Of a stretch of DNA of 64,000 nucleotides, positions 1 to 64,000 are shown piece by piece (the first letter of the stretch is position 1; each line of letters starts with the position of its first letter). The notes under the pieces are model-generated. The model saw only the letters and a list, made by a program, of their open reading frames with translations, did not search any database and was not told the DNA's origin. This stretch comes from Flavihumibacter petaseus NBRC 106054 (GTDB lineage Bacteria; Bacteroidota; Bacteroidia; Chitinophagales; Chitinophagaceae), in the NCBI RefSeq assembly GCF_000974785.1, contig NZ_BBWV01000005.1, positions 1-64,000 on the forward strand, given 5' to 3'. Both the position numbers and the translations under genes were made by a program.

Positions 1-1
1 A

Positions 2-832
2 CAAATCCGGGAAAATGATATCGTCGTTGCCCAATTCCCGGTTTATCCAAAACTATACCGGTACCTGCTCAAAACATTGCGGCGTAAGCATACAAATATT
101 ATTCTGTTTATTACCGATATTGACGGGTTGAAAGACGGAGATGATTTGTTGTTGAAGAAGGAGATTCGATTCCTGAAGCATTTTTCACGTTTCATCGTTC
201 ACAACGGGAACATGGCTGGCTGGTTATTGAAACATGTGCCTGCGGCCAACTTTTCGACCCTCGGACCATTTGATTTTCTGGCGCCGGTCAACCAGCGCCA
301 ACCTTCATCCGATATCACCATTAATTTCTCCGGTAACCTTTCCAAGAGTCCGTTTCTCGAGAAAACAGGCGATTTACAGCCTCTTCAGTTCTACGTATAT
401 GGACCAGGACTGACAGAAAACATGAAAAACCAACCCAACCTGCATTGGATGGGCATACTTGATCCAAAAGTATTACCCAATATCATCCTGGGCAAATTCG
501 GCCTTATCTGGGATGGCGACGATTTCACCCCAGAAGGGGGAAGCGTTGGCAGATACATGTCCTATGTCAACCACCATAAACTTTCCCTTTATATTCTTTC
601 AGGCTTACCCGTAATCGCACCGGAATCTTCAGGCTCAGCCGGATTTATCAGCGAAATGAATATCGGCTGGCTGATCCGTGACCTTCATGAATTGCCAGCG
701 ATCATCCCTACAATAACCGAAGAAGATTATTTAACGAAGAGGCAAAATTTGTTGAAAATTGCGGAAAATGTTGCCACAGGCAGGCATTTGGCCAGTGCTC
801 TGGAAAATCTGCTTAATTCATCAGTTTATTGA
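2..832 (+). CDS. Glycosyltransferase, Gtf3/galactofuranosyltransferase-like (5' truncated by window edge)
   Basis: The reading frame is open from base 2, so the start lies before the window; an internal TTG at 77 is not a convincing start. The visible part resembles the C-terminal, nucleotide-sugar-binding half of GT-B enzymes of the Gtf3 / beta-1,6-galactofuranosyltransferase type. It has a Rossmann-like stretch around 'FYVYGPG', a 'GLIWDGD' turn, and the YVNHHKLSLYI...GLPVI segment that binds the donor in this group. It probably transfers a sugar onto a surface polysaccharide or glycolipid at the inner face of the membrane, but donor and acceptor cannot be read from sequence. The stop overlaps the convergent ACBP gene by 20 bp. 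The group is fairly sure; the exact activity is not. Confidence 0.75.
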   Translation, partial: QIRENDIVVAQFPVYPKLYRYLLKTLRRKHTNIILFITDIDGLKDGDDLLLKKEIRFLKHFSRFIVHNGNMAGWLLKHVPAANFSTLGPFDFLAPVNQRQPSSDITINFSGNLSKSPFLEKTGDLQPLQFYVYGPGLTENMKNQPNLHWMGILDPKVLPNIILGKFGLIWDGDDFTPEGGSVGRYMSYVNHHKLSLYILSGLPVIAPESSGSAGFISEMNIGWLIRDLHELPAIIPTITEEDYLTKRQNLLKIAENVATGRHLASALENLLNSSVY

Positions 833-1070
833 CCAGCGCAATATATTCAGAACGCGCGGCATCCTGAGATTTACCCTTTAACGCGGCCCAGGCCTCATAT
901 TTCGCTTTGGCCACAAAATCAAACATATTGGGGGCCTCACCATTTACATCCCCGTCAGTGGCTTGTTTGTAGAGGGAGTACAATTGCAGCAGGGTTTCGT
1001 TACTGGGGCGCTCGGAAAGAGATTTGCTGTCGGCAACGGCTTGATTAAACTGCTCCTGTAAATCCATCAT
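813..1070 (-). CDS. Acyl-CoA-binding protein (ACBP)
   Basis: An 85-residue protein, the usual size of a free-standing ACBP. It keeps the four-helix signature: an N-terminal 'FNQAV' helix, the 'LYSLYKQATDGD' segment with the acyl-CoA-contacting Tyr and Lys, 'KAKYEAWAALKGKS', and a final helix 'YIALVNKL'. Family members bind medium and long acyl-CoA esters in the cytosol and act as a carrier or buffer pool. ATG codons stand in tandem at 1070 and 1067. The gene is convergent with the glycosyltransferase (20 bp overlap) and divergent from lepA, so it is probably monocistronic. Confidence 0.9.
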   Translation of the reverse strand: MMDLQEQFNQAVADSKSLSERPSNETLLQLYSLYKQATDGDVNGEAPNMFDFVAKAKYEAWAALKGKSQDAARSEYIALVNKLMN

Positions 1071-1078
1071 AGGTAAGT

Positions 1079-1112
1079 TTGCTGCGAAACTAACACCTTT
1101 TCGTTACTTTTG
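1079..1112 (+). promoter_or_regulatory. Putative Bacteroidetes-type promoter of lepA
   Basis: A TTG at 1079-1081 and a TACTTTTG box at 1105-1112 match the -33 TTTG / -7 TAnnTTTG pattern of Bacteroidota sigma factors. The box ends 21 bp before the lepA ATG. The 23 bp spacer is a little long. Only the motif is seen. Confidence 0.45.
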
Positions 1113-1133
1113 CACCGCATTTAAGAAGCATTG

Positions 1134-2927
1134 ATGAAGCACATCCGGAATTTTTGCATTATCGCCCATATTGACCACGGAAAAAGTACGCTGGCAGACA
1201 GGCTGTTACAAACAACCAATACGATCAGCGAACGGGAAATGATGGACCAGGTATTGGACGATATGGACCTCGAGCGGGAAAAGGGCATTACGATCAAGAG
1301 CCACGCCATTCAGATCAACTACCAGCGTCCCAATAATGAAAAATATGTTCTGAATTTGATCGATACCCCCGGTCACGTGGACTTCAGTTATGAAGTGAGC
1401 CGTGCCCTGGCTGCCTGCGAAGGGGCATTACTGGTTGTCGATGCTGCTCAGGGTATACAGGCACAAACCATTTCCAACCTGTACCTGGCGATCGATAATG
1501 ACCTGGAAATCATCCCGGTGATCAATAAGATCGATATGGATGGCGCTATGATCGAGGAAGTAAAAGACCAGATCGTGGAACTCATCGGCTGCAAACCGGA
1601 AGAAATCCTTTTGGCAAGCGGACGTACAGGTCTTGGTGTGGATGCAATCCTGGAAGCCATTGTGGAAAGAATTCCTCCACCAAAAGGTGATCCACAGGCT
1701 CCGCTGCAGGCGCTGATCTTTGACAGCGTATTCAACAGCTATCGCGGAATCATCGTTTATTTCAGGATTCTCAACGGAACCATTAAAAAAGGTGACAGGA
1801 TCCGGTTCCTGTCAACCGGTCAGGAATACTTTGCCGACGAAGTGGGCATCCTCAAACTGAAAATGACGGAGGTCAATGAAGTAGCCGCAGGCGATGTGGG
1901 CTATGTAATTACCGGTATCAAGAACGCCAAGGATGTGAAGGTTGGTGATACCATCACGCTCGCAGCCAATCCGACCACCGAAATGATCAAGGGTTTCGAA
2001 GAGGTTAAACCCATGGTATTCGCTGGTATCTTCCCGGTGGAAACAGATGAATTTGAAGAGCTCCGCGACTGCATGGATAAACTCCAGCTGAACGATGCTT
2101 CCCTTACCTACGAACTGGAAACATCCCAGGCGCTTGGATTCGGATTCCGTTGCGGATTCCTGGGCATGCTCCACATGGAGATTATCCAGGAAAGGCTGGA
2201 ACGGGAATTCAACCAGACAGTAATCACTACCGTTCCCAACGTTAGCTTTATCGCCTACACGTCAAAGGGTGAAAAGGTATTGGTGAACAACCCGACCGAA
2301 ATGCCGGATCCAAGCAGGATTGACCGGATCGAAGAGCCCTTTATCAAAGCACAGATTATTACCAAGCCGGAATATATCGGCAATATCATGACGCTCTGCC
2401 TCGGAAAACGCGGCATCCTGATCAACCAGAGCTACCTCACACAAACGCGGGTAGAGCTGATCTTCGAAATGCCACTCACCGAGATTGTTTTTGATTTCTA
2501 CGATAAGCTGAAGAGCCAGACCAGGGGTTATGCATCTTTCGATTACCATCCTATCGGCTACCGCGAAGCGGATATCGTGAAGATGGATATCCTGCTGAAC
2601 CAGGAAAAAGTGGATGCACTCAGTGCGCTGATCCATCGCAGCAGGGCAAACGACTTCGGTCGTAAACTTTGCGAAAAGCTGAAAGAATTGCTCCCGCGCC
2701 AACAGTTCCTCATCGCGATCCAGGCTGCAATCGGCGCCAAAATCGTTGCCCGGGAGAACATCAGCGCGATGCGTAAGGATGTTACCGCCAAATGTTATGG
2801 TGGTGATATCAGCCGGAAACGTAAACTTCTGGAGAAGCAGAAAGAAGGTAAGAAGCGGATGCGTCAGATTGGCTCTGTTGAAGTGCCGCAGGAGGCATTC
2901 CTCGCTGTTCTTAAACTGGACGACTAG
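1134..2927 (+). CDS. lepA: Translation elongation factor 4 (LepA), ribosome-associated GTPase
   Basis: A 597-residue protein of the usual LepA length. The G1 P-loop AHIDHGKST is at residues 11-19, G3 DTPGH at 77-81 and G4 NKID near 132. The EF-G-like domains II and III and the LepA-specific C-terminal domain follow (for example '[14 protein letters not shown]' at the end). EF4 is a membrane- or cytosol-located GTPase acting on stalled or mis-translocated ribosomes and on 30S assembly. ATG at 1134 is preferred over the TTG at 1131 because family members start directly with 'M+[16 protein letters not shown]'. The stop overlaps the convergent flippase gene by 17 bp. Confidence 0.97.
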
Positions 2928-4410
2928 TTTCCTTTTCAATTGTTAATGATCTGATCATCCTTTTCCAGAAAGGATTGGCCAGAACATACCATTGAATCCC
3001 GGCATACACCACCAGGGTTCCGATAGTAACGATAATGAGTTGCAAAACCGGCTGACTGCTCCATCCTGCAGCAAATGAAGATGCACCGTAAGCAACTGGA
3101 AAACACAGCAGGCAGCCCATCACTTCACCGAAATGCTGCCATCTAAAGCGAAAATGCGAACGGGATTGCCAGATTGTAGCGACGAGTACAAATATCTCGG
3201 TCAGCACAATTGCTATTGCCGCTCCCTGCGTGAACCAAAGGGGGATCAGCATCACATTCAGCACAAAAGACAGCACACACGCAAAACCATAAATGATTAC
3301 CAGCTGCTTTTCCTTGTGATGAACCATCAATACCTGTATGGCAAAGAAATCATGTAAAGGCACAATCACCCACAGCAACGCAAATAATTGGAGCAACGGA
3401 ACGGAAGGAAGGTAACTTTCACCGGAAATAAAACGGATCACCGGCTCCGCCAGGAAGAATAACAACGCAGACACCGGAATACTCAGATGCACGGTCATCA
3501 GCATACTGTCTGCCTGCAGGGAACGATCAACCCGGGTACGGAACAGTTTCACAAAAAACACAATCGAAGCAGCGACAAATACATTGAGACTCAGTCTCAC
3601 GATCTTGACCGCAACGGTATAATGGCCAAGTTCTGTGATCCTTCCATAACGTGCCAGCAGGATGGTGTCGATTGCAAAATACAACGAACTCAATATACCC
3701 ATGACAGCGAAAGGAGAGAGCGCTGTGATCAGTTTGCGGAGCAATGCCGGATCCCAGTGCCAGTGCCTAAGCAGGTGCCTGAGGTTCCATCCGGTGGATA
3801 CCGCTATCAGGGAATAGTTGATCGCACTGATGACAATATAATAAATCAGGTGCGCGGGTTGTCTGACAAAGACCAAAGCACTCACCAGCACAAAAAGCCG
3901 AAGTATCAGCGTTCGCAACAATAAAAACCGGTACTTTTCCTGAGACTGAAAATACCAGTCAGCATTGAACAGGTAAATCACCATGATATACCCATATAAT
4001 ATTGAAATCGTCCAGTTTCCGATATGCACCGGTTTGAGGGCTATATATACGAAATAGATTGCAACACCCAATAGTGCCATTATCCCATTGATTAGCAAAA
4101 GGTGCAGAACGGTATTTGCCTGATCGGTATCCCCAATCGCCGATTTACTCAGCAGCCGCAATCCGTAGTAATTCACGCCAAACGCAGCAAGCACTGTCAC
4201 CACCAGCATCATCGACTCATAAAAGCCCAGTACGCCGTAACCCGAAGGTCCCAGCGTACGGGTCATATATGGGAATAAAATGAGCGGGAAAATGATGTTC
4301 AGTGCAGTATTGCTATACTGCAACAGCAAATGGTAAAACGGGATCTTATTTTTAGTTGCTGACAGGTTTCTTGGGTTTGGGTTTGGGCTTCTCTTTTCCT
4401 TTTTCTTCAT
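2911..4410 (-). CDS. Wzx-like oligosaccharide/O-antigen flippase (MATE/MOP superfamily)
   Basis: A polytopic membrane protein of about 499 residues, with roughly 12-14 hydrophobic segments and the family's N-terminal pattern '[29 protein letters not shown]', typical of polysaccharide flippases (PF01943 type). It likely moves undecaprenyl-linked or other lipid-linked glycans across the inner membrane. The frame is open upstream to 4605, but that part is the antisense-frame shadow of the previous gene. ATG 4410 has an AAGGA five bases upstream and leaves a 59 bp overlap with the upstream gene; TTG 4329 is the alternative. It is the last gene of the eight-gene minus-strand operon with glycosyltransferases and heptose genes. 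Confidence 0.85.
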
Positions 4411-5383
4411 TCTTCCTTGATCTTTCTTCCAGCTTCTTCTCGTCAATATTTCCGTCTTTGTCAAGCAAAGCATCTTCAGCAGGTGCATTCCCGAGGTAGG
4501 GATCCACATTCTTGAACTGATCAGGCACATCAACAAAAACTTTCTTGATCTGTACCCACTTCCCGTCCTTCCATTCAAATCCTTCAAAATCTCCATCAGG
4601 AACATAAGTCTCCGCGCGATTGGGTTCGTCTGTTTCAGAGATCAGGTGATCAAAGATCACCATGTCTTTTTCCGAACTGTAATTGAACGTAGTACTTGCT
4701 TCCTTCTTATACTCGATATGGAAACGATTCACAGTAGTTTTCTTTTTTGCTGAATCCGGTTGTATTACGAAGAATGGTCCGCCAAAAACCGGTTCACCGG
4801 TATTGTCATCGAACGACAAAACTTCCATCCATTTGCGGTTACTGGATACGGTAAACCCATCAAATCCCAGGAGGGTATAAAAGGTTTTACCTTGCCAGGT
4901 TTTTGCAATGATCTTGTAGTAAAGTGCACCGATCCAGTTCTGGCGGTTCCGTACGGAATCATCCGGTTTCCTGGTGAACATGGAAACATCAAACAGGGGA
5001 TACAACCGCAATGTGCCATTTTTGGTACGCATCTGGATGGCTCCCTTCTGAAAATACATGTATTCGTCTTTCTTCAGCTGCCAGGTAAAGATCCGGAAGC
5101 TGCTATCAGGCGCATACAACTGCGATACGGTAGTCAGTGAATCGAAAGGGAACTGAAATGACCAGGGAACTTTTAAGGCACGCACAAATCCTTTTACAAA
5201 ATTGCTGTCTGCCAGGAACCTGGTCCCGGCACGTTCTGCATTGACCATGCTGTCAGCAAACACTTTCAGGGAATCTTCCCGTTTTTCAAGATCCTTCCAG
5301 TCAGCAGCTTTGATGTTGCGCTGGGCAGAAAGGTATAAGGCAGGCAATAAAGCGATCAGGAGGAATAGGGATTTTATTTTCAT
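4352..5383 (-). CDS. Secreted protein of unknown function
   Basis: About 343 residues from ATG 5383, with a clear Sec signal peptide (basic start 'MKIKS', hydrophobic 'LFLLIALLPALY', cleavage near 'LSAQ'). The mature part is beta-rich with many aromatic residues: 'FRIFTWQLKKDEYMYFQKGAI' around residue 100, a 'LYYKI..KTWQGKTFYTLLGFDG' stretch, and a basic Lys/Pro-rich tail (KPKPKPKKP). I do not recognise a characterised family, although similar proteins are common in Chitinophagaceae. A longer start at 5410 would overlap the upstream stop as ATGA, but the signal peptide supports 5383. It sits between the gmhB-like gene and the flippase, so a cell-envelope role is possible; no function is assigned. 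Confidence 0.75.
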   Translation of the reverse strand: MKIKSLFLLIALLPALYLSAQRNIKAADWKDLEKREDSLKVFADSMVNAERAGTRFLADSNFVKGFVRALKVPWSFQFPFDSLTTVSQLYAPDSSFRIFTWQLKKDEYMYFQKGAIQMRTKNGTLRLYPLFDVSMFTRKPDDSVRNRQNWIGALYYKIIAKTWQGKTFYTLLGFDGFTVSSNRKWMEVLSFDDNTGEPVFGGPFFVIQPDSAKKKTTVNRFHIEYKKEASTTFNYSSEKDMVIFDHLISETDEPNRAETYVPDGDFEGFEWKDGKWVQIKKVFVDVPDQFKNVDPYLGNAPAEDALLDKDGNIDEKKLEERSRKNEEKGKEKPKPKPKKPVSN

Positions 5384-5406
5384 ATCAGGATATGAAGGTA
5401 CCAAAT

Positions 5407-5964
5407 TCATACCGCAGGAATTGCCTGCGCAAAATTTAACAGGTCATTGAAAGCCAGATCAATAGCCGGGTGGGGAAGGGGTTGATCGGGCGAAGTGGTC
5501 AGCAGAAAAACGGTATGCATACCGGCATTTCTCCCGAACAACATGTCACTGAGATTATTACCCACCATTACCGATTTCTCAAACCAGATCTGAGGAAAGG
5601 CTGCTTTGGCCTTATATGCCATCCCGGGCTGTGGCTTACGGTCGGGATGTTCGTCATCAAGAGAACTGTTAAAATAGATCTCATCTATCACCACGCCCCG
5701 GGAGGAGAACAGTTCCAGCATGTGATCGTGGATATCGTGAAGATCCTTTTCTGTCATTAGTCCCTTTGCGATGCCCCGCTGATTGGTAACCATCACGATC
5801 CGCCCGAACCGGGTTTTTAAGATCTCGAGTGCATCCAGCACACCGTCATACAACACAAACTCTCCGGGATGATAGATATAATCAGCTTCCTTTTCAATAT
5901 TGATCACACCATCGCGGTCCAGGAACAGGGTCCAGTCCCTGCGGATTTCAGCAAGATTCAGCAT
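5407..5964 (-). CDS. gmhB: HAD-IIIA phosphatase, D,D-heptose 1,7-bisphosphate phosphatase-like
   Basis: A 185-residue HAD-superfamily phosphatase with motif I 'FLDRDGVIN' near residue 13, motif II 'VTNQRGIAKG' near 58, the Lys-containing 'RKPQPGM' near 112 and motif IV 'VGNNLSDM' near 134. GmhB removes the 7-phosphate (C7 of the heptose) during nucleotide-heptose synthesis. Its position two bases downstream of gmhA supports that role. Differences from classical GmhB: no Cys cluster before RKPxPGM, so no zinc loop, and the first Asp of the usual VGD is Asn. Another sugar or histidinol phosphate is therefore possible. Confidence 0.8.
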   Translation of the reverse strand: MLNLAEIRRDWTLFLDRDGVINIEKEADYIYHPGEFVLYDGVLDALEILKTRFGRIVMVTNQRGIAKGLMTEKDLHDIHDHMLELFSSRGVVIDEIYFNSSLDDEHPDRKPQPGMAYKAKAAFPQIWFEKSVMVGNNLSDMLFGRNAGMHTVFLLTTSPDQPLPHPAIDLAFNDLLNFAQAIPAV

Positions 5965-5966
5965 AA

Positions 5967-6548
5967 CTACTTAGTGGGAAAATATGCGGCCTCAACAAGT
6001 TGACAAACGATATGTCCGACAAGAATATGACTCTCCTGGATCCGGGGAGTATCCTTCGATGGAATATTGATCAGGTAGTCACAAAGCGGACGCATTTTGC
6101 CACCGGTTTCCCCGGTAAGCCCAACAGTATGCACCCCCTTCGACCGGGCCATTTCAAATGCTGCAAGGATATTGGGAGAGTTGCCGGATGTGGAGAATCC
6201 CAGCAGCACATCGCCTTTACCCATAATGCCTTCCACCAGACGCGCATAGGCAACATCGTAACCGAAATCATTGGCAACTGCTGTCAGGTAAGAGGTATTG
6301 CAATGCAGGGCTTCGGCTGGAAGCGCCACCCGGTTCAGGTAGAAACGCCCGCTAAGTTCCGCCGCCAGGTGCTGTGCATCCGCAGCGCTGCCGCCATTGC
6401 CACAGAACCATGCCCTTTTGCCATCTTTAAATGCCGCTGTCATGAGATCAGCCACATCATTGATGGTGTTTAATATCGTTTCATCTTTCAGCAATTGCTG
6501 CTTCGTGTCAATCGATGCCCGGATCAATGCACTGATGGTTTCCTGCAT
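5967..6548 (-). CDS. gmhA: Sedoheptulose 7-phosphate isomerase (GmhA, SIS domain)
   Basis: A 193-residue SIS-domain protein. The motifs are 'FCGNGGSAADAQHLAAELSG' around residues 48-67, 'NDFGYD' near 93, 'GFSTSGNSPNI' near 116 and 'RIQESHILVGHIVC' near the end, all diagnostic of phosphoheptose isomerase. GmhA converts sedoheptulose 7-phosphate to D-glycero-D-manno-heptose 7-phosphate in the cytosol, the first step toward ADP- or GDP-heptose. The next step, a heptose kinase/nucleotidyltransferase (HldE or HddA/HddC), is not in this window. It lies between a GT4 gene (15 bp upstream) and the gmhB-like gene (2 bp downstream). Confidence 0.93.
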   Translation of the reverse strand: MQETISALIRASIDTKQQLLKDETILNTINDVADLMTAAFKDGKRAWFCGNGGSAADAQHLAAELSGRFYLNRVALPAEALHCNTSYLTAVANDFGYDVAYARLVEGIMGKGDVLLGFSTSGNSPNILAAFEMARSKGVHTVGLTGETGGKMRPLCDYLINIPSKDTPRIQESHILVGHIVCQLVEAAYFPTK

Positions 6549-6563
6549 ATGCTTGTTTTTACG

Positions 6564-7682
6564 TTAACGGTTAAACCTGAGCAGGGATTCGCAAAATACC
6601 TGCCAGCTGAATCTCTTCTTTTCAGTACGAATCTGCGATATAAAATGTGATTCACCAAGTGTAAAAAACCGGGTGATAGCATCGGCAATCGCAGCAGGTT
6701 CCGCAGCTGTAACCAGCCCGGTTTCCCCATCTTTTACATAATCAGGAAGGCCTCCAACCCGGGTGACGATCATCGGCTTTTCAAAATGATAGGCCAGGGG
6801 TGTCACGCCGCTTTGTGTGGCATTTCGGTAGGGTTGTACCACCACGTCCGCAGCACTGAAATAATACTTAACGGCATCATTGGGTATAAAATTTTGATGC
6901 AACAGTAATTTTCCGGAACTGATCAGTGGGTCCATCAAGGGCCGGTACAGGGCTTCATCCTCGTAAAACTCGCCTGCTACCACCAGTTTCAGCCAGGGAT
7001 CTTCGAGCAGGGTCATGGCTTCCAGCAAGAGGTCCAGTCCCTTGTACTGCCTGATAAACCCGAAAAAAAGCATCACCTTATCTTCCGGCGCCAAACCCAG
7101 TCGCTGCCTGGCTTCTTCCCTGCCGGCTGCGGCCCCGAAATTGTCGTACAGGGGATGCTCTACCTGCAGCACGGGTTGCGGTAGTCCGAAGGCCAGCAGG
7201 TCTTCCCTGACTTTGCTACTCATACACACAAACCGGTCACAGCTCTTCAGGAAATAGCGAGTGAATATTTTGTCGCCCGGCCTTTTCTCATGCGGACGGA
7301 TATTATCTGTTATCGCAGTGATTTTGGTATGCCTGTTGCCCCTTGCGATCCGCAGCACAGTGCCAAATGCAGGCCCCATAAGGGGCAGCCAGAAGCGTAC
7401 AATGATCAGGTCAGGACGGCTGCGGCGCAGGTACAGGCCGGTACGGAACCAGCTGATGGGATTCATGGAATGCAACCGCCGTTCGATCAGTATATCCGTG
7501 GGCGCAGGCTCATCGGTCAGCTGACTTTTGCCGGGAAAAAGAAAACCGGGATACTGTACAGTAAAATTGACAATGGTCACTTCATGCCCGGCCTCCTGTA
7601 AAGCCCTGGCCATACGTTCATTGAAAGTGGTAATTCCGCCGCCACGGAACGGATGCGCCGGTCCGAGGATCACGATCCTCAT
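6564..7682 (-). CDS. Glycosyltransferase family 4
   Basis: A 372-residue GT-B enzyme. The N-terminal acceptor domain starts 'MRIVILGPAHPFRGGGIT'. The C-terminal donor domain has 'LFFGFIRQYKGLDLLLEAM' near residue 205 and the GT4 motif region 'VVVQPYRNATQSGV.PLAYHFEKPMIVTRVGGLPD' near 285-320. It probably adds a sugar to a lipid-linked glycan on the cytoplasmic face. It overlaps the GT2 gene by 4 bp, so translation is probably coupled. The specific sugar cannot be inferred. Confidence 0.88.
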   Translation of the reverse strand: MRIVILGPAHPFRGGGITTFNERMARALQEAGHEVTIVNFTVQYPGFLFPGKSQLTDEPAPTDILIERRLHSMNPISWFRTGLYLRRSRPDLIIVRFWLPLMGPAFGTVLRIARGNRHTKITAITDNIRPHEKRPGDKIFTRYFLKSCDRFVCMSSKVREDLLAFGLPQPVLQVEHPLYDNFGAAAGREEARQRLGLAPEDKVMLFFGFIRQYKGLDLLLEAMTLLEDPWLKLVVAGEFYEDEALYRPLMDPLISSGKLLLHQNFIPNDAVKYYFSAADVVVQPYRNATQSGVTPLAYHFEKPMIVTRVGGLPDYVKDGETGLVTAAEPAAIADAITRFFTLGESHFISQIRTEKKRFSWQVFCESLLRFNR

Positions 7683-8623
7683 CCTAATCCGGTTTTTTCT
7701 TCAATCAGATAAAGGTTCCGTCCCGGTGCATTCCGGGAGATCAGTTCTCCCAGGAACCCCGCAAGGAACAACTGGGAACCAATAATCATCACCGTTAGCC
7801 CGATATAAAAAGCAGGCCGGTTACTGAGACTCACTTCAGGATCAACGATCTTTCCGATGATCAGGTAGGTAATCGAAATAAAGCCGATCAGAAAACATAA
7901 CGTTCCCCATAAACCGAAAAAGTGCATGGGTTTCTTGCCGTATTTTCCGACAAAAGTAATGGAAGCAAGGTCAAGGAAACCATTGACAAACCGGCTCAGG
8001 CCGAATTTTGTTACGCCGTATTTCCGGGCACGATGTTCTACCACTTTTTCTCCGATCTTTCTGAAACCGGCCCATTTGGCAATCACAGGTATGTAACGGT
8101 GCATCTCACCGTACACTTCAATACTCTTCACGGTTTTCTGCCGGTAGGCTTTCAGGCCGCAATTAAAATCATGGAGGTAGATCCCCGACACACTGCGGGT
8201 TGCTGCATTAAATAATTTGGAAGGAAGATTTTTGGTCAGGGTATTGTCATACCGCTTTTTTTTCCAGCCGCTCACCAGGTCATAACCATCATTGAGGATC
8301 ATCGAGCGAAGCCCGGGAATTTCATCGGGAGAGTCCTGCAGGTCTGCATCCATCGTGATCACAACGTCTCCCTGAGCAGCCCGGAATCCCTCATTCAATG
8401 CGCCGGATTTTCCATAATTACGCTGAAATTTGATCCCCTTGATCAGCGGATTCTCGCGATGCAGGGTCTTAATCACTTCCCAGCTTTCGTCCGTACTGCC
8501 ATCATCCACGAGGATCACCTCATAACTGTAGCCGTTTTCGTCCATCACGCGGCAGATCCAGGCACATAACTCCGGCAAAGACTCAGCCTCATTCAGTAAG
8601 GGTATGACGATGGAAAGATCCAT
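7679..8623 (-). CDS. Glycosyltransferase family 2, dolichol/polyprenyl-phosphate mannosyltransferase-like
   Basis: About 314 residues from ATG 8623; the frame upstream of it is a shadow of DUF4199. The N-terminal GT-A domain has 'MDLSIVIPLLNEAESL', 'LVDDGSTD', 'QRNYGKSGALNEGF' and the metal-binding 'MDADLQD'. Two hydrophobic C-terminal segments follow, as in the DPM1/GtrB-like family that makes polyprenyl-phosphate sugars for periplasmic glycosylation. The operon context (flippase, GT4, heptose genes) agrees with envelope glycan synthesis. It starts one base after the DUF4199 stop and overlaps the GT4 start by 4 bp. Confidence 0.9.
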   Translation of the reverse strand: MDLSIVIPLLNEAESLPELCAWICRVMDENGYSYEVILVDDGSTDESWEVIKTLHRENPLIKGIKFQRNYGKSGALNEGFRAAQGDVVITMDADLQDSPDEIPGLRSMILNDGYDLVSGWKKKRYDNTLTKNLPSKLFNAATRSVSGIYLHDFNCGLKAYRQKTVKSIEVYGEMHRYIPVIAKWAGFRKIGEKVVEHRARKYGVTKFGLSRFVNGFLDLASITFVGKYGKKPMHFFGLWGTLCFLIGFISITYLIIGKIVDPEVSLSNRPAFYIGLTVMIIGSQLFLAGFLGELISRNAPGRNLYLIEEKTGLG

Positions 8624-8624
8624 G

Positions 8625-9149
8625 TTATCGTTTTGGATGGACGGTTTGTTTGGTAATAGTAGCAATAAACAGGGACTTGATGAAATCGAGCACCAGGTTC
8701 GTTCCGAATCCCAGCAACACTTTGCGGATGGTAAGCGGTCCTTTTTCCGAACCGGCCAACTTCCTGATTTCGTCCAGCTTTTCCTTCGGAACCTGCTGCC
8801 CGGCCATTTTTGCTTCGGTCTGCGCAAGCAGGTGCCGGATCAGCTGATCATTCGCCGTCCTGTCGTACAGCCCGAACAATCCGTAGGTACACATCGCATA
8901 TAACACTTCGTACACCACATAGGCCAGAAATGCATACTGTAACAGCTCTTTCAGATCGGGCACAGGCACAAGATTGCGCCGCAGCCACCAGGCTACCGCA
9001 CCGACCGGCACTATGATTAGAGGGAACCACGTATAGATATTTAAAAAGGATGCCATTACGGGTATCCCTGCCTGGTAGGTGGCAAAAAGCACGATGCCAT
9101 ACAATAATCCCAGGGAGACCCCGGTGATCAGCGCAACACGTCGGATCAT
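8625..9149 (-). CDS. DUF4199 membrane protein
   Basis: A 174-residue integral membrane protein with about four hydrophobic helices. Its order of segments fits DUF4199, a Bacteroidota-specific family often found beside a DPM-like glycosyltransferase and a dihydroorotase-like gene: 'MIRRVALITGVSLGLLYGI', a central 'YTWFPLIIVPVGAVAWW', a 'YVVYEVLY' segment, and a charged loop before the last helix. The function is unknown. It overlaps the dihydroorotase-like gene by 4 bp and is followed immediately by the GT2 gene. Confidence 0.85.
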   Translation of the reverse strand: MIRRVALITGVSLGLLYGIVLFATYQAGIPVMASFLNIYTWFPLIIVPVGAVAWWLRRNLVPVPDLKELLQYAFLAYVVYEVLYAMCTYGLFGLYDRTANDQLIRHLLAQTEAKMAGQQVPKEKLDEIRKLAGSEKGPLTIRKVLLGFGTNLVLDFIKSLFIATITKQTVHPKR

Positions 9150-10417
9150 GAGAGTTTATTAAACCGGTAATGCTTTCCGGAGATCGTTCCGGCAATACGC
9201 CCCTTCAGTGGTTTACCGAAAAATGCCGAATTATCGGATTTGGAACGGATATGTTCTTTGCTGAAAACAAAACTGTTTTCGGGAAGATGAAGTGTAATGG
9301 CTGCAGGCTGACCCGCTTCCACGCGGGCGTCCGGCAGGTTGAAGATCTTCCTGGCATTGAGTGAGAACAGTTCCCCCAGTCTCGTTTCCGAAATGCCCGG
9401 TATCGCTGCTTTTACCGCGCCATAAGCAGATTCCAGCCCGATCATGCCATACTTTGCATACTCGAACTCCACAATCTTGGCATCAAAGTCATGCGGAAAA
9501 TGATGCGTGGCGATCGTATCCACTACACCATTCAGTACGGCTTCGCGGAGGGCGTCCCTGTCTTTCACGGTGCGCAGGGGAGGATTCACCTTCAGCTGCG
9601 TATCGTAATCCATCAGGTCTTCATCACTGAAGAAAAGATGATAGGGCGTAACCGAACAGGTAACAGCAAGGCCCGATGCTTTTGCCCTGGAAATATAATC
9701 GATTGACTTCGGTGACGTCACGCCTGTAAAATGGATCCGGCTTTGCGTATAGCGTGCCAGTTTGATGTCACGTGCTACCAGGAGTTCCTCCGCCATCATG
9801 GGCTTTCCCGGCAGTCCCAGCCGGGTGGAAATTACGCCTTCATTCATCAGCCCGTTCGCGGAAAGACTCGTATCATCAGGTACCTGGATCAGCACACCGT
9901 TGATTGCTTTCAGGTATTGCAGCGCCTTCACGAGAATGCCGGACGACTGGATAGGGTAAAGACCATCACTGAACGCAGCCGCACCATTGGTACTCATGTC
10001 ATACATTTCCGCCAGTTCTTTTCCTTCAGCACGCCGGGTCACTGCGCCAATCGGTAACACGCGGGTGGGAAGCCGGTCATTTTTCGCCATGATGTATTCG
10101 ACGGCTGACTTGGTATCAATGACCGGTTGGGTATTGGGAAGTACGAGCACAGTGGTAAATCCTCCCGCTGCTGCTGCTTCCGCACCGGATTCAATCGTTT
10201 CCTTGTACTCCGTACCGGGATCATTGAAATGGGCAAAGGTGTCCACCCAGCCCGGTGAAGCGACACATCCCTGTTCTTTGAAGACCACGGCATCTTCGGT
10301 ACCGATGTTGTCTTCAATGGACATGATAATGCCATCTTTAACCAGGATGTCTTTAATGGAACCAAAATAAGTAGAGCGGGGATCGTTGATGAGGACTGAT
10401 TGTAGTACTACTTTCAT
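9146..10417 (-). CDS. Dihydroorotase-like amidohydrolase with degenerate active site
   Basis: A 423-residue protein from ATG 10417 (the frame extends to 10444) with the fold signature of class I dihydroorotases: 'GWVDTFAHFNDPGTEYKE' near residue 57, 'GGFTTVLVLPNTQP' near 85-98 and 'NARKIFNL' near the end. Dihydroorotase closes carbamoyl-aspartate in pyrimidine synthesis. Here metal ligands are altered: the HxH pair reads F61-A-H63, the 'HxxHVS' His is Gly (HFTGVTS), and the Asp of the TDHAPH motif is His (THHFPH, residues 304-309). It may be a non-catalytic paralogue or partner of aspartate carbamoyltransferase, and many genomes annotate it as PyrC. It is first in the glycosyltransferase operon. 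Confidence 0.8.
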   Translation of the reverse strand: MKVVLQSVLINDPRSTYFGSIKDILVKDGIIMSIEDNIGTEDAVVFKEQGCVASPGWVDTFAHFNDPGTEYKETIESGAEAAAAGGFTTVLVLPNTQPVIDTKSAVEYIMAKNDRLPTRVLPIGAVTRRAEGKELAEMYDMSTNGAAAFSDGLYPIQSSGILVKALQYLKAINGVLIQVPDDTSLSANGLMNEGVISTRLGLPGKPMMAEELLVARDIKLARYTQSRIHFTGVTSPKSIDYISRAKASGLAVTCSVTPYHLFFSDEDLMDYDTQLKVNPPLRTVKDRDALREAVLNGVVDTIATHHFPHDFDAKIVEFEYAKYGMIGLESAYGAVKAAIPGISETRLGELFSLNARKIFNLPDARVEAGQPAAITLHLPENSFVFSKEHIRSKSDNSAFFGKPLKGRIAGTISGKHYRFNKLS

Positions 10418-10456
10418 CGGTGTAACGTTCCGCGAAATTAGCATTGTTATTTGATT

Positions 10457-10486
10457 TTTGTGTAATCAAATTTTACCGTAGCTTTG
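10457..10486 (+). promoter_or_regulatory. Promoter of tRNA-Pro (Bacteroidetes type)
   Basis: TTTG at 10457-10460 and TAGCTTTG at 10479-10486 are 18 bp apart and match the -33/-7 consensus well. The tRNA body begins 21 bp downstream. Confidence 0.65.
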
Positions 10487-10507
10487 CCACCCCGCAAGGG
10501 AAAAAGA

Positions 10508-10584
10508 CGGGACGTAGCGCAGCCCGGTAGCGCGTTTGCATGGGGTGCAAGAGGTCGCTGGTTCGAATCCAGTCGTCCCGACCA
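10508..10584 (+). tRNA. tRNA-Pro (anticodon GGG), CCA encoded
   Basis: The 77-nt sequence folds as a cloverleaf. A 7-bp acceptor stem (cgggacg / cgtcccg) is followed by a D-arm with a GCGC/GCGC stem. The anticodon stem ttTGC/GCAag carries the loop ATGGGGT, which gives anticodon GGG, and the T-arm is ctgg-TTCGAAT-ccag. The 3' end carries an encoded CCA. The starting C of the acceptor and the loop sequence are typical of proline tRNAs. It reads CCC and CCU codons. Confidence 0.97.
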
Positions 10585-10586
10585 GA

Positions 10587-10630
10587 AGAAAGCCCTGGAA
10601 CACTGACCAACAAGTGTTTCAGGGCTTTCT
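10587..10630 (+). terminator. Hairpin terminator after tRNA-Pro
   Basis: An 18-bp stem (10587-10604 with 10613-10630, one G-U pair) and an 8-nt loop directly follow the CCA. There is a U-rich right arm but no long U-run afterwards. It would end tRNA transcription. Confidence 0.7.
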
Positions 10631-10633
10631 TCA

Positions 10634-10987
10634 TTGTTTCATGTCCAAAGCTCAGCAGCCATTCTACCAGGAATTGTATCCTCGGTGAACCATGTGAATA
10701 AAGTATACTTCATTATTATTCAGTCAGGCGATTTCTGGCTGGCTTATTCCGGGCTGTCTGCACCCCGGGTGACACGCGGAGATTCCATTGCAATAAATAC
10801 AGAATTAGGATTAATGGCATTGGCCAGTGACACAAGAAAGATGTATTCACTGGAATTGCGACTCGCCCGGAAGGATATTTTATATGTAAACATTAACAGG
10901 TGGTTTAACTGGCAAACAGAGTCAGCAAAAATTTCACATCCGGAAAAGTCAGCTAAAATGCCAGATAAGTTATTTGGCGGGAAATAA
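10634..10987 (+). CDS. Small protein resembling a degenerate M23/LytM (lysostaphin-like) domain
   Basis: A 117-residue frame from TTG 10634; GTG codons near residues 17 and 21 are other start options. The middle reads like the second half of an EnvC/LytM-type M23 domain: '[18 protein letters not shown]', then '[11 protein letters not shown]', then 'YSLELRLAR' and a closing 'NRWFNW'. In active M23 enzymes the segment equivalent to 'YSLELRL' carries a zinc-binding His, which is absent, and the N-terminal Hx3D half is missing. It is therefore probably a non-catalytic remnant or a domesticated regulatory domain. It lies between the tRNA terminator and the encapsulin operon. The family call is a pattern match by eye. 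Confidence 0.45.
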
Positions 10988-11116
10988 ATTTGTGCAGAAC
11001 CCCGCTAATCTCTAATTTAACGAAGAATACCTCTCTTGCTTTCCTTTCTGCTGTATTTGCTTAAGATACGCCCAATCTGTATCCCTTCATGTTTTTAACG
11101 CTCAAAACATATCTCT

Positions 11117-12043
11117 ATGGCAGAACAGATCAGTAATTACCAGCAGACAGCACTGGGTGACGTAGCAGCACGCCAATTAGCCATCGCTACCCGTACTGTT
11201 CCCCAGATGGTCACCATCAGCCCCAGGTGGCTCACCCGCCTCCTCAGCTGGGTAGGCGTCGAATCCGGGGTCTATCGCCTCAACAAAGTAAAAGATGCCG
11301 GAGCCATCGTTGTCGACTGCTCTGCACGGGATGAAAGGATCCTTCCCCAGACATTTGTCGACTACATTGAAAACCCCAGGGAGTACAACCTCGCAGCGGT
11401 GCAGACCATCGTCGATGTACACACCAGGGTCTCCGATCTCTACAGCAAACCGTACAACCAGATCAGCGAACAATTACGCCTGGCTATTGAAACCATCAAA
11501 GAACGTCAGGAAAGCGAACTGATTAACAACAAGGAATACGGACTGCTGCACAGCATCGCCCCATCACAACGCATCAAAACCCGTTCAGGTGCACCCACTC
11601 CCGATGATCTCGACGCGCTGATCGCGCTGGTCTGGAAAGAACCGGGCTTCTTCCTGCTGCATCCGCAGGCAATCGCAGCCTTTGGCCGTGAATGTACCCG
11701 GAGAGGCGTGCCGCCACCTACCGTAACCTTGTTCGGGTCACCTTTCCTCACCTGGCGGGGCATTCCATTGATCCCTTCGAATAAACTCCCGATGGAAAAT
11801 GGTAAATCAAAGATTATCCTTCTCCGCACTGGTGAAAGCCGCCAGGGCGTCGTCGGACTTTTCCAGCCCGGACTCCAGGGTGAGCAGTCCCCCGGGTTAT
11901 CGGTTCGGTTTATGGGAATCAACGATAAAGCCATCGCTTCCTATCTGGTTTCCCTGTATTGTTCACTGGCAGTTCTGGTAGATGACGCCATTGCTGTACT
12001 TGATGATGTAGAAACCGGCAATTACCATGAATACAAATATTAA
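11117..12043 (+). CDS. Family 2A encapsulin nanocompartment shell protein
   Basis: A 308-residue protein that I recognise as an SrpI-like family 2A encapsulin (HK97 capsid fold). Diagnostic stretches are the N-terminal arm 'MAEQISNYQQTALGDVAARQLA', 'VYRLNKVKDAGAIVVDC' near residue 53, the helix with 'EFGLLHS'-like 'EYGLLHSIAPSQRI' near 140, and the hallmark 'LTWRGIPLIPSNKLP' at 211-225. No cyclic-nucleotide-binding insertion is present, which separates it from family 2B. Such shells self-assemble into about 24-25 nm T=1 cages. The next gene, overlapping by 17 bp, is its cysteine desulfurase cargo. A 129-bp leader precedes the ATG; its promoter is not clear. Confidence 0.93.
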   Translation: MAEQISNYQQTALGDVAARQLAIATRTVPQMVTISPRWLTRLLSWVGVESGVYRLNKVKDAGAIVVDCSARDERILPQTFVDYIENPREYNLAAVQTIVDVHTRVSDLYSKPYNQISEQLRLAIETIKERQESELINNKEYGLLHSIAPSQRIKTRSGAPTPDDLDALIALVWKEPGFFLLHPQAIAAFGRECTRRGVPPPTVTLFGSPFLTWRGIPLIPSNKLPMENGKSKIILLRTGESRQGVVGLFQPGLQGEQSPGLSVRFMGINDKAIASYLVSLYCSLAVLVDDAIAVLDDVETGNYHEYKY

Positions 12044-13697
12044 CCGAAACGGACTGCCGGACGAATCGGAACTGCAGCAACTGGCCAACCAGTTATTCCG
12101 GGAACAGGGGCAACAGGGGCAACAAGTGCAACAAGGGCAGTATGGTAACCATCACCGGACGCCTCCTTCTGTGGCAGGCAGCGGCCAATCACCTTCAGGC
12201 ATCCAGCACGGCAACAACATCAATATAGATGATCCGCAAACCGGCTTTCCCGACAAAAACCTCCGCGATCCAACCAGCAACAGCATTCCTGGGGACACTC
12301 TTTTCGCACCTTCGCTCCGGTTTAAAGAATACCTGCCAGCTGAAAGCGATCCCAATACCTGGCTGAACCTTCGCGGAATGCTTTCGCTTTTCCCGGCTGA
12401 TATTATCACCCAGATCCCCGGTCTTGCCGGCGGCGAAACGCCATCGTACTATTTCATGAACAAACAGGGCAGCCTTCCGGGTTCATGGGGCTTCGATGCC
12501 GGTATCATAAAAAAAGATTTTCCGATCCTCTCCGAACGGGTCAACGGGAAACAGCTGGTCTGGTTGGATAACGCTGCCACCACCCAGAAACCCAAACAGG
12601 TGATCGACCGGATCAGTCATTTCTACGAGCATGAGAACTCCAATGTTCACCGCGCAGCGCACGAACTGGCCGCCCGGTCCACTGATGCCTATGAAGGCGC
12701 CCGGAAAAAAGTACAGGCATTCATCAATGCGGCTTCTCCCAATGAGATCGTCTTCGTTCGCGGCACAACCGAAGCGATCAACCTGGTGGCGAAAAGCTGG
12801 GGCGAACAATTCCTGCAAAGCGGCGATGAGATCGTTGTCACCCACCTGGAACACCACGCCAATATCGTTCCCTGGCAGCAGCTGGCAGCGAAAAAGAATC
12901 TCAAACTGCGCGTAGCACCTGTAGATGACAGCGGCCAGGTGCTGCTGGACGAATACGCTAAACTGCTGAACAGTAAAACGAAGCTGGTTGCCTTTACCCA
13001 GGTCTCCAATGCCCTCGGTACGATCACACCCGCACCGGCAATCATTGAAATGGCCCATAGGGCAGGGGCTAAAGTATTGCTCGATGGCGCCCAATCGGTT
13101 TCACATATGCGAACCGATGTGCAGTCCCTGAACGCAGACTGGTTCGTGTTTTCCGGCCATAAAATCTTTGGTCCCACCGGTATCGGTGTTTTATATGGTA
13201 AAGAAGAACTGCTCAACCAGGCCGAGCCCTGGCAGGGTGGGGGCAACATGATCAAAGATGTCACCTTCGAACATACGGAATACCATAAGGCGCCTTTGCG
13301 GTATGAAGCAGGCACGGGTAATATTGCCGACGCGGTGGGACTCGGTGTTGCACTTGACTATGTCAGCCACCTCGGTATCGAAAACATCGCCCTGTACGAG
13401 CACTACCTGTTGGAATATGCAACAAGCCTGCTGAAACAGGTACCGGGACTCCGCCTGATTGGCACCGCCCCGGAAAAGGCAAGCGTAATGTCGTTTACCC
13501 TTCAGGGTTATACCAATGACGATGTGGGCAAGGCACTGAACAAAGAAGGCATCGCAGTAAGAACGGGGCACCATTGCGCGCAACCTATCCTGCGGCGGTT
13601 TGGTGTGGAAAGCACCGTCCGGCCATCCCTGGCATTTTACAATACCTGCGCAGATGTCGAGCTGCTCGCAAATACCCTGCAAAAGTTGAAGGCCTGA
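12027..13697 (+). CDS. Family 2A encapsulin cargo: SufS-like cysteine desulfurase with disordered N-terminal extension
   Basis: A 556-residue protein, about 150 longer than SufS. Residues ~160-556 are a complete type II cysteine desulfurase: 'WLDNAATTQKP' near 179, 'THLEHHANI' near 272, the PLP lysine K379 in SGHK, and the catalytic cysteine C517 in 'GHHCAQP'. It would release sulfur from cysteine, giving alanine and a persulfide. Residues 1-160 are low-complexity and Gln/Gly/Pro/Asn-rich, with two short conserved-looking segments, 'PDESELQQLANQLF' (11-24) and 'YYFMNKQGSLPG' (141-152). In known family 2A systems this region docks the enzyme inside the shell. Start ATG 12027 overlaps the shell gene by 17 bp, suggesting translational coupling. 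Confidence 0.95.
   Translation: MNTNINRNGLPDESELQQLANQLFREQGQQGQQVQQGQYGNHHRTPPSVAGSGQSPSGIQHGNNINIDDPQTGFPDKNLRDPTSNSIPGDTLFAPSLRFKEYLPAESDPNTWLNLRGMLSLFPADIITQIPGLAGGETPSYYFMNKQGSLPGSWGFDAGIIKKDFPILSERVNGKQLVWLDNAATTQKPKQVIDRISHFYEHENSNVHRAAHELAARSTDAYEGARKKVQAFINAASPNEIVFVRGTTEAINLVAKSWGEQFLQSGDEIVVTHLEHHANIVPWQQLAAKKNLKLRVAPVDDSGQVLLDEYAKLLNSKTKLVAFTQVSNALGTITPAPAIIEMAHRAGAKVLLDGAQSVSHMRTDVQSLNADWFVFSGHKIFGPTGIGVLYGKEELLNQAEPWQGGGNMIKDVTFEHTEYHKAPLRYEAGTGNIADAVGLGVALDYVSHLGIENIALYEHYLLEYATSLLKQVPGLRLIGTAPEKASVMSFTLQGYTNDDVGKALNKEGIAVRTGHHCAQPILRRFGVESTVRPSLAFYNTCADVELLANTLQKLKA
12105..12140 (+). repeat. Four imperfect 9-bp tandem repeats inside the cargo gene
   Basis: Copies of the unit cagGGGcaa (variants caaGTGcaa, caaGGGcag) encode the Gln-Gly-Gln track at residues 27-38 of the cargo's disordered arm. 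In-frame length variation would be tolerated. Confidence 0.8.
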
Positions 13698-15731
<2,034 letters not shown>

Positions 15732-15761
15732 GAATCCGATTTGACACTATATCCTTCAGGC

Positions 15762-16232
15762 TTATAAATTGAGACGCCAGATCCAGAAATTAAGCACCAT
15801 CGCAAAAGTCACCCACACGAGATAAGGCCACTGGATATTTGCAGCCCAGTGATCAACCCGGTAAAACTGCCGGATCATCACCATAATCAACAACCATAAC
15901 AGGATAATATCAATTAAAGCCAGGCCGGTTAAATGAAACCTGAAAAATATCAGGCTCCACCAGAAATTAAAGAAAAGCTGTAAACAGAAAATGAACACCG
16001 CCATTCTTCTGCCATCGGAAGGTGGCTTCAAAAGTATCCTGTAAAACGAAATGCCCATCAGCAAATACAGGATCGTCCAGACCGGGCCAAACAAGGCATT
16101 CGGAGGCGTAAACCAGGGCTTATTCAATGCCGGGTACCATTCCTCAACATTCCGGGCCGTCACTAACCCCCCAATGCCCCCCACGCTCAGCGGAAGCAGG
16201 AGGGCCAGCACCAGTTTCTGCCATTTACTCAT
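15762..16232 (-). CDS. tspO: TspO/MBR family tryptophan-rich sensory protein
   Basis: A 156-residue protein with five hydrophobic helices and TspO markers: 'GGLVTARNVEEWYPALNKPWFTPPN' in the first loop (W-Y..L.KP...PP), 'FGPVWTILYLLMG', and 'FNFWWSLIFF' in helix 3. TspO binds porphyrins and tetrapyrroles in the outer or inner membrane and is linked to stress and heme catabolism. It is convergent with the esterase and has only the small unknown gene upstream, so it is probably monocistronic. Confidence 0.93.
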   Translation of the reverse strand: MSKWQKLVLALLLPLSVGGIGGLVTARNVEEWYPALNKPWFTPPNALFGPVWTILYLLMGISFYRILLKPPSDGRRMAVFIFCLQLFFNFWWSLIFFRFHLTGLALIDIILLWLLIMVMIRQFYRVDHWAANIQWPYLVWVTFAMVLNFWIWRLNL

Positions 16233-16259
16233 ATTGGCGCTTAAGCAATACTTATACCA

Positions 16260-16640
16260 TCAGTCAGCCAGCCGCTCATTATACAATTTGTTGAACCGTT
16301 CTTTGCTGGTGACTTCAATTTTTACAATTTCAAAGTCTTTGTTCTGATGAACCTTAACGCCCGTAATCGCTTCATATGCTTCAACAGCGCGGTCTTCAAT
16401 CTGAATTTTACCCCTCCCATATACATGCCTGTTACTTCCATTTTTCTTTATTCCCGTGATCCAGTAAATTTCTCCGGTCTCCATATCATGGCTGCCTCCA
16501 TGGCCATTACCATAGAATGCATGATCATTGAAATAGACTGTTTTGCCCGATTTGGAATACTCAACATAGCCAATCCACGCCGGACCGTCATCATTATAGC
16601 CTGATTTGAGTTCGATGTACTTTAATTTCTGTTTCATCAT
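16260..16640 (-). CDS. Conserved hypothetical protein
   Basis: A 126-residue soluble protein without signal peptide; tandem ATG at 16640 and 16637. It has 'AWIGYVEYSKSGKTVYFNDHAFYGNGHGGSHD' with a Gly/His-rich centre (residues 20-50), 'GEIYWITGIKKNGSNRH', and a charged C-terminal helix 'SKERFNKLYNERL'. I recall similar proteins as uncharacterised conserved bacterial ORFs but cannot name a function. It lies 28 bp upstream of tspO on the same strand and could be co-transcribed. Confidence 0.7.
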   Translation of the reverse strand: MMKQKLKYIELKSGYNDDGPAWIGYVEYSKSGKTVYFNDHAFYGNGHGGSHDMETGEIYWITGIKKNGSNRHVYGRGKIQIEDRAVEAYEAITGVKVHQNKDFEIVKIEVTSKERFNKLYNERLAD

Positions 16641-16722
16641 CTAAAATAACTTTTGCCGCTTATAATATTATATCAACCGGAAAATGAATCTTTCATAGAT
16701 TTCAAACCAGCAAATAAAAACG

Positions 16723-17223
16723 ATGAAAACCTTACCAATTGTCCTGAATATCATTTTGCTCTTCGTGTTGACGACTATCTGCTCCTCCACAACAGCGCAG
16801 GTCCCCCGCGATTCGGAATTATTCCTGACCATGCAGCGGCACGACAGCATCTTCTTTGAACGTGCCTTCAATTTGTGCGATACCGCATATGTAAACAGGG
16901 CGACTGATAAAGACCTTGTATTCTATCATGACCGGAACGGCATCAGTTACAAAAAACAATTCCTGGAAAACACCGCAAAATACCTCTGCAGCGACTGGAA
17001 CAACAAACCCATCCGTAAAGTAAAAAAGGAATCCCTTGAAGTATACCCCCTGTACAACCAGGACAAGCTCTACGGTGTTGTCCAGTCGGGCATTCACGAT
17101 TTCTACCGCCGCACGCCCGGCAAACCGGACCAACTGATGGGCTCAGCAAAATTCACCCATGTTTACCTGCTCGTCGGGTCCGACTGGATCCTCAAAGAAG
17201 TGCTTAGTTTCGATCACAAATAG
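16723..17223 (+). CDS. Secreted NTF2-like/SnoaL-type protein
   Basis: A 166-residue protein with a signal peptide ending near 'SSTTAQ'. The mature part, about 140 residues, has an NTF2-like pattern: an N-terminal helix with 'FFERAFNLCD', 'DLVFYHDRNGI..KKQFLEN', and a closing strand pair 'KFTHVYLLVGSDWILKEVLS'. This is typical of DUF4440/SnoaL-like proteins of Bacteroidota. The fold often serves as a small-molecule-binding or enzyme scaffold, and no activity can be assigned. Its stop overlaps the convergent SGNH hydrolase gene by 20 bp. Confidence 0.8.
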   Translation: MKTLPIVLNIILLFVLTTICSSTTAQVPRDSELFLTMQRHDSIFFERAFNLCDTAYVNRATDKDLVFYHDRNGISYKKQFLENTAKYLCSDWNNKPIRKVKKESLEVYPLYNQDKLYGVVQSGIHDFYRRTPGKPDQLMGSAKFTHVYLLVGSDWILKEVLSFDHK

Positions 17224-17821
17224 AGCTGACCCATTCCGTCGCCGCCAGCAACCCTGACCAGCGCCGGTAGTCTTTTGCCGAAGGATGCAATCCATCCCCC
17301 GCCAGCAGAGATGCATCACGCGCGGCCTCACGGGTCAGCGGCGTGATGTCTGTATATCCGCACCCCATCGTTTCCGTAATACCCCGGTTAATCGCATTAA
17401 AAGTATCGATCTCCGCAGCGATCTTCCTACGGTCACGCCCCTCCGCAAACGGTGTTACACCCCAGTCCGGAACCGATAAAACCATGACGGCTGCAGCATT
17501 CTCACCGGCAAGAACAATAGCCCGGGTCAGCAGTTCTTCAAAACCCTCCGCATACAGGTCAACCGGGTAACCGCGGTATTGATTATTCACCCCGATCAGC
17601 AGGCTGACCCTATCGTACCGGGGCAATAGTGTATACCCATCCATGGCAGTTTTCAGCTCACCGGTCGTCCAGCCCGTCCGCGCAATGATCTCCGGTGCTG
17701 CCATCGAAACGCCCTTCTTCCGCAGCAACTGCACCAGCTGGTAAGCATAAGTTTCTTCCAAAGAAACCTGTTCGCCGATCGTATAGGAATCGCCCAAGGC
17801 GAGGTAGGTAAGTAAAGACAT
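17204..17821 (-). CDS. SGNH/GDSL-family hydrolase
   Basis: A 205-residue cytosolic-looking protein. Block I 'YLALGDSYTIGEQ' has the catalytic Ser in GDSY at residues 10-13. 'ARTGWTTGEL' is the Gly block, 'LLIGVNNQYRG' the Asn block, and 'DGLHPSAKDY' the C-terminal Asp/His pair. It would be an esterase or lipase acting on small acyl esters. No signal peptide. It lies 56 bp downstream of the Fe-S membrane protein on the same strand. Confidence 0.92.
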   Translation of the reverse strand: MSLLTYLALGDSYTIGEQVSLEETYAYQLVQLLRKKGVSMAAPEIIARTGWTTGELKTAMDGYTLLPRYDRVSLLIGVNNQYRGYPVDLYAEGFEELLTRAIVLAGENAAAVMVLSVPDWGVTPFAEGRDRRKIAAEIDTFNAINRGITETMGCGYTDITPLTREAARDASLLAGDGLHPSAKDYRRWSGLLAATEWVSSICDRN

Positions 17822-17877
17822 CTCAGATTATAGATTAAACCCTATCAGGTTAAAGGCAGCCATGGAAACGAGTCATA

Positions 17878-19149
17878 TCAGGAATTGGTCCAGGCATCCC
17901 GGTCATCAGGACTGAATTTCCAGGGTGCGAAGTTGTTCTCTACGTTTCCGAACAGTACATTCCATTCCTGCGGTGCATTGCTTTCTTCCATTACCAGTGA
18001 ACGCCGCAGTTCCAGAATAATCTCCAGTGGACTGATACTGACCGGACAAGCCTGCACACAGGCATTGCAGGCCGTACACGCCCGCAATTCTTCTACCGAT
18101 ATATACTGGTGCACGAGCGTCTTACCATCAGGCTCAAAACTACCGTTCATGTCAATTGCCCGGCCTACTTCCTCCAGGCGGTCCCGCGTATCCATCATGA
18201 TCTTGCGCGGCGACAACTTCTTGCCGGTGATATTCGCCGGACAGGCAGCGGTACACCTTCCACATTCCGTACAGCTATACGCATCCAGCAGGTTGCGCCA
18301 GGACAGATCCGTCACATCCTTTGCACCAAAGGAAGCCGCCTCTGCCGGACCTGAAGGTGCCGTCTCCGGTTGCATCGCATACAGCACTTCCTGCTGTATG
18401 GTTTTCATATTATGCATCTTACCCATTGGCTCAAGCCGCGTATAATAAGCATTGGGAAAAGCCAGCAGAATGTGCAGGTGCTTGGAAAATGGCAGGTAAT
18501 TGAGAAATGCAAAAATGCCAATGATATGCAGCCACCAGCAGGTGCGCTCCAGCATATGCAAAGCCCCGGGAGACCAGCCGGCAAACAAAGGACTTATCCG
18601 GGAAGACAAAACAAAATCGGTCGAAGGATCCGCTGCATTCATGGTGAGAAAAAGCACCATCAAAATGATTTCCGTAATGAGGATATAATTTGCATCGGAG
18701 CGTGGCCAGCCATCCAGATCGCGACTGATAAACCGCTTCAGTTTGATCACATTCCGGCGCAAAAGGAAGATCACACAAACCGTCAGCACACCCAGGGCCA
18801 GCCATTCAAAAGAATTGATCAAAACAGGGTACAGGGCACCCAATGGCGCGCGAAACAAACGGTGCGTGCCGAAGATACCATCCAGCACGATTTCCAGCAC
18901 TTCAATATTAATAATGATAAAGCCCAGGTAGATCACCAGGTGCATCAGGGCCACCAGCGGATTGGCAAACATTTTTTTCTGCCCGAAAGCCAGCAGGAAA
19001 AGATTTTTCCAGCGCCGGTCGGGATGATCGCTGTAATCAGCATCTTTTCCGAGCAGAATATTGCGCCGTATCGCGCGGATTCTCCGGGAAAACAAAATGA
19101 TCGCAGCAGTAGCCAGCAGTACAAAAGCAATTTGCTGAACAAGATGCAT
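17878..19149 (-). CDS. Membrane-bound 4Fe-4S protein (HdrC/GlpC/NarI-like electron-transfer subunit)
   Basis: A 423-residue protein. The N-terminal half has about five or six transmembrane helices with His residues compatible with heme binding. The C-terminal domain carries two 4Fe-4S motifs, 'CTECGRCTAACP' (near residue 293) and 'CTACNACVQACP' (near 352), and a trailing helix. Proteins of this type pass electrons between the quinone pool and a soluble CCG-domain partner (heterodisulfide-reductase/GlpC-like). The partner gene usually follows directly, but here an SGNH hydrolase comes next. Reduction partner and substrate are unknown. Confidence 0.85.
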   Translation of the reverse strand: MHLVQQIAFVLLATAAIILFSRRIRAIRRNILLGKDADYSDHPDRRWKNLFLLAFGQKKMFANPLVALMHLVIYLGFIIINIEVLEIVLDGIFGTHRLFRAPLGALYPVLINSFEWLALGVLTVCVIFLLRRNVIKLKRFISRDLDGWPRSDANYILITEIILMVLFLTMNAADPSTDFVLSSRISPLFAGWSPGALHMLERTCWWLHIIGIFAFLNYLPFSKHLHILLAFPNAYYTRLEPMGKMHNMKTIQQEVLYAMQPETAPSGPAEAASFGAKDVTDLSWRNLLDAYSCTECGRCTAACPANITGKKLSPRKIMMDTRDRLEEVGRAIDMNGSFEPDGKTLVHQYISVEELRACTACNACVQACPVSISPLEIILELRRSLVMEESNAPQEWNVLFGNVENNFAPWKFSPDDRDAWTNS

Positions 19150-19225
19150 AGGCAGGCATTGTGCGACTAAATTAAGCGTTTTCAGTTTGGCTCAATGTTT
19201 TGTTGTAATTTTTCGGCCTTATTTG

Positions 19226-19735
19226 ATGCCGATGACGACAGAAAGAAAATATATACTGGATGCACCGACAGCAGCAGTGAAGATGGAAAGAATGGCCTAT
19301 GAAATAGCGGAGCAGCTGGTAGGAGAGGATGCGCCCGTGATCCTGGCCGGTATCCGGGACAACGGCGTAGTCATGGCAAAAATCCTGCAGGAGCTGCTCA
19401 GGAAGATTGCATCTCTTTCCACGTCCATCATCGAGATCAGCCTCGATAAACGCAATCCCGGCCTCATAACCATTGACCAGGAAATCTCCATAGATAATAA
19501 AATCGTCATCCTTGTAGACGATGTAGTCAACAGCGGCAAGACGCTCCTGTATGCTTTAAAACCCTTCCTGGAGCAACATCCCCGCCGCATTCAGATCCTG
19601 ACCCTCATCGAGCGCACCCACAAGGCTTTCCCCCTCAAAGCCGACTACGTAGGCATCAGCATCGCGACCACCCTCCAGGAACATATTTACGTCGAAGTAG
19701 AAAACCACATCATCTCCGGCGCTTACCTCGAATAG
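19226..19735 (+). CDS. Phosphoribosyltransferase family protein (PyrR/hypoxanthine-PRT-like)
   Basis: A 169-residue protein from ATG 19226 (the frame goes up to 19187; ATG 19232 is also possible). It has the type I PRTase signature 'VILVDDVVNSGKT' (PRPP loop) near residue 95, an early 'GIRDNGVVMA' loop, and 'ERTHKAFPLKADYVGIS' as hood. The layout matches PyrR-like PRTases, which salvage uracil or sense UMP, but no RNA-attenuator structure is seen nearby. Guanine or hypoxanthine salvage is the alternative. Confidence 0.85.
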   Translation: MPMTTERKYILDAPTAAVKMERMAYEIAEQLVGEDAPVILAGIRDNGVVMAKILQELLRKIASLSTSIIEISLDKRNPGLITIDQEISIDNKIVILVDDVVNSGKTLLYALKPFLEQHPRRIQILTLIERTHKAFPLKADYVGISIATTLQEHIYVEVENHIISGAYLE

Positions 19736-19779
19736 GCTGTTATCCCGCTAAGGCGCTGCGCGCCTATCACGCTATCTGT

Positions 19780-20027
19780 TTTTTTCACGCCAGGCACGCC
19801 AAGGTGTAAAGGCGCAAAGAAGAAAAAAATTATATAGGAGTAGATGATGGAGGGGAGTAATTAATAGTCGGGGCCTTAATACTGCCAACAAGGAGATTTT
19901 TGCCATCAATACCACGCCTGCCACATTCGGTACCCACACTAAGTGGTTGCCTGAACGCTGATTACTTCCAGCAACTGAATCAATCGATCCTTGCGCCTTT
20001 GCACCTGGCGTGCCTGGCGTGAAAAAA
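19780..20027. repeat. Long inverted repeat made of two opposing copies of a dispersed unit
   Basis: The left arm is 19780-19819 and the right arm 19989-20027. They match as reverse complements over about 39 bp with one indel and a few substitutions (core CACGCCAGGCACGCC and its complement). The ~170 bp between the arms has no convincing coding capacity. Related units occur at 63658-63677 and 63731-63770. A GC hairpin plus T7 run (19751-19785) precedes the left arm and could terminate the phosphoribosyltransferase gene. The whole 402-bp gap between genes is explained by this. Confidence 0.8.
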
Positions 20028-20137
20028 TACTCCTGCGTGAACGGGAGCGCCAGCGACCCCAAACCACACTGCCCAAAAACAAATATTATGAAACTCCTCG
20101 TGAAACAACAATTGCGTGAACAGCCAACATGCAAGCA

Positions 20138-21094
20138 CTACTGATGTATCCAATACCCGCGAATCCCATCCTTGCTGAACTGAACCGAAGGCGCCGGTAC
20201 CTTCACCGCATTCACCAAAAAGAAAACCGACTTCAGAAACTTACTTCGGGTGCGTATCTTCGTTAGATCGGCATCCACCGACAAATAAAAACGCCGCACC
20301 CGCGGAATATCCGTCCTGTCCACCACCACACCATCATCCGTCGTCCATTTATTCTCTTCTCCACCCAACATCAGGTCCGCACTATACCCCAGCGAGACAT
20401 TCAGCCAGCGGGGTATCCCCGAATCCGGGAAAAAACTCCGGAGATTGGCCGACAACCAGTAAGTCTGGCTATTATAATCCTTTAACACCCGCTCACTGCC
20501 ACCTTCTCCGAACAACTCATCCCTGCGCGCTACAAGATCTGAAGGATAGTCATAAGGCCAGTATCCCATCTTCACCTGAAGCCGCTGCTCTTTCCAACCC
20601 AATTCCTGCGCTAGAAAAATCCCCGCTCCGGAAACATTTGCCACCATATCCCACACACTGAAACCCCATTTGTCGGAAAATCCATCCTGGATCTCAATGA
20701 TACTCTGAAACGCCAGTGCGCTTCCCGCTCCGAACCAGGCCGCCTTCCGGTCGGAGAATCCCGCCCATTTCCAGGTGGCTGCTGAAGCCCGGCCCAGCTG
20801 GTAAGCCGTCCACACATGCCCTGCCTTGTCCATCTGCAGCCATTCGCTGCCATCATTAAACAAATGGAAATTACTCCGGGAATAATCCGCATACCACGCC
20901 TTGTTCAGGGCAATAAAAGTGCCTGTCCAGACGGCAGCATGGCCGCCAGCTACCACCCATTTCCGGTAAGCAGGAGGAGTAAGCGTATCACCACTGTGTA
21001 TATCCTGCGCGGCACAGCTAACGGCGATCATCAGGGCAAAACAAATGCCCGCAAAGGAGATGGTTTTCAATGGGGTAAAAATACATAACTTCAA
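20138..21094 (-). CDS. DUF2279 family secreted/periplasmic protein
   Basis: A 318-residue protein with a signal peptide (hydrophobic 'FAGICFALMIAVSCAAQ'; the Cys before AAQ might be a lipobox but fits poorly). It has the family pattern 'DGSEWLQMDKAGHVWTAYQLGR' near residue 85 and 'GFSDKWGFSVWDMVANVSGAG' near 140, both typical of DUF2279 (YfiM-like, predicted membrane-associated). The function is unknown. It is divergent from the phosphohexomutase gene with a 21-bp gap, so the promoters must overlap the coding starts. Confidence 0.85.
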   Translation of the reverse strand: MKLCIFTPLKTISFAGICFALMIAVSCAAQDIHSGDTLTPPAYRKWVVAGGHAAVWTGTFIALNKAWYADYSRSNFHLFNDGSEWLQMDKAGHVWTAYQLGRASAATWKWAGFSDRKAAWFGAGSALAFQSIIEIQDGFSDKWGFSVWDMVANVSGAGIFLAQELGWKEQRLQVKMGYWPYDYPSDLVARRDELFGEGGSERVLKDYNSQTYWLSANLRSFFPDSGIPRWLNVSLGYSADLMLGGEENKWTTDDGVVVDRTDIPRVRRFYLSVDADLTKIRTRSKFLKSVFFLVNAVKVPAPSVQFSKDGIRGYWIHQ

Positions 21095-21115
21095 CGCCGA
21101 TTAAACCAGAATATT

Positions 21116-22840
21116 ATGGATGCTAAGATCAAAGCTAAAGTTGACCAGTGGCTGAACGGAAACTATGACGATACTACGAAAGCGGCCATTCGTGACCTGG
21201 AAGCAAATAATCCAACCGAGCTGACAGACTCCTTTTACCGCAGCCTCGAATTCGGTACAGGTGGCCTCCGCGGGATCATGGGCGTTGGCTCCAACCGCAT
21301 GAACAAATACACCGTGGGAATGGCCACGCAGGGCTTTTCCAACTACCTGAAAAAGACATATCCCAACGGCGACATCAAAGTTGCCATTGCACACGACAGC
21401 CGCAACAACAGCCGGTTCTTTGCAGAAACCACCGCTAATGTATTTGCCGCCAATGGCATTAAAGTATACCTGTTTGAATCCCTCCGGCCAACTCCGGAAC
21501 TGAGCTTCACTATCCGCCACTTCGGCTGCCAGGGCGGCGTGGTCTGCACCGCCTCCCACAACCCCAAAGAATACAACGGCTACAAAGCTTATTGGAACGA
21601 CGGGGGACAACTCGTTCCGCCGCACGACAAGAATGTAATCACAGAAGTGGAGAATATCGCTTCCGTGGATGATGTGAAATGGTCCGGCGGTGAAGCACTG
21701 ATCACCCTCATCGGCAAAGAGATCGATGAAGCCTATATGGATATGGTAAAAGGACTGAGCGTGTACCCTGATGTGATCCGTCAACAAAAGGACCTGAAAA
21801 TCGTATACACGCCGATCCATGGTACCGGCATCACGCTGGTTCCTGAAGTGCTGAATCGCTTTGGTTTCGAAAACGTGCATATCGTGGAAGAGCAAAGTGT
21901 TCCGGACGGCAATTTTCCGACCGTAAACTATCCTAACCCGGAAGAAGCCGATGCCATGGCCTACGGACTCAAACTGGCGAAATCACTCGATGCCGATATC
22001 CTACTGGGTACCGACCCCGACAGCGACCGCGTGGGCATCGGGGTGAAAGATGCTTCCGGCAATTGGGTACTCATGAATGGCAACCAGACCGCTGTACTGG
22101 CTTTCAACTACATGATCGAAGCAAGAAAGGCGAAGGGACTTGCCCAGGCCAACGATATGGTGGTGAAGACCATTGTAACCACAGACCTCATCGATGAGAT
22201 CGCCAGGGCCAACGACATCACCTGCTACAATGTGCTCACCGGATTCAAATGGATCGCAGAACTAATCAAGGAAAAAGAAGGTAAAGAGAATTATGTGGTA
22301 GGAGGAGAGGAGAGTTATGGACTGATGATCGGATCACAGATCCGTGACAAAGACGCCATCAGCGCAGTTGCCTTGTTGTGCGAAATGGCAGCCTATGAAA
22401 AAAACAAAGGCCGCACACTCTTTCAGAAGCTGATCGACCTCTATGTCGAATATGGTTATTATAAGGAACACCTGATCTCCATCACCAAAAAAGGCATGGA
22501 TGGTCAGCAACAGATCGCGGCCATGATGGACGGTTACCGCAAGCAGCCACCGCAAACCATCAATGGCTCAGCTGTTACACAATTACTCGATTACGAACTG
22601 CAGAAAGGTCTTAATCCGCAGACGGGAGAAACCTGGGCAATCGACCTGCCCAAAAGCAATGTATTACAGTTCATCCTGGAAGACGACAGCAAGATTTCAG
22701 CAAGACCAAGCGGCACAGAACCCAAGATCAAATTCTATTTCAGTGTCAATACAACCCTTGCCAATGCTGGTTCTTTTGACGCAGAACAGAAAGTTCTCGA
22801 GGACCGCATCAAAGGAATCATTGCCGACATGAAGCTTTGA
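21116..22840 (+). CDS. Phosphoglucomutase/phosphomannomutase (alpha-D-phosphohexomutase)
   Basis: A 574-residue enzyme of the PGM2/PgcA-like branch. It has 'FGTGGLRGIMGVG' near residue 46, the phosphoserine loop 'TASHNP' with Ser147, the metal-binding 'DPDSDR' at 300-305, the sugar-binding 'GGEESYG' near 397 and the phosphate-binding 'RPSGTEPKIKFY' near the C-terminus. It interconverts glucose-1-P and glucose-6-P (or mannose phosphates), so it links the glucokinase at 32.5 kb with GlgC at 36.7 kb. All catalytic motifs are intact. Confidence 0.95.
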   Translation: MDAKIKAKVDQWLNGNYDDTTKAAIRDLEANNPTELTDSFYRSLEFGTGGLRGIMGVGSNRMNKYTVGMATQGFSNYLKKTYPNGDIKVAIAHDSRNNSRFFAETTANVFAANGIKVYLFESLRPTPELSFTIRHFGCQGGVVCTASHNPKEYNGYKAYWNDGGQLVPPHDKNVITEVENIASVDDVKWSGGEALITLIGKEIDEAYMDMVKGLSVYPDVIRQQKDLKIVYTPIHGTGITLVPEVLNRFGFENVHIVEEQSVPDGNFPTVNYPNPEEADAMAYGLKLAKSLDADILLGTDPDSDRVGIGVKDASGNWVLMNGNQTAVLAFNYMIEARKAKGLAQANDMVVKTIVTTDLIDEIARANDITCYNVLTGFKWIAELIKEKEGKENYVVGGEESYGLMIGSQIRDKDAISAVALLCEMAAYEKNKGRTLFQKLIDLYVEYGYYKEHLISITKKGMDGQQQIAAMMDGYRKQPPQTINGSAVTQLLDYELQKGLNPQTGETWAIDLPKSNVLQFILEDDSKISARPSGTEPKIKFYFSVNTTLANAGSFDAEQKVLEDRIKGIIADMKL

Positions 22841-22857
22841 TGTAACTTGCCTTTGCG

Positions 22858-23523
22858 ATGAGATCATTTGAAGACAGTTACCGTCACAAAGGCCTGAGAA
22901 AAAAACTGGTAGATCACCTCAAAAGCAAGGGTATCACCGACGAAAGAGTGCTGGAAGCGATCAACTCGATCCCCCGGCACTTTTTCCTCGATTCCGCTTT
23001 TGATGAAAAAGCTTACGAGGACAAAGCCTTTCCGATTGCAGTTGGACAGACCATTTCCCAACCTTATACCGTTGCTTACCAGACCCAGTTGCTGGAGATC
23101 CGCACTTTCGAAAAGGTACTGGAGATCGGAACCGGCAGCGCTTACCAGGCCAGCGTTTTAGCGGAAATGGGAGCACAGGTATATACCATTGAAAGGCAGA
23201 AGACTTTATTTGAAGAAAACAAGAAATTCCCTTACCTCAGGAAATACCCCAACATCAAATTCTTTTATGGCGATGGCTTCGAAGGGCTGCCCACTTTCGC
23301 ACCTTTCGACAAGATCATCATCACTGCAGCCGCACCCTATATTCCTGAAAAACTGATTGGTCAGATGAAGACCGGCGCTTATATGGTGCTTCCCCTGGGA
23401 GAAGGCAAAGTGCAGCAGATGCTCCGCCTTACCAAACTTGCTGATGGCAGCATCCGCGAAGAACTCTTTGATCATTTCTCCTTTGTGCCAATGCTTGGCG
23501 GGCGGGACGGCAAAGGTTTATAA
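22858..23523 (+). CDS. pcm: Protein-L-isoaspartate O-methyltransferase
   Basis: A 221-residue class I SAM methyltransferase: 'AFPIAVGQTISQPYTVAYQTQLL' near residue 58, the SAM loop 'VLEIGTGSAYQASVL' near 85, and 'DKIIITAAAPYIPEKL' near 152. It repairs isoaspartyl residues in damaged proteins in the cytosol. It begins 17 bp after the phosphohexomutase and is probably co-transcribed. The stop overlaps the convergent hydrolase by 6 bp. Confidence 0.95.
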   Translation: MRSFEDSYRHKGLRKKLVDHLKSKGITDERVLEAINSIPRHFFLDSAFDEKAYEDKAFPIAVGQTISQPYTVAYQTQLLEIRTFEKVLEIGTGSAYQASVLAEMGAQVYTIERQKTLFEENKKFPYLRKYPNIKFFYGDGFEGLPTFAPFDKIIITAAAPYIPEKLIGQMKTGAYMVLPLGEGKVQQMLRLTKLADGSIREELFDHFSFVPMLGGRDGKGL

Positions 23524-24360
23524 GAATTCCATACAACGTTTCACCACATTATTGTCGCGGTAAATTTTACGGTGTCCCAACCCCTGTGTGATCATGAAAC
23601 TGATCTGCGTTGAACCGTTGTTCATCAGCGGCTGTACATCTTTAAGAGGTGTGACGTCATCATCTTCATCGTGTACCCACAGTATGGAGGAATGCACCTT
23701 ACCAAGTGTGCGGGGGATGCTGTAATAGCTGCTGGGATAGCCCCCTTTTTCAACGATGATCTGCTCAAAATCAGCCTTTACCTCGTCATCCAGCTGCAAT
23801 ACCCTGAAGAGGTGTCTCACTGCAGTGGTCGTTTCCGTGGCAGGCGCGATCAGCACCACATGGAAATCATTATTACGGGGTATCTGTTCCAGGTAATGCA
23901 TAATGGCCAGCCCCCCAAACGAATGCGCCAGGTAACGATCAGGCACACCCGTCACACCACAAACCGCAGCGATGGCTTTAACATACAACGGCAGGTTGAT
24001 GTGTTTCCCTCCGGAAGCACCGTGGGCTGGCGCATCAAAGGCAATCACTTCATAACCTTTCTTCACCAGCAGGGCAATATACCGGTCGAAATTGCGGGCT
24101 GATGATTCAAATCCATGCAATACCATCGCCCGGGCAACGCCACCCGCGTTCCAGCGGTAGATTGCCGTACGGCAGCCATCCACCATTACATGGAGATGTT
24201 CCGCGCTTTTGAATATGGGCGGGTCGTGTTTGCGCTTCCTGCGGAAAGGGGTGCAGAAAAGGTCAAAAGCCATCCCGGCTGCCAGCCTGCGTGAAAAAAC
24301 TGCCGTAAGATTCAGCTTTGCCCGGAAATAATTCAAGGCCACCTTTTGTGCTAATTTCAT
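23518..24360 (-). CDS. Alpha/beta hydrolase
   Basis: A 280-residue protein with the alpha/beta-hydrolase elements 'AMVLHGFESSARNF' (oxyanion region near 88), 'FDAPAHGASGG', nucleophile S in 'AHSFGG' near 157, acid D in 'WVHDEDDDVTP' near 234 and His in 'TQGLGHRKIYRD' near 262. No signal peptide. It is probably a serine esterase or lipase-like enzyme of unknown substrate. It is divergent from the DUF2520 gene; their predicted 5' ends are 17 bp apart. Confidence 0.88.
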   Translation of the reverse strand: MKLAQKVALNYFRAKLNLTAVFSRRLAAGMAFDLFCTPFRRKRKHDPPIFKSAEHLHVMVDGCRTAIYRWNAGGVARAMVLHGFESSARNFDRYIALLVKKGYEVIAFDAPAHGASGGKHINLPLYVKAIAAVCGVTGVPDRYLAHSFGGLAIMHYLEQIPRNNDFHVVLIAPATETTTAVRHLFRVLQLDDEVKADFEQIIVEKGGYPSSYYSIPRTLGKVHSSILWVHDEDDDVTPLKDVQPLMNNGSTQISFMITQGLGHRKIYRDNNVVKRCMEFL

Positions 24361-24377
24361 GGCTTCAAATTTACAGT

Positions 24378-25148
24378 ATGAAACTTGTACTGATCGGAAC
24401 CGGTAATATCAGCAATGCCCTGGGAAGGCTGCTGGCCAATGCAGGGCACCAGGTGCTTCAGGTCTATGGCCGCGATCGTCAGAGGGCTGCACACCTCGCT
24501 TACGATACCGGTGCCGCGCCGGTTTCAGACTGGAAGGCGATCCGGTCAGATGCTGATCTTTATATCACGGCCATCAGCGATCGTGCATTGACGGGTTTCA
24601 AAGAAAAATTGCAACTCCCGGGAAAATTCCTGGTGCACACCGCTGGCTCGGTGCCGCTTAATGTGCTGGAAGGCGTAAGTGAAAGAACCGGTGTCTGGTA
24701 TCCGCTTCAAAGCATCCGGGGTGATCAGCCGACACCGCATAAGATCCCGTTTCTCATTCAGACGTCAGCGCCGGAAGATAGCGTTTTGCTGCGCGAACTC
24801 TCAGAAAGCATTGGCTGCCCCTCGCAGGTAGTCACAGAATCCGTCCGCATCAACATGCACCACGCGGCAGTGTGGGTCAACAACTTTCCCAACCTGCTGT
24901 ACAGCATCGCTTACCGGCTCACGGAAGAAAACAAAGTACCCTTTGATTTCCTGTTGCCGCTGCTGCAGGAAACCGCCGACCGCCAGAATGGAACGGATCC
25001 CTGGAAATGGCAAACAGGTCCGGCGTTGCGCAACGACACCGTCACTTTACAAAAGCATATGGATCTGTTGAAATCGCATGCCGGATGGCAGGAACTGTAT
25101 GCGAAAATGTCTGCAGCGATCGCTGACCTTACTCAAAAGGCTGAATAA
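24378..25148 (+). CDS. Rossmann-like/DUF2520 oxidoreductase-like protein
   Basis: A 256-residue protein from ATG 24378 (the frame runs up to 24318, but that part overlaps the divergent gene). An N-terminal NAD(P)-binding fold starts 'MKLVLIGTGNISNALGRLL', then 'HTAGSVPLNVLE' and 'GVWYPLQSI', then the C-terminal helical DUF2520 part 'NMHHAAVWVNNFPNLLY'. It resembles pyrroline-5-carboxylate reductase/ketopantoate reductase-like folds, but the substrate is unknown. In Bacteroidota it often lies near kdsC and maf, as here (1.7-3.9 kb downstream). Its stop overlaps the SRPBCC gene by 20 bp. Confidence 0.85.
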   Translation: MKLVLIGTGNISNALGRLLANAGHQVLQVYGRDRQRAAHLAYDTGAAPVSDWKAIRSDADLYITAISDRALTGFKEKLQLPGKFLVHTAGSVPLNVLEGVSERTGVWYPLQSIRGDQPTPHKIPFLIQTSAPEDSVLLRELSESIGCPSQVVTESVRINMHHAAVWVNNFPNLLYSIAYRLTEENKVPFDFLLPLLQETADRQNGTDPWKWQTGPALRNDTVTLQKHMDLLKSHAGWQELYAKMSAAIADLTQKAE

Positions 25149-26142
25149 TATCGGTACGCACATCGTACATGGACTTACCGGTGGGATCATCTACATAGAC
25201 TTCATAAGGTTTTCCGGCGGCCTTTTTGTTATTGCTTTGCAGCCATCCGGCAAGTTTGTCATAGCCGGCTTTCATTTCTTCATAGGGACCATAATAATGC
25301 GCGATGATCACTTTGGATGCCGGTTCTTCCCGAAACCTGATCCTGCCAGAGGTAGTCGCCGGCTTGCCGGAAACAGCAATCGCCGCATCCACGATAAATG
25401 GTTCACCCTCTGTATAATACCAGGCCATCGGCGCCTGACTTATCGATAATTTCTGCTCCAGCATAAGTCCATTCATTTCGCCATAAGCTTTCTGCAGCAA
25501 GGGACCAATCTCCGTCATAGCCTGGGCCGTATCAAGAATAGTCAGTAACCGCATCGCGTCTACCTTACTTTCTTCCAGCGTTACCTTCGGATCCTGCTTA
25601 CCCAGTTGCCCGCTTTCTATTTTCTGCTTCAGCTGCGACAATCCGTTATCAAAATCCTTTTCCATCATGCCCCGCATCAGCAATCCCATCCACCGGCCCA
25701 CCGGGTTCATGCCCATATTCATGGTCATTTCCCACTTTACGGAAGTCCCCTTTCCATCAGGCTGAAGCCACCAGGTGGCAAACGAAGGATTGGGCGACTC
25801 CCCGAAAGTCATCTCAGTGGTGATCGATTTATACGGTTGTACATCAGAGATCTTTAACTGTCCGTCACCCACCTGTGAATTGTCACTGAACCACTTATAC
25901 GATGCACCAAGACCGCTCGTCCTGTCCCCCCATTCAATCCGCATCGCCGTATCCCGCTGATTCCAGACCATCCAGGAATTGTAGGTCTTCATATTGGTCA
26001 ACACATTATAAATTTTTTCGGGTTGGGCCTGTATCGCAATACCCCGCGATACCGAGACCTTCGCCGGCAACAGGTATCCGGCGAGGAGCAATAACACCAG
26101 GATACCAAGGATCCATCCAAGGATTTTAAGCAGTTTTTTCAT
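25129..26142 (-). CDS. SRPBCC domain plus GyrI-like effector-binding domain protein
   Basis: A 337-residue protein with an N-terminal membrane anchor 'ILGWILGILVLLLLAGYLL' (residues 8-26). A START/SRPBCC domain (about 35-175; 'IAIQAQPEKIYNVLTNMKTYNSWMVW', 'WWLQPDGKGTSVKWEM') follows, then a GyrI-like/AraC effector-binding domain (about 200-337; 'KVIIAHYYGPYEEMKAGYDKLAGWL'). Both folds bind small hydrophobic ligands. The combination is common in Bacteroidota, with unknown role. It lies divergent from the ferredoxin gene. Confidence 0.85.
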   Translation of the reverse strand: MKKLLKILGWILGILVLLLLAGYLLPAKVSVSRGIAIQAQPEKIYNVLTNMKTYNSWMVWNQRDTAMRIEWGDRTSGLGASYKWFSDNSQVGDGQLKISDVQPYKSITTEMTFGESPNPSFATWWLQPDGKGTSVKWEMTMNMGMNPVGRWMGLLMRGMMEKDFDNGLSQLKQKIESGQLGKQDPKVTLEESKVDAMRLLTILDTAQAMTEIGPLLQKAYGEMNGLMLEQKLSISQAPMAWYYTEGEPFIVDAAIAVSGKPATTSGRIRFREEPASKVIIAHYYGPYEEMKAGYDKLAGWLQSNNKKAAGKPYEVYVDDPTGKSMYDVRTDIIQPFE

Positions 26143-26182
26143 GACAGGCTATTTAAGGAATCCTTAAAGGTATAAAAACTGC

Positions 26183-26190
26183 TATTTTTG
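26183..26190 (+). promoter_or_regulatory. Candidate -7 box upstream of ferredoxin
   Basis: TATTTTTG fits TAnnTTTG and ends 19 bp before the ferredoxin ATG. No clear TTG -33 element is seen. Confidence 0.35.
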
Positions 26191-26209
26191 CATCCCAAAT
26201 TGGAAATTA

Positions 26210-26548
26210 ATGTATTCGATCACATTCAAGTTTGAGCAGAAGGGATTGGAGCCGGTAACTTTGGATAACATAAAACCTGACCAGAGCCTCCTGGAGGTGG
26301 CGCTGGACAACAATATAGAACTGCATCACAACTGTGGTGGAGTCTGCGCCTGCAGTACCTGCCACCTTTACCTGGAACAGGGGGAGGACCTGGTAGAAGA
26401 GCTCAGTGATAAGGAAGAAGACTTTATCGACCGCGCGATCAATCCGCGGCTGACCTCCCGCCTTGGTTGCCAGTGCGTCCTGCTTGCCGGCCAGAGCGGT
26501 AAGGTCACTGTCACCCTGCCCGATCAGACACAATTTTTAGGAGAATAA
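26210..26548 (+). CDS. fdx: 2Fe-2S ferredoxin, ISC/adrenodoxin type
   Basis: A 112-residue ferredoxin with the vertebrate-type cysteine pattern: 'NCGGVCACSTCHLYLE' (three ligands within Cx5Cx2C around residues 42-51) and the fourth in 'RLGCQC' near 88. The acidic helix 'EDLVEELSDKEEDFID' is the partner-binding helix of ISC ferredoxins. It supplies electrons for Fe-S cluster assembly. iscX starts 14 bp downstream. Confidence 0.93.
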   Translation: MYSITFKFEQKGLEPVTLDNIKPDQSLLEVALDNNIELHHNCGGVCACSTCHLYLEQGEDLVEELSDKEEDFIDRAINPRLTSRLGCQCVLLAGQSGKVTVTLPDQTQFLGE

Positions 26549-26562
26549 TCAATACGCATCCT

Positions 26563-26802
26563 ATGCCGCATTACGAACCGCCGATTCACTGGAGAGACCA
26601 CGAAGACATTGCGCTGAAGCTTTATGAAAAATTCGGCGATGATTTCAATGAAGGAAAGATCTACAGGATCCGTTTTACGGACCTGCTGGAATGGGTGCTG
26701 CAATTGCCCAACTTCGCCGGTAAACGCGAAGAATGCAATGAAGGCCACCTGGAAATGATCCAGAGCTCATGGGTATACGAATGGCGCGATAACCAGAAAT
26801 AA
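26563..26802 (+). CDS. iscX: Fe-S cluster assembly protein IscX
   Basis: 79 residues, slightly longer than E. coli IscX. It has the family core 'HWRDHEDIALKLYEKFGDDFNE', 'IRFTDLLEWVLQLPNF' and 'CNEGHLEMIQSSWVYEWRD'. IscX is a small acidic regulator that binds the cysteine desulfurase IscS and iron. It follows fdx as in isc operons, but iscS and iscU are not in the window. kdsC starts 4 bp downstream, so the three genes are likely one transcript. Confidence 0.92.
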   Translation: MPHYEPPIHWRDHEDIALKLYEKFGDDFNEGKIYRIRFTDLLEWVLQLPNFAGKREECNEGHLEMIQSSWVYEWRDNQK

Positions 26803-26806
26803 TGCC

Positions 26807-27322
26807 ATGCTGCAGCAGTTCCGGGAAATAACCACTTTTGTTTTTGATGTTGACGGCGTGCTCACTGACGGCGGACTCTGGCTGTTTGATGACGGTCAGC
26901 AAGTGCGCCGCATGCATATCAAAGATGGTTATGCCCTTCAGCTGGCAGTAAAAAGAGGGTACCGGGTGATGGTGATCTCCGGCGCTAAATCAGAGGCGGT
27001 TCGCCTCCGGCTCACCCGCCTGGGCATTACCGAAGTGCATATGGGCGTGGAGAATAAACTCGCCCTGCTGCAGGAATACCGTAAGGCCAATAACCTGGTG
27101 TGGAAAGAGATCATGTACATGGGCGACGACGTACCTGATATCGAAGTAATGATGGAAGCCGGTATCGCCTGTGCGCCGGCAGATGCCGCACCTGAAATAA
27201 GAAAGATCGCTGCTTATATTTCCCCTTTGAACGGAGGATACGGCTGCGTCCGCCAGATAATAGAAAAAGTGATGAAGCTGCGGGGAGACTGGACACAGGA
27301 TACCTCTGTTCCGAGTAAATAA
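26807..27322 (+). CDS. kdsC: 3-deoxy-D-manno-octulosonate 8-phosphate phosphatase (KdsC-like HAD-IIIC)
   Basis: A 171-residue HAD phosphatase: 'FVFDVDGVLTDG' (motif I, residues 11-22), 'DGYALQLAVKRGYRVMVISG', and 'MGDDVPDIEVM' (motif III/IV near 103). KdsC hydrolyses KDO-8-P to KDO for the lipopolysaccharide inner core. Motif II reads ISGAKSE where many homologues have ISGR/ISAR. A related sugar phosphatase (KDN9P type) is possible but less likely. It is third in the fdx-iscX-kdsC run. Confidence 0.88.
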   Translation: MLQQFREITTFVFDVDGVLTDGGLWLFDDGQQVRRMHIKDGYALQLAVKRGYRVMVISGAKSEAVRLRLTRLGITEVHMGVENKLALLQEYRKANNLVWKEIMYMGDDVPDIEVMMEAGIACAPADAAPEIRKIAAYISPLNGGYGCVRQIIEKVMKLRGDWTQDTSVPSK

Positions 27323-27333
27323 AATCATTATTC

Positions 27334-28290
27334 TTGAAACTGATCGGTGCATTTCTTCGCCTGGTTCGTTGGCCCAACCTGTTTTTCATTGTCGTCACCC
27401 AGGTGCTTTTTTACTATTGCCTCCTGGTGCCGGCCATGACCGGCGTATCAATGCCCGGAAACAGTGGCAGCCTGAAACTGGACCCTTTCTTTTTCGCACT
27501 TCTGGTCATTTCTTCTGTTTGCATTGCCGCCGCAGGTTATATTATTAATGACTACTTTGACCTGAATATCGACCTTGTCAACAAGCCTGATACCATCGTC
27601 ATCCAGAAGATCATCAGTCGCCGCTGGGCCATTGCCTGGCACGGCCTCCTATCCGCCGCGGGAGTGATCATCTCAGGTTACCTCAGCTGGAAACTGCGCA
27701 ACCCCATTATCGTCTTTGCCAACCTGGGCTGCGTGATCCTGCTCTGGTTCTACAGCACTAATTTTAAGAAACAGCTGCTGGTTGGCAACATCATCATCTC
27801 ACTGCTCACGGCATGGGTAATCCTCGTGATCTACTTTGCCGAGATAAGCATTTCCCGTTTCGATGAACCGGAGTACCGTGATGCAGTTCAATCGATCTTC
27901 AAATTCACCATCATCTACAGCGCCTTTGCTTTCCTGATCTCACTGATCCGGGAACTGGTTAAGGATATGGAAGACAGGGAAGGAGACGCCCGTTACGGCT
28001 GCCGTACCATGCCGATCGTATGGGGTATCCCCGCCACCAAATACTTCACCACCATCTGGGTCATCCTGCTTTTCGGTTCCATCGCCATCGTGCAGCTGTA
28101 CGGTCTGCTCAAAGGCTGGTGGATCGGTTCCGTTTACTGCCTCGCAACAGTACTGGTTCCACTGATCACCATCGGCTGGCAGATCCAGAAGGCTTCTGCA
28201 AAAGCTGACTACCACAGGATCAGCACCTGGATCAAACTCATCATGCTGGCTGGTATCCTCAGCATGGGCTTTTTCAAATGGTATCTATGA
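27334..28290 (+). CDS. UbiA-family prenyltransferase
   Basis: A 318-residue polytopic protein. The first Asp-rich motif 'NDYFDLNIDLVNKPD' is near residue 73 and the second, 'DMEDREGDARYGCRTMP', near 210; both bind the prenyl diphosphate via Mg2+. About eight or nine hydrophobic helices are visible. The family includes geranylgeranylglycerol-phosphate and menaquinone or heme prenyltransferases; Bacteroidota versions of this length are often labelled geranylgeranylglycerol-phosphate geranylgeranyltransferase. The start must be TTG 27334, 11 bp after kdsC. The stop overlaps the maf ATG as ATGA. Confidence 0.85.
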   Translation: MKLIGAFLRLVRWPNLFFIVVTQVLFYYCLLVPAMTGVSMPGNSGSLKLDPFFFALLVISSVCIAAAGYIINDYFDLNIDLVNKPDTIVIQKIISRRWAIAWHGLLSAAGVIISGYLSWKLRNPIIVFANLGCVILLWFYSTNFKKQLLVGNIIISLLTAWVILVIYFAEISISRFDEPEYRDAVQSIFKFTIIYSAFAFLISLIRELVKDMEDREGDARYGCRTMPIVWGIPATKYFTTIWVILLFGSIAIVQLYGLLKGWWIGSVYCLATVLVPLITIGWQIQKASAKADYHRISTWIKLIMLAGILSMGFFKWYL

Positions 28291-28853
28291 CAAAGCAAAT
28301 AACGCTGGCATCGCAATCGCCCCGCCGCAAACAATTGCTCGAATGGGCAGAAATCCCCTTTGTGATCAGGGTTGCCGATACAGATGAATCTTTTCCGGAA
28401 CACATGCCCGTGGAAGAAGTGCCCGTACATATCGCCCGGGAGAAATGTCAGGCCGTAATGGCCCGAGAAACAGGCGACGGCATTTATATCGCCGCAGACA
28501 CGGTAGTAGTACTCGATAACCGTATTATTGGCAAGCCAACGTCAGTGGAAGATGCCGTCAGCATCCTGCAATCGCTCTCTGGAAAGGAACATCGGGTGAT
28601 CACAGGTGTCGTGATCCGCAATGCGTCTAAGGAGATCAGTTTTGCCGACATCACCCATGTCAGCTTTCATACCCTCACAGAAGATCAGATCCGCTTCTAT
28701 GTGAACAAATACCAGCCTTTCGACAAAGCCGGCGCCTATGCCATCCAGGAATGGATCGGCGTGGTCGGCATCCGCTCAGTGACCGGTGACTTCTACAATG
28801 TAATGGGGCTGCCCGTAAGTCGAGTCGTGAAAGCACTGGAACAATTCCGGTGA
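28287..28853 (+). CDS. maf: Maf nucleotide pyrophosphatase
   Basis: 188 residues from ATG 28287 (in-frame ATG 28278 also possible). It has the Maf signature 'LASQSPRRKQLLEW' at the N-terminus, 'IAADTVVVLDNRIIGKP' near 71, and 'DKAGAYAIQEW' near 147. Maf proteins hydrolyse non-canonical or modified nucleoside triphosphates (dTTP/UTP type) to prevent misincorporation. The start overlaps the UbiA stop by 4 bp. Confidence 0.95.
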   Translation: MTKQITLASQSPRRKQLLEWAEIPFVIRVADTDESFPEHMPVEEVPVHIAREKCQAVMARETGDGIYIAADTVVVLDNRIIGKPTSVEDAVSILQSLSGKEHRVITGVVIRNASKEISFADITHVSFHTLTEDQIRFYVNKYQPFDKAGAYAIQEWIGVVGIRSVTGDFYNVMGLPVSRVVKALEQFR

Positions 28854-28896
28854 TCTCCCCCTTGAACGGGCTTTGCTGCATGGCTAGTTTTGATAC

Positions 28897-30162
28897 ATGC
28901 AGGAGAAACTTTTACAATTCATCTGGCAGGAAAGATATTTTGACGGAAACGAACTTTTCACGGAAACCGGCGAGCCCCTGGTGGTTCTGGATACCGGAAA
29001 GCTCAACCGCCACCAGGGCCCTGATTTTCTGGACGCCCGCCTGCTGATCGATGGTACGCAATGGGCAGGAAACATTGAACTGCACACCAAAAGCTCCTAC
29101 TGGCAACAACACCGCCATGGCCCCGATCCCCACTACCGGAATGTTATCCTCCATGTGGTATGGGAAAATGATGACCGTCAGCTGGCCATAAGACTTCCCA
29201 CACTCGTGCTGCAACACCGCGTGTCCTCCATCATGCTGCACCGGTACGGGGAACTGATGAACAAAGCGGGCAGCGCCATCATCGCATGCTCCGGTCTGCT
29301 GGAACTGGTTCCCGAAACACAGTGGCTGCACTGGAAATCAGACCTGCTCCACCAGCGCCTGATGAAAAAAGCCGCCTGGTATCTCGACGGCTGCCGGGCA
29401 GCTGGAATGGACTGGAACAAAGCCACCTGGCACTGGATTGCCCGGCAATTCGGCGGCTCAGGTAACGGTCAGTTCTTTGAACAGGTGGCGCGCAGCATCG
29501 ACTGGAAGATCCTGGTTCGCCACCGGCAGCACCTGGAGCAGCTGGAGGCACTGTTACTGGGACAAGCCGGACTGTTGCCCGAAGATTCACCAGATCAGTA
29601 TGTACAGGGGCTAAAGCGGGAATATGACTACCTGCGTTCAAAATACAGCCTGCCGGTGGTATTCGGACAGGTGCAGAAACTGAGAATGAGACCCGCTGCT
29701 TTTCCCGAAGTCAGGCTCGCTCAACTGGCTGCACTAATCCGGGATAACAGGTCAGGCTATGCGCGTTTTCTGGATTGCAATACCTGGCAGGAGGCCGAAC
29801 AACTATTTCACATTGCAGCAGGCGGGTTCTGGAACCATCATTATCAGCTCGATAGCATTACTACCTTTCAACCAAAACACCTGGGATCTGAAATGATTCA
29901 GTCACTCATCATCAATGGCATCATTCCGATACTCTATGCTACCGGAAAACAGTTGCGACAGCACCATTTCCAGGCCAGGGCACTGCAATGGCTGCACGAT
30001 ATGCCACCGGAAAAAAACCAGGTGATTGCGGAATGGGAAAGACTGGGAGTCAGCTGCCGGCAGGCAGGCGACTCCCAGGCATTGCTCGACCTGCGCAAAA
30101 ACTATTGCCTGGCCAAACGATGCCTGGATTGTGCCATTGGAAAATACCTATTGAAACGTTAA
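28897..30162 (+). CDS. DUF2851 family protein
   Basis: A 421-residue soluble protein typical of Bacteroidota DUF2851: N-terminal 'EKLLQFIWQERYFD', 'HQGPDFLDARLLIDGTQWAGNIELH' near 40-62, 'SSYWQQHRHGPDPHYRNVILHVVWEND', and a C-terminal Cys pair 'YCLAKRCLDCAIGKYLL'. The central GNIELH...HVVWE pattern resembles a nuclease-like fold, but no activity is established. It is 43 bp downstream of maf on the same strand. Confidence 0.9.
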   Translation: MQEKLLQFIWQERYFDGNELFTETGEPLVVLDTGKLNRHQGPDFLDARLLIDGTQWAGNIELHTKSSYWQQHRHGPDPHYRNVILHVVWENDDRQLAIRLPTLVLQHRVSSIMLHRYGELMNKAGSAIIACSGLLELVPETQWLHWKSDLLHQRLMKKAAWYLDGCRAAGMDWNKATWHWIARQFGGSGNGQFFEQVARSIDWKILVRHRQHLEQLEALLLGQAGLLPEDSPDQYVQGLKREYDYLRSKYSLPVVFGQVQKLRMRPAAFPEVRLAQLAALIRDNRSGYARFLDCNTWQEAEQLFHIAAGGFWNHHYQLDSITTFQPKHLGSEMIQSLIINGIIPILYATGKQLRQHHFQARALQWLHDMPPEKNQVIAEWERLGVSCRQAGDSQALLDLRKNYCLAKRCLDCAIGKYLLKR

Positions 30163-30189
30163 AGTGAATGCTGAAAAAATGATCACAGT

Positions 30190-30594
30190 TTACCAGTTGT
30201 AAACCAGCTGCATATCCAGTTCAGCAGAAAGACTTTTTGCAACCGGGCAATTGTTACCGGTGTTCTCGAGGATGGTCCGGCTTTTATCATCCAGCTCAAG
30301 TCCTGCCGGCATTTTAAGCACAACGTCAAGCCGTGCAATCCGCCGGGGATCAGGCCGCATATGCTTTTGAATGTCGATGGTAGTGCCCCTTAGATCAATG
30401 CCCATGTCCATTGCTTTCATGCCCATCGTGGTGATGGCACATGTGCCCAGTGCAACACCAACCAGGTCGGTTGGGGAGAAACGCTCACCCTTACCCCGGT
30501 TATCTGTGGGTGCATCGGTTTCAATGATCGTCCTGCTCTGATTGTGGGTGATCTCACACCTCAGGTCGCCTTCATAAACTACGGAAGCTGTCAT
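30190..30594 (-). CDS. OsmC/Ohr family protein
   Basis: 134 residues from ATG 30594; the longer frame is a shadow of the divergent gene. It has the OsmC fold pattern with 'FSPTDLVGVALGTCAITTMGMKA' (first redox Cys) near residue 40-62 and 'NNCPVAKSLS' (second redox Cys) near 117. OsmC-type proteins reduce organic hydroperoxides or store sulfane sulfur. The two cysteines are in place, so peroxidase activity is likely. It is divergent from the beta-barrel protein gene. Confidence 0.92.
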   Translation of the reverse strand: MTASVVYEGDLRCEITHNQSRTIIETDAPTDNRGKGERFSPTDLVGVALGTCAITTMGMKAMDMGIDLRGTTIDIQKHMRPDPRRIARLDVVLKMPAGLELDDKSRTILENTGNNCPVAKSLSAELDMQLVYNW

Positions 30595-30598
30595 GCTA

Positions 30599-30606
30599 TA
30601 TTTTTG
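30599..30606 (+). promoter_or_regulatory. Candidate -7 box for the 30638 gene
   Basis: TATTTTTG matches TAnnTTTG and is 31 bp before the ATG at 30638. No good -33 element is seen. Confidence 0.35.
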
Positions 30607-30637
30607 CCTAAATTTACGTTGGCCGCTATCTAAAATA

Positions 30638-31453
30638 ATGAACGTGAAAAAAATACTCGTTTTAAGCCTCGGCATTCTCGCAAGTACAATGACGATGGCA
30701 CAATCCCAATCCGACCCCAACGCCCCCCGGAAAAACAAAAAGGCCGAGAAAAAAGAACGCATTAACGCGATGGCAAAAATGGAAGAGGAGGGCGAACTGA
30801 TTTTCAACAAACATTCCATCTTTGGCATTAAACTCAATACCGACGGATACGGCATCTCTTACGAAAAAGGAAAATTCATCACCCCCAGGCGCACACGTTT
30901 ACTGATGTTTGAACTGAATGAAAAAAAGCATCCTAAGGAAGATAAGGATGCCGGCAGCTTCGACATCTTTGGGAACGTTAACCAGTACGTATACGGCAAA
31001 GCCAACAATTTCTATCAGCTGAAAGGCGCATACGGCTATCAATACCTCATTGGCGGAAAATCCAACAAAAACGGCATAGCCGTATCTGCACTCTGGGCAG
31101 GCGGTCTCTCCCTGGGTTTCGAAAAACCCTATTATGTGGATGTGCAGAACCTCGATACCCAGGAACGTTCCCGGAAGACTTTTGACGAGATTCTCCAGGA
31201 TCCGGGGAAATATGGCGTTCTCGGCGCCAGCGGCTTCACGGTAGGCTGGGGAGAAGTAAAGCTGAATCCCGGCGCCCAGGTCAAATCCGCCCTGCGGTTT
31301 GACTACGGCCGCTTTAATGAGGTCGTTTCCGCCATCGAAGCCGGCATCAACCTCGAATATTACGCCAAAGGAGTACCCCAGATGGTGACCGTCGAAGAGA
31401 AACACCTGTTTTTCAACGCTTACGTAACACTGCTGTTTGGAAAGCGGAAGTAA
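30638..31453 (+). CDS. Secreted protein, probable small outer-membrane beta-barrel
   Basis: 271 residues from ATG 30638 with signal peptide '[22 protein letters not shown]'. After a short Lys/Glu-rich linker ('[26 protein letters not shown]') the rest is alternating beta-strand sequence with aromatic belts: '[19 protein letters not shown]', '[17 protein letters not shown]', '[20 protein letters not shown]', ending '[16 protein letters not shown]'. This is typical of a small outer membrane barrel. No functional family is recognised. lipA starts 16 bp downstream. Confidence 0.75.
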
Positions 31454-31463
31454 CGTATTTTTG
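31436..31463 (+). promoter_or_regulatory. Candidate promoter immediately before lipA
   Basis: TTTG at 31436-31439 and TATTTTTG at 31456-31463 (16 bp spacer, slightly short), ending 6 bp before the lipA ATG. If active, the lipA message would be nearly leaderless. Confidence 0.35.
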
Positions 31464-31469
31464 CCTATT

Positions 31470-32408
31470 ATGCAGGAATTGCCCGTAGTTTCGGCCCTAC
31501 AACCCGAAACCGAACAGAAGATCAAGAAGCCCAACTGGCTGCGTGTTAAACTCCCCACCGGCGAAAACTTCAAACAGGTCCGTGGCCTGGTGGATACCCA
31601 TAAACTTCATACGATCTGTGAAAGTGGAAATTGCCCCAATATGGGCGAATGCTGGGGTGCCGGCACGGCCACTTTTATGATCCTCGGAAATATCTGTACC
31701 CGGAGCTGCGGCTTTTGTGCTGTTGCCACGGGCCGCCCGGAACCTGTGGATTGGGATGAACCGCAAAGGGTAGCCGAAGCCATCTACCTCATGAAAGTAA
31801 AGCACGCGGTCATCACTTCGGTTGACCGTGACGAACTGAAAGACGGAGGCTCCACCATCTGGTATAACACCATCAAGGCGGTGAAACAGCTCAACCCTGA
31901 CACCACGCTGGAAACACTGATCCCCGACTTCAGGGGTTTCAAAGACCAGATCCAGCGGGTGATAGACGCTGCTCCGGAAGTTGTATCCCATAATATCGAA
32001 ACAGTGGAACGCCTTACCAAAAAAGTAAGGATCCAGGCAAAATACTGGCGCAGCATGGAAGTGCTCCGCACACTCAAGGAAGGTAAGATGCGCGTTAAAA
32101 GCGGCATCATGCTGGGCCTCGGCGAAGCAAGGGAAGAAGTAATTCAGACCCTGCACAACCTTCGTGATAATGGTGTGGATGTGGTCACCATCGGCCAATA
32201 CCTCCAGCCCACACGCAAACACCTGCCCGTACACCGCTTTGTACACCCCGACGAATTCGCAGAATACCGGGAGATCGGCTACAGCATCGGTCTCGACTAT
32301 GTAGAAAGCGGCCCACTCGTTCGTTCCAGCTACCACTCCGAAAAGCACGTTATCCCCGGATACGGCATCGGCCAGTGGAAGGAACAAAAGCAGGAGCAGT
32401 CAGCCTGA
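31470..32408 (+). CDS. lipA: Lipoyl synthase
   Basis: 312 residues from ATG 31470. It has the N-terminal auxiliary cluster motif '[12 protein letters not shown]' (residues 46-57), the radical-SAM motif 'CTRSCGFC' (near 77) and the C-terminal '[11 protein letters not shown]' Arg-Ser-Ser-Tyr motif. It inserts two sulfurs into octanoyl-E2/GcvH to make lipoate, using its auxiliary 4Fe-4S cluster as the sulfur source. It depends on the Fe-S assembly pathway. All ligands are intact. Confidence 0.97.
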
Positions 32409-32438
32409 TGGATATTGTTGTTTGATTTGGAATGATAA

Positions 32439-32460
32439 AGGCCGGAATAATTTCCGGCCT
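32439..32460. terminator. Bidirectional terminator between lipA and glucokinase
   Basis: A perfect 9-bp stem AGGCCGGAA/TTCCGGCCT with a TAAT loop, followed by a T-rich tract. It sits in the gap between two convergent genes. Confidence 0.8.
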
Positions 32461-32494
32461 CTTTATTTTCTCAGGTATCTCTACCAGTATCTGC

Positions 32495-33487
32495 TCACAG
32501 TGAAGCGTGACTCGCCGGCTTCATCTCCCACACCAGTGCACTGGCGCCGAGAATGGCAGCATCCGCTTCGTGCAGATCACTCTTGATCACCTTAACCTTA
32601 TTCTGAAAAATGGGAAGCAGGTTCCGCTCCATGTGCTCAATGGTCGGATCAAAGATCAGCTTGCCTGCCTTAATCAGCCCGCCGAAGAGAATGATCGCTT
32701 CGGGTGAGGAGAACATGACAAAATTAGCAAGTGACTCGCCAAGGATCTGCCCGGTGAACTTGTATACTTCCTGGGAGATCTCGTCGCCCTGCATGGCACA
32801 GTCAAACACATTCTTGCTGGTCAGATCATCCATATTGTATTTCCGGAGCAGGCTTTCCTTACCCGGATTCTCCTGCAGCATTTCTTTTGCAGTAAGGCAT
32901 ACACCGGTAGCAGAAGCATAGGCTTCCAGTGAACCCGCTACCTTGGTGCTCCAGTGGGGACGGCCACCGGGACGGATAATGGTATGTCCCAGTTCACCCG
33001 CAAATCCATCATGACCATAGATCAGCTGACCATTGGCAACAATTCCACTACCCACACCTGTTCCGAGGGTAATGGTAATGAAATCGCGCATACCCTTGGC
33101 TGCGCCATATTGCATTTCACCCACTGCTGCGGCATTCGCATCATTGGTAAGTGCAGTAGGTAGACCGGTCTTTTCCGAAACCATATCCGCCAAAGGAATT
33201 ACACCCTGCCAGCGAAGGTTCGGCGCATATTCAATGGTACCCGTATAATAGTTTCCGTTGGGAGCGCCCACACCAATTCCCTTGATATGCTCGGGTCCTC
33301 CTACCTTTTCGATCATCAGGTGCAGCCGCACACAAAGAGCGTCCACAAAAGCTTCAGCAGTTTCATATTCAGGAGTCGACAGTTGTTCGTACTGCAATAC
33401 TTCGCCGCGCCGGTTCACAATACCGCATTTTGTATTGGTCCCGCCAATATCTACGCCTATCGCATATTCCATGGGAATCTTCGTCAT
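32495..33487 (-). CDS. ROK-family glucokinase lacking the zinc-binding cysteines
   Basis: A 330-residue ROK kinase: ATP-binding 'GVDIGGTNTKCGIVN' at the N-terminus, 'LTNDANAAAVGE' (catalytic Asp) near residue 113, 'TLGTGVGSGI' near 139, the 'GELGH' His near 163, and 'SLEAYASATG' near 182. The usual CxCGxxGCxE zinc motif is replaced by a Cys-free stretch 'RPHWSTKVAGSLE', while the His and final Glu remain. It most likely phosphorylates glucose to glucose-6-P. It forms an operon with the FucP-type transporter 18 bp upstream. Confidence 0.87.
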   Translation of the reverse strand: MTKIPMEYAIGVDIGGTNTKCGIVNRRGEVLQYEQLSTPEYETAEAFVDALCVRLHLMIEKVGGPEHIKGIGVGAPNGNYYTGTIEYAPNLRWQGVIPLADMVSEKTGLPTALTNDANAAAVGEMQYGAAKGMRDFITITLGTGVGSGIVANGQLIYGHDGFAGELGHTIIRPGGRPHWSTKVAGSLEAYASATGVCLTAKEMLQENPGKESLLRKYNMDDLTSKNVFDCAMQGDEISQEVYKFTGQILGESLANFVMFSSPEAIILFGGLIKAGKLIFDPTIEHMERNLLPIFQNKVKVIKSDLHEADAAILGASALVWEMKPASHASL

Positions 33488-33505
33488 AATCTAAGTTGAT
33501 AAAAA

Positions 33506-35113
33506 TTAATGTCCGCCGCCTACCTGGCTGTCAAAATCCAATCCCTGGGCCTTCAGCACACTTCTGAATTTCACCGCAAGATAAGCGAGGAAGGCAAAAC
33601 AAAGTGCGGCAAGGAGATAAGACTTATGGAATCCGATAGCACCCATGTCGCCAAGGGTTCCCTGCAATGGCGGAATAACGGCACCACCGAGGATCATCAT
33701 CACGAGGAAAGCTGAACCCTGGCTGGTATACTTGCCCAGACCGGCAACACCCAGAGAGAAGATACAGGGCCACATCACGGAACAGCAAAGTCCGCCGGCC
33801 ATCAGCGCATAAACGGAAACTATGCCTTTGGAGAACACACCCACCAGCATCGCGATCGTTGCAAGCAAGGCTACGGTCAGCAATGTTTTCACAGGTTTCT
33901 GCTGTCCGTAAAAGAAGGCCAGGATCGCGAGCACGATACAAGCCGCATACCCATACAGATCAGAGATATCGTTACCGTATGCACGGTTCACCAGCAGGAT
34001 AATTGCAAACGCAATAAACGGCACAACAATCGTCGCAATCTTCTTACCGGTTTCGGAAAGATTGAATACGCCGATCGCACCGGTCCACCGGCCAATCATC
34101 AGGCTGCCCCAATACAGGGAAACATATTTGGAGATTTTACTTTCATCAAGGCCGAGTTCAGTAAGATAACCAGGTGACTTCAGCAGGGCGCCGAAGTTGT
34201 TGTCAATAGTCACTTCCACACCAACGTAAACGAAGATGCCTATCATGCCGTAGATCAGCTGCTGGTACTGCATCGCACCCCAGCCTTCAGGCTTGCGGCC
34301 CGCTTCCCCATTCGACCAGAACAAGATCCCAACAACCGCAATAATAGAGATCAGCAGGAGATACAATTTATCCACTTCGGTCAGCTGACCCAGAACGATC
34401 AATGCACCAATGGCACCAGTCATCATCAACAGGCTCCGGGAAGCCTTGCTGGCCTTCTCAAATTTCTCGTCATTCTTACCATCAGGCAGTTTGGAAAAAG
34501 CAAAGAACAGCGCTACCGCTGCAAATACACCGGCAACGATCATATACAGGTTGTTTACGTTGGTGACGGTCACTTCAGTATGCTCACCACCCACTGAACC
34601 AAAAAGGAAAAGGCTCACAATGATCGGACCCAGGGTAGTACCCAGTGAGTTTACGCCACCAGCCAGGTTCAGCCGGTGAGAACCCGTGGAAGGATCACCC
34701 AGGCTGATCGCAAAGGGTTGTGCAGCGGTCTGTTGCAAACTGAAGCCCAACGCAATCACGAAGAACGAGCCCAGGATCGCAGGGAAAGAATTCGCATGAG
34801 CGGAAGGGATGATCAGCAATGCGCCCACTACCGAGATCCAGAGACCGTAAATAATACCTTTCTTATAACCGATCCTGTTGAGGATATCATATCCGAGAAG
34901 ATTGGAAGCGATGAAGAGCGCCAGCGAACCAATAAAGTAGGCACCATAAAATGCTGAGCCGATAAGCTGGCTCTGAAACTGGTTCAACCCGAAATGCGTC
35001 TTGCAAAAAGGAATGAATATACTGTTGGAAGCAGCAATAAAGCCCCAGAAAAAGAACACGATCACAAGCGTGGCAAGCGCACCCGTATTGGTGGGTTGTT
35101 TAGATTGAGACAT
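33506..35113 (-). CDS. Sugar MFS transporter, FucP/GluP type
   Basis: 535 residues from ATG 35113. It has the FucP-family beginning 'VIVFFFWGFIAASNSIFIPFCK', about 12 or more transmembrane helices, 'GFSLQQTAAQPFAISLGDPSTGSHRLNLAGGVNSLGT' near 145 (family signature) and 'GLCCSVMWPCIFSLGVAGLG' near 465. Members co-transport glucose, galactose or fucose with protons. Linkage to a glucokinase-like ROK kinase points to glucose. A long central segment rich in hydrophobic residues makes it ~100 residues longer than E. coli FucP. Confidence 0.9.
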   Translation of the reverse strand: MSQSKQPTNTGALATLVIVFFFWGFIAASNSIFIPFCKTHFGLNQFQSQLIGSAFYGAYFIGSLALFIASNLLGYDILNRIGYKKGIIYGLWISVVGALLIIPSAHANSFPAILGSFFVIALGFSLQQTAAQPFAISLGDPSTGSHRLNLAGGVNSLGTTLGPIIVSLFLFGSVGGEHTEVTVTNVNNLYMIVAGVFAAVALFFAFSKLPDGKNDEKFEKASKASRSLLMMTGAIGALIVLGQLTEVDKLYLLLISIIAVVGILFWSNGEAGRKPEGWGAMQYQQLIYGMIGIFVYVGVEVTIDNNFGALLKSPGYLTELGLDESKISKYVSLYWGSLMIGRWTGAIGVFNLSETGKKIATIVVPFIAFAIILLVNRAYGNDISDLYGYAACIVLAILAFFYGQQKPVKTLLTVALLATIAMLVGVFSKGIVSVYALMAGGLCCSVMWPCIFSLGVAGLGKYTSQGSAFLVMMILGGAVIPPLQGTLGDMGAIGFHKSYLLAALCFAFLAYLAVKFRSVLKAQGLDFDSQVGGGH

Positions 35114-35157
35114 AAGCAATCTTCAATTTTATTGGTTTATTGTTCGCTGCGCATACG

Positions 35158-35167
35158 CGCATATGCG
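35158..35167. promoter_or_regulatory. Palindrome in the transporter/glgA divergent promoter region
   Basis: CGCATATGCG is a perfect 10-bp palindrome within a run of alternating GCGCATA elements, 45 bp upstream of the transporter ATG and about 100 bp upstream of glgA. A possible operator shared by both transcripts; no evidence beyond symmetry and position. Confidence 0.3.
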
Positions 35168-35274
35168 TCCCGCACGATGGGTGAAAATAGGACAGAATTT
35201 TATTTGTTTGAAATTTTTTAACGTCGGCGGTTACCCATTGTTTTTTCTTATTATATTGAATGGCAATTCTTTCT

Positions 35275-36693
35275 ATGGAGATTATACATGTTTCCGCCGA
35301 GTGTTATCCTGTGGCAAAAGCAGGCGGACTGGGCGATGTGGTGGGAGCGCTTCCCAAGTATCAGACTGCAGCCGGTCATGTGTCAAAGGTGGTATTGCCG
35401 ATGTACCGCACTAAATTCCTGTATGAACACCAGTGGGATGTAGTGCACAAGAGCAGCGCCTACCTCGCCAACACCTGGTTCGACTATACCATTATAAAAG
35501 AAAGGACCAATGTGCTGGGTTTCGACCTCTACCTGGTAGACATCCACGGGCTGCTCGACCGTGAAAAAGTATACGGCTACGACGACGACGTCGAAAGATT
35601 CATGAGCTTCCAGATCGCCGTGGTCGACTGGATCGCCTCCTGGAAACACCACCCGGACATCATCCACGTACACGACCACCATACGGCACTGATCCCGTTC
35701 ATGGTCAAATACTGTTACCAGTACCAGCACCTGGCAGGCGTCCCCACCGTGCTAACCATCCACAACGCCCAGTACCAGGGCTGGATCGACTGGGGTCACT
35801 CTGACTATATCCCGCACTGGGACGGCTGGCGCTGGGGCATGCTCGACTGGAACAATATGATCAACCCGCTCGCAGCGGGAATCCGTTCCTGCTGGAAACT
35901 AACGACCGTAAGCTGGAGCTATCTCCAGGAAATGCGGCTGGAAAGCAACGGCCTCGAAGCACTCTTCGAATATGAAAAGGGAAAATCGGTCGGGATCCTC
36001 AATGGCATCGACGACAAGGTTTGGGACCCGGCAGCCGACAAATACCTCGATCACCATTTCAATATTGACTCCCTCGCTACAGGGAAAAAAGCCAACAAAG
36101 ACTTCCTCTGCCAGGAATTCGGCCTCGACCCTAATAAACCGCTGTTCATTTTTATCGGCAGGCTGGTAGGAGAGAAGGCAGCAGAACTATTGCCCCGCGC
36201 AATCGGCGATTCCCTCTTCTATATCAACCAGCGCATGAACTGGCTGGTGCTCGGCAGCGGTGAAACCCATATTGAATGGGATCTCGGCAATATGCGCCAT
36301 TTCTGGCCAGGCGTCTATAACGCCAAAATCGGCTATAACGAAAAGCTGAGCCACCAGATGTACGCCGGCGCAGACTTCCTCCTGATGCCCAGCCGTGTGG
36401 AACCCTGCGGCCTCAACCAGATGTATGCCATGCGCTACGGCACCATCCCGGTAGTACGCAGAACCGGTGGCCTCCGTGATACGGTGAAAGATTTCGGCGA
36501 ACCCGGCGGGTATGGCATCTGCTTCAACCAGGCATCTATAGGGGATATCACCCAGGCAGTTTACCGCGGGGTGGAACTGTACCAGGACCAGCGCACCTTC
36601 GACGCCCTGAGAAGACAGGTAATGGAATTGAATTTCAGCTGGGATATCAGCGCAGAACAGTACCTCGACCTGTATAAATCTTTAGTACCTTAA
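35275..36693 (+). CDS. glgA: Glycogen/starch synthase (GT5)
   Basis: 472 residues from ATG 35275, where family members start 'MEIIHVSAECYPVAK'; ATG 35260 adds five residues. The GT5 hallmarks are 'AGGLGDVVGALPKY' near 17, 'VPTVLTIHNAQYQG' near 150, 'GILNGIDDKVWDP' near 235, and 'SRVEPCGLNQMYAMRYGTIPVVRRTGGLRDTV' near 372-403. It transfers glucose from ADP-glucose to the growing alpha-1,4 chain in the cytosol. The K-GG-D type loop 'RLVGEKAAELL' is a Bacteroidota-like variant. glgC follows after 24 bp. Confidence 0.95.
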   Translation: MEIIHVSAECYPVAKAGGLGDVVGALPKYQTAAGHVSKVVLPMYRTKFLYEHQWDVVHKSSAYLANTWFDYTIIKERTNVLGFDLYLVDIHGLLDREKVYGYDDDVERFMSFQIAVVDWIASWKHHPDIIHVHDHHTALIPFMVKYCYQYQHLAGVPTVLTIHNAQYQGWIDWGHSDYIPHWDGWRWGMLDWNNMINPLAAGIRSCWKLTTVSWSYLQEMRLESNGLEALFEYEKGKSVGILNGIDDKVWDPAADKYLDHHFNIDSLATGKKANKDFLCQEFGLDPNKPLFIFIGRLVGEKAAELLPRAIGDSLFYINQRMNWLVLGSGETHIEWDLGNMRHFWPGVYNAKIGYNEKLSHQMYAGADFLLMPSRVEPCGLNQMYAMRYGTIPVVRRTGGLRDTVKDFGEPGGYGICFNQASIGDITQAVYRGVELYQDQRTFDALRRQVMELNFSWDISAEQYLDLYKSLVP

Positions 36694-36717
36694 TCTTTCC
36701 AATACAAAGCTAGCTAT

Positions 36718-37995
36718 ATGTCAATAAGTAAAGAGATCCTTGCCGTTATCCTGGGTGGTGGTGCCGGAACGAGATTGTACCCGCTGACTGCAAGCAGGAG
36801 CAAACCTGCCGTTCCGATCGCCGGCAAATACCGCCTGGTGGACATTCCTATTTCGAATTGCATCAACTCCAACATCAACCGGATGTTCGTACTGACGCAG
36901 TTCAACTCCGCCTCTCTGAACCGCCACATCAAGAATACCTACCACTTCAGTGCGTTCAGTACGGCCTTTGTCGACATCCTGGCTGCTGAACAGACGCCCG
37001 ACAACCCCACGTGGTTCCAGGGAACTGCCGATGCCGTTCGCCAGAGCCTCCGCCACATCAATCCCTTCGATTCCGAATACATCCTGATCCTCTCCGGTGA
37101 CCAGCTCTACCAGATGGATTTCAGCGCGATGATCGACAACCACAAGAAATGCAAGGCGGATATCTCTATCGCCACCATTCCCGTCGCAGAAAGAGAAGCA
37201 CCTGAATTCGGGATCCTCCGTTCCAAAGACGGCTATATCACCTCATTCATCGAGAAGCCGAAAAAAGAATTGCTGCCCGACTGGGTTAGTGATACAGGGG
37301 AGGAGATGGGCCGCCAGGGCAGAAAATATCTTGCCTCCATGGGCATCTATATCTTCAACCGTAAACTCCTGTTCGACCTGCTTGAAAATGAGAAGAAAGA
37401 TGCAACGGATTTCGGTAAAGAAATCATCCCCGAATCAATCGACAAATATTCCGTGTGCAGCTTCCAGTACGACGGGTACTGGACGGATATCGGGAACATC
37501 TATTCCTTTTTTGAAGCCAACCTCGGCCTCACGCAGGACCTGCCCGATTTCAACCTGTTCGACAACAACAACGCCATCTATACCCGCGCGCGCATGCTGC
37601 CGCCCGGCAAGATCAGCGGCTCTACCCTCGAAAAGACCGTGATTGCCGAAGGCTCCATCATCAATGCCTCCCGCGTGGAGAATACCGTGGTCGGCATCCG
37701 CTCGCGGATCGGTCATGGTACCACCGTAGTCAGCTGCTACCTGATGGGGAACGATTATTTCGAGACCGTAGCCGAAATCGATATCGCCCGCCAATTGGGC
37801 CAGCCCGTGCTGGGCATCGGCGACCGCTGCTATATCAAGAATGCGATCATCGACAAGAACGTGCGTATTGGTGACGATGTGCGCATCAACGGTGGCACCC
37901 ACCTCGAAAACTGCGATCACGCCCTTTACACGGTTAAAGACGGCATCGTGGTCGTGAAAAAAGGCGCCATCATCCCGAACGGCTTCGTGATCTGA
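36718..37995 (+). CDS. glgC: Glucose-1-phosphate adenylyltransferase
   Basis: A 425-residue protein: nucleotide-binding 'LGGGAGTRLYPLTASRSKPAVPIAGKYR' near 12-39, 'GTADAVRQ' near 101, 'LSGDQLYQMDF' near 124, 'EFGIL' and 'FIEKPK', then a left-handed beta-helix tail 'AIIDKNVRIGDDVRING'. It makes ADP-glucose from ATP and glucose-1-P, the committed step of glycogen synthesis. It is co-transcribed with glgA and followed by a terminator. Confidence 0.96.
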   Translation: MSISKEILAVILGGGAGTRLYPLTASRSKPAVPIAGKYRLVDIPISNCINSNINRMFVLTQFNSASLNRHIKNTYHFSAFSTAFVDILAAEQTPDNPTWFQGTADAVRQSLRHINPFDSEYILILSGDQLYQMDFSAMIDNHKKCKADISIATIPVAEREAPEFGILRSKDGYITSFIEKPKKELLPDWVSDTGEEMGRQGRKYLASMGIYIFNRKLLFDLLENEKKDATDFGKEIIPESIDKYSVCSFQYDGYWTDIGNIYSFFEANLGLTQDLPDFNLFDNNNAIYTRARMLPPGKISGSTLEKTVIAEGSIINASRVENTVVGIRSRIGHGTTVVSCYLMGNDYFETVAEIDIARQLGQPVLGIGDRCYIKNAIIDKNVRIGDDVRINGGTHLENCDHALYTVKDGIVVVKKGAIIPNGFVI

Positions 37996-38059
37996 TTGCC
38001 AGATGCACCAATTCACAGTTTCCGCAAACATTCCATAGTCCCACATACAAAACTTAATC

Positions 38060-38092
38060 AAAGTCAAAAGCCTCACGGTTTTTGACTTTTTT
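38060..38092 (+). terminator. Intrinsic terminator after glgC
   Basis: A 10-bp stem AAAGTCAAAA/TTTTGACTTT with a 10-nt loop, followed by a T run to 38092. It ends the glgAC transcript; the next gene starts 54 bp later. Confidence 0.85.
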
Positions 38093-38146
38093 CTTCTATA
38101 TTCGAAAACGTGTATAACCTACACAACACCAACTAAAACGATTGCT

Positions 38147-39526
38147 ATGGCCGGCCCGGCAGCTTCAACGATTACTTCCTCCATTCACAAACCCAGACTC
38201 GGTTTCTGGCAGGTTTGGAACATGTGTTTCGGATTCTTCGGCATCCAGTTCGGATGGTCGCTCCAGATGAACAATATGAGTGTGATCTATGAATTCCTGG
38301 GTGCTAAGCCGGAACAGATCCCCGGACTCTGGCTGGCCGCGCCCATGACCGGACTGATCGTCCAACCCATCATCGGGTACCTGAGTGACCGTACCTGGCA
38401 TCCGCGGCTGGGCCGCCGGCGACCCTTCTTCCTGGTCGGTGCCATACTCAGTTCCATCGCCCTGTTCTTCATGCCGCAGTCACCCACCGTATGGATGGCC
38501 GCAGGCCTCCTCTGGATCCTGGACAGCTGCATCAATATCAGCATGGAACCTTTTCGTGCATTCGTGGCAGACAACCTCAATGAAAAACAGCGGCCTTTCG
38601 GATTTGCCATGCAAAGCATGTTCATCGGCCTGGCCGCCTTCGTAGCCGGTTACCTTCCGGGACTACTCTACCGCGTAGGTTTCTCCCGGGATAAGACCAA
38701 TGGCGCCATTCCGGAAACCATCCAGTGGTCTTTTTATATCGGTGCCTTCGTGTTCCTCTGTGCTGTACTCTATACCGTATTCTCCAGTAAGGAATACCCG
38801 CCGGCGGATCTTACCACCTGGAAAGAAAAAGTGAAGGAAAGCAACAAGGGTTTTGGTGGAGGGATCCGCGAGATCACCCATTCGATCCGCACGATGCCCA
38901 ACCAGATGAAGCGCCTCGCCCTCGTCAATTTTCTCACCTGGCCGGGACTCTTCCTGATGTGGTTCTATTACACTACAGGTGTCGCAACAGATATCTTTCA
39001 CGGCGATCCCACCACCAACAGTGAGGTCTATACGCAGGGCGTAGAATATGCCAGCGCCACTTCCGGCATTCTCAACCTCGTGACCTTTTTCTTTTCGATG
39101 ACCTTACCCTTCTGGGTAACCCTGATCGGGAAGAAATGGACCCATTTCACCTGCCTGATCATCGGTGGCATCGGGCTATGCATGGTGCGGTATATCCAGC
39201 AACCAGGATACCTCTATCTCGCCATGAGCCTCGTGGGCATTGCCTGGGCTTCGATCCTGAGCATGCCCTATTCCATGCTCGCCAGTCATCTGCCTGAAGA
39301 CAAGGTTGGCATCTATATGGGCATCTTCAATTTCTTCATCGTACTGCCGGAGATCATTGCCTCGCTGTTCTTCGGCAAGATCATGTCGAATTTCCTGCAC
39401 AACGATCGTTTGCTCGCTGTGCAGATCGGCGGTTGCCTGCTGTTTATCGCCGCCATCGCCTGTGCATTGGTAGTGAAAGAAATGAAGGACGACAAAAAAT
39501 CAATGCTGGAAAATGTACCGGTTTAA
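38147..39526 (+). CDS. SLC45/GPH-like MFS transporter, probable maltose/maltodextrin importer
   Basis: A 459-residue MFS protein with 12 predicted helices and the SLC45-type motif '[23 protein letters not shown]' between helices 2 and 3, '[16 protein letters not shown]' in helix 4/loop, and a central charged loop. Family members import sucrose or maltose with protons. Its last 14 bp overlap a secreted SusA-like amylase gene, so it probably imports the oligosaccharides that enzyme releases. Confidence 0.87.
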
Positions 39527-41492
39527 GAAGATCACCCTGAAGCTCAGCCTGCCATTCACTTTGCCGTTCACCCTGCTGTTGCTGACCAGCATCGGTCTCT
39601 CCGCGCAAACCATCGAAAGCTATCCTTCCAATTGGTGGGTGGGGATGAAGAATCCGCAATTGCAAATCATGCTGCATGCACCCGGCATTGGCAACGCCAG
39701 TATCACCCTCTATAACTATCCTGGTGTCACCCTTAAAAAAGTCAATAAGGTTGACAACAGTAACTACTTGTTCCTGGACCTTCAGATCAACCCAACTGCC
39801 CGCGCCGGTACACTGCACTTCAAACTGACCGGCACCACCGGCTCCAACACTCAAAACACTTCCGGCGCCAACTCCATTCCCGCTACATTCGACTATACCC
39901 TTCAGCCGCGCCGCCCAGGAAAAGGCCGTCAATTCGCCCAGGGTGTCGATTCACACGACCTCATTTATCTCCTGATTCCCGACCGCTTCAGCAATGGCGA
40001 TCCCGCCAACGACAAAATTCCCGGCCTGCGGGATCAGTCCCTCGACCGCGATTCCATCTTCCACCGCCACGGCGGCGACCTGAAAGGCATCATCAATCAC
40101 CTCGACTACCTGCAGGATCTTGGCGTAACCACCCTCTGGATGTTGCCCGTATGGCAGAACGATATGCCCGACCGCACCGAGCACGGCTATGCGATTACCA
40201 ACCACTACAACGTTGAACCCCGGCTCGGCACCAACGCTGATTACCGCGCCCTGGGCGACAGTCTCCACAAACGGGGCATGAAACTGATCCAGGATGCCGT
40301 CTACAACCACGTTGGCCTTTACCATTTCTTCGTGCAGGACAAACCCACGAAAGACTGGCTGCACGAATGGCCAGCCTATACCAATACCACCTACAAAGAC
40401 CAGGTACTTTTTGATCCCTATGCCGCCACAGCAGACCGCAAACGCCTTTCAGACGGATGGTTCACACCCATGATGCCCGACCTCAACCAGAACAATCCCT
40501 ACGTGGCCAACTTCCTGATCCAGCATGCCATCTGGAGCGTGGAAGCTTTCGGCGTCGACGGCTGGCGGGTAGATACGTATATCTACAACGACCTGCCCTT
40601 CATGAACCGCTGCAACCAGGCCCTGCTCGACGAATATCCCAATATCTCCATCTTCGGCGAAACTTGGGTACACGGCGTGCCGAACCAGAGCTATTTCTGC
40701 TGCAATACCGTCAATACACCCTTCAAATGCAACCTGCCCGCCACCACCGATTTCCAGCAATTGTTCTACGGCATCCAGGAAGCCCTCACCAAACCTTTCG
40801 GTTGGACCGAGGGGGTGAACAAACTCTATACGACCACCGCGCAGGATTACCTCTACAGCGATCCCACCAAACAGGTCATCTTCCTTGACAACCACGACCT
40901 TTCCCGGTTCTATTCCGTGATCCAGGAAGACACGGCTAAATACAAGATGGCCCTTTCGTGGCTACTAACCTTCCGCGGCGTGCCGCAGCTCTATTACGGC
41001 AACGAAAACCTGATGACCGGTGTCACCAACCCCGATGGCTGGGTGCGCCTCGATTTCAAAGGCGGCTGGCCCGGTGATCCCGTCAACCAGTTCAGCGCAG
41101 CCGGCCGGGATGCCAAACAAAATGCCATCTTCAACCATATCCGCACGTTGGCCCGTTACCGCCAGCATTCACCCGCCCTGCAAAAAGGAAAACTCCTCCA
41201 GTTCGTCCCCGAAGACGCAGTATACGTCTACTTCCGTATCAGCGAGAACAACAGCGCAAGTGGCAACAACAACACGAACAACTATAGCGCCAACCGCAAC
41301 ATTGGCACCAGCGACCGTATCATGTGCATCATGAATACAAGCAATGACACCAAAACCATCGATCCTAAACGTTTCAGCGAAGGCATCGGCACGAACACCA
41401 CCGGCACCGACCTGCCTTCCAACACCAGCATCGACCTCCACCAGCCCATCACCCTGCGGCCCTGGAGCATGCTGGTTCTGCAATTGAAGTAA
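39513..41492 (+). CDS. GH13 alpha-amylase/neopullulanase (SusA-like), secreted
   Basis: A 659-residue protein with a signal peptide (cleavage near 'LSAQ', residue 32). An N-terminal cyclomaltodextrinase-type beta domain (33-130) precedes the GH13 barrel: 'DAVYNHVG' near 261, nucleophile D354 in 'GWRVDTYIY', acid/base E383 in 'FGETW', and D462 in 'LDNHD'. It hydrolyses starch, pullulan or maltodextrins in the periplasm. An unusual Asn/Thr/Ser-rich insert occurs in the C-terminal beta domain (~residues 575-595 and 625-640). It is coupled to the SLC45 transporter by a 14-bp overlap. Confidence 0.93.
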   Translation: MYRFKKITLKLSLPFTLPFTLLLLTSIGLSAQTIESYPSNWWVGMKNPQLQIMLHAPGIGNASITLYNYPGVTLKKVNKVDNSNYLFLDLQINPTARAGTLHFKLTGTTGSNTQNTSGANSIPATFDYTLQPRRPGKGRQFAQGVDSHDLIYLLIPDRFSNGDPANDKIPGLRDQSLDRDSIFHRHGGDLKGIINHLDYLQDLGVTTLWMLPVWQNDMPDRTEHGYAITNHYNVEPRLGTNADYRALGDSLHKRGMKLIQDAVYNHVGLYHFFVQDKPTKDWLHEWPAYTNTTYKDQVLFDPYAATADRKRLSDGWFTPMMPDLNQNNPYVANFLIQHAIWSVEAFGVDGWRVDTYIYNDLPFMNRCNQALLDEYPNISIFGETWVHGVPNQSYFCCNTVNTPFKCNLPATTDFQQLFYGIQEALTKPFGWTEGVNKLYTTTAQDYLYSDPTKQVIFLDNHDLSRFYSVIQEDTAKYKMALSWLLTFRGVPQLYYGNENLMTGVTNPDGWVRLDFKGGWPGDPVNQFSAAGRDAKQNAIFNHIRTLARYRQHSPALQKGKLLQFVPEDAVYVYFRISENNSASGNNNTNNYSANRNIGTSDRIMCIMNTSNDTKTIDPKRFSEGIGTNTTGTDLPSNTSIDLHQPITLRPWSMLVLQLK

Positions 41493-41507
41493 TAACTTGC
41501 AGGTGTA

Positions 41508-42125
41508 ATGATGACCGATTCCAAACGACACTGGGAACAGGTTTTCGCCGCAAAGGGTGAAAACGAAGTAAGCTGGTTTCAACCTTACCCTAAAACCTCC
41601 ATTGAGTTCCTTGAACTATTCAATTTGCCCCGGGATGCCAATATCATTGACATAGGAGGCGGTGACAGTCACCTCGTTGATGTCCTGGTTGAGAAGGGAT
41701 ACAACAATATCTACGTGCTGGATATCTCGGCTAATGCCCTGGAAAAGGCCAAAGCAAGATTATGCGAAAAAGCCGCAAAAGTAAACTGGATCGTCTCTGA
41801 TATCATTGATTTCAAACCACCCGTAAAATTTGATTTCTGGCACGACCGGGCGGCATTCCATTTCCTGACCACTGAAGCACGGATAAACCAGTATGTATCC
41901 GTTGCTGAAGCAGCCATTAAACAAGACGGTTATCTGATCCTGGGTACCTTTTCTGAAACGGGTCCCACGAAGTGCAGTGGATTGGAAATTAAACAATATT
42001 CGCAGGCATCCATGTCACACACGTTTGAACGCAGCTTTGAGCGGATCAAATGCATTGAAGAAGTTCACCTGACCCCTTTCAACACGACCCAGAATTTTCT
42101 CTTTTGCAGCTTTCAAAAAAAATAA
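41508..42125 (+). CDS. Class I SAM-dependent methyltransferase
   Basis: A 205-residue protein; tandem ATG at 41508/41511. The SAM loop is 'IIDIGGGDSHLVDVLVEKGY' near residue 45, motif II 'VLDISANALEKAKARL', and motif III region 'FDFWHDRAAFHFL' near 112. Family members methylate small metabolites (thiopurine or tellurite-like resistance types). No substrate is evident. It follows the GH13 gene by 15 bp, possibly by read-through. Confidence 0.88.
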   Translation: MMTDSKRHWEQVFAAKGENEVSWFQPYPKTSIEFLELFNLPRDANIIDIGGGDSHLVDVLVEKGYNNIYVLDISANALEKAKARLCEKAAKVNWIVSDIIDFKPPVKFDFWHDRAAFHFLTTEARINQYVSVAEAAIKQDGYLILGTFSETGPTKCSGLEIKQYSQASMSHTFERSFERIKCIEEVHLTPFNTTQNFLFCSFQKK

Positions 42126-42152
42126 AACGCTGCTACATTCATGAATAGGTCA

Positions 42153-42635
42153 TTATTCGTCCTGTAAACAAACTATAAACGGCTGTTCTACAAAGGAGGC
42201 CACTACCTTTCCATTACACTTTCCCGGCGTCCATCTGCCCGAATTTTTAATTGTTTTTACACAAGCGCTATCATATGCTGACCAGCTTTCAGGCGAACGG
42301 TTCTTTATTCCGGGAAGCCCGATGTTTCCGTTTCTATCTACAATAAATACTACGGTTGTGCTGGAATGCAGTGTACCATTGTCAATTTCGGACTGAGGAT
42401 ATTTAAGATTTTTATTGAGAAACCGTTGCCATGCTGATGGCCCTCCGGGGTATTCCGGGGGTTCTGACAGATTCTTATAAATGTATTCTCTCAGATTCTG
42501 ATCAAAGAATCGTTCACAGGCATCCGGTTGCTGCGTTACCTGGGCTAAACCGTTGCTGCAAAACACAAGGACTGCTAAAGATATAAATGCATGTTCCCGA
42601 AACCTTTTCCTTAGGTCAATTTGCAGTCTCGCCAT
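42153..42635 (-). CDS. Exported protein with TonB C-terminal-like domain
   Basis: About 160 residues from ATG 42635 with a hydrophobic segment 'FISLAVLVFCSNGLAQ'. The C-terminal ~90 residues match the energy-transducer TonB-C pattern: 'PPEYPGGPSAWQRFLNKNLKYPQ', 'TVVFIVDRNGNIG', and 'ACVKTIKNSGRWTPGKCNGKVV'. There is no proline-rich spanning arm, so it is a periplasmic TonB-C-like module rather than a full TonB. Possibly linked functionally to the neighbouring outer-membrane barrel. Confidence 0.78.
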   Translation of the reverse strand: MARLQIDLRKRFREHAFISLAVLVFCSNGLAQVTQQPDACERFFDQNLREYIYKNLSEPPEYPGGPSAWQRFLNKNLKYPQSEIDNGTLHSSTTVVFIVDRNGNIGLPGIKNRSPESWSAYDSACVKTIKNSGRWTPGKCNGKVVASFVEQPFIVCLQDE

Positions 42636-42688
42636 ATGCTGTTTTGTCAAACTAAAAATTACTACTAATAGGGTCGATAGTTATAGTA

Positions 42689-42898
42689 ATGTCAAAATAT
42701 ACACTACCGTTACAAGGAATTACGCTTGAACTCAACCTGTATATCACACGGAACTTAGAGTCTAATTTTCCACAACGCAGTCTGGTGGCTCATTTCAGAG
42801 AATTTTATAAATTGTCCATTTTTGAAAAAGCAACATCCTTCCTCGCTAAAGCTTCGGTGGGTAATGCACACTGCCACTATTACTGTCCATATACATGA
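42689..42898 (+). CDS. Small ORF of uncertain status
   Basis: A 69-codon frame in the 331-bp gap between the TonB-C-like gene and the GLPGLI gene. Nothing is recognised; it is plausible but unsupported by homology or a ribosome-binding site. The remaining gap sequence shows no other feature. Confidence 0.2.
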   Translation: MSKYTLPLQGITLELNLYITRNLESNFPQRSLVAHFREFYKLSIFEKATSFLAKASVGNAHCHYYCPYT

Positions 42899-42966
42899 AC
42901 TCGCTGGACTTCAAACATCAAACCCAACTTCAGACCCCAAACACCCAACCTCAAACTGCTCTCCAC

Positions 42967-43716
42967 CTACAACATCGACCACCAGATAAACTTCTGTCCC
43001 CGCTTCCCCCAATCCGAAAAAGTCGACGTCAACACCGGCGCCAGCTGATTGCTCGGCAGTTTCTTGCTCTTACCCGGCTTGCCCGTCGCAAACGCCGTCG
43101 CTGCCGGCTCAGACAATTCCACCTTTGTAGCAAACCAGGTCGTATACAAGCGTGGCACTGCCAGCCCCAGGATCATCCCTGGCAACCCGCCGAAAGACTC
43201 CGGCCCGCCACTCACGGGAATCTCTTCCGTATAAAACGCAACAACATACACAGAATCGCAAATAACCCCCACCGCCTTCCGGCACTCAAACCCCGCAATC
43301 TCCCGCGTCTCATTGCTCAGCTTCCAGTGCACTTTGGCCAACGAATCCGTGATCTCAAAATTCTCTTCAAATACCCTTCGGCGGCTGGTATACACATCAG
43401 TTTTAAAATCCATCGTCACCACATTCGTCTTCGCCGGACCCACCATCCACGGCTCCATCTTCACATCTGCCTCTCGCCCCGGCTGGTAAATCGACTGCGC
43501 CCGGTTAAACGTCAGGTTGAAATAGGAGTTGTGAAACTTCGGCTGCTTCGAAATGAAATCCTTGAAGAAATCACTCCCTTCCTCATCCATCTCAAACTGC
43601 CGGTGCACATTGATCTTCCGCTCATACTCAATCACACCATTGGACACAAATACCTGCTGCGCCCGCAGCACAAATGCCACAGCCACAAAACAGGTGAACA
43701 ATACAATCTTTTTCAT
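42967..43716 (-). CDS. GLPGLI family protein
   Basis: A 249-residue protein with signal peptide 'MKKIVLFTCFVAVAFVLRAQ'. The family-naming motif appears as 'GGPESFGGLPGMILGLAV' near residue 173, preceded by 'YTEEIPVSGG', and an N-terminal 'GVIEYERKIN'. GLPGLI proteins are periplasmic or surface proteins of Bacteroidota of unknown function, nearly always encoded next to an outer membrane beta-barrel (as here, 5 bp apart). Confidence 0.92.
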   Translation of the reverse strand: MKKIVLFTCFVAVAFVLRAQQVFVSNGVIEYERKINVHRQFEMDEEGSDFFKDFISKQPKFHNSYFNLTFNRAQSIYQPGREADVKMEPWMVGPAKTNVVTMDFKTDVYTSRRRVFEENFEITDSLAKVHWKLSNETREIAGFECRKAVGVICDSVYVVAFYTEEIPVSGGPESFGGLPGMILGLAVPRLYTTWFATKVELSEPAATAFATGKPGKSKKLPSNQLAPVLTSTFSDWGKRGQKFIWWSML

Positions 43717-43721
43717 AGTAA

Positions 43722-46490
43722 TTATTTTGACCCCGGTGTTTTACTGAAATTCCAGATGAAACTCACCAGCCAGTACCGCCGCAGGGTATTATACGTGCTT
43801 TCTGATATAAAGTTGCTGGACACATTCCGGTTGAAACCAATATTCTGGTTCAATATATCATTCACCGAGAACCGCAACTCACCATTCTTATTCTTCCAGA
43901 ACTTCTTACTCAAATACCCATTCCATAACCACACATTCCTGTCCGCCCCAAACACATCCGTCTTCTGCCGCCAGCTATAATTCACATTGCTGTTGATCTC
44001 CATCTTCCAGGGCAACTGCACCGTCACCGTAAACTCATTCACCACTGTCCAGTATTTTGTCACCACATCGGGACGGATCGTACTCCGGCTCTTCGTATAA
44101 GAGGGACTCACCACCAGCTCCATATTGTACTTATTCTCCACATCCCTGGAGATCCCCGTATTCGCACCCACTGTAAAGTACTTATTGGTATTCGCGTCGT
44201 TATTGATATAGTTGTTCGTCTTGCCGCCGTTCACAAACACGTTACCATTCACATTCAGCTTCAGCTTCTTGATCTGCTTCCAGTATCCCGCCCACATACC
44301 ATAGTCAATATTGCCATTCACATTCACGAACTTGTAGAAACGACGCCCGGTATTGTAATCCACCGAATCAAACCCGCTGATCGCCTGGTTCACAAAAGAG
44401 ATATTACCATTGATATAAATGTTCCGGCTCGTCATCACCTTGTAATCATTGAAGAAATAGTTGAAACTATGCCGGAACTCCTGCTTCAGGTCCGGGTTAC
44501 CCACCTTGATCACCAGGTTATTGCTGTTGTCCACGATCGGCTGGATCTGGTCGATCGTCGGCTGCCGCGTAGAACCATTATACCCGAAATTCAGGTTGGT
44601 CTGCGTACCCAGCTTGAACCGGATATTCGCCTTCGGGAAAAAGTTCAGGTAATCATACCGGTAAATACTGTCACGGAACAGGTCCGTTTGTTTGAAATCC
44701 GCGTAGGATATATTACCCCCGATATTGCCCGTGATCTTGCTTCCGTTATAACGGAAAGCCAACCCACCACTGTTGGTGTTGAAATCAAAGGAATAATTAC
44801 TGCTGTAGAGACTGTCCAGCGCTTCATACTTGCCTTCTACATCTTTGTTGAACGACCGCCGGTCAGCCTTGCTCGCATTGATGCGGTAACCATAATTCAG
44901 CTGCAGGAACCATTTTTTGGAAAGCGGTTCGGTATAAGCAATCCGCACACTGTAAATATTGCTCTGCGAATAATTGTTCTTGTGCTGATCAACTGTGTCT
45001 GTACGGTAGATACTGCCGAATGCATCAAAGATATCCGTCCGCGTCAGCAACTGGTTATCAGAATTGTTGGCATTATACTGCACTTCACCGGTTACCGACA
45101 GTGACCGGCCTTTCTTCTTGTATTTTTTCCGCCAGATCGCATTCATCTTGAAATCCTGCTTGTCGCCATTCGCAAAAGAACGCGTCAGCTGGTGGTTCAC
45201 CATTTTCTGCTCTTCCGTCAGTGATTCCATCTCACCCACATTACTGCTCCTTGCTGTTCCCGAACTGCCGCTTACATTCACCTTCATGCTGCTCAGCGAA
45301 TCAAATTTCAGGTCATAGTAACCGCTGAGCTTGTGCCGCAGGTTCTGCGTATTGCTGGCAGTCCGCTCGTTATTGTAATACAGGGTATCGGGAAGAATGT
45401 ATTGCCCGGTATTGGTGGTCTGGGTTTCCACATCCAGCTTGTTGAACTGGTAGTTGCCGTTAATATGCTTCTTGTCGGCATCCCACTTGTTGGAAAAATG
45501 CGCACCGGCCGTCCACGCCTTGGGCAGGCCCGCACCGTTATAGCGCCCGCCCCAGAGATTGAACTCATCACTTTCACCATAGGAGAAGAAGTAGCCTTCC
45601 TCTTCATTGTATTCGAAGTTATCACCGCCGCCGAACTTGTCATTATCCCGCCAGTCGAGACCGGCCTTGCCCGTGTTCGACATCGTTCCATAGGCCGAAA
45701 CCTTCCGTTTCCCCTTGAATACATTAATCATGGCATCGTTCTCAAAATAGTTGGGCAATCCGCCGCCAAGCTTGGCTTTGCCGAAATAACCTTTCTTCTT
45801 GTCCTCCTTCATCTGGAGGTTAATGGTCTTCTGCTTCTCGCCGTCATCGATACCCGTAAAGGCAGCCTGGTCACTTTTCTTGTCGTATACCTGCACTTTG
45901 TCGATGGCATCGGCCCTTAAATTCTGCGTCACCACCGCCGGATCATCGCTGAAGAACTCTTCACCATCCACCAGTACTTTCTGCACTTTTTCCCCTTGCG
46001 CAGTAATCTCACCCTTCTTGTTCACCTGGATCCCCGGCAGCTTCTTCAGCATCTCTTCCACATTGGCACCCTGCCGAACGGCAAAACTGTCCGCCTTGTA
46101 CTCCAGCGTATCACCCTTCACCCGGATGGCGCCGATCTTCTGCGACACGATCACCTCCTCCATCAGGGTAGCTTTACGGATCATCGGGATAGATCCCAGG
46201 TCGGACTTCTCCGTTCCCGGTTTGACCTCATCCAGGTAATCGGCAAACTTCGGATACATGATCACGAGGATCACGGGCTGCTGGTAATTCAGGGAAATGT
46301 CAAACTTCCCTGCAGCGTCCGTCCGTACATGTTTAAGAAGTGTAGAATCTTTGGAAAGCAGCACCACAGCCGCATTGGCGAGGGGTTTCTTCTCAGCGGT
46401 ATCGCTGACCGTTCCTTTGATGTTTACGCCCTGGGCATAGCCCGCGCATGCTATCAGCAGGAAGCAGATAAGGTTGGTGAATTTTCTCAT
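43722..46490 (-). CDS. Outer membrane beta-barrel protein with carboxypeptidase-regulatory-like domain
   Basis: 922 residues from ATG 46490 (longer frame to 46547). Signal peptide 'MRKFTNLICFLLIACAGYAQG', then a CarboxypepD_reg-like domain ('GTVSDTAEKKPLANAAVVLLS'), a TonB plug-like region ('NVEEMLKKLPGIQVNKKGEI', 'VLVDGEEFFSDDPAVVTQNL'), and a large OMP_b-brl_3-type barrel ending with an aromatic residue block. It lacks obvious substrate motifs. These barrels pair with GLPGLI proteins; the pair may transport or secrete an unknown compound. Confidence 0.9.
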   Translation of the reverse strand: MRKFTNLICFLLIACAGYAQGVNIKGTVSDTAEKKPLANAAVVLLSKDSTLLKHVRTDAAGKFDISLNYQQPVILVIMYPKFADYLDEVKPGTEKSDLGSIPMIRKATLMEEVIVSQKIGAIRVKGDTLEYKADSFAVRQGANVEEMLKKLPGIQVNKKGEITAQGEKVQKVLVDGEEFFSDDPAVVTQNLRADAIDKVQVYDKKSDQAAFTGIDDGEKQKTINLQMKEDKKKGYFGKAKLGGGLPNYFENDAMINVFKGKRKVSAYGTMSNTGKAGLDWRDNDKFGGGDNFEYNEEEGYFFSYGESDEFNLWGGRYNGAGLPKAWTAGAHFSNKWDADKKHINGNYQFNKLDVETQTTNTGQYILPDTLYYNNERTASNTQNLRHKLSGYYDLKFDSLSSMKVNVSGSSGTARSSNVGEMESLTEEQKMVNHQLTRSFANGDKQDFKMNAIWRKKYKKKGRSLSVTGEVQYNANNSDNQLLTRTDIFDAFGSIYRTDTVDQHKNNYSQSNIYSVRIAYTEPLSKKWFLQLNYGYRINASKADRRSFNKDVEGKYEALDSLYSSNYSFDFNTNSGGLAFRYNGSKITGNIGGNISYADFKQTDLFRDSIYRYDYLNFFPKANIRFKLGTQTNLNFGYNGSTRQPTIDQIQPIVDNSNNLVIKVGNPDLKQEFRHSFNYFFNDYKVMTSRNIYINGNISFVNQAISGFDSVDYNTGRRFYKFVNVNGNIDYGMWAGYWKQIKKLKLNVNGNVFVNGGKTNNYINNDANTNKYFTVGANTGISRDVENKYNMELVVSPSYTKSRSTIRPDVVTKYWTVVNEFTVTVQLPWKMEINSNVNYSWRQKTDVFGADRNVWLWNGYLSKKFWKNKNGELRFSVNDILNQNIGFNRNVSSNFISESTYNTLRRYWLVSFIWNFSKTPGSK

Positions 46491-46601
46491 AAATCGGTTC
46501 TCAGGCAAAGGCGCTCCCAAATTCCGGATTAAAAACCTAACTGCCATTTTTTAAGCATTTAATATATCGTTAAAGCGTTAATTTTATTAGAACAGTTCGT
46601 T

Positions 46602-48557
46602 ATGCCTGACAACAGTACCCAGCCTTACGAAGAACAACATTTCATAGATACCGGTAAAAATGTATGGAATTACTCCATCCTAACGGATGCGGATATCCGT
46701 AATTTCCAGGCAGGCACCCATTACTCCCTGTACGAAAAGTTCGGCTCGCATTCCATACAGGTACTCGACCGCTGGGGCATTTATTTTGCCGTCTGGGCAC
46801 CCAATGCTACCAGCGTTTCCGTAAAAGGCAATTTCAACGACTGGCACAATTTCGAATATGAATTAAACCCGCGGTGGGACAATAGCGGCGTCTGGGAAGG
46901 ATTTATCCCCGGACTCGGTCTCGGCGAAGTATATAAATATCATATCCGCGGCTTCGGCGGACTCGCCATGGACAAGGGAGATCCCTTCGCCAATTTTTGG
47001 GAGAAACGCCCGCTCACGGCCTCCATCACCTGGGACCTGCACTACGACTGGAAAGACGCTCCCTGGATGCAAGTGCGCAAAAAACACAATGCCCTCAACG
47101 CCCCCTGGAGCGTGTACGAAGTGCATCTCGCCAGCTGGATGCGGCCCGATCCCAACGACGAAGAATCCTACAATACCTATGCGCAGATCACCGAGCGCCT
47201 CGTGCCCTACGTAAAGGAAATGGGCTTCACTCACGTGGAGCTCATGCCCGTGATGGAATTTCCCTTCGACGGCAGCTGGGGCTACCAGGGTATCGGGTAT
47301 TTCGCGCCTACTTCACGTTTCGGTTCGCCACAGGATTTCAAAGCCATGGTAGATGCCTTCCATGAAGCCGGCATCGGCGTGATCCTCGACTGGGTCCCCT
47401 CACATTTTCCCTATGATGCCCACGGCCTCTTCATGTTCGACGGCACCCATACTTACGAATATGCCGACATGCGCAAAGGCTATCATCCGGACTGGAACTC
47501 CTACGTTTTCAACTATAAAAGGGGAGAGGTCAAATCCTTCCTGATCAGCAGCGCCCGCTTCTGGTTCGACCAGTTCCATGTGGATGGCCTCCGCGTCGAT
47601 GCTGTCTCCTCCATGCTCAAACTGAATTATTCCCGCACCCACGGACAATGGGAGCCGAATGAATTCGGGGGCGATGGCAACCTCGAAGCGATTGCTTTCA
47701 TCAAGGACATGAACGAAACCATCTTCCGCGATTTCCCCGACGTACAGACCATTGCCGAAGAAGCGACGGACTGGCCCGGCGTTTCCCGTCCGACCTTTAA
47801 AGATGGATTAGGTTTCGGGATGAAGTGGATGATGGGCTGGATGCACGATACCCTGCGGTATTTCAAGCAGGATCCCTGGTACCGGCAGTTCCACCAGGAC
47901 GCGTTCACCTTTAGCATGATGTACTTTTACGACGAGAATTTCATGTTGCCCCTGAGCCACGATGAAGTGGTGCATGGCAAGAGTCCTATGATCTACAAGA
48001 TGCCAGGTGACGAATGGCAGAAATTCGCGAACCTGCGCCTGCTGTACAGCTACATGTTTACCCATCCCGGCGGCAAACTGCTGTTCATGGGCAATGAATT
48101 CGCAGTCACCACAGAATGGAATTACAAGACCGAACTGCCCTGGGCGCTGCTCCAGCACCATTCACACAGCGGCATGAAAGATTGTGTGCGCGACCTCTGC
48201 CACCTGTATCGCAATGAGCCAGCCCTCTACGAAGAACAGTTCAGCAACAAGGGTTTCGAATGGATCGACCTCAGCCATCGCCAGGAATCGGTGATCGTGT
48301 TCCGGCGGAAGGGCAAGAAACCCGAAGAGGACGTCCTGGTGATCCTGAACATGACGCCCGAAGTACGGCGGAACTGGAAGATCAAAGCGTACGGGAAATC
48401 GGCCTGGAAGGAGATCTTCAACAGCAATGATGCGAAATACTGGGGTACGGGCGATGTTTTTAACCCCGAAATACTCGTCGAAACGCTGGACGAAAAAAAC
48501 AAATTGTTTGAAATAAACCTTCACCTGCCTTCGTTAGGAGCGATAGTATTGCGCTAG
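46602..48557 (+). CDS. glgB: 1,4-alpha-glucan branching enzyme
   Basis: A 651-residue protein: N-terminal CBM48 domain ('FAVWAPNATSVSVKGNFNDW' near 64), GH13 barrel with 'DWVPSHFP' near 262, nucleophile Asp in 'VDGLRVDAVSSML' near 332, acid Glu in 'TIAEEATDWPGV' near 387, and 'LSHDEVVHGK' near 452. It introduces alpha-1,6 branches into glycogen. It lies about 8.6 kb from glgC on the same strand, separated from the rest of the cluster by the barrel/GLPGLI block. Confidence 0.95.
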   Translation: MPDNSTQPYEEQHFIDTGKNVWNYSILTDADIRNFQAGTHYSLYEKFGSHSIQVLDRWGIYFAVWAPNATSVSVKGNFNDWHNFEYELNPRWDNSGVWEGFIPGLGLGEVYKYHIRGFGGLAMDKGDPFANFWEKRPLTASITWDLHYDWKDAPWMQVRKKHNALNAPWSVYEVHLASWMRPDPNDEESYNTYAQITERLVPYVKEMGFTHVELMPVMEFPFDGSWGYQGIGYFAPTSRFGSPQDFKAMVDAFHEAGIGVILDWVPSHFPYDAHGLFMFDGTHTYEYADMRKGYHPDWNSYVFNYKRGEVKSFLISSARFWFDQFHVDGLRVDAVSSMLKLNYSRTHGQWEPNEFGGDGNLEAIAFIKDMNETIFRDFPDVQTIAEEATDWPGVSRPTFKDGLGFGMKWMMGWMHDTLRYFKQDPWYRQFHQDAFTFSMMYFYDENFMLPLSHDEVVHGKSPMIYKMPGDEWQKFANLRLLYSYMFTHPGGKLLFMGNEFAVTTEWNYKTELPWALLQHHSHSGMKDCVRDLCHLYRNEPALYEEQFSNKGFEWIDLSHRQESVIVFRRKGKKPEEDVLVILNMTPEVRRNWKIKAYGKSAWKEIFNSNDAKYWGTGDVFNPEILVETLDEKNKLFEINLHLPSLGAIVLR

Positions 48558-48607
48558 CGGAACCCCTCAGGGCCCGCCTCAAACCCGCAATACTTAAATC
48601 CGCTGCT

Positions 48608-49780
48608 ATGAAGCCCTTCCTGAAGTTGTCCGCATTCCCGAAGCTGCCTGTAATCCTGAAGTCTTCACAACCCTTACTTTTTGCACTACTGCTGTCCGGG
48701 GGCCTGTCCATTTCCCTGACCACCACCTACGCGCAGTCAAAGTCAAAATCATCCAAGTCGTCCACCACAGCAGCCCCGGCCCGGTCCGCCGCACCGGCGC
48801 CCGAACCGGAACCAACCGGCAAATTCGCCGACCAGCTGAAGGAAGCCGCCGCAACTGCTTCCCGGGGCGACAATAAAGCTGCTTACCAGCAATACCGCAG
48901 CATCGTCGCCGACGATCCCGAAAACCTGTTCGCCCTCCGCGGGATGGCCAAAACCGCCGAAAGCCTGCAATATGCCGTAATCGCGCGGGAAACGTATAAA
49001 AAGATCATCACTATCCTGCCCAACGATACCGCCAGCATCAGCCACCTGGCCGTGCTCTTTTTTGATACCCATCAATATACCGAAGCAGCCGATATGGGCC
49101 GCCGGGCGCTGGGCCAGAACCTGGGCAGTGGCAATGAATGGCGGGTAGCTAAATCCTACTACGAGCTGAAAGAATACCGCAGCACCCTCGAATACCTGGA
49201 CAAGCTCTCCAAAAAGGACAGCTCCAACGCGGAAGCAGCCTTTGTCATGGCACGTTGCCAGATCGAGATGAACAACTACAAGCGGGCCATTACCGCTTAC
49301 GAACAGGCGATCCGTCTTGACCCGAATAAGCCCGACTGGAAGTTCGAGGTGGGTATGACCTACCTGGCCATCCCCGACATCAGAAACGGCGTTAAATGGC
49401 TTGAAAATGCCCTTGCCAACGGTTATCCCCGGGAGCGTGACATCCTCGAGACCCTGGCCGGCGGCTATATCGACCTGGGTGCCTTCGACAAGGCAGCCAC
49501 CACCATTGCCGAGATCCTGAAATCGAATCCCAAAGACGTCAACATGCTCTTCATGGAAGGCGAGGCCAACCTCCGCGCCGGCCAGTATGCCGCCGCCATC
49601 GACTCCTACGGCAAGCTGCAGACCCTGGACCCCAAAAATGCCCGCGCCATCTTCATGAGCGGCATTGCGCACATCAAGATGGGGGACAAGAGCAAGGGGG
49701 ACAACCTCTGCCAGCAGGCGATTCAGATGGATCCCTCGCTCGAAAAAATGCGGCAGTCCAGTACGGGGCTGAGCCTTTAA
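48608..49780 (+). CDS. Secreted tetratricopeptide-repeat protein
   Basis: A 390-residue protein with a signal peptide (hydrophobic 'LLFALLLSGGLSISLTTTYAQ', residues 24-44), a Ser/Lys/Ala/Pro-rich linker (45-75), and then about eight TPR-like repeats such as 'YKRAITAYEQAIRLDPNKPDWKFEVGMTYL' near 225 and 'GQYAAAIDSYGKLQTLDPKN' near 325. It probably acts as a protein-protein scaffold in the periplasm. It starts 50 bp after glgB and may be co-transcribed. Confidence 0.88.
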   Translation: MKPFLKLSAFPKLPVILKSSQPLLFALLLSGGLSISLTTTYAQSKSKSSKSSTTAAPARSAAPAPEPEPTGKFADQLKEAAATASRGDNKAAYQQYRSIVADDPENLFALRGMAKTAESLQYAVIARETYKKIITILPNDTASISHLAVLFFDTHQYTEAADMGRRALGQNLGSGNEWRVAKSYYELKEYRSTLEYLDKLSKKDSSNAEAAFVMARCQIEMNNYKRAITAYEQAIRLDPNKPDWKFEVGMTYLAIPDIRNGVKWLENALANGYPRERDILETLAGGYIDLGAFDKAATTIAEILKSNPKDVNMLFMEGEANLRAGQYAAAIDSYGKLQTLDPKNARAIFMSGIAHIKMGDKSKGDNLCQQAIQMDPSLEKMRQSSTGLSL

Positions 49781-49803
49781 GTTTAACTGTTTATAAGTTT
49801 AGG

Positions 49804-49867
49804 CTTCGCCCACCGGCTTCGACTGCTGAAGCGTTAGCGTAAGCAGTAGCTTTAGCGAAGGTGGGTT
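49804..49867. repeat. Dispersed palindromic repeat with nested inverted arms
   Basis: The core ctgctgaagcgttagcgtaa-gcag (49823-49846) is an imperfect palindrome. Outer arms cttcgcccacc (left) and ggtgggttt (right) also pair. The same core recurs at 63694-63719. It is in the 316-bp gap after the TPR gene. Confidence 0.7.
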
Positions 49868-49910
49868 TAGGAGTTGGCTGCCTCGCCCTGGCCAGTCTTT
49901 AAAAAGTAAT

Positions 49911-49925
49911 TGCAAATCATTATCA
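49911..49925. promoter_or_regulatory. Fur-box-like sequence
   Basis: TGCAAATCATTATCA matches the 7-1-7 Fur consensus TGATAATnATTATCA at 12 of 14 defined positions. It is 171 bp upstream of the next gene and 130 bp after the TPR gene, so its target is unclear. Confidence 0.3.
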
Positions 49926-49929
49926 TTAC

Positions 49930-49952
49930 AGGCCGGACGTTTTGTCCGGCCT
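49930..49952 (+). terminator. Perfect GC-rich hairpin, probable terminator
   Basis: AGGCCGGAC / GTCCGGCCT form a 9-bp stem with loop GTTTT. It lacks a strong U-tract. It may end the glgB-TPR transcript. Confidence 0.55.
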
Positions 49953-50096
49953 AAACCTTATTCTGACCATGCAAATTTTCTGTTTGTGGGTGAGGTGGCG
50001 AAGCATTAACCAGGAGCGTCACAAAATCCTGCAAAGCCGTCTTCAAAACAACACTTCGATTCAGACATTGCCTGCAAAGTAAAACCTACACATTCA

Positions 50097-50759
50097 ATGG
50101 CGACGGATCAGGAAAAAATTGATCAGCTAACCGCTTTCATAAACCGCGAAAAATTCTCCGACGACAAATGGTATGGCAGGGAATTAAATCCCTCCGCAAG
50201 GGAACTTTCTTCGAAACTGGAACAACTTTTTAATGGTTGTGCCAGCGCACTGATCGACGCTATTAATGCTAAGGCATCGGACGCGCAATTGAAGAAAATT
50301 CTGAAAACGAGGCTATCCTATTTTAATCAACGGGACTACGACACAGAGGAAAAGGAATTCATTTGTGACGTTTTTTTCGAAATAGCGCAAATCCTGAAAG
50401 TTGACTACACTGATACGATGAGGCGTTGGCTCTATGGTCCGGTAATGGCTACCATATTAAAGCTACAGGCAGTATTAAATCCGCCAGAAGTTTTAGATAC
50501 CATAAAACTGAACTGTTCAACTTGCGGAACGGCTCTTGATACCTTCATTATGCGAAAGGAAACCGGGATACCGGACTTTAGCTGGAATATTATTCAATGC
50601 AGGAACTGTAAAGACTATGCCATGGTAAGCTATGGAACTAACGTAAAAGAATTTCGACACGACAATTACGCTATTGTTGAGCAGCTGCCAAAGCACGAGT
50701 TCACCAAAGAACAAGCTGAAATACGACTTGAACAAATCCGACAATTCAGAAAACAATAA
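50097..50759 (+). CDS. DUF4844-like protein with C-terminal zinc ribbon
   Basis: A 220-residue protein. The N-terminal ~125 residues are helical, with 'YDTEEKEFICDVFFEIAQIL' (residues 81-100) resembling DUF4844. The C-terminal part has two CxxC pairs, C140/C143 and C168/C171, which would form a zinc ribbon, and ends in a charged helix. The AT-rich composition differs from the glycogen genes. Function unknown. The next gene starts 4 bp after the stop. Confidence 0.65.
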   Translation: MATDQEKIDQLTAFINREKFSDDKWYGRELNPSARELSSKLEQLFNGCASALIDAINAKASDAQLKKILKTRLSYFNQRDYDTEEKEFICDVFFEIAQILKVDYTDTMRRWLYGPVMATILKLQAVLNPPEVLDTIKLNCSTCGTALDTFIMRKETGIPDFSWNIIQCRNCKDYAMVSYGTNVKEFRHDNYAIVEQLPKHEFTKEQAEIRLEQIRQFRKQ

Positions 50760-50763
50760 ACCA

Positions 50764-51537
50764 ATGGGACTTTTTGACAAAATATTTGGAACTGGTAGCA
50801 AAATAAAAGTTCAGTTTATCGACAGCGATAACGGGCAGACGATTGGCATTTCAGAGATGACAGCAAGCCAATTGCCCGAAACCTTTTCCCTGCAGACTAC
50901 AATGCATTATCATAACGATGCTTGGGTTATTGAAGAAGCGATACCTGAAAACTCAATTGACTTCATCAAAACAAAAAGCCTCATTTTGAAAATGAGGAAA
51001 ACTGAAAAAATAGATTTAAGTGAAGTTTGGTTTACTACTCCGACAATTTCAAACGAGTTTCCCCGGTTAGAACCAAAGACCAGGGATACAGCATATGACC
51101 TTGGTATTCACGAAGACGACTACAGGCAGCGTGAATTTTTAAGCCCCGGCTCAACACCAAAAATTGAGGAAGAATTTGTTGGCATAAGAGAGGTTTGGTC
51201 AGAGTATAGTAAGAAGAGTGGCGATATTACTGTATTCAAAAATTGTCACGTAAGAAAGACGATCGGACCACCCAACCTGGTTATTGATTTCAAGCAACTA
51301 AAATCTCTATTAGAATGCAAATCTGTCGGACAGGTAATAATCAACGAAAGAACACTCTCAAACGGATTTGTGATAAGGACCGACAATACCACTTACTTCG
51401 GAACGCTTGACGGTGAAACAGTTATTGAACTTTGCATGGCTAATTGGAATGAAGAGTCAACCAACGAAATCCTGGAAATAAACCAGGCCTTCAATTTAGT
51501 GTTTGTAAACTGGACCCACTGCGACCTGGTTATATAA
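50764..51537 (+). CDS. Hypothetical protein
   Basis: 257 residues from ATG 50764 (the frame is open from 50674 inside the previous gene, but ATG 50764 fits the 4-bp spacing). The beginning 'MGLFDKIFG' is a common start of cytosolic Bacteroidota proteins; a beta-rich body follows, ending 'NLVFVNWTHCDLVI'. No recognised family. Probably co-transcribed with the zinc-ribbon gene. A 173-bp gap downstream contains no supportable gene. Confidence 0.65.
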   Translation: MGLFDKIFGTGSKIKVQFIDSDNGQTIGISEMTASQLPETFSLQTTMHYHNDAWVIEEAIPENSIDFIKTKSLILKMRKTEKIDLSEVWFTTPTISNEFPRLEPKTRDTAYDLGIHEDDYRQREFLSPGSTPKIEEEFVGIREVWSEYSKKSGDITVFKNCHVRKTIGPPNLVIDFKQLKSLLECKSVGQVIINERTLSNGFVIRTDNTTYFGTLDGETVIELCMANWNEESTNEILEINQAFNLVFVNWTHCDLVI

Positions 51538-51710
51538 ACCATAATTGATTATGCTGATACTAACTTCAGACATTGTTAACGACGAGTCTGAAATGCTATA
51601 TTCTGGTTCAATCAAAATGTTTACTATTCCGGATTAGAGGCCGGCGGAGAGCGAATGCCATCATAGCAGATAGCCATGGCCATTAAGAGTAACCTGTAAA
51701 TGCTCAACAC

Positions 51711-52457
51711 ATGAAACTATTTCTGACGATTATCTTCCACATTCTTTTCTATGGGCAAGTCATCGCTCAATGTAATTGGTATGGAGTTGAAGTTTATCCG
51801 GAAGAAAGAAACATTAGCTGTAATCCGATAATTATTATTGAAGGATTTGCAAGTGGGATTGACGTAATATTTGCCCTCGAAAACTCCGATTCCCTGTATC
51901 TGAAAAATGATACGAGCCAGATAAAGCTAAAAGTTAAAGAGGTATGCATCGGGCAGTTCATGGTAGCTCAAATTGTCCTGATTCCGGAAAGGACGCTTAC
52001 CCTGGGATTGGAATACACCTTGATTGGAGGCAAATTGCCGTACCGGGAACGTTTACATCGTTGGAACAGTCTTGAAAAAAAATCTGAGCCCATCAAATAT
52101 ATAGCGCAGAACTCCCCTTCAACAAGCCTACCAGAAATAGCATCCAGACCGGTCAAAATTGAAAACTACATCTCAAGAACCTCTTGTGGTGTAAGTGAAT
52201 TTGTAACTTTCGACTATCAATTCAATGACAACTCAAAATGTCTTTTCAAGGCAAATGTCAAAAATCTTCAAACAGGCAGAACTGCCAGCTATTATATCTG
52301 GCCCGATAAAACCAAACTCTTTATCGGGCACGGGGCATGCGGGGGACCATTTGACTTTGAAAAAAACGGCCTGTACGAACTTCAGCTTGTACCAATAGAC
52401 GCGTATGGCAACCTACTTACTCCGACAGATCCTGTTAAATTTCGGAGCCCCAAGTAA
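51711..52457 (+). CDS. Secreted hypothetical protein
   Basis: A 248-residue protein with signal peptide 'MKLFLTIIFHILFYGQVIAQ' followed by a Cys-containing mature start (CNWYGV). The mature part contains several Cys and beta-strand stretches, for example 'IIIIEGFASGIDVIFAL' and 'YIWPDKTKLFIGHGACGGPFDF'. It could be a small Ig-like or lectin-like domain protein. No family recognised. It opens a run of four or five small same-strand genes. Confidence 0.65.
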   Translation: MKLFLTIIFHILFYGQVIAQCNWYGVEVYPEERNISCNPIIIIEGFASGIDVIFALENSDSLYLKNDTSQIKLKVKEVCIGQFMVAQIVLIPERTLTLGLEYTLIGGKLPYRERLHRWNSLEKKSEPIKYIAQNSPSTSLPEIASRPVKIENYISRTSCGVSEFVTFDYQFNDNSKCLFKANVKNLQTGRTASYYIWPDKTKLFIGHGACGGPFDFEKNGLYELQLVPIDAYGNLLTPTDPVKFRSPK

Positions 52458-52465
52458 CTACGAGT

Positions 52466-52855
52466 ATGAGACTTTTATCAATTTCCGTGGCATTTCTTGC
52501 GGTAGAGTATTTCCTGCGAACTTTTATTGACACGTATAAATATCATACAGCAGGATTGCTTCTTGAATTTCTGCCGCTGTTTATCCTTACAGTCATAAGC
52601 TGCATCCTTTATTCACAGGCAATTTCAGGAAGACGATTTTTGGGTATCTACTTTAAATTAATTGCTGCTTCAGTCGGGGGACTGTTAATTGCCCCTGAAT
52701 ATCGGAATGTACCAGGCGACACGTCAGAGGGATTAGTCTGGACAGTGTTTTTTCTTATCATCGGTGTAGTATCAATTTCAATTTCTTACCTGGCTGTTAT
52801 TCCGACAATAAAATCAATTTCAAAAAATACCAGGTCGGACAATGGAACAAATTGA
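52466..52855 (+). CDS. Small integral membrane protein
   Basis: A 129-residue protein with about four hydrophobic helices ('LLSISVAFLAVEYFL', 'LLLEFLPLFILTVISCILY', 'IAASVGGLLIA', 'VFFLIIGVVSISISYLAVI'). No family recognised. It overlaps the YcxB-like gene by 14 bp, so the two are probably co-translated. Confidence 0.6.
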   Translation: MRLLSISVAFLAVEYFLRTFIDTYKYHTAGLLLEFLPLFILTVISCILYSQAISGRRFLGIYFKLIAASVGGLLIAPEYRNVPGDTSEGLVWTVFFLIIGVVSISISYLAVIPTIKSISKNTRSDNGTN

Positions 52856-53408
52856 ATTAACAACAGCGACAGACGACCTGGCCGATCAGCTTGACTTCCT
52901 AATCAGGCTCGAGTTCAAAAATGTATACATCTCTAAAAGAAATGGACTATTCTTCCTCCTGGGGCTTACACTTTTTGCCGGTTTTGTCTATTGGCTGCCC
53001 GACACCCCAATAAATATACCATTGAAGGGGGTGCTGCTTACCATTATCTTCTTATCCTGGATTGCAGCTTTGACATATGTAATATGGCTTTTTTACAAAT
53101 ACAGCCAAAGAAGATCCTGGAGAAAAAAGAGCATTGAAACTGCATTCTCTAAAAAGGAGACTTTCAGATTCTCCTTCGACGAAGATCGTTTACACTATTC
53201 TACCGAGAAATATGACACTTCACTAAAATGGGAGGTATTCAAGTATTACACTGAGCACAAAAACTCACTTTTTTTATGTGACGAAGCGAATCCTTATCAA
53301 ACGCTTTACTATTCAAAGACCGAGTTAGGCCACGAAAATTACGATCGCCTCAGAGAATTCGCTGCAAAGAAGCTAATTCCTCTAAGTACAATCTACAGCA
53401 AAGCCTAA
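52842..53408 (+). CDS. YcxB-like membrane protein
   Basis: A 188-residue protein with two adjacent transmembrane helices (about residues 35-80) followed by a soluble YcxB-type domain: 'FRFSFDEDRLHYSTEKYDTSLKWEVFKYYTEHKNSLFLC' is the typical strand pattern of this family. YcxB proteins have no known biochemical role. ATG 52842 lies within the end of the previous gene. Confidence 0.72.
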   Translation: MEQIELTTATDDLADQLDFLIRLEFKNVYISKRNGLFFLLGLTLFAGFVYWLPDTPINIPLKGVLLTIIFLSWIAALTYVIWLFYKYSQRRSWRKKSIETAFSKKETFRFSFDEDRLHYSTEKYDTSLKWEVFKYYTEHKNSLFLCDEANPYQTLYYSKTELGHENYDRLREFAAKKLIPLSTIYSKA

Positions 53409-53494
53409 TAACAACGGTAGAAAGGGAAACTCAAAAAGGCATATACATCCTGACCCTCTGACGACATTGACAATAGTAGACCCCGGATTCTAAT

Positions 53495-53992
53495 ATGAAG
53501 TTCCCAAAAGCAACAATATTAATCTACCTGACTTTATTGGCAAGCATGTCATATGGCCAAACACAAATTGATATTGATAGTTTATTGAAACCGTTACATG
53601 ATATAAAAAGTTCAAAAGACATTTCGGCTCATCACAACGCTCAGGCGATACTCAACTTTGGTGATAGGGCATTGCCTTTGTTGGCCAATCGGTTTGCAGA
53701 CACCGCACTGACTGAGATTCACTCAGATTGCCGTGAATTTGTTTTGACCAAAGGGGAAGTAGCAATTATAATGGCAGACAAAATTGAAATGATGCCTTAC
53801 GCCCTGTTAACCCATGTTCAGAACTGCACTTTAGAATTCTGCAAAGACAATCCCAATCTAATTGAATATTATTTATACCCAATAAGAAGAAATGGAATGG
53901 AGATATTTCAGTATCGTTATAATGAATGGCTTAAAAGCAACGATAGAAAAAAGTATGGACCATATTTGTCAAACAAAAAACGCTATTATTAG
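53495..53992 (+). CDS. Secreted hypothetical protein
   Basis: A 165-residue protein with signal peptide 'MKFPKATILIYLTLLASMSYGQ'. The mature part is helical ('HNAQAILNFGDRALPLLANRFAD'), reminiscent of HEAT-like helices, with two Cys in 'QNCTLEFCKDN'. No recognised family. The next gene starts 6 bp downstream. Confidence 0.6.
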   Translation: MKFPKATILIYLTLLASMSYGQTQIDIDSLLKPLHDIKSSKDISAHHNAQAILNFGDRALPLLANRFADTALTEIHSDCREFVLTKGEVAIIMADKIEMMPYALLTHVQNCTLEFCKDNPNLIEYYLYPIRRNGMEIFQYRYNEWLKSNDRKKYGPYLSNKKRYY

Positions 53993-53998
53993 CCTACA

Positions 53999-54448
53999 AT
54001 GAGTTGTATTTTAACCATTAGCGGCAGAAACTTCGACATTGATCAATTCATTGATAAAAGCAACCTAAAACCATTCAGGAAAAGCTATAAGGGCCAGCCC
54101 AGGTTTAAAACCAAACCAGACGGTGCGAAACTAACGCAATCATCAATTTCCATTGAAACCAGTAAGGCGGACTTTGATAACCTTACAAAGCAAATTTCCG
54201 ATACTGTTCGTTACCTGAAACGGAACAAAGACAATCTTGTCCATATTGCCACCTTCAAAGGAATTGATCATGCCGTCCTGGACTTTGGAGTTGACCTGAG
54301 AATAGACAAAGTGAAAGTTCTTACCCAATCCGACACATTTCCGAATGCATTGTTGAAACTTGCCGGCGACTTAGGCCTGGATATTGAACTTTCCATTTAT
54401 CCGGTTGACCTGCAATCCAATCTGGAGAGACGCCGTACAAATGCATGA
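53999..54448 (+). CDS. Hypothetical protein, DUF4279-like pattern
   Basis: A 149-residue cytosolic protein starting 'MSCILTISGRNFDIDQFI', which resembles the beta-strand start of DUF4279-type or immunity-like small proteins. It has an alpha/beta alternation ('DNLVHIATFKGIDHAVLDFGVDL'). It could be a small binding or immunity protein, but no cognate toxin is present. Low certainty on function. Confidence 0.55.
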   Translation: MSCILTISGRNFDIDQFIDKSNLKPFRKSYKGQPRFKTKPDGAKLTQSSISIETSKADFDNLTKQISDTVRYLKRNKDNLVHIATFKGIDHAVLDFGVDLRIDKVKVLTQSDTFPNALLKLAGDLGLDIELSIYPVDLQSNLERRRTNA

Positions 54449-54485
54449 CCTGCTATTAGCTGATTAATGCCTTAAATTGGACATT

Positions 54486-56207
54486 ATGAAATGTGTCTGT
54501 ATTCTTGCCGTCAGCTTTGTTGCACTGCTAACCCAGAGCTGCAACAATCTTGCAACCCAAACTGGCTCCGCCGATCACGCCGACACCATCTTCTATGGCG
54601 GCGATATCATTACCATGGAAGGTGATAGCGCACAGTATGCCGAAGCGGTTGCGATAAGAGGCGGCAAAATTTCTTTTGTTGGCAGCAGGGCAGGGGCCGA
54701 GCAATTGAAAGGTGACAGCACCGTCATGACTGACTTAAAAGGCAAAACACTGCTGCCTGGATTCATCGACGGCCATGCCCATTTTTTCCAGTTTGGCGTG
54801 CAGGCCATCGTGGCCAACCTGCTGGCCAGTCCCGATGGCACCTGTAACGATATCCCGGCACTTATCCGGATCCTGAAAGACTGGTACGCCGCCAACGGCA
54901 CCGATAAAACCCAGGGATGGATCGCCGGCTCAGGCTTTGACGACGCTGTCCTGAAAGAAAACCGCTTCCCAACCCGGCGGGATCTCAACCAGGTCTCCAA
55001 AGACCTTCCCATCATGATCGGGCATATTTCCGGGCATTTCTGTGTGGTCAATACCAAGGGGCTGGAAATGCTGGGCATATCCGCTGCAACCCCAAATCCC
55101 AAAGGCGGCGCCATCAGGAGAGAAAAGGACGGAAAGACACCCAACGGTGTACTGGAAGAACTGGCAGCCATTCCCGTTATGCTGAAAACCCTCAACCCAA
55201 CTGACCCGAAACTCGCGGATTACTACCTGGACAAAGCTCAGGAACTGGCAGCCTCCTACGGTTACACCACAGCGCAGGAAGGCCGGGCAATGGGCAATCA
55301 CCAACAGATGGCCAGCTACGCCGAACGCGGAAAATTCTATCTCGATGTCAACGCTTACATCGATTACTCCATGCCGCAGTTTATTCACAGCAAATGGTAC
55401 GGAACTACCTACCAGCACCACTACCGGGTTGCGGGCATCAAACTTACCCTGGACGGCTCGCCCCAGGGCAGAACAGCCTGGCAGTCCATTCCTTACCTGC
55501 TGCCGCCTGACGGACAAAAACCAGGTTACAAAGGATACCCGGCCATACCGGATGATCGCGATGTACAAAAAATTGTAGATACTGCATTTGCCAACAACTG
55601 GCAGCTGCTGGTCCATTGTAACGGCGATGCCGCAGCAGTTCAGCTGTTCAGGGCCATCGCACCAGTCGCAGCGAAATATGGCAACAATGACCGTAGAACC
55701 GTCCTCATCCACGGACAACTGATCCGCATGGATCAGCTGGACAGCCTGAAGAAATATGATATCGTGGCGTCGCTTTTCCCCATGCATACCTTTTACTGGG
55801 GAGACTGGTACAAGAAAATCATCGGTCCGGAAAAAGCCAACCAGATCAGTCCCATCCGATCAGCACTGAACAAAGGACTTCATGTAACCAGCCATACCGA
55901 TGCACCCGTAGCGCTTCCCAACCTCATGATGATCATGTGGACCACCGTTAACCGCCTGAGCCGCAGCGGCACAGTGATGGGAGCAGACGAAAGACTTACG
56001 CCTTTCCAAGCCTTAAAATGCATCACGTCCTGGAGTGCCTGGCAGCATTTCGAAGAAAATACCAAAGGCACCCTCGCCACAGGAAAATTAGCCGACCTGG
56101 TCATCCTCGACCATAATCCCCTTACGGTCGACCAGCTGACCCTGAAGGACATCAAAGTGCTGCAAACCATCAAGGAAGGCAAAACAATCTACAGGAGGAC
56201 ATTTTGA
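54486..56207 (+). CDS. Amidohydrolase, YtcJ-like (exported, possible lipoprotein)
   Basis: 573 residues from ATG 54486, with a hydrophobic leader ending 'LTQSCNN', possibly a lipobox. It has the YtcJ/imidazolonepropionase-like layout: 'IFYGGDIITMEGDSAQYAEAVAIRGGKI', the metal HxH in 'FIDGHAHFFQFG', 'KLTLDGSPQGRTAW', 'QLLVHCNGDAA' and 'VTSHTDAPVALPN'. It would hydrolyse an amide or formamide bond of an unknown substrate in the periplasm. All metal-binding His/Asp positions appear intact. GC content and codon use return to the window average here. Confidence 0.88.
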   Translation: MKCVCILAVSFVALLTQSCNNLATQTGSADHADTIFYGGDIITMEGDSAQYAEAVAIRGGKISFVGSRAGAEQLKGDSTVMTDLKGKTLLPGFIDGHAHFFQFGVQAIVANLLASPDGTCNDIPALIRILKDWYAANGTDKTQGWIAGSGFDDAVLKENRFPTRRDLNQVSKDLPIMIGHISGHFCVVNTKGLEMLGISAATPNPKGGAIRREKDGKTPNGVLEELAAIPVMLKTLNPTDPKLADYYLDKAQELAASYGYTTAQEGRAMGNHQQMASYAERGKFYLDVNAYIDYSMPQFIHSKWYGTTYQHHYRVAGIKLTLDGSPQGRTAWQSIPYLLPPDGQKPGYKGYPAIPDDRDVQKIVDTAFANNWQLLVHCNGDAAAVQLFRAIAPVAAKYGNNDRRTVLIHGQLIRMDQLDSLKKYDIVASLFPMHTFYWGDWYKKIIGPEKANQISPIRSALNKGLHVTSHTDAPVALPNLMMIMWTTVNRLSRSGTVMGADERLTPFQALKCITSWSAWQHFEENTKGTLATGKLADLVILDHNPLTVDQLTLKDIKVLQTIKEGKTIYRRTF

Positions 56208-56851
56208 AAATTATTACACCAATACTAATGATTACCCTTTTGCTCAATCTGCTCGGCTGTTCCGGAAAAACAAAACAACGGGAGAAGTCCGCAGAAACAG
56301 ACACTCTAAACAACCACATCATCCAGTCAGTTGAAGCTTTTGAAAACCGGCCGATCCACAGGGTCCTCACCGTACAAATCATCGACTCAACGTCAGACGA
56401 TGAACTTTTGCAAACGGTGATTGACAACCTGACTGAAAAACTACCAATTGACTATTCAAAAGAGTACCAGGTGGTGTCGGGCTGGAGCAAACCGCAACAG
56501 GCAATATATATAACCTGGTGGCTGGAGGCAGAGATAAACAATGGAGGATTTAACCAGTATTATGCCAACCCTGCCGGGCAATTTGCAGCTTTAGCACCCC
56601 CAGCATTGAATTTGATCGGGGCTTCCGGATTATCCAGCCTCGTCGCGCGAGCCAACCAGCTTTACACAAATGAAAAAGAAAAAATTACGCGGCACCAGGA
56701 TGGCACCCTGGAGGGATTTAGCAAATCCTATGACGATAATCCCCTGGAGAAATTCGATGACGAATTTTATGATCTGAATACTAAAGAAGCGCTGCAAAAA
56801 ATCCAGGTGGCATTTATCCGGAATCACAAACAAGACTTCATTGACAAGTAA
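56204..56851 (+). CDS. DUF4375-containing lipoprotein
   Basis: 215 residues from TTG 56204, which overlaps the amidohydrolase stop by 4 bp; ATG 56228 is an alternative start. The lipobox is LLGC near residue 19. The mature domain has the DUF4375/DMP19 signature 'YITWWLEAEINNGGFNQYYANPAGQFA' near residue 100. DMP19-type proteins can mimic DNA or bind regulators, but here it would sit in the envelope. Function unknown. Confidence 0.8.
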   Translation: MKIITPILMITLLLNLLGCSGKTKQREKSAETDTLNNHIIQSVEAFENRPIHRVLTVQIIDSTSDDELLQTVIDNLTEKLPIDYSKEYQVVSGWSKPQQAIYITWWLEAEINNGGFNQYYANPAGQFAALAPPALNLIGASGLSSLVARANQLYTNEKEKITRHQDGTLEGFSKSYDDNPLEKFDDEFYDLNTKEALQKIQVAFIRNHKQDFIDK

Positions 56852-57010
56852 CCAAATTAAACAACATGAAACTCTTGCTCTCTATTTAATCTGAGTCATA
56901 CCCCGAATATCGATCCACTGGTAACCATATTTAATAGCGTTTAAAGGTTCCGCTGCAGTTGCCGAAAACTGGGTAAGCAGCGGCAATAAGTTTGTAATAA
57001 CAACATCGCT

Positions 57011-57172
57011 TTTGATGGCGGGACCTATACACATGACCTGACTCCACCGGGTGGACCAGTACTCAACGTAAAGGGTAATAATAGTTTTGTCTGGACAAAG
57101 CAGGCGAGCGGCGAATGGAAACAAACCATCATTCACCTTGAATCAGCTCGGATCAGACCTGAAATACAGTAA
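57011..57172 (+). pseudogene. Remnant of a SnoaL/DUF4440-like protein
   Basis: A 53-codon frame without a start reads FDGGTYTHDL, then 'PPGGPVLNVKGNNSFVWTKQ', then 'ASGEWKQTIIHLES', and ends at TAA 57172. The pattern G-x-Y ... P-G-G-P ... K-G ... V-W-x-K-Q ... G-x-W-K is the C-terminal half of DUF4440/SnoaL-like proteins. Upstream there is an in-frame stop, and another frame (56941-57010) reads 'KGSAAVAENWVSSGNKF', possibly the frameshifted earlier part. No complete gene is left in this 366-bp gap. This is decay rather than a functional gene. Confidence 0.5.
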
Positions 57173-57217
57173 TCAACCTCTGTCAACAGTCATTTTCCGT
57201 ACTTTCATTATCCAATT

Positions 57218-57406
57218 ATGTCGAAAGAAGATATCAAGCAAGAAATCTACAGGGAACTGGACAGTTTCTCTGAAAATACCCTTCAGGATGTGTTGACATA
57301 CCTCCGTAACCTGCGTCCGCAGGAGCATATTTCCCTGTTTTCAGGCGATCACTTAAACAAGCTACTTTCCGAAGACAGGGAACTGCTGCAAAGACTTGCC
57401 CAATGA
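57218..57406 (+). CDS. Probable antitoxin partner of Doc-type toxin
   Basis: A 62-residue highly charged helical protein ('KEDIKQEIYRELDSFSENTLQDVLTYLRNL', then 'HLNKLLSEDRELLQRL'). It ends with an ATGA overlap with the Doc toxin gene, the usual antitoxin-first order. It does not look like Phd; the N-terminal part resembles short DUF2281-type or coiled helical antitoxins. Its identity as antitoxin is inferred from position and size. Confidence 0.7.
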   Translation: MSKEDIKQEIYRELDSFSENTLQDVLTYLRNLRPQEHISLFSGDHLNKLLSEDRELLQRLAQ

Positions 57407-57792
57407 TTGACGTTTCAGAAGTATTTCAGCTTCATAAGATCATGATCGATCAATTTGGTGGCGCTCACGGTGTTCGTGAGTCGGCAGCGCTGGAATCAGC
57501 AATTACACGCCCCTTTCAGCGTTTTGAAGGCAACGACCTTTACCCGACGCTTCATGAGAAAGCTGCTGCACTGGTTGAAAGTATCCTGATCAACCACCCC
57601 TTTGTTGACGGCAACAAGCGAACAGGATATGCCTTGCTGCGGATCTTCCTGGCAGTGAATGAAATTGAGATCACAGCTTCCGGTGATAGCAGGTATGTGT
57701 TAATTATCGACGTTGCTTCCGGCGCACTGAAGTTCGAAGGTATCGTTGAATGGCTGGGAACCCATACCCGCGGGATACGAACAAACTCGTGA
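57403..57792 (+). CDS. doc: Type II toxin, death-on-curing (Doc/Fic) family
   Basis: A 129-residue Fic-fold protein. The Fic/Doc loop reads HPFVDGNKRTGYALL starting at His65, the variant HxFxDGNKR of Doc kinases; in P1 Doc this enzyme phosphorylates EF-Tu to stop translation. The N-terminal 'IMIDQFGGAHGVRESAALESAI' helix pair is also typical. Active-site residues are intact. Overlaps the antitoxin by 4 bp and the next gene by 4 bp (or 43 bp with the alternative start). Confidence 0.9.
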   Translation: MIDVSEVFQLHKIMIDQFGGAHGVRESAALESAITRPFQRFEGNDLYPTLHEKAAALVESILINHPFVDGNKRTGYALLRIFLAVNEIEITASGDSRYVLIIDVASGALKFEGIVEWLGTHTRGIRTNS

Positions 57793-58577
57793 CAAACAAG
57801 GTAGAACAATATTACAACGATGCTAAGGGCAACAAATGGTATCGCTATTTCGCCATCTTTTGCCGGGTGGCTTTGGCTGTCGCCTGGGGAATATCCGGGT
57901 TTGTAAAAATCTCCGGCGAACGCTTCGCTGCCGGCCTGTCCCACAACCATCCGCTGGGCCAATATTTTGACGCACTCCTCAACACAGGCTATTACTACAC
58001 CTTTATCGGGATCGGGCAGGTAATTGTCGCCATCCTTTTACTGATCCCCGCAACGGCATTGCTTGGCGCTCTCGCCAGTTTTCCCATTGCGATGAATATT
58101 TGTGTGCTCGCTCACTCCGTCCGGTTTGAAGGCACTCGCGTAACAACATTCCTTTTGTTGGCTAACCTGTTCTTACTGTGCTGGCACTATGACCGTCTGA
58201 AATTCATCCTGCCGTTCAAACAGCTAATACCGGGCGCCGAACCGACCAACCCGAAACACCTGAATGGTAAATTCCCGTATTTATTCTTCAGTGGTGTCAT
58301 ATTAACGCTTGCTGCTATTGTCTTTTTAAACAATATCATCTATGATATCCGTCCCGGGAATGCCCCGGCGGAGTGCTGGAACAGCTGCCCTGGCAACAGC
58401 GATCCGAAAGCCTGTGAAGCATTTTGCGATTGCATACACAACAAAGGCAAACCACTTCGCGAATGCCTGGAGCAATATGAGAAAGCAAAAGGAAAAAACA
58501 AGAGCCAACCGGTATCCGAATCAAAAAACGTTCATCGTTTAACAATTTACGGCAACCTGCCGACAGCACTGAACTGA
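57789..58577 (+). CDS. DoxX-like membrane protein; coding sequence appears to continue in -1 frame to 58837
   Basis: The zero-frame product is 262 residues from GTG 57789, which forms a GTGA overlap with doc; ATG 57750 inside doc is the other option. It has a DoxX-like helix bundle with four hydrophobic helices ('FAIFCRVALAVAWGISGFVKISGERF', 'FIGIGQVIVAILLLIPATALLGALASFPIAMN', 'LLLANLFLLCW'), a fifth helix near 180, and a Cys-rich domain 'CWNSCPGNSDPKACEAFCDC'. The zero frame stops at 58577 after a short unlikely tail. The -1 frame is open from 58481 to TAA 58837 (112 codons past the first slippery site) and looks like real protein. See the separate feature and finding. Confidence 0.7.
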   Translation: MTNKVEQYYNDAKGNKWYRYFAIFCRVALAVAWGISGFVKISGERFAAGLSHNHPLGQYFDALLNTGYYYTFIGIGQVIVAILLLIPATALLGALASFPIAMNICVLAHSVRFEGTRVTTFLLLANLFLLCWHYDRLKFILPFKQLIPGAEPTNPKHLNGKFPYLFFSGVILTLAAIVFLNNIIYDIRPGNAPAECWNSCPGNSDPKACEAFCDCIHNKGKPLRECLEQYEKAKGKNKSQPVSESKNVHRLTIYGNLPTALN

Positions 58578-58837
58578 TAATTGTCGACAGCGGGCAAGCA
58601 ATTGACGTCGAAAAATTCCAAAAAACCCATATTTCCTGGGACACCATTGATGGACGGCGGGCTAAAATCGTACAGCCTAAACAATCTGGTATTGGAATAA
58701 CAGGAGTTTATTTCGATAGCCTTTGGGTTTCAGAGTCTGATATCACCCGCTTTAACCTGTACGGACAAAATTTAAAATCGGACAAGGAAAAAACGCTGTT
58801 GCAATCTTTACAAACGCTAAAATTCCATCGAAAATAA
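58499..58837 (+). pseudogene. -1 frame continuation of the DoxX-like gene (frameshift or sequence error)
   Basis: This frame has no start codon of its own and no stop for 112 codons. It reads, in pieces, 'RSSFNNLRQPADSTELIIVD', 'VEKFQKTHISWDTIDGRRAK', 'ITGVYFDSLWVSESDITRFN', ending 'LLQSLQTLKFHRK'. Composition and pattern look like a genuine soluble domain. The two A AAA AAC heptamers at 58493-58499 and 58523-58529 sit in the zero frame of the upstream gene and could join the frames by -1 slippage; a single-base deletion in either A6 run is the simpler explanation. Confidence 0.55.
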
Positions 58838-58862
58838 CACCATGGAAACTTGCTTTTGTAGT

Positions 58863-58870
58863 TAACTTTG
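58863..58870 (+). promoter_or_regulatory. Candidate -7 box upstream of the lipoprotein hydrolase
   Basis: TAACTTTG fits TAnnTTTG and lies 79 bp before the ATG at 58950. No well-spaced -33 element. Confidence 0.3.
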
Positions 58871-58949
58871 CTAAGATTTCTCACACCCGCACCACGCATC
58901 CACACCCGGATCAGAATATCCCATCCTGCCCAGACTAAAACTGTTTCGT

Positions 58950-59891
58950 ATGAAAAAGAATTTTTTCTCACTCAGTTTTGTATGGATGCTGTATTACTTG
59001 TGTTCTTGTGGCAACAGCCATACGGGCAAAACGACCAAAACTGACAACCAGCCGGTTCCTGAGGTAAAAAGCGTTTTCATCAATGGCGACAGCATCCATT
59101 ACATAGACATCGGCAAAGGTGACCCGGTCGTATTTATCCACGGCGGTTTGGGCGATTATCGGACCTGGCATAGCCAGATGGCACCATTCGCCAATAGCCA
59201 TCGCGTCATTGCCTACAGCCGCCGGTTTGCATACCCCAACCAGCAAACGGCAAATGACACTACTGAATATACTGTCGTTGCCAATTCGCAGGATCTGACC
59301 GCGCTCCTGAAAGCGCTGAACCTTCCGCCAGCCCACCTGGTCGGACATTCATACGGTGCTTTTACAGCCTTGCAAACCACCCTCGATCATCCCGAACTGG
59401 TGCGCAGCCTCACCCTCGGAGAAGCGCCGGTGATGCCCCTGTTGCAACAGGTTTCCGGCGGTGATACCATTGCCGGCAACTTCGCAAGGGACGCCTTTAT
59501 GCCGGCAATTGAAGCTTTCAAAAGCAATGACCAGGAAAAAGCCGTAATCAGTTTCGTGAATGGCGTGATGGGTGACAATACCTATTTCGCCAAACTTTCC
59601 CCGGAGAGTAAGAAAATCATCATGGACAATATTCCCGAGTTCAAAGGCGTCATGTTCATTCAGCAGCCCTTTCCCCAGGTTACCTGCGACGACCTGAAAA
59701 CAATAAAAGCACCGGTATTGCTGGTAACAGGAGAGAAGTCGCCGCACTTTTTTATTGCCATCACCGATGAACTGGAACGCTGCCTGGCTAATAGGGAACG
59801 CGTTTCCCTTCCCAACACCTCCCATGGACTGGAATATGAAAATCCGGCCGCCTTCAATAAGGCAGTGCTTACATTTATTGACAAACATTGA
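58950..59891 (+). CDS. Alpha/beta hydrolase lipoprotein
   Basis: 313 residues with a lipoprotein signal (hydrophobic 'LSFVWMLYYLCSC', lipidated Cys near residue 20). The alpha/beta-hydrolase domain has 'VVFIHGGLGDYRTW' near 61, 'RVIAYSRRFAYPNQ', nucleophile Ser in 'VGHSYGAFTA' near 133, and His in 'NTSHGLEYENP' near 292. The usual acid after strand 6 reads 'VTGEKSPHFF' without Asp at the normal place, so the acid may come from elsewhere. Esterase or C-C hydrolase-like. Substrate unknown. Confidence 0.87.
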   Translation: MKKNFFSLSFVWMLYYLCSCGNSHTGKTTKTDNQPVPEVKSVFINGDSIHYIDIGKGDPVVFIHGGLGDYRTWHSQMAPFANSHRVIAYSRRFAYPNQQTANDTTEYTVVANSQDLTALLKALNLPPAHLVGHSYGAFTALQTTLDHPELVRSLTLGEAPVMPLLQQVSGGDTIAGNFARDAFMPAIEAFKSNDQEKAVISFVNGVMGDNTYFAKLSPESKKIIMDNIPEFKGVMFIQQPFPQVTCDDLKTIKAPVLLVTGEKSPHFFIAITDELERCLANRERVSLPNTSHGLEYENPAAFNKAVLTFIDKH

Positions 59892-59947
59892 CTTTACAAT
59901 AATCCGGTCCCAAGTATATTCCATTAACCAACTTAAATTTTCGGATC

Positions 59948-60280
59948 ATGCAAGCCCAATTAATCACCTATCAGCTGAAAGATATCTCCCAGGCGGAGTA
60001 TCTGAAGCAAATGGTGGAACCCGATGCACCAATTATCGCGAAAGTACAGGGCCTGATTTCAAAAACCTGGCTGACGGATGTCGCAAAAAATACTTTCGGA
60101 GGTTTCTATTTGTGGGAAAACAAAGCAGCCATGGACAACTTCATGCACTCTGACCTGGTAAAAGCAGTGGTCAGCCGGCCCTATGTAACAAATGTATCAT
60201 CGGTAGACTTTGAAGTAAATGAAAGGGCCTCACAAATTACCAGGGGAATACCACTAATGTCCAGCGCCGCCAACGCATAA
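59948..60280 (+). CDS. Antibiotic-biosynthesis-monooxygenase-like (YdhR-type) dimeric alpha/beta barrel protein
   Basis: A 110-residue protein with the ferredoxin-like fold pattern of ABM/YdhR proteins: strand 'QLITYQLKD', helix 'AEYLKQMVEPDAPIIAKVQGLISKTWL', strand 'FGGFYLWENKAAMDNFMHSDLVKAV'. Such proteins bind small aromatic or heme ligands; catalytic function is unproven. It lies 56 bp downstream of the hydrolase and may be co-transcribed. Confidence 0.78.
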   Translation: MQAQLITYQLKDISQAEYLKQMVEPDAPIIAKVQGLISKTWLTDVAKNTFGGFYLWENKAAMDNFMHSDLVKAVVSRPYVTNVSSVDFEVNERASQITRGIPLMSSAANA

Positions 60281-60350
60281 ATTCCAACCGTCCCATTTGC
60301 AGCCCCGCTCGCAGTTCCGGCATTCGAATAACGCCGGCGGGTGAAGAAAT

Positions 60351-60530
60351 ATGCCACCAATAGTCCAACTTGCAGGATGCATTTCTCCGAACCCAGGAAC
60401 AGTTATTACAGAAAAGCCGCTAACATTTGACAGTTTGGATTTTAAGGCTATCGCGTTGAAGTTCCGTACTAATGACATCGACATTCCAAAACCACATTTG
60501 CTTGTGGGAATCACAAGGATTAATCTATAG
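60351..60530 (+). CDS. Small ORF of 59 codons, probable fragment
   Basis: ATG 60351 opens a frame reading MPPIVQLAGC, then 'FDSLDFKAIALKFRTNDIDI', ending 'GITRINL'. The alternation of hydrophobic residues looks coding, but there is no family match and no good ribosome-binding site. It may be the tail of a decayed beta-rich protein. The surrounding 657-bp gap (60281-60937) contains only this and the next ORF. Confidence 0.3.
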   Translation: MPPIVQLAGCISPNPGTVITEKPLTFDSLDFKAIALKFRTNDIDIPKPHLLVGITRINL

Positions 60531-60638
60531 TTGTATCAATCTCGTAGCTAAACTACAAGACACCTTGATATTAATTGATATCGCCTGCTTTATACTTACA
60601 TACCCCTGTATGACATAGCCAAAAAATTCAGGTATAGG

Positions 60639-60845
60639 GTGTACTCATCAAGTTTTCCATCAACCTATTTAAAGAGAATAGACGGCGGTTTTGAGGTGCT
60701 GTTACATGATAAAAAGGTATTTGGCTGTGGTTCGAACCCGAATTACTATAAACGCTTTACCGTTACAGAAACCGGGAAAATCACCTTATTAGAAACAGTA
60801 TTGATGTTCGAAGCCCCCGAAGAGGATGGAATGTGCGTAGACTAA
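60639..60845 (+). CDS. Small hypothetical ORF (GTG start), probable fragment
   Basis: A 68-codon frame reads 'LKRIDGGFEVLLHDKKVFGC', then 'YYKRFTVTETGKITLLETVL', and ends with an acidic 'APEEDGMCVD' tail. The frame is open about 60 bases upstream of the GTG but without a better start. The pattern looks like protein but no family is recognised. Possibly a truncated gene. Confidence 0.35.
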   Translation: MYSSSFPSTYLKRIDGGFEVLLHDKKVFGCGSNPNYYKRFTVTETGKITLLETVLMFEAPEEDGMCVD

Positions 60846-60937
60846 GCCCAATCTGATTTACGCAACAGATTCCCAATGATCCGGCAAAAATGCTCTAACG
60901 GGAAATATCATTTGCCAAATTCTCACTACATTCCCAC

Positions 60938-61978
60938 ATGAACAAGCTGCTACTCCTCTTATTGCTCCCCATCTATTCCCTTGCCCAGACCGACAGTACG
61001 GACATCATCGTGCGCAACCTGATGGAAAAGCAAAAGATCGTCGGCCTCTCACTCGCCGTCATCAAAAACGGGAAAACCATCGCCAACAAAGGCTATGGAC
61101 TCGCCAATGCCGAACTGAATGTGCCCGTCAACGCCGAAACAGTGATCCGGCTAGGCTCTGTCAGCAAACAGTTCTTCACTACCGCCATCCTGAAGCTGGA
61201 AGAGGAGGGGAAACTCAGCATCGAAGACCCGGTGCACAAATTCTTTCCCGATGCCCCCGAAACCTGGCGCCCCATCAGGGTCAAAAACCTGATGTCCCAT
61301 ACCTCCGGCCTCCAGCGCGAAGCACCCGCCTACGACAATTTCAAGATCCAGCCCGATTCCATTGTCATCAAATCCGCCTACAACCTGCCCCTCGTGTTCA
61401 AAACAGGGGAGAAGTACCAGTACTGCAACGTCGGCTATTTCATGCTGGCCGAAATCATCTCCCGCGTAAGCGGCAAACCCTGGCAGGATTATATCCACGA
61501 AAAACTGTTCGTGCCGGCAGGCATGAACAACAGCTACCTGACCGACTTCTACCAGGTCATTCCCAACCGCGCCAGCGGGTACATGCACCAGCACGACACA
61601 CTCATTAACGCCACCAGCATGTATGCCATCCGGCCCAGCGGCGGCTTTTTATCCACCAGCTCCGACATGATCAAATGGGACAAAGCCCTGCGGGAAGAAA
61701 AGATCATCCTCAAAAAAGACAACTGGGAAAAGCTCTGGACGCCCTTTATCAAAACATCCGATAAATCCGACGCCAAAGAGTATTACGGCTTCGGCTGGAC
61801 CATCGATGAATACAAGGGCCATAAACTCGTGATCCACGGCGGTGCCAACACCGGCTTCCGCTCTGTATATGCACGCTTCATCAACGACGGCCTCTCCATC
61901 GTCATCCTCACCAACACCGACGAAGCCAATCCCCGCGCTATCGCTACCGCCCTGGCCGACTATTACTTCAGAAATTAA
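60938..61978 (+). CDS. Serine hydrolase, class C beta-lactamase/D-Ala-D-Ala carboxypeptidase-like
   Basis: A 346-residue exported protein (signal 'MNKLLLLLLLPIYSLAQ'). It has the penicillin-recognising fold: SxxK at S74-VS-K77, YxN at Y162-C-N164, and a third box 'HGGANTGFRS' near residue 303, where KTG is replaced by HGG as in many esterase-type members. Members act as esterases or peptidases rather than true beta-lactamases. Function is inferred only to that level. Confidence 0.9.
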   Translation: MNKLLLLLLLPIYSLAQTDSTDIIVRNLMEKQKIVGLSLAVIKNGKTIANKGYGLANAELNVPVNAETVIRLGSVSKQFFTTAILKLEEEGKLSIEDPVHKFFPDAPETWRPIRVKNLMSHTSGLQREAPAYDNFKIQPDSIVIKSAYNLPLVFKTGEKYQYCNVGYFMLAEIISRVSGKPWQDYIHEKLFVPAGMNNSYLTDFYQVIPNRASGYMHQHDTLINATSMYAIRPSGGFLSTSSDMIKWDKALREEKIILKKDNWEKLWTPFIKTSDKSDAKEYYGFGWTIDEYKGHKLVIHGGANTGFRSVYARFINDGLSIVILTNTDEANPRAIATALADYYFRN

Positions 61979-62140
61979 TTACGCTTACACTGCCTGGCAA
62001 ACGCCATTGAAATGATGCGTCTGCGCAGTATTTACTTTTGCGCATTTTGAAGGGTTAATTACGTAATTGCGCAGCAACAGTAAAACCTGCAATAATATCT
62101 TAGCGGACCAACATTTTTAAAAAAGCTATTAACAAGTACT

Positions 62141-63631
62141 ATGCCTTGTAACCAGATACTATCGCAGTTAAAAAAGTGTATAGCGATTTTCGCGACAACT
62201 GTTGCATCACTACCGCTCACTGGCAATGCACAAACGGCACCGACACCAGTAGGGCCGGTACCGAATGCCCGGCAGATTGAATGGTACCACCGGGAGATAA
62301 TCGCTTTTTTTCACTTTGGCATGAATACATTTACCGGCGATAATGAAGGCGATGGCAAGGCAGACCCGGAGCAGTTTAATCCTGCGGCGCTGGATTGCAA
62401 TCAATGGACCAGCGTATTAAAGCGTGCAGGCATTACCAGTGCCATCCTCGTGGCCAAACATGCAGATGGCTTCTGTAACTGGCCAACTGCACATACCAAT
62501 TATTCGGTGAAGAATAGTCCCTGGAAAGACGGCAAAGGCGATGTGGTTAAAGAATTTACGGATGCCTGTAAAGCGGCAGGCATCAAGGCCGCCATCTATC
62601 TCGGTCCGCATGACCGGCATGATTCGAGGTATGGAACAGATGACTATGCCAATTATTATGCGGATCAATTATCGGAGTTGCTCAGGAACTACGGACCGAT
62701 CTGGGAAATATGGTGGGATGGCGCCGGCGCTGACAAGCTGACCACAGCTTACTATACACGCTGGGCGGATAGCGTTCGCGCCCTGCAACCCAATTGTGTG
62801 ATATTCGGCACAAAGAATTCGTATGCCTTTGCCGATTGCCGTTGGGTAGGCAATGAATCCGGAATATCCGGCGATCCGTGCTGGTCAACAATCAATCCTT
62901 CCTCCATACAGGAAGAAACGGGCCACATCACAGAATTAAATGAAGGTGAAATCAATGGTACGGCGTATATACCAGCCGAGGTGGATGTTTCCATTCGCCC
63001 CAGCTGGTTCTACCATCCGGAAGAAGATGCAAGGGTAAAAACGGTTGATGAACTTTGGGATATTTATTTAAAATCCGTCGGCCGCAATAGTGTGTTACTA
63101 TTAAACTATCCGCCGAATAAGGAAGGATTGGTTTCTTCTATTGATGCGCAACGGACAGACAGCCTCCGCTATTTGATCCACGGCACATTTAAGACCAATC
63201 TCGCCAGTGGCGCCAGGATAAAAACCTTGCATCCGCGCGGGTCCAACTATAAACCCTCGAATATGTTGGACAACAATGAAAGTAGTTACTATGCGACATC
63301 CGACGCTTACACAACCGATACGATAGAAGTGGACCTGGGTTCAAAAAAGACATTTGATGTCCTCATGTTGCAGGAGGTAATCGAATTGGGTCATCGCACC
63401 ACCGGCTGGTCAGTCGACTATTCAGCCAATGGCAAAAGCTGGACACCGATTCCGGAGGCAACCGGTAAGCAGTCTATCGGGTACAAGTGGATCGTAAAGT
63501 GTAAACCGGTAACGGCAACAAAACTGCGCTTACGCATCACATCAGGTAAAGCCGGCGCTGCCATTCATACTTTTGGAATCTATAAACAACAATCTATACG
63601 GCCGGATGGCATAGCTAAAGCAGCTATTTAA
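62141..63631 (+). CDS. GH29 alpha-L-fucosidase with C-terminal discoidin-like (CBM32/F5-8C) domain
   Basis: A 496-residue secreted protein (signal ending near 'LTGNAQ', residue 31). The GH29 barrel begins 'QIEWYHREIIAFFHFGMNTFTG', with 'VAKHADGFCNWPT' near 104, 'LGPHDRHDSRYG' near 154 and the nucleophile D193 in 'IWEIWWDGAG'. A C-terminal domain (~355-485) has the F5/8C pattern 'KPSNMLDNNESSYYAT', 'TIEVDLGSKKTFDVLMLQEVI', 'WSVDYSANGKSWTPI'. It removes terminal fucose from glycans in the periplasm. Catalytic residues are intact. Confidence 0.93.
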   Translation: MPCNQILSQLKKCIAIFATTVASLPLTGNAQTAPTPVGPVPNARQIEWYHREIIAFFHFGMNTFTGDNEGDGKADPEQFNPAALDCNQWTSVLKRAGITSAILVAKHADGFCNWPTAHTNYSVKNSPWKDGKGDVVKEFTDACKAAGIKAAIYLGPHDRHDSRYGTDDYANYYADQLSELLRNYGPIWEIWWDGAGADKLTTAYYTRWADSVRALQPNCVIFGTKNSYAFADCRWVGNESGISGDPCWSTINPSSIQEETGHITELNEGEINGTAYIPAEVDVSIRPSWFYHPEEDARVKTVDELWDIYLKSVGRNSVLLLNYPPNKEGLVSSIDAQRTDSLRYLIHGTFKTNLASGARIKTLHPRGSNYKPSNMLDNNESSYYATSDAYTTDTIEVDLGSKKTFDVLMLQEVIELGHRTTGWSVDYSANGKSWTPIPEATGKQSIGYKWIVKCKPVTATKLRLRITSGKAGAAIHTFGIYKQQSIRPDGIAKAAI

Positions 63632-63657
63632 GCAAACCGGCGATACCAAACTGCTTC

Positions 63658-63677
63658 CCTGCGCCCCTGCGTGAAAA
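63658..63677. repeat. Partial copy of dispersed repeat
   Basis: cctgcgcccctgcgtgaaaa resembles the right arm of the 19780-20027 inverted repeat and shares the gcgtgaaaa end. Confidence 0.4.
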
Positions 63678-63693
63678 GAACAGTCGTGTATTA

Positions 63694-63719
63694 CCTGCTG
63701 AAGCTTTAGCGTAAGCAGG
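63694..63719. repeat. Second copy of the palindromic 'ctgctgaagc...gtaagcag' repeat
   Basis: cctgctgaagctttagcgta-agcagg matches the core at 49823-49846 except one base, and folds on itself. It lies in the 369-bp noncoding tail after the fucosidase. Confidence 0.7.
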
Positions 63720-63730
63720 CAGCGCATTCC

Positions 63731-63770
63731 CCTTCGCGCCTTTGCTCCTTGGCGTGCTTTGCGCGAAACC
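63731..63770. repeat. Copy of the 'cgcctttgc...ggcgtg' dispersed unit
   Basis: The sequence shares the cgcctttgc and ggcgtg blocks with the right arm at 19989-20027 and ends in gcgaaacc. The rest of the window tail (63771-64000) shows no supportable gene. Confidence 0.65.
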
Positions 63771-64000
63771 GCTGCTAAGCGCAGCGCAGCAGCAAACAAA
63801 CCCCTTTACCCGAAACAGCTCAACCCCGCATTACGACACTTCGCGTGCAACACTGCCCGAAAAAGCACATCCGCTGTCCGCTTCCGTACACTTTCCTAGA
63901 CAATTTCATCCCCAACAGACTGACCAACAACCTCTTACACGATTGGCACAACTGTAGCAGCAAAGTATTGCCCGCGCCATAACCGGCCGGGCACCAAGCC

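Follow-up and report, generated by a model that had tools for sequence, protein, structure and literature searches.

The question raised by this locus is whether two overlapping genes of Flavihumibacter petaseus NBRC 106054, presented in a preliminary description as a family 2A encapsulin nanocompartment with a cysteine desulfurase as cargo, really form such a sulfur compartment, what the compartment would do in this host and how it came to lie where it does. The genes were studied within a stretch of 64,000 nucleotides, the whole of which is called the window here, and the features on which the argument rests are collected in Table 1. The pair belongs to a known kind, within which it is ordinary, and is of the same phylum as the other Bacteroidota desulfurase systems of family 2A, of which 111 operons had already been counted in Bacteroidetes in 2021 (Nat Commun 2021, PMC8346489). 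What it adds is a Flavihumibacter member of this widespread sulfur compartment, at a site where relatives are without the pair.

Table 1. Position of the encapsulin pair, of the segments of the cargo arm and of the adjacent tRNA gene in the window
Feature	Position	Strand	Basis
tRNA-Pro (GGG), bounding the variable interval with the pair	10508..10584	+	ARAGORN
Family 2A encapsulin shell (SrpI-like), 308 aa, ATG start	11117..12043	+	NF041162, identity to SrpI
Reading-frame overlap of shell and cargo, 17 nt	12027..12043	+	last 17 nt of shell = first 17 nt of cargo
Family 2A cargo cysteine desulfurase (SufS-type), 556 aa, ATG start	12027..13697	+	NF041166
Disordered N-terminal arm, predicted cargo-loading, residues 1-163	12027..12515	+	pLDDT, arm search
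Arm motif 1, LQQLANQLF, residues 16-24	12072..12098	+	counterpart of LARLANEFFS
Cassette, first half, SVAGSGQSPS, residues 48-57	12168..12197	+	GxGxSP form
Cassette, second half, PQTGFPDKNL, residues 70-79	12234..12263	+	PQTxFPD form
Arm motif 2, SYYF, residues 140-143	12444..12455	+	counterpart of AASPYYFLDG

Both ORFs were recovered at the coordinates given in the preliminary description, and the profile searches proposed in it place both proteins above the cut-offs of the relevant models. Against a cut-off of 380, the shell protein scores 523.1 bits with NF041162, the curated model of family 2A, and it reaches 351.4 bits with the SrpI-like family PF19307 (cut-off 22.8); 221 of its 303 aligned residues (73%) are the same as in SrpI of Synechococcus elongatus PCC 7942 (PDB 6x8m), as expected of the SrpI-like shell that had been announced. 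The protein of the window also passes the family 2B model NF041163 (431.5 bits, cut-off 400), yet with a score below that for family 2A; the solved 2B shells (PDB 9bje, 9bix, 9bhu) have a similar HK97 core and reach 331.8 bits at best (phmmer), but no cNMP-binding domain was found on the shell of the window, PF19307 being the sole Pfam family in its 308 residues. The second-best sequence match, and the best structural one, is the cargo-loaded 2A encapsulin of Acinetobacter baumannii (8t6r), a system from a different host phylum; Acinetobacter is also, reportedly, the organism with which the 2024 paper on sulfur storage is concerned. The AlphaFold model of the shell is poor (mean pLDDT 47.1) and the fold is therefore assigned by homology, the identity of 73% to a solved shell of the same fold making an HK97 fold near certain. 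When this low-confidence model was submitted to Foldseek, family 2A shells (8t6r and 6x8m) came out on top (E 5e-26), with TM-scores of about 0.46, so that the ranking leans on sequence, and the capsids of gene-transfer agents and phages stood far lower in the list (E 0.12 and weaker).

By alignment, R195, G197, P199 and K307 of the shell correspond to R192, G194, P196 and R304 of the SrpI pore, and F265 and Y276 to F262 and Y273 of its three-fold cargo site (eLife 2021, PMC8049743), the residues being the same in the two proteins except for the lysine found here at the place of R304. Across 29 aligned Bacteroidota shells, R195, G197, P199, F265 and Y276 are invariant. With the curated models passed and with these matches to solved relatives, the assignment of the protein to the family 2A encapsulins is supported. 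Among the best 80 of 533 matches, the nearest shells are those of Paraflavitalea pollutisoli and Chitinophaga tropicalis, which are 94% identical to it, and the same 80 matches provided the 79 pairs (that of the window and its nearest relatives, an uneven sample of Bacteroidota) to which the counts out of 79 given below refer.

The second gene encodes the SufS-like desulfurase that had been described, with 868 bits for the family 2A cargo model NF041166 (cut-off 800) and 557 bits for the SufS model TIGR01979 (cut-off 475.1); like the shell, it has matches among solved structures. Its motifs SGHK (residues 376-379) and GHHCAQP (514-520) hold Lys379 and Cys517, both invariant among 23 aligned cargos, and from the roles of such residues in SufS we take the former to be the PLP position and the latter the catalytic position. 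The disordered arm, estimated beforehand at about 160 residues, comprises the 163 residues ahead of DFPIL, where the enzyme core starts, and is the seventh shortest among the 79 arms; that of CyD, the SufS-type cargo of SrpI, is likewise disordered but has 228 residues up to the same kind of core boundary. It is modelled at pLDDT below 50 over residues 26-154, and a helix, modelled with low confidence at residues 13-26, spans arm motif 1.

In CyD, the arm is necessary and sufficient for loading, two motifs have been named in it (LARLANEFFS and AASPYYFLDG), a piece of 29 residues (155-183) failed to load, and encapsulation raises the kcat of the enzyme about sevenfold (eLife 2021, PMC8049743). 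Counterparts of both motifs occur in the arm of the window, where A20, N21 and F24 of the first are invariant in the 23 aligned cargos and the second reads YYF or FYF in 79/79 arms. For desulfurase systems in general, the 2021 survey states that none had yet been assigned a specific targeting peptide (Nat Commun 2021, PMC8346489). Searching 28 encapsulin genomes with the arm gave a match adjoining the shell in 27 of them at E <= 5 and in 25 at E <= 1e-3, and none away from the shell at E <= 1e-3 that could represent a secondary cargo bearing this arm; not every arm is picked up by the search, one genome (G165) having given no match beside its own shell. In the host genome the single arm match at E <= 5 lies in the desulfurase.

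As in S. elongatus, the shell gene directly precedes the cargo gene; the two genes are separated by a gap in that organism, whereas they overlap here, as the preliminary description had stated. Overlap is the rule among the relatives: taking as cargo start the ATG nearest to the 17-nt spacing, 77 of the 79 pairs have overlapping frames (17 nt in 60, 20 in 11, 14 in 5 and 13 in 1), the other two having a gap, and when the cargo is instead taken to begin at the earliest start codon of its frame, the 17-nt overlap is seen in 50 of 70 pairs. An overlap of 17 nt is thus the commonest arrangement under two choices of start. Upstream of the shell, the Bacteroidota-type promoter is represented by a lone TAAATTTG at 10985, with no paired upstream element.

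Taken together, we hold with high confidence to a joint reading in which the shell protein would assemble into a T=1 compartment of HK97 fold and family 2A, and would take up one dedicated SufS-type desulfurase through its long disordered N-terminal arm. The overlap of the frames would couple the synthesis of shell and cargo, a translational coupling that we infer from the arrangement of the genes. Cysteine would enter through the five-fold pores and be split into alanine and sulfane sulfur, and the sulfur would be kept in the shell as a store or a detoxified pool and not be passed to SUF Fe-S assembly. Finally, the shell and cargo genes would have entered a variable interval beside tRNA-Pro together, as one unit of two genes, most probably through horizontal transfer. 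For assembly, loading and sulfur retention, the reading proceeds by analogy with S. elongatus and with a 2024 paper the title of which states that elemental sulfur is sequestered and stored by an encapsulin (Sci. Adv. eadk9345).

The alternative that survives best, although we regard it as unlikely, is that the cargo is the general SufS of the cell and that the compartment, instead of storing sulfur, hands it to an external acceptor (a rhodanese, for instance) for use in Fe-S or thio-cofactor assembly, a rhodanese acceptor having been proposed (Nat Commun 2021, PMC8346489). In the host genome (5.69 Mb) the cargo is indeed the only match above the SufS cut-off, in S. elongatus the gene after cyd is rhodanese-like, and one congener has a gene with a rhodanese domain (L054; PF00581, 72 bits) upstream of its pair. 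However, no rhodanese family was found among the 18 neighbour ORFs of the window pair (Pfam, E <= 0.001, window 3487-21094), SufB was not found in the host genome at E <= 0.001, and a set of IscS (656 bits, cut-off 548), IscU (221 bits, cut-off 192) and IscA type is encoded elsewhere in it; the missing SufB and the presence of the Isc set speak against a SUF role of the cargo in this organism. A host that has the encapsulated enzyme as its sole SufS-type desulfurase above the cut-off, and in which SufB was not found, is of value for this very point, and such strains would be clean hosts for deciding between sulfur storage and a supply to Fe-S assembly.

We also considered a link between the encapsulin and the loss of SUF. 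In Flavihumibacter, the shell is found in 2 of 3 genomes without SufB and in 1 of the 12 that have SufB (Fisher p 0.08, kinship ignored), but the family-wide count goes in the opposite direction: among 294 Chitinophagaceae genomes, SufB (E <= 1e-60) is present in 19 of the 27 with a shell above the 2A cut-off and in 129 of the 267 others, 3 of which hold shell matches below that cut-off (p 0.04, kinship again ignored). No link is therefore claimed in either direction.

That neither cysE nor a rhodanese is linked to the pair had been remarked of this locus. Their lack was confirmed, for rhodaneses among the 18 neighbour ORFs scanned, and it sets the window apart from S. elongatus, where epsC and a rhodanese gene are linked to the pair, but it is not distinctive among Bacteroidota pairs, the neighbours of which differ. 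In a survey of up to 8 kb on either side of each pair, a cysE-type gene (serine acetyltransferase) was found near 37/79 pairs, a cysK-type gene (cysteine synthase) near 28/79 and at least one of the two near 43/79; one representative of each passes a curated model (EpsC 151.7 bits, cut-off 150; cysK 402 bits). Both genes are missing near the pair of the window and also near those of its nearest shell relatives (loci L009, L010 and L011), and an unlinked cysE/epsC-cysK pair is present elsewhere in the host genome. The description of the locus as a self-contained two-gene unit was thus correct, though such a unit is common among the relatives.

The two flanking genes to which attention had been drawn, a degenerate M23-like small protein upstream and a double esterase downstream, could be thought of as companions or as a second cargo of the compartment, given that they lie on the same strand at close spacing, the esterase starting 84 nt past the cargo stop. 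We consider this very improbable: no neighbour of the window pair is common to any of the 78 other pairs, neither of these two genes adjoins any of them, and the only arm match of the host genome is that of the desulfurase. The double esterase is real, with PF00756 matched in two stretches. The upstream ORF (10634-10987) exists as well, but it stays below the M23 cut-off, with E 0.035 and 14.7 bits for PF01551 (cut-off 28.7), and its matches elsewhere are weak (E 2.6e-5 and 5.7e-4) and occur in 2 of 58 other genomes. Both were ruled out as companions. As for a domesticated or prophage capsid lying by chance next to a housekeeping SufS desulfurase, which the HK97 fold common to encapsulins and tailed-phage capsids (eLife 2021, PMC8049743) and one PHROG match of 27.5 bits, the best against phage families, might recommend, this is scarcely credible and a phage origin of the shell is refuted by scores of 351-523 bits with encapsulin-specific models and by the conserved pairing with overlapping frames, the enzyme moreover bearing a dedicated arm and the same 18 neighbour ORFs yielding no capsid, portal or terminase family (Pfam). 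A better score with phage capsids than with SrpI-type encapsulins, named in the preliminary description as grounds for refutation, was looked for, and the opposite was observed.

Returning to the reading of a two-gene unit acquired as such, the surroundings of the pair can be compared with those of its relatives. In 12/12 relatives scanned, tRNA-Pro(GGG) adjoins pyrC as it does in the window, and in 11/11 relatives read the encapsulin pair is missing from the stretch that follows the tRNA gene; in 7 of those 11, the SGNH hydrolase located at 17204 in the window then comes next, and in one genome (G001) it is separated from tRNA-Pro by 32 nt. Besides the pair and the esterase, the interval of the window, about 6.6 kb long, contains a gene for a TspO protein and three unnamed ORFs. 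Of 15 Flavihumibacter genomes, host included, 3 have a family 2A shell, and the pairs of the other two lie on a contig different from that of pyrC and have one downstream neighbour family in common.

In the shell tree, the protein of the window groups with those of Chitinophaga tropicalis and Paraflavitalea (support 100/92). Monophyly of the three Flavihumibacter shells was rejected (p-AU 0.006), as was a clade of the window shell with that of F. profundi alone (p-AU 0.002), these groupings having been tested only after the tree had been viewed. The shell tree is therefore at odds with the genus, which suggests that the pair was acquired horizontally. An integrative element at tRNA-Pro was considered and rejected: no repeat of a tRNA-Pro fragment was found in the window beyond chance-level matches of 10-12 nt, and none of the 18 neighbour ORFs scanned (Pfam, window 3487-21094) matched an integrase family.

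The arm carries, between the two motifs named in CyD, a further element, SVAGSGxSPS followed by PQTxFPD, for which the patterns were drawn up after the alignment had been inspected. The GxGxSP part is found in 75/79 Bacteroidota arms (34/37 once arms more than 70% alike are removed) and the PQTxFPD part in 56/79 (30/37 after the same removal). In 200 shuffles of the 79 arms, the GxGxSP form was matched 1.8 times on average and 7 times at most, compared with 138 matches observed. It is absent from 6/6 arms examined outside Bacteroidota, namely that of CyD in S. elongatus (Cyanobacteriota), in contrast with the window arm, and those of Methylosinus, Variovorax, Azospirillum, Paraburkholderia and Methylobacterium (Pseudomonadota). 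Both parts are present in 53 arms, the second starting 19-25 residues after the first in 37 of them; the other 16 deviate from this spacing, and in short Chitinophaga arms the second part precedes the first.

The letters of the cassette were not found among the papers listed by a search of the encapsulin-cargo literature, outside which lies the likeliest earlier source, the 2024 Sci. Adv. paper, and no literature on encapsulin together with Chitinophaga was found; as a lead, the Bacteroidota arm cassette may be new. It is perhaps a shell-binding element. A more developed version, possible but in our view rather doubtful, is that a cassette gained in Bacteroidota (PQTxFPDxNL usually 19-25 residues after GxG, in up to three copies mostly 40-50 residues apart) would act as a multivalent shell-binding element, the copy number of which would set the number of shell sites that one desulfurase occupies and hence its packing density. 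If true, there would be a lineage-specific code for cargo loading besides the two published arm motifs, and a cassette that binds the shell would constitute a short portable loading tag. The arms hold from 0 to 3 copies, that of the window one, and the copy number grows with arm length (Spearman 0.63, kinship ignored). Where copies lie more than 30 residues apart, the median spacing is 44.5; many other spacings are of 19-25 residues and come mostly from Flavobacterium arms, in which a second copy has the looser form GAGFDP.

The interval between tRNA-Pro(GGG) and the SGNH hydrolase gene, in which the encapsulin pair lies, looks like a hotspot of gene turnover: one congener has only 32 nt between these two genes as against the whole variable interval in the window, and other congeners carry different genes there. 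No integrase family was found by Pfam among the 18 neighbour ORFs scanned. Immediately 3' of the tRNA gene, visual inspection shows an inverted repeat resembling a terminator for that gene. The small ORF starting inside the end of this repeat has a low GC3 and may be no real gene.

Features of the window and of one congener locus (L054)
Feature	Position	Also found in
Variable interval, tRNA-Pro(GGG) to SGNH hydrolase gene	10585-17203	
Inverted repeat	10586-10640	
Small ORF	10634-10987	
SVAGSGxSPS / PQTxFPD cassette	12168-12263	Cargo arms of L012, L014, L041 and L055 (other loci with a shell-cargo pair)
Rhodanese-domain gene	L054:6871-7254	

According to whole-genome searches, SufB is not detected in three of the 15 Flavihumibacter genomes, namely the window's own genome (G000), G013 and G007. 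In G000 and G013 no SufS-type desulfurase other than the encapsulin cargo passes the cut-off, and in G007 none does.

The arm cassette occurs in at most three copies in Bacteroidota desulfurase arms, with a spacing of mostly 40-50 residues, and was not seen in the six arms examined of two other phyla.

The rhodanese-domain gene of the congener (PF00581, 72 bits) lies upstream of its encapsulin pair. The cargo start could not be placed in the shell-cargo pairs of Niabella hibiscisoli (L022), where the match falls into two pieces, and Foetidibacter luteolus (L048), which has no ATG close to the shell stop. Three Chitinophagaceae searched as whole genomes (G144, G271 and G308) gave shell matches of 311-365 bits, under the family 2A cut-off (NF041162, 380 bits), in frames of 476-531 aa, approximately the size of family 2B shells.
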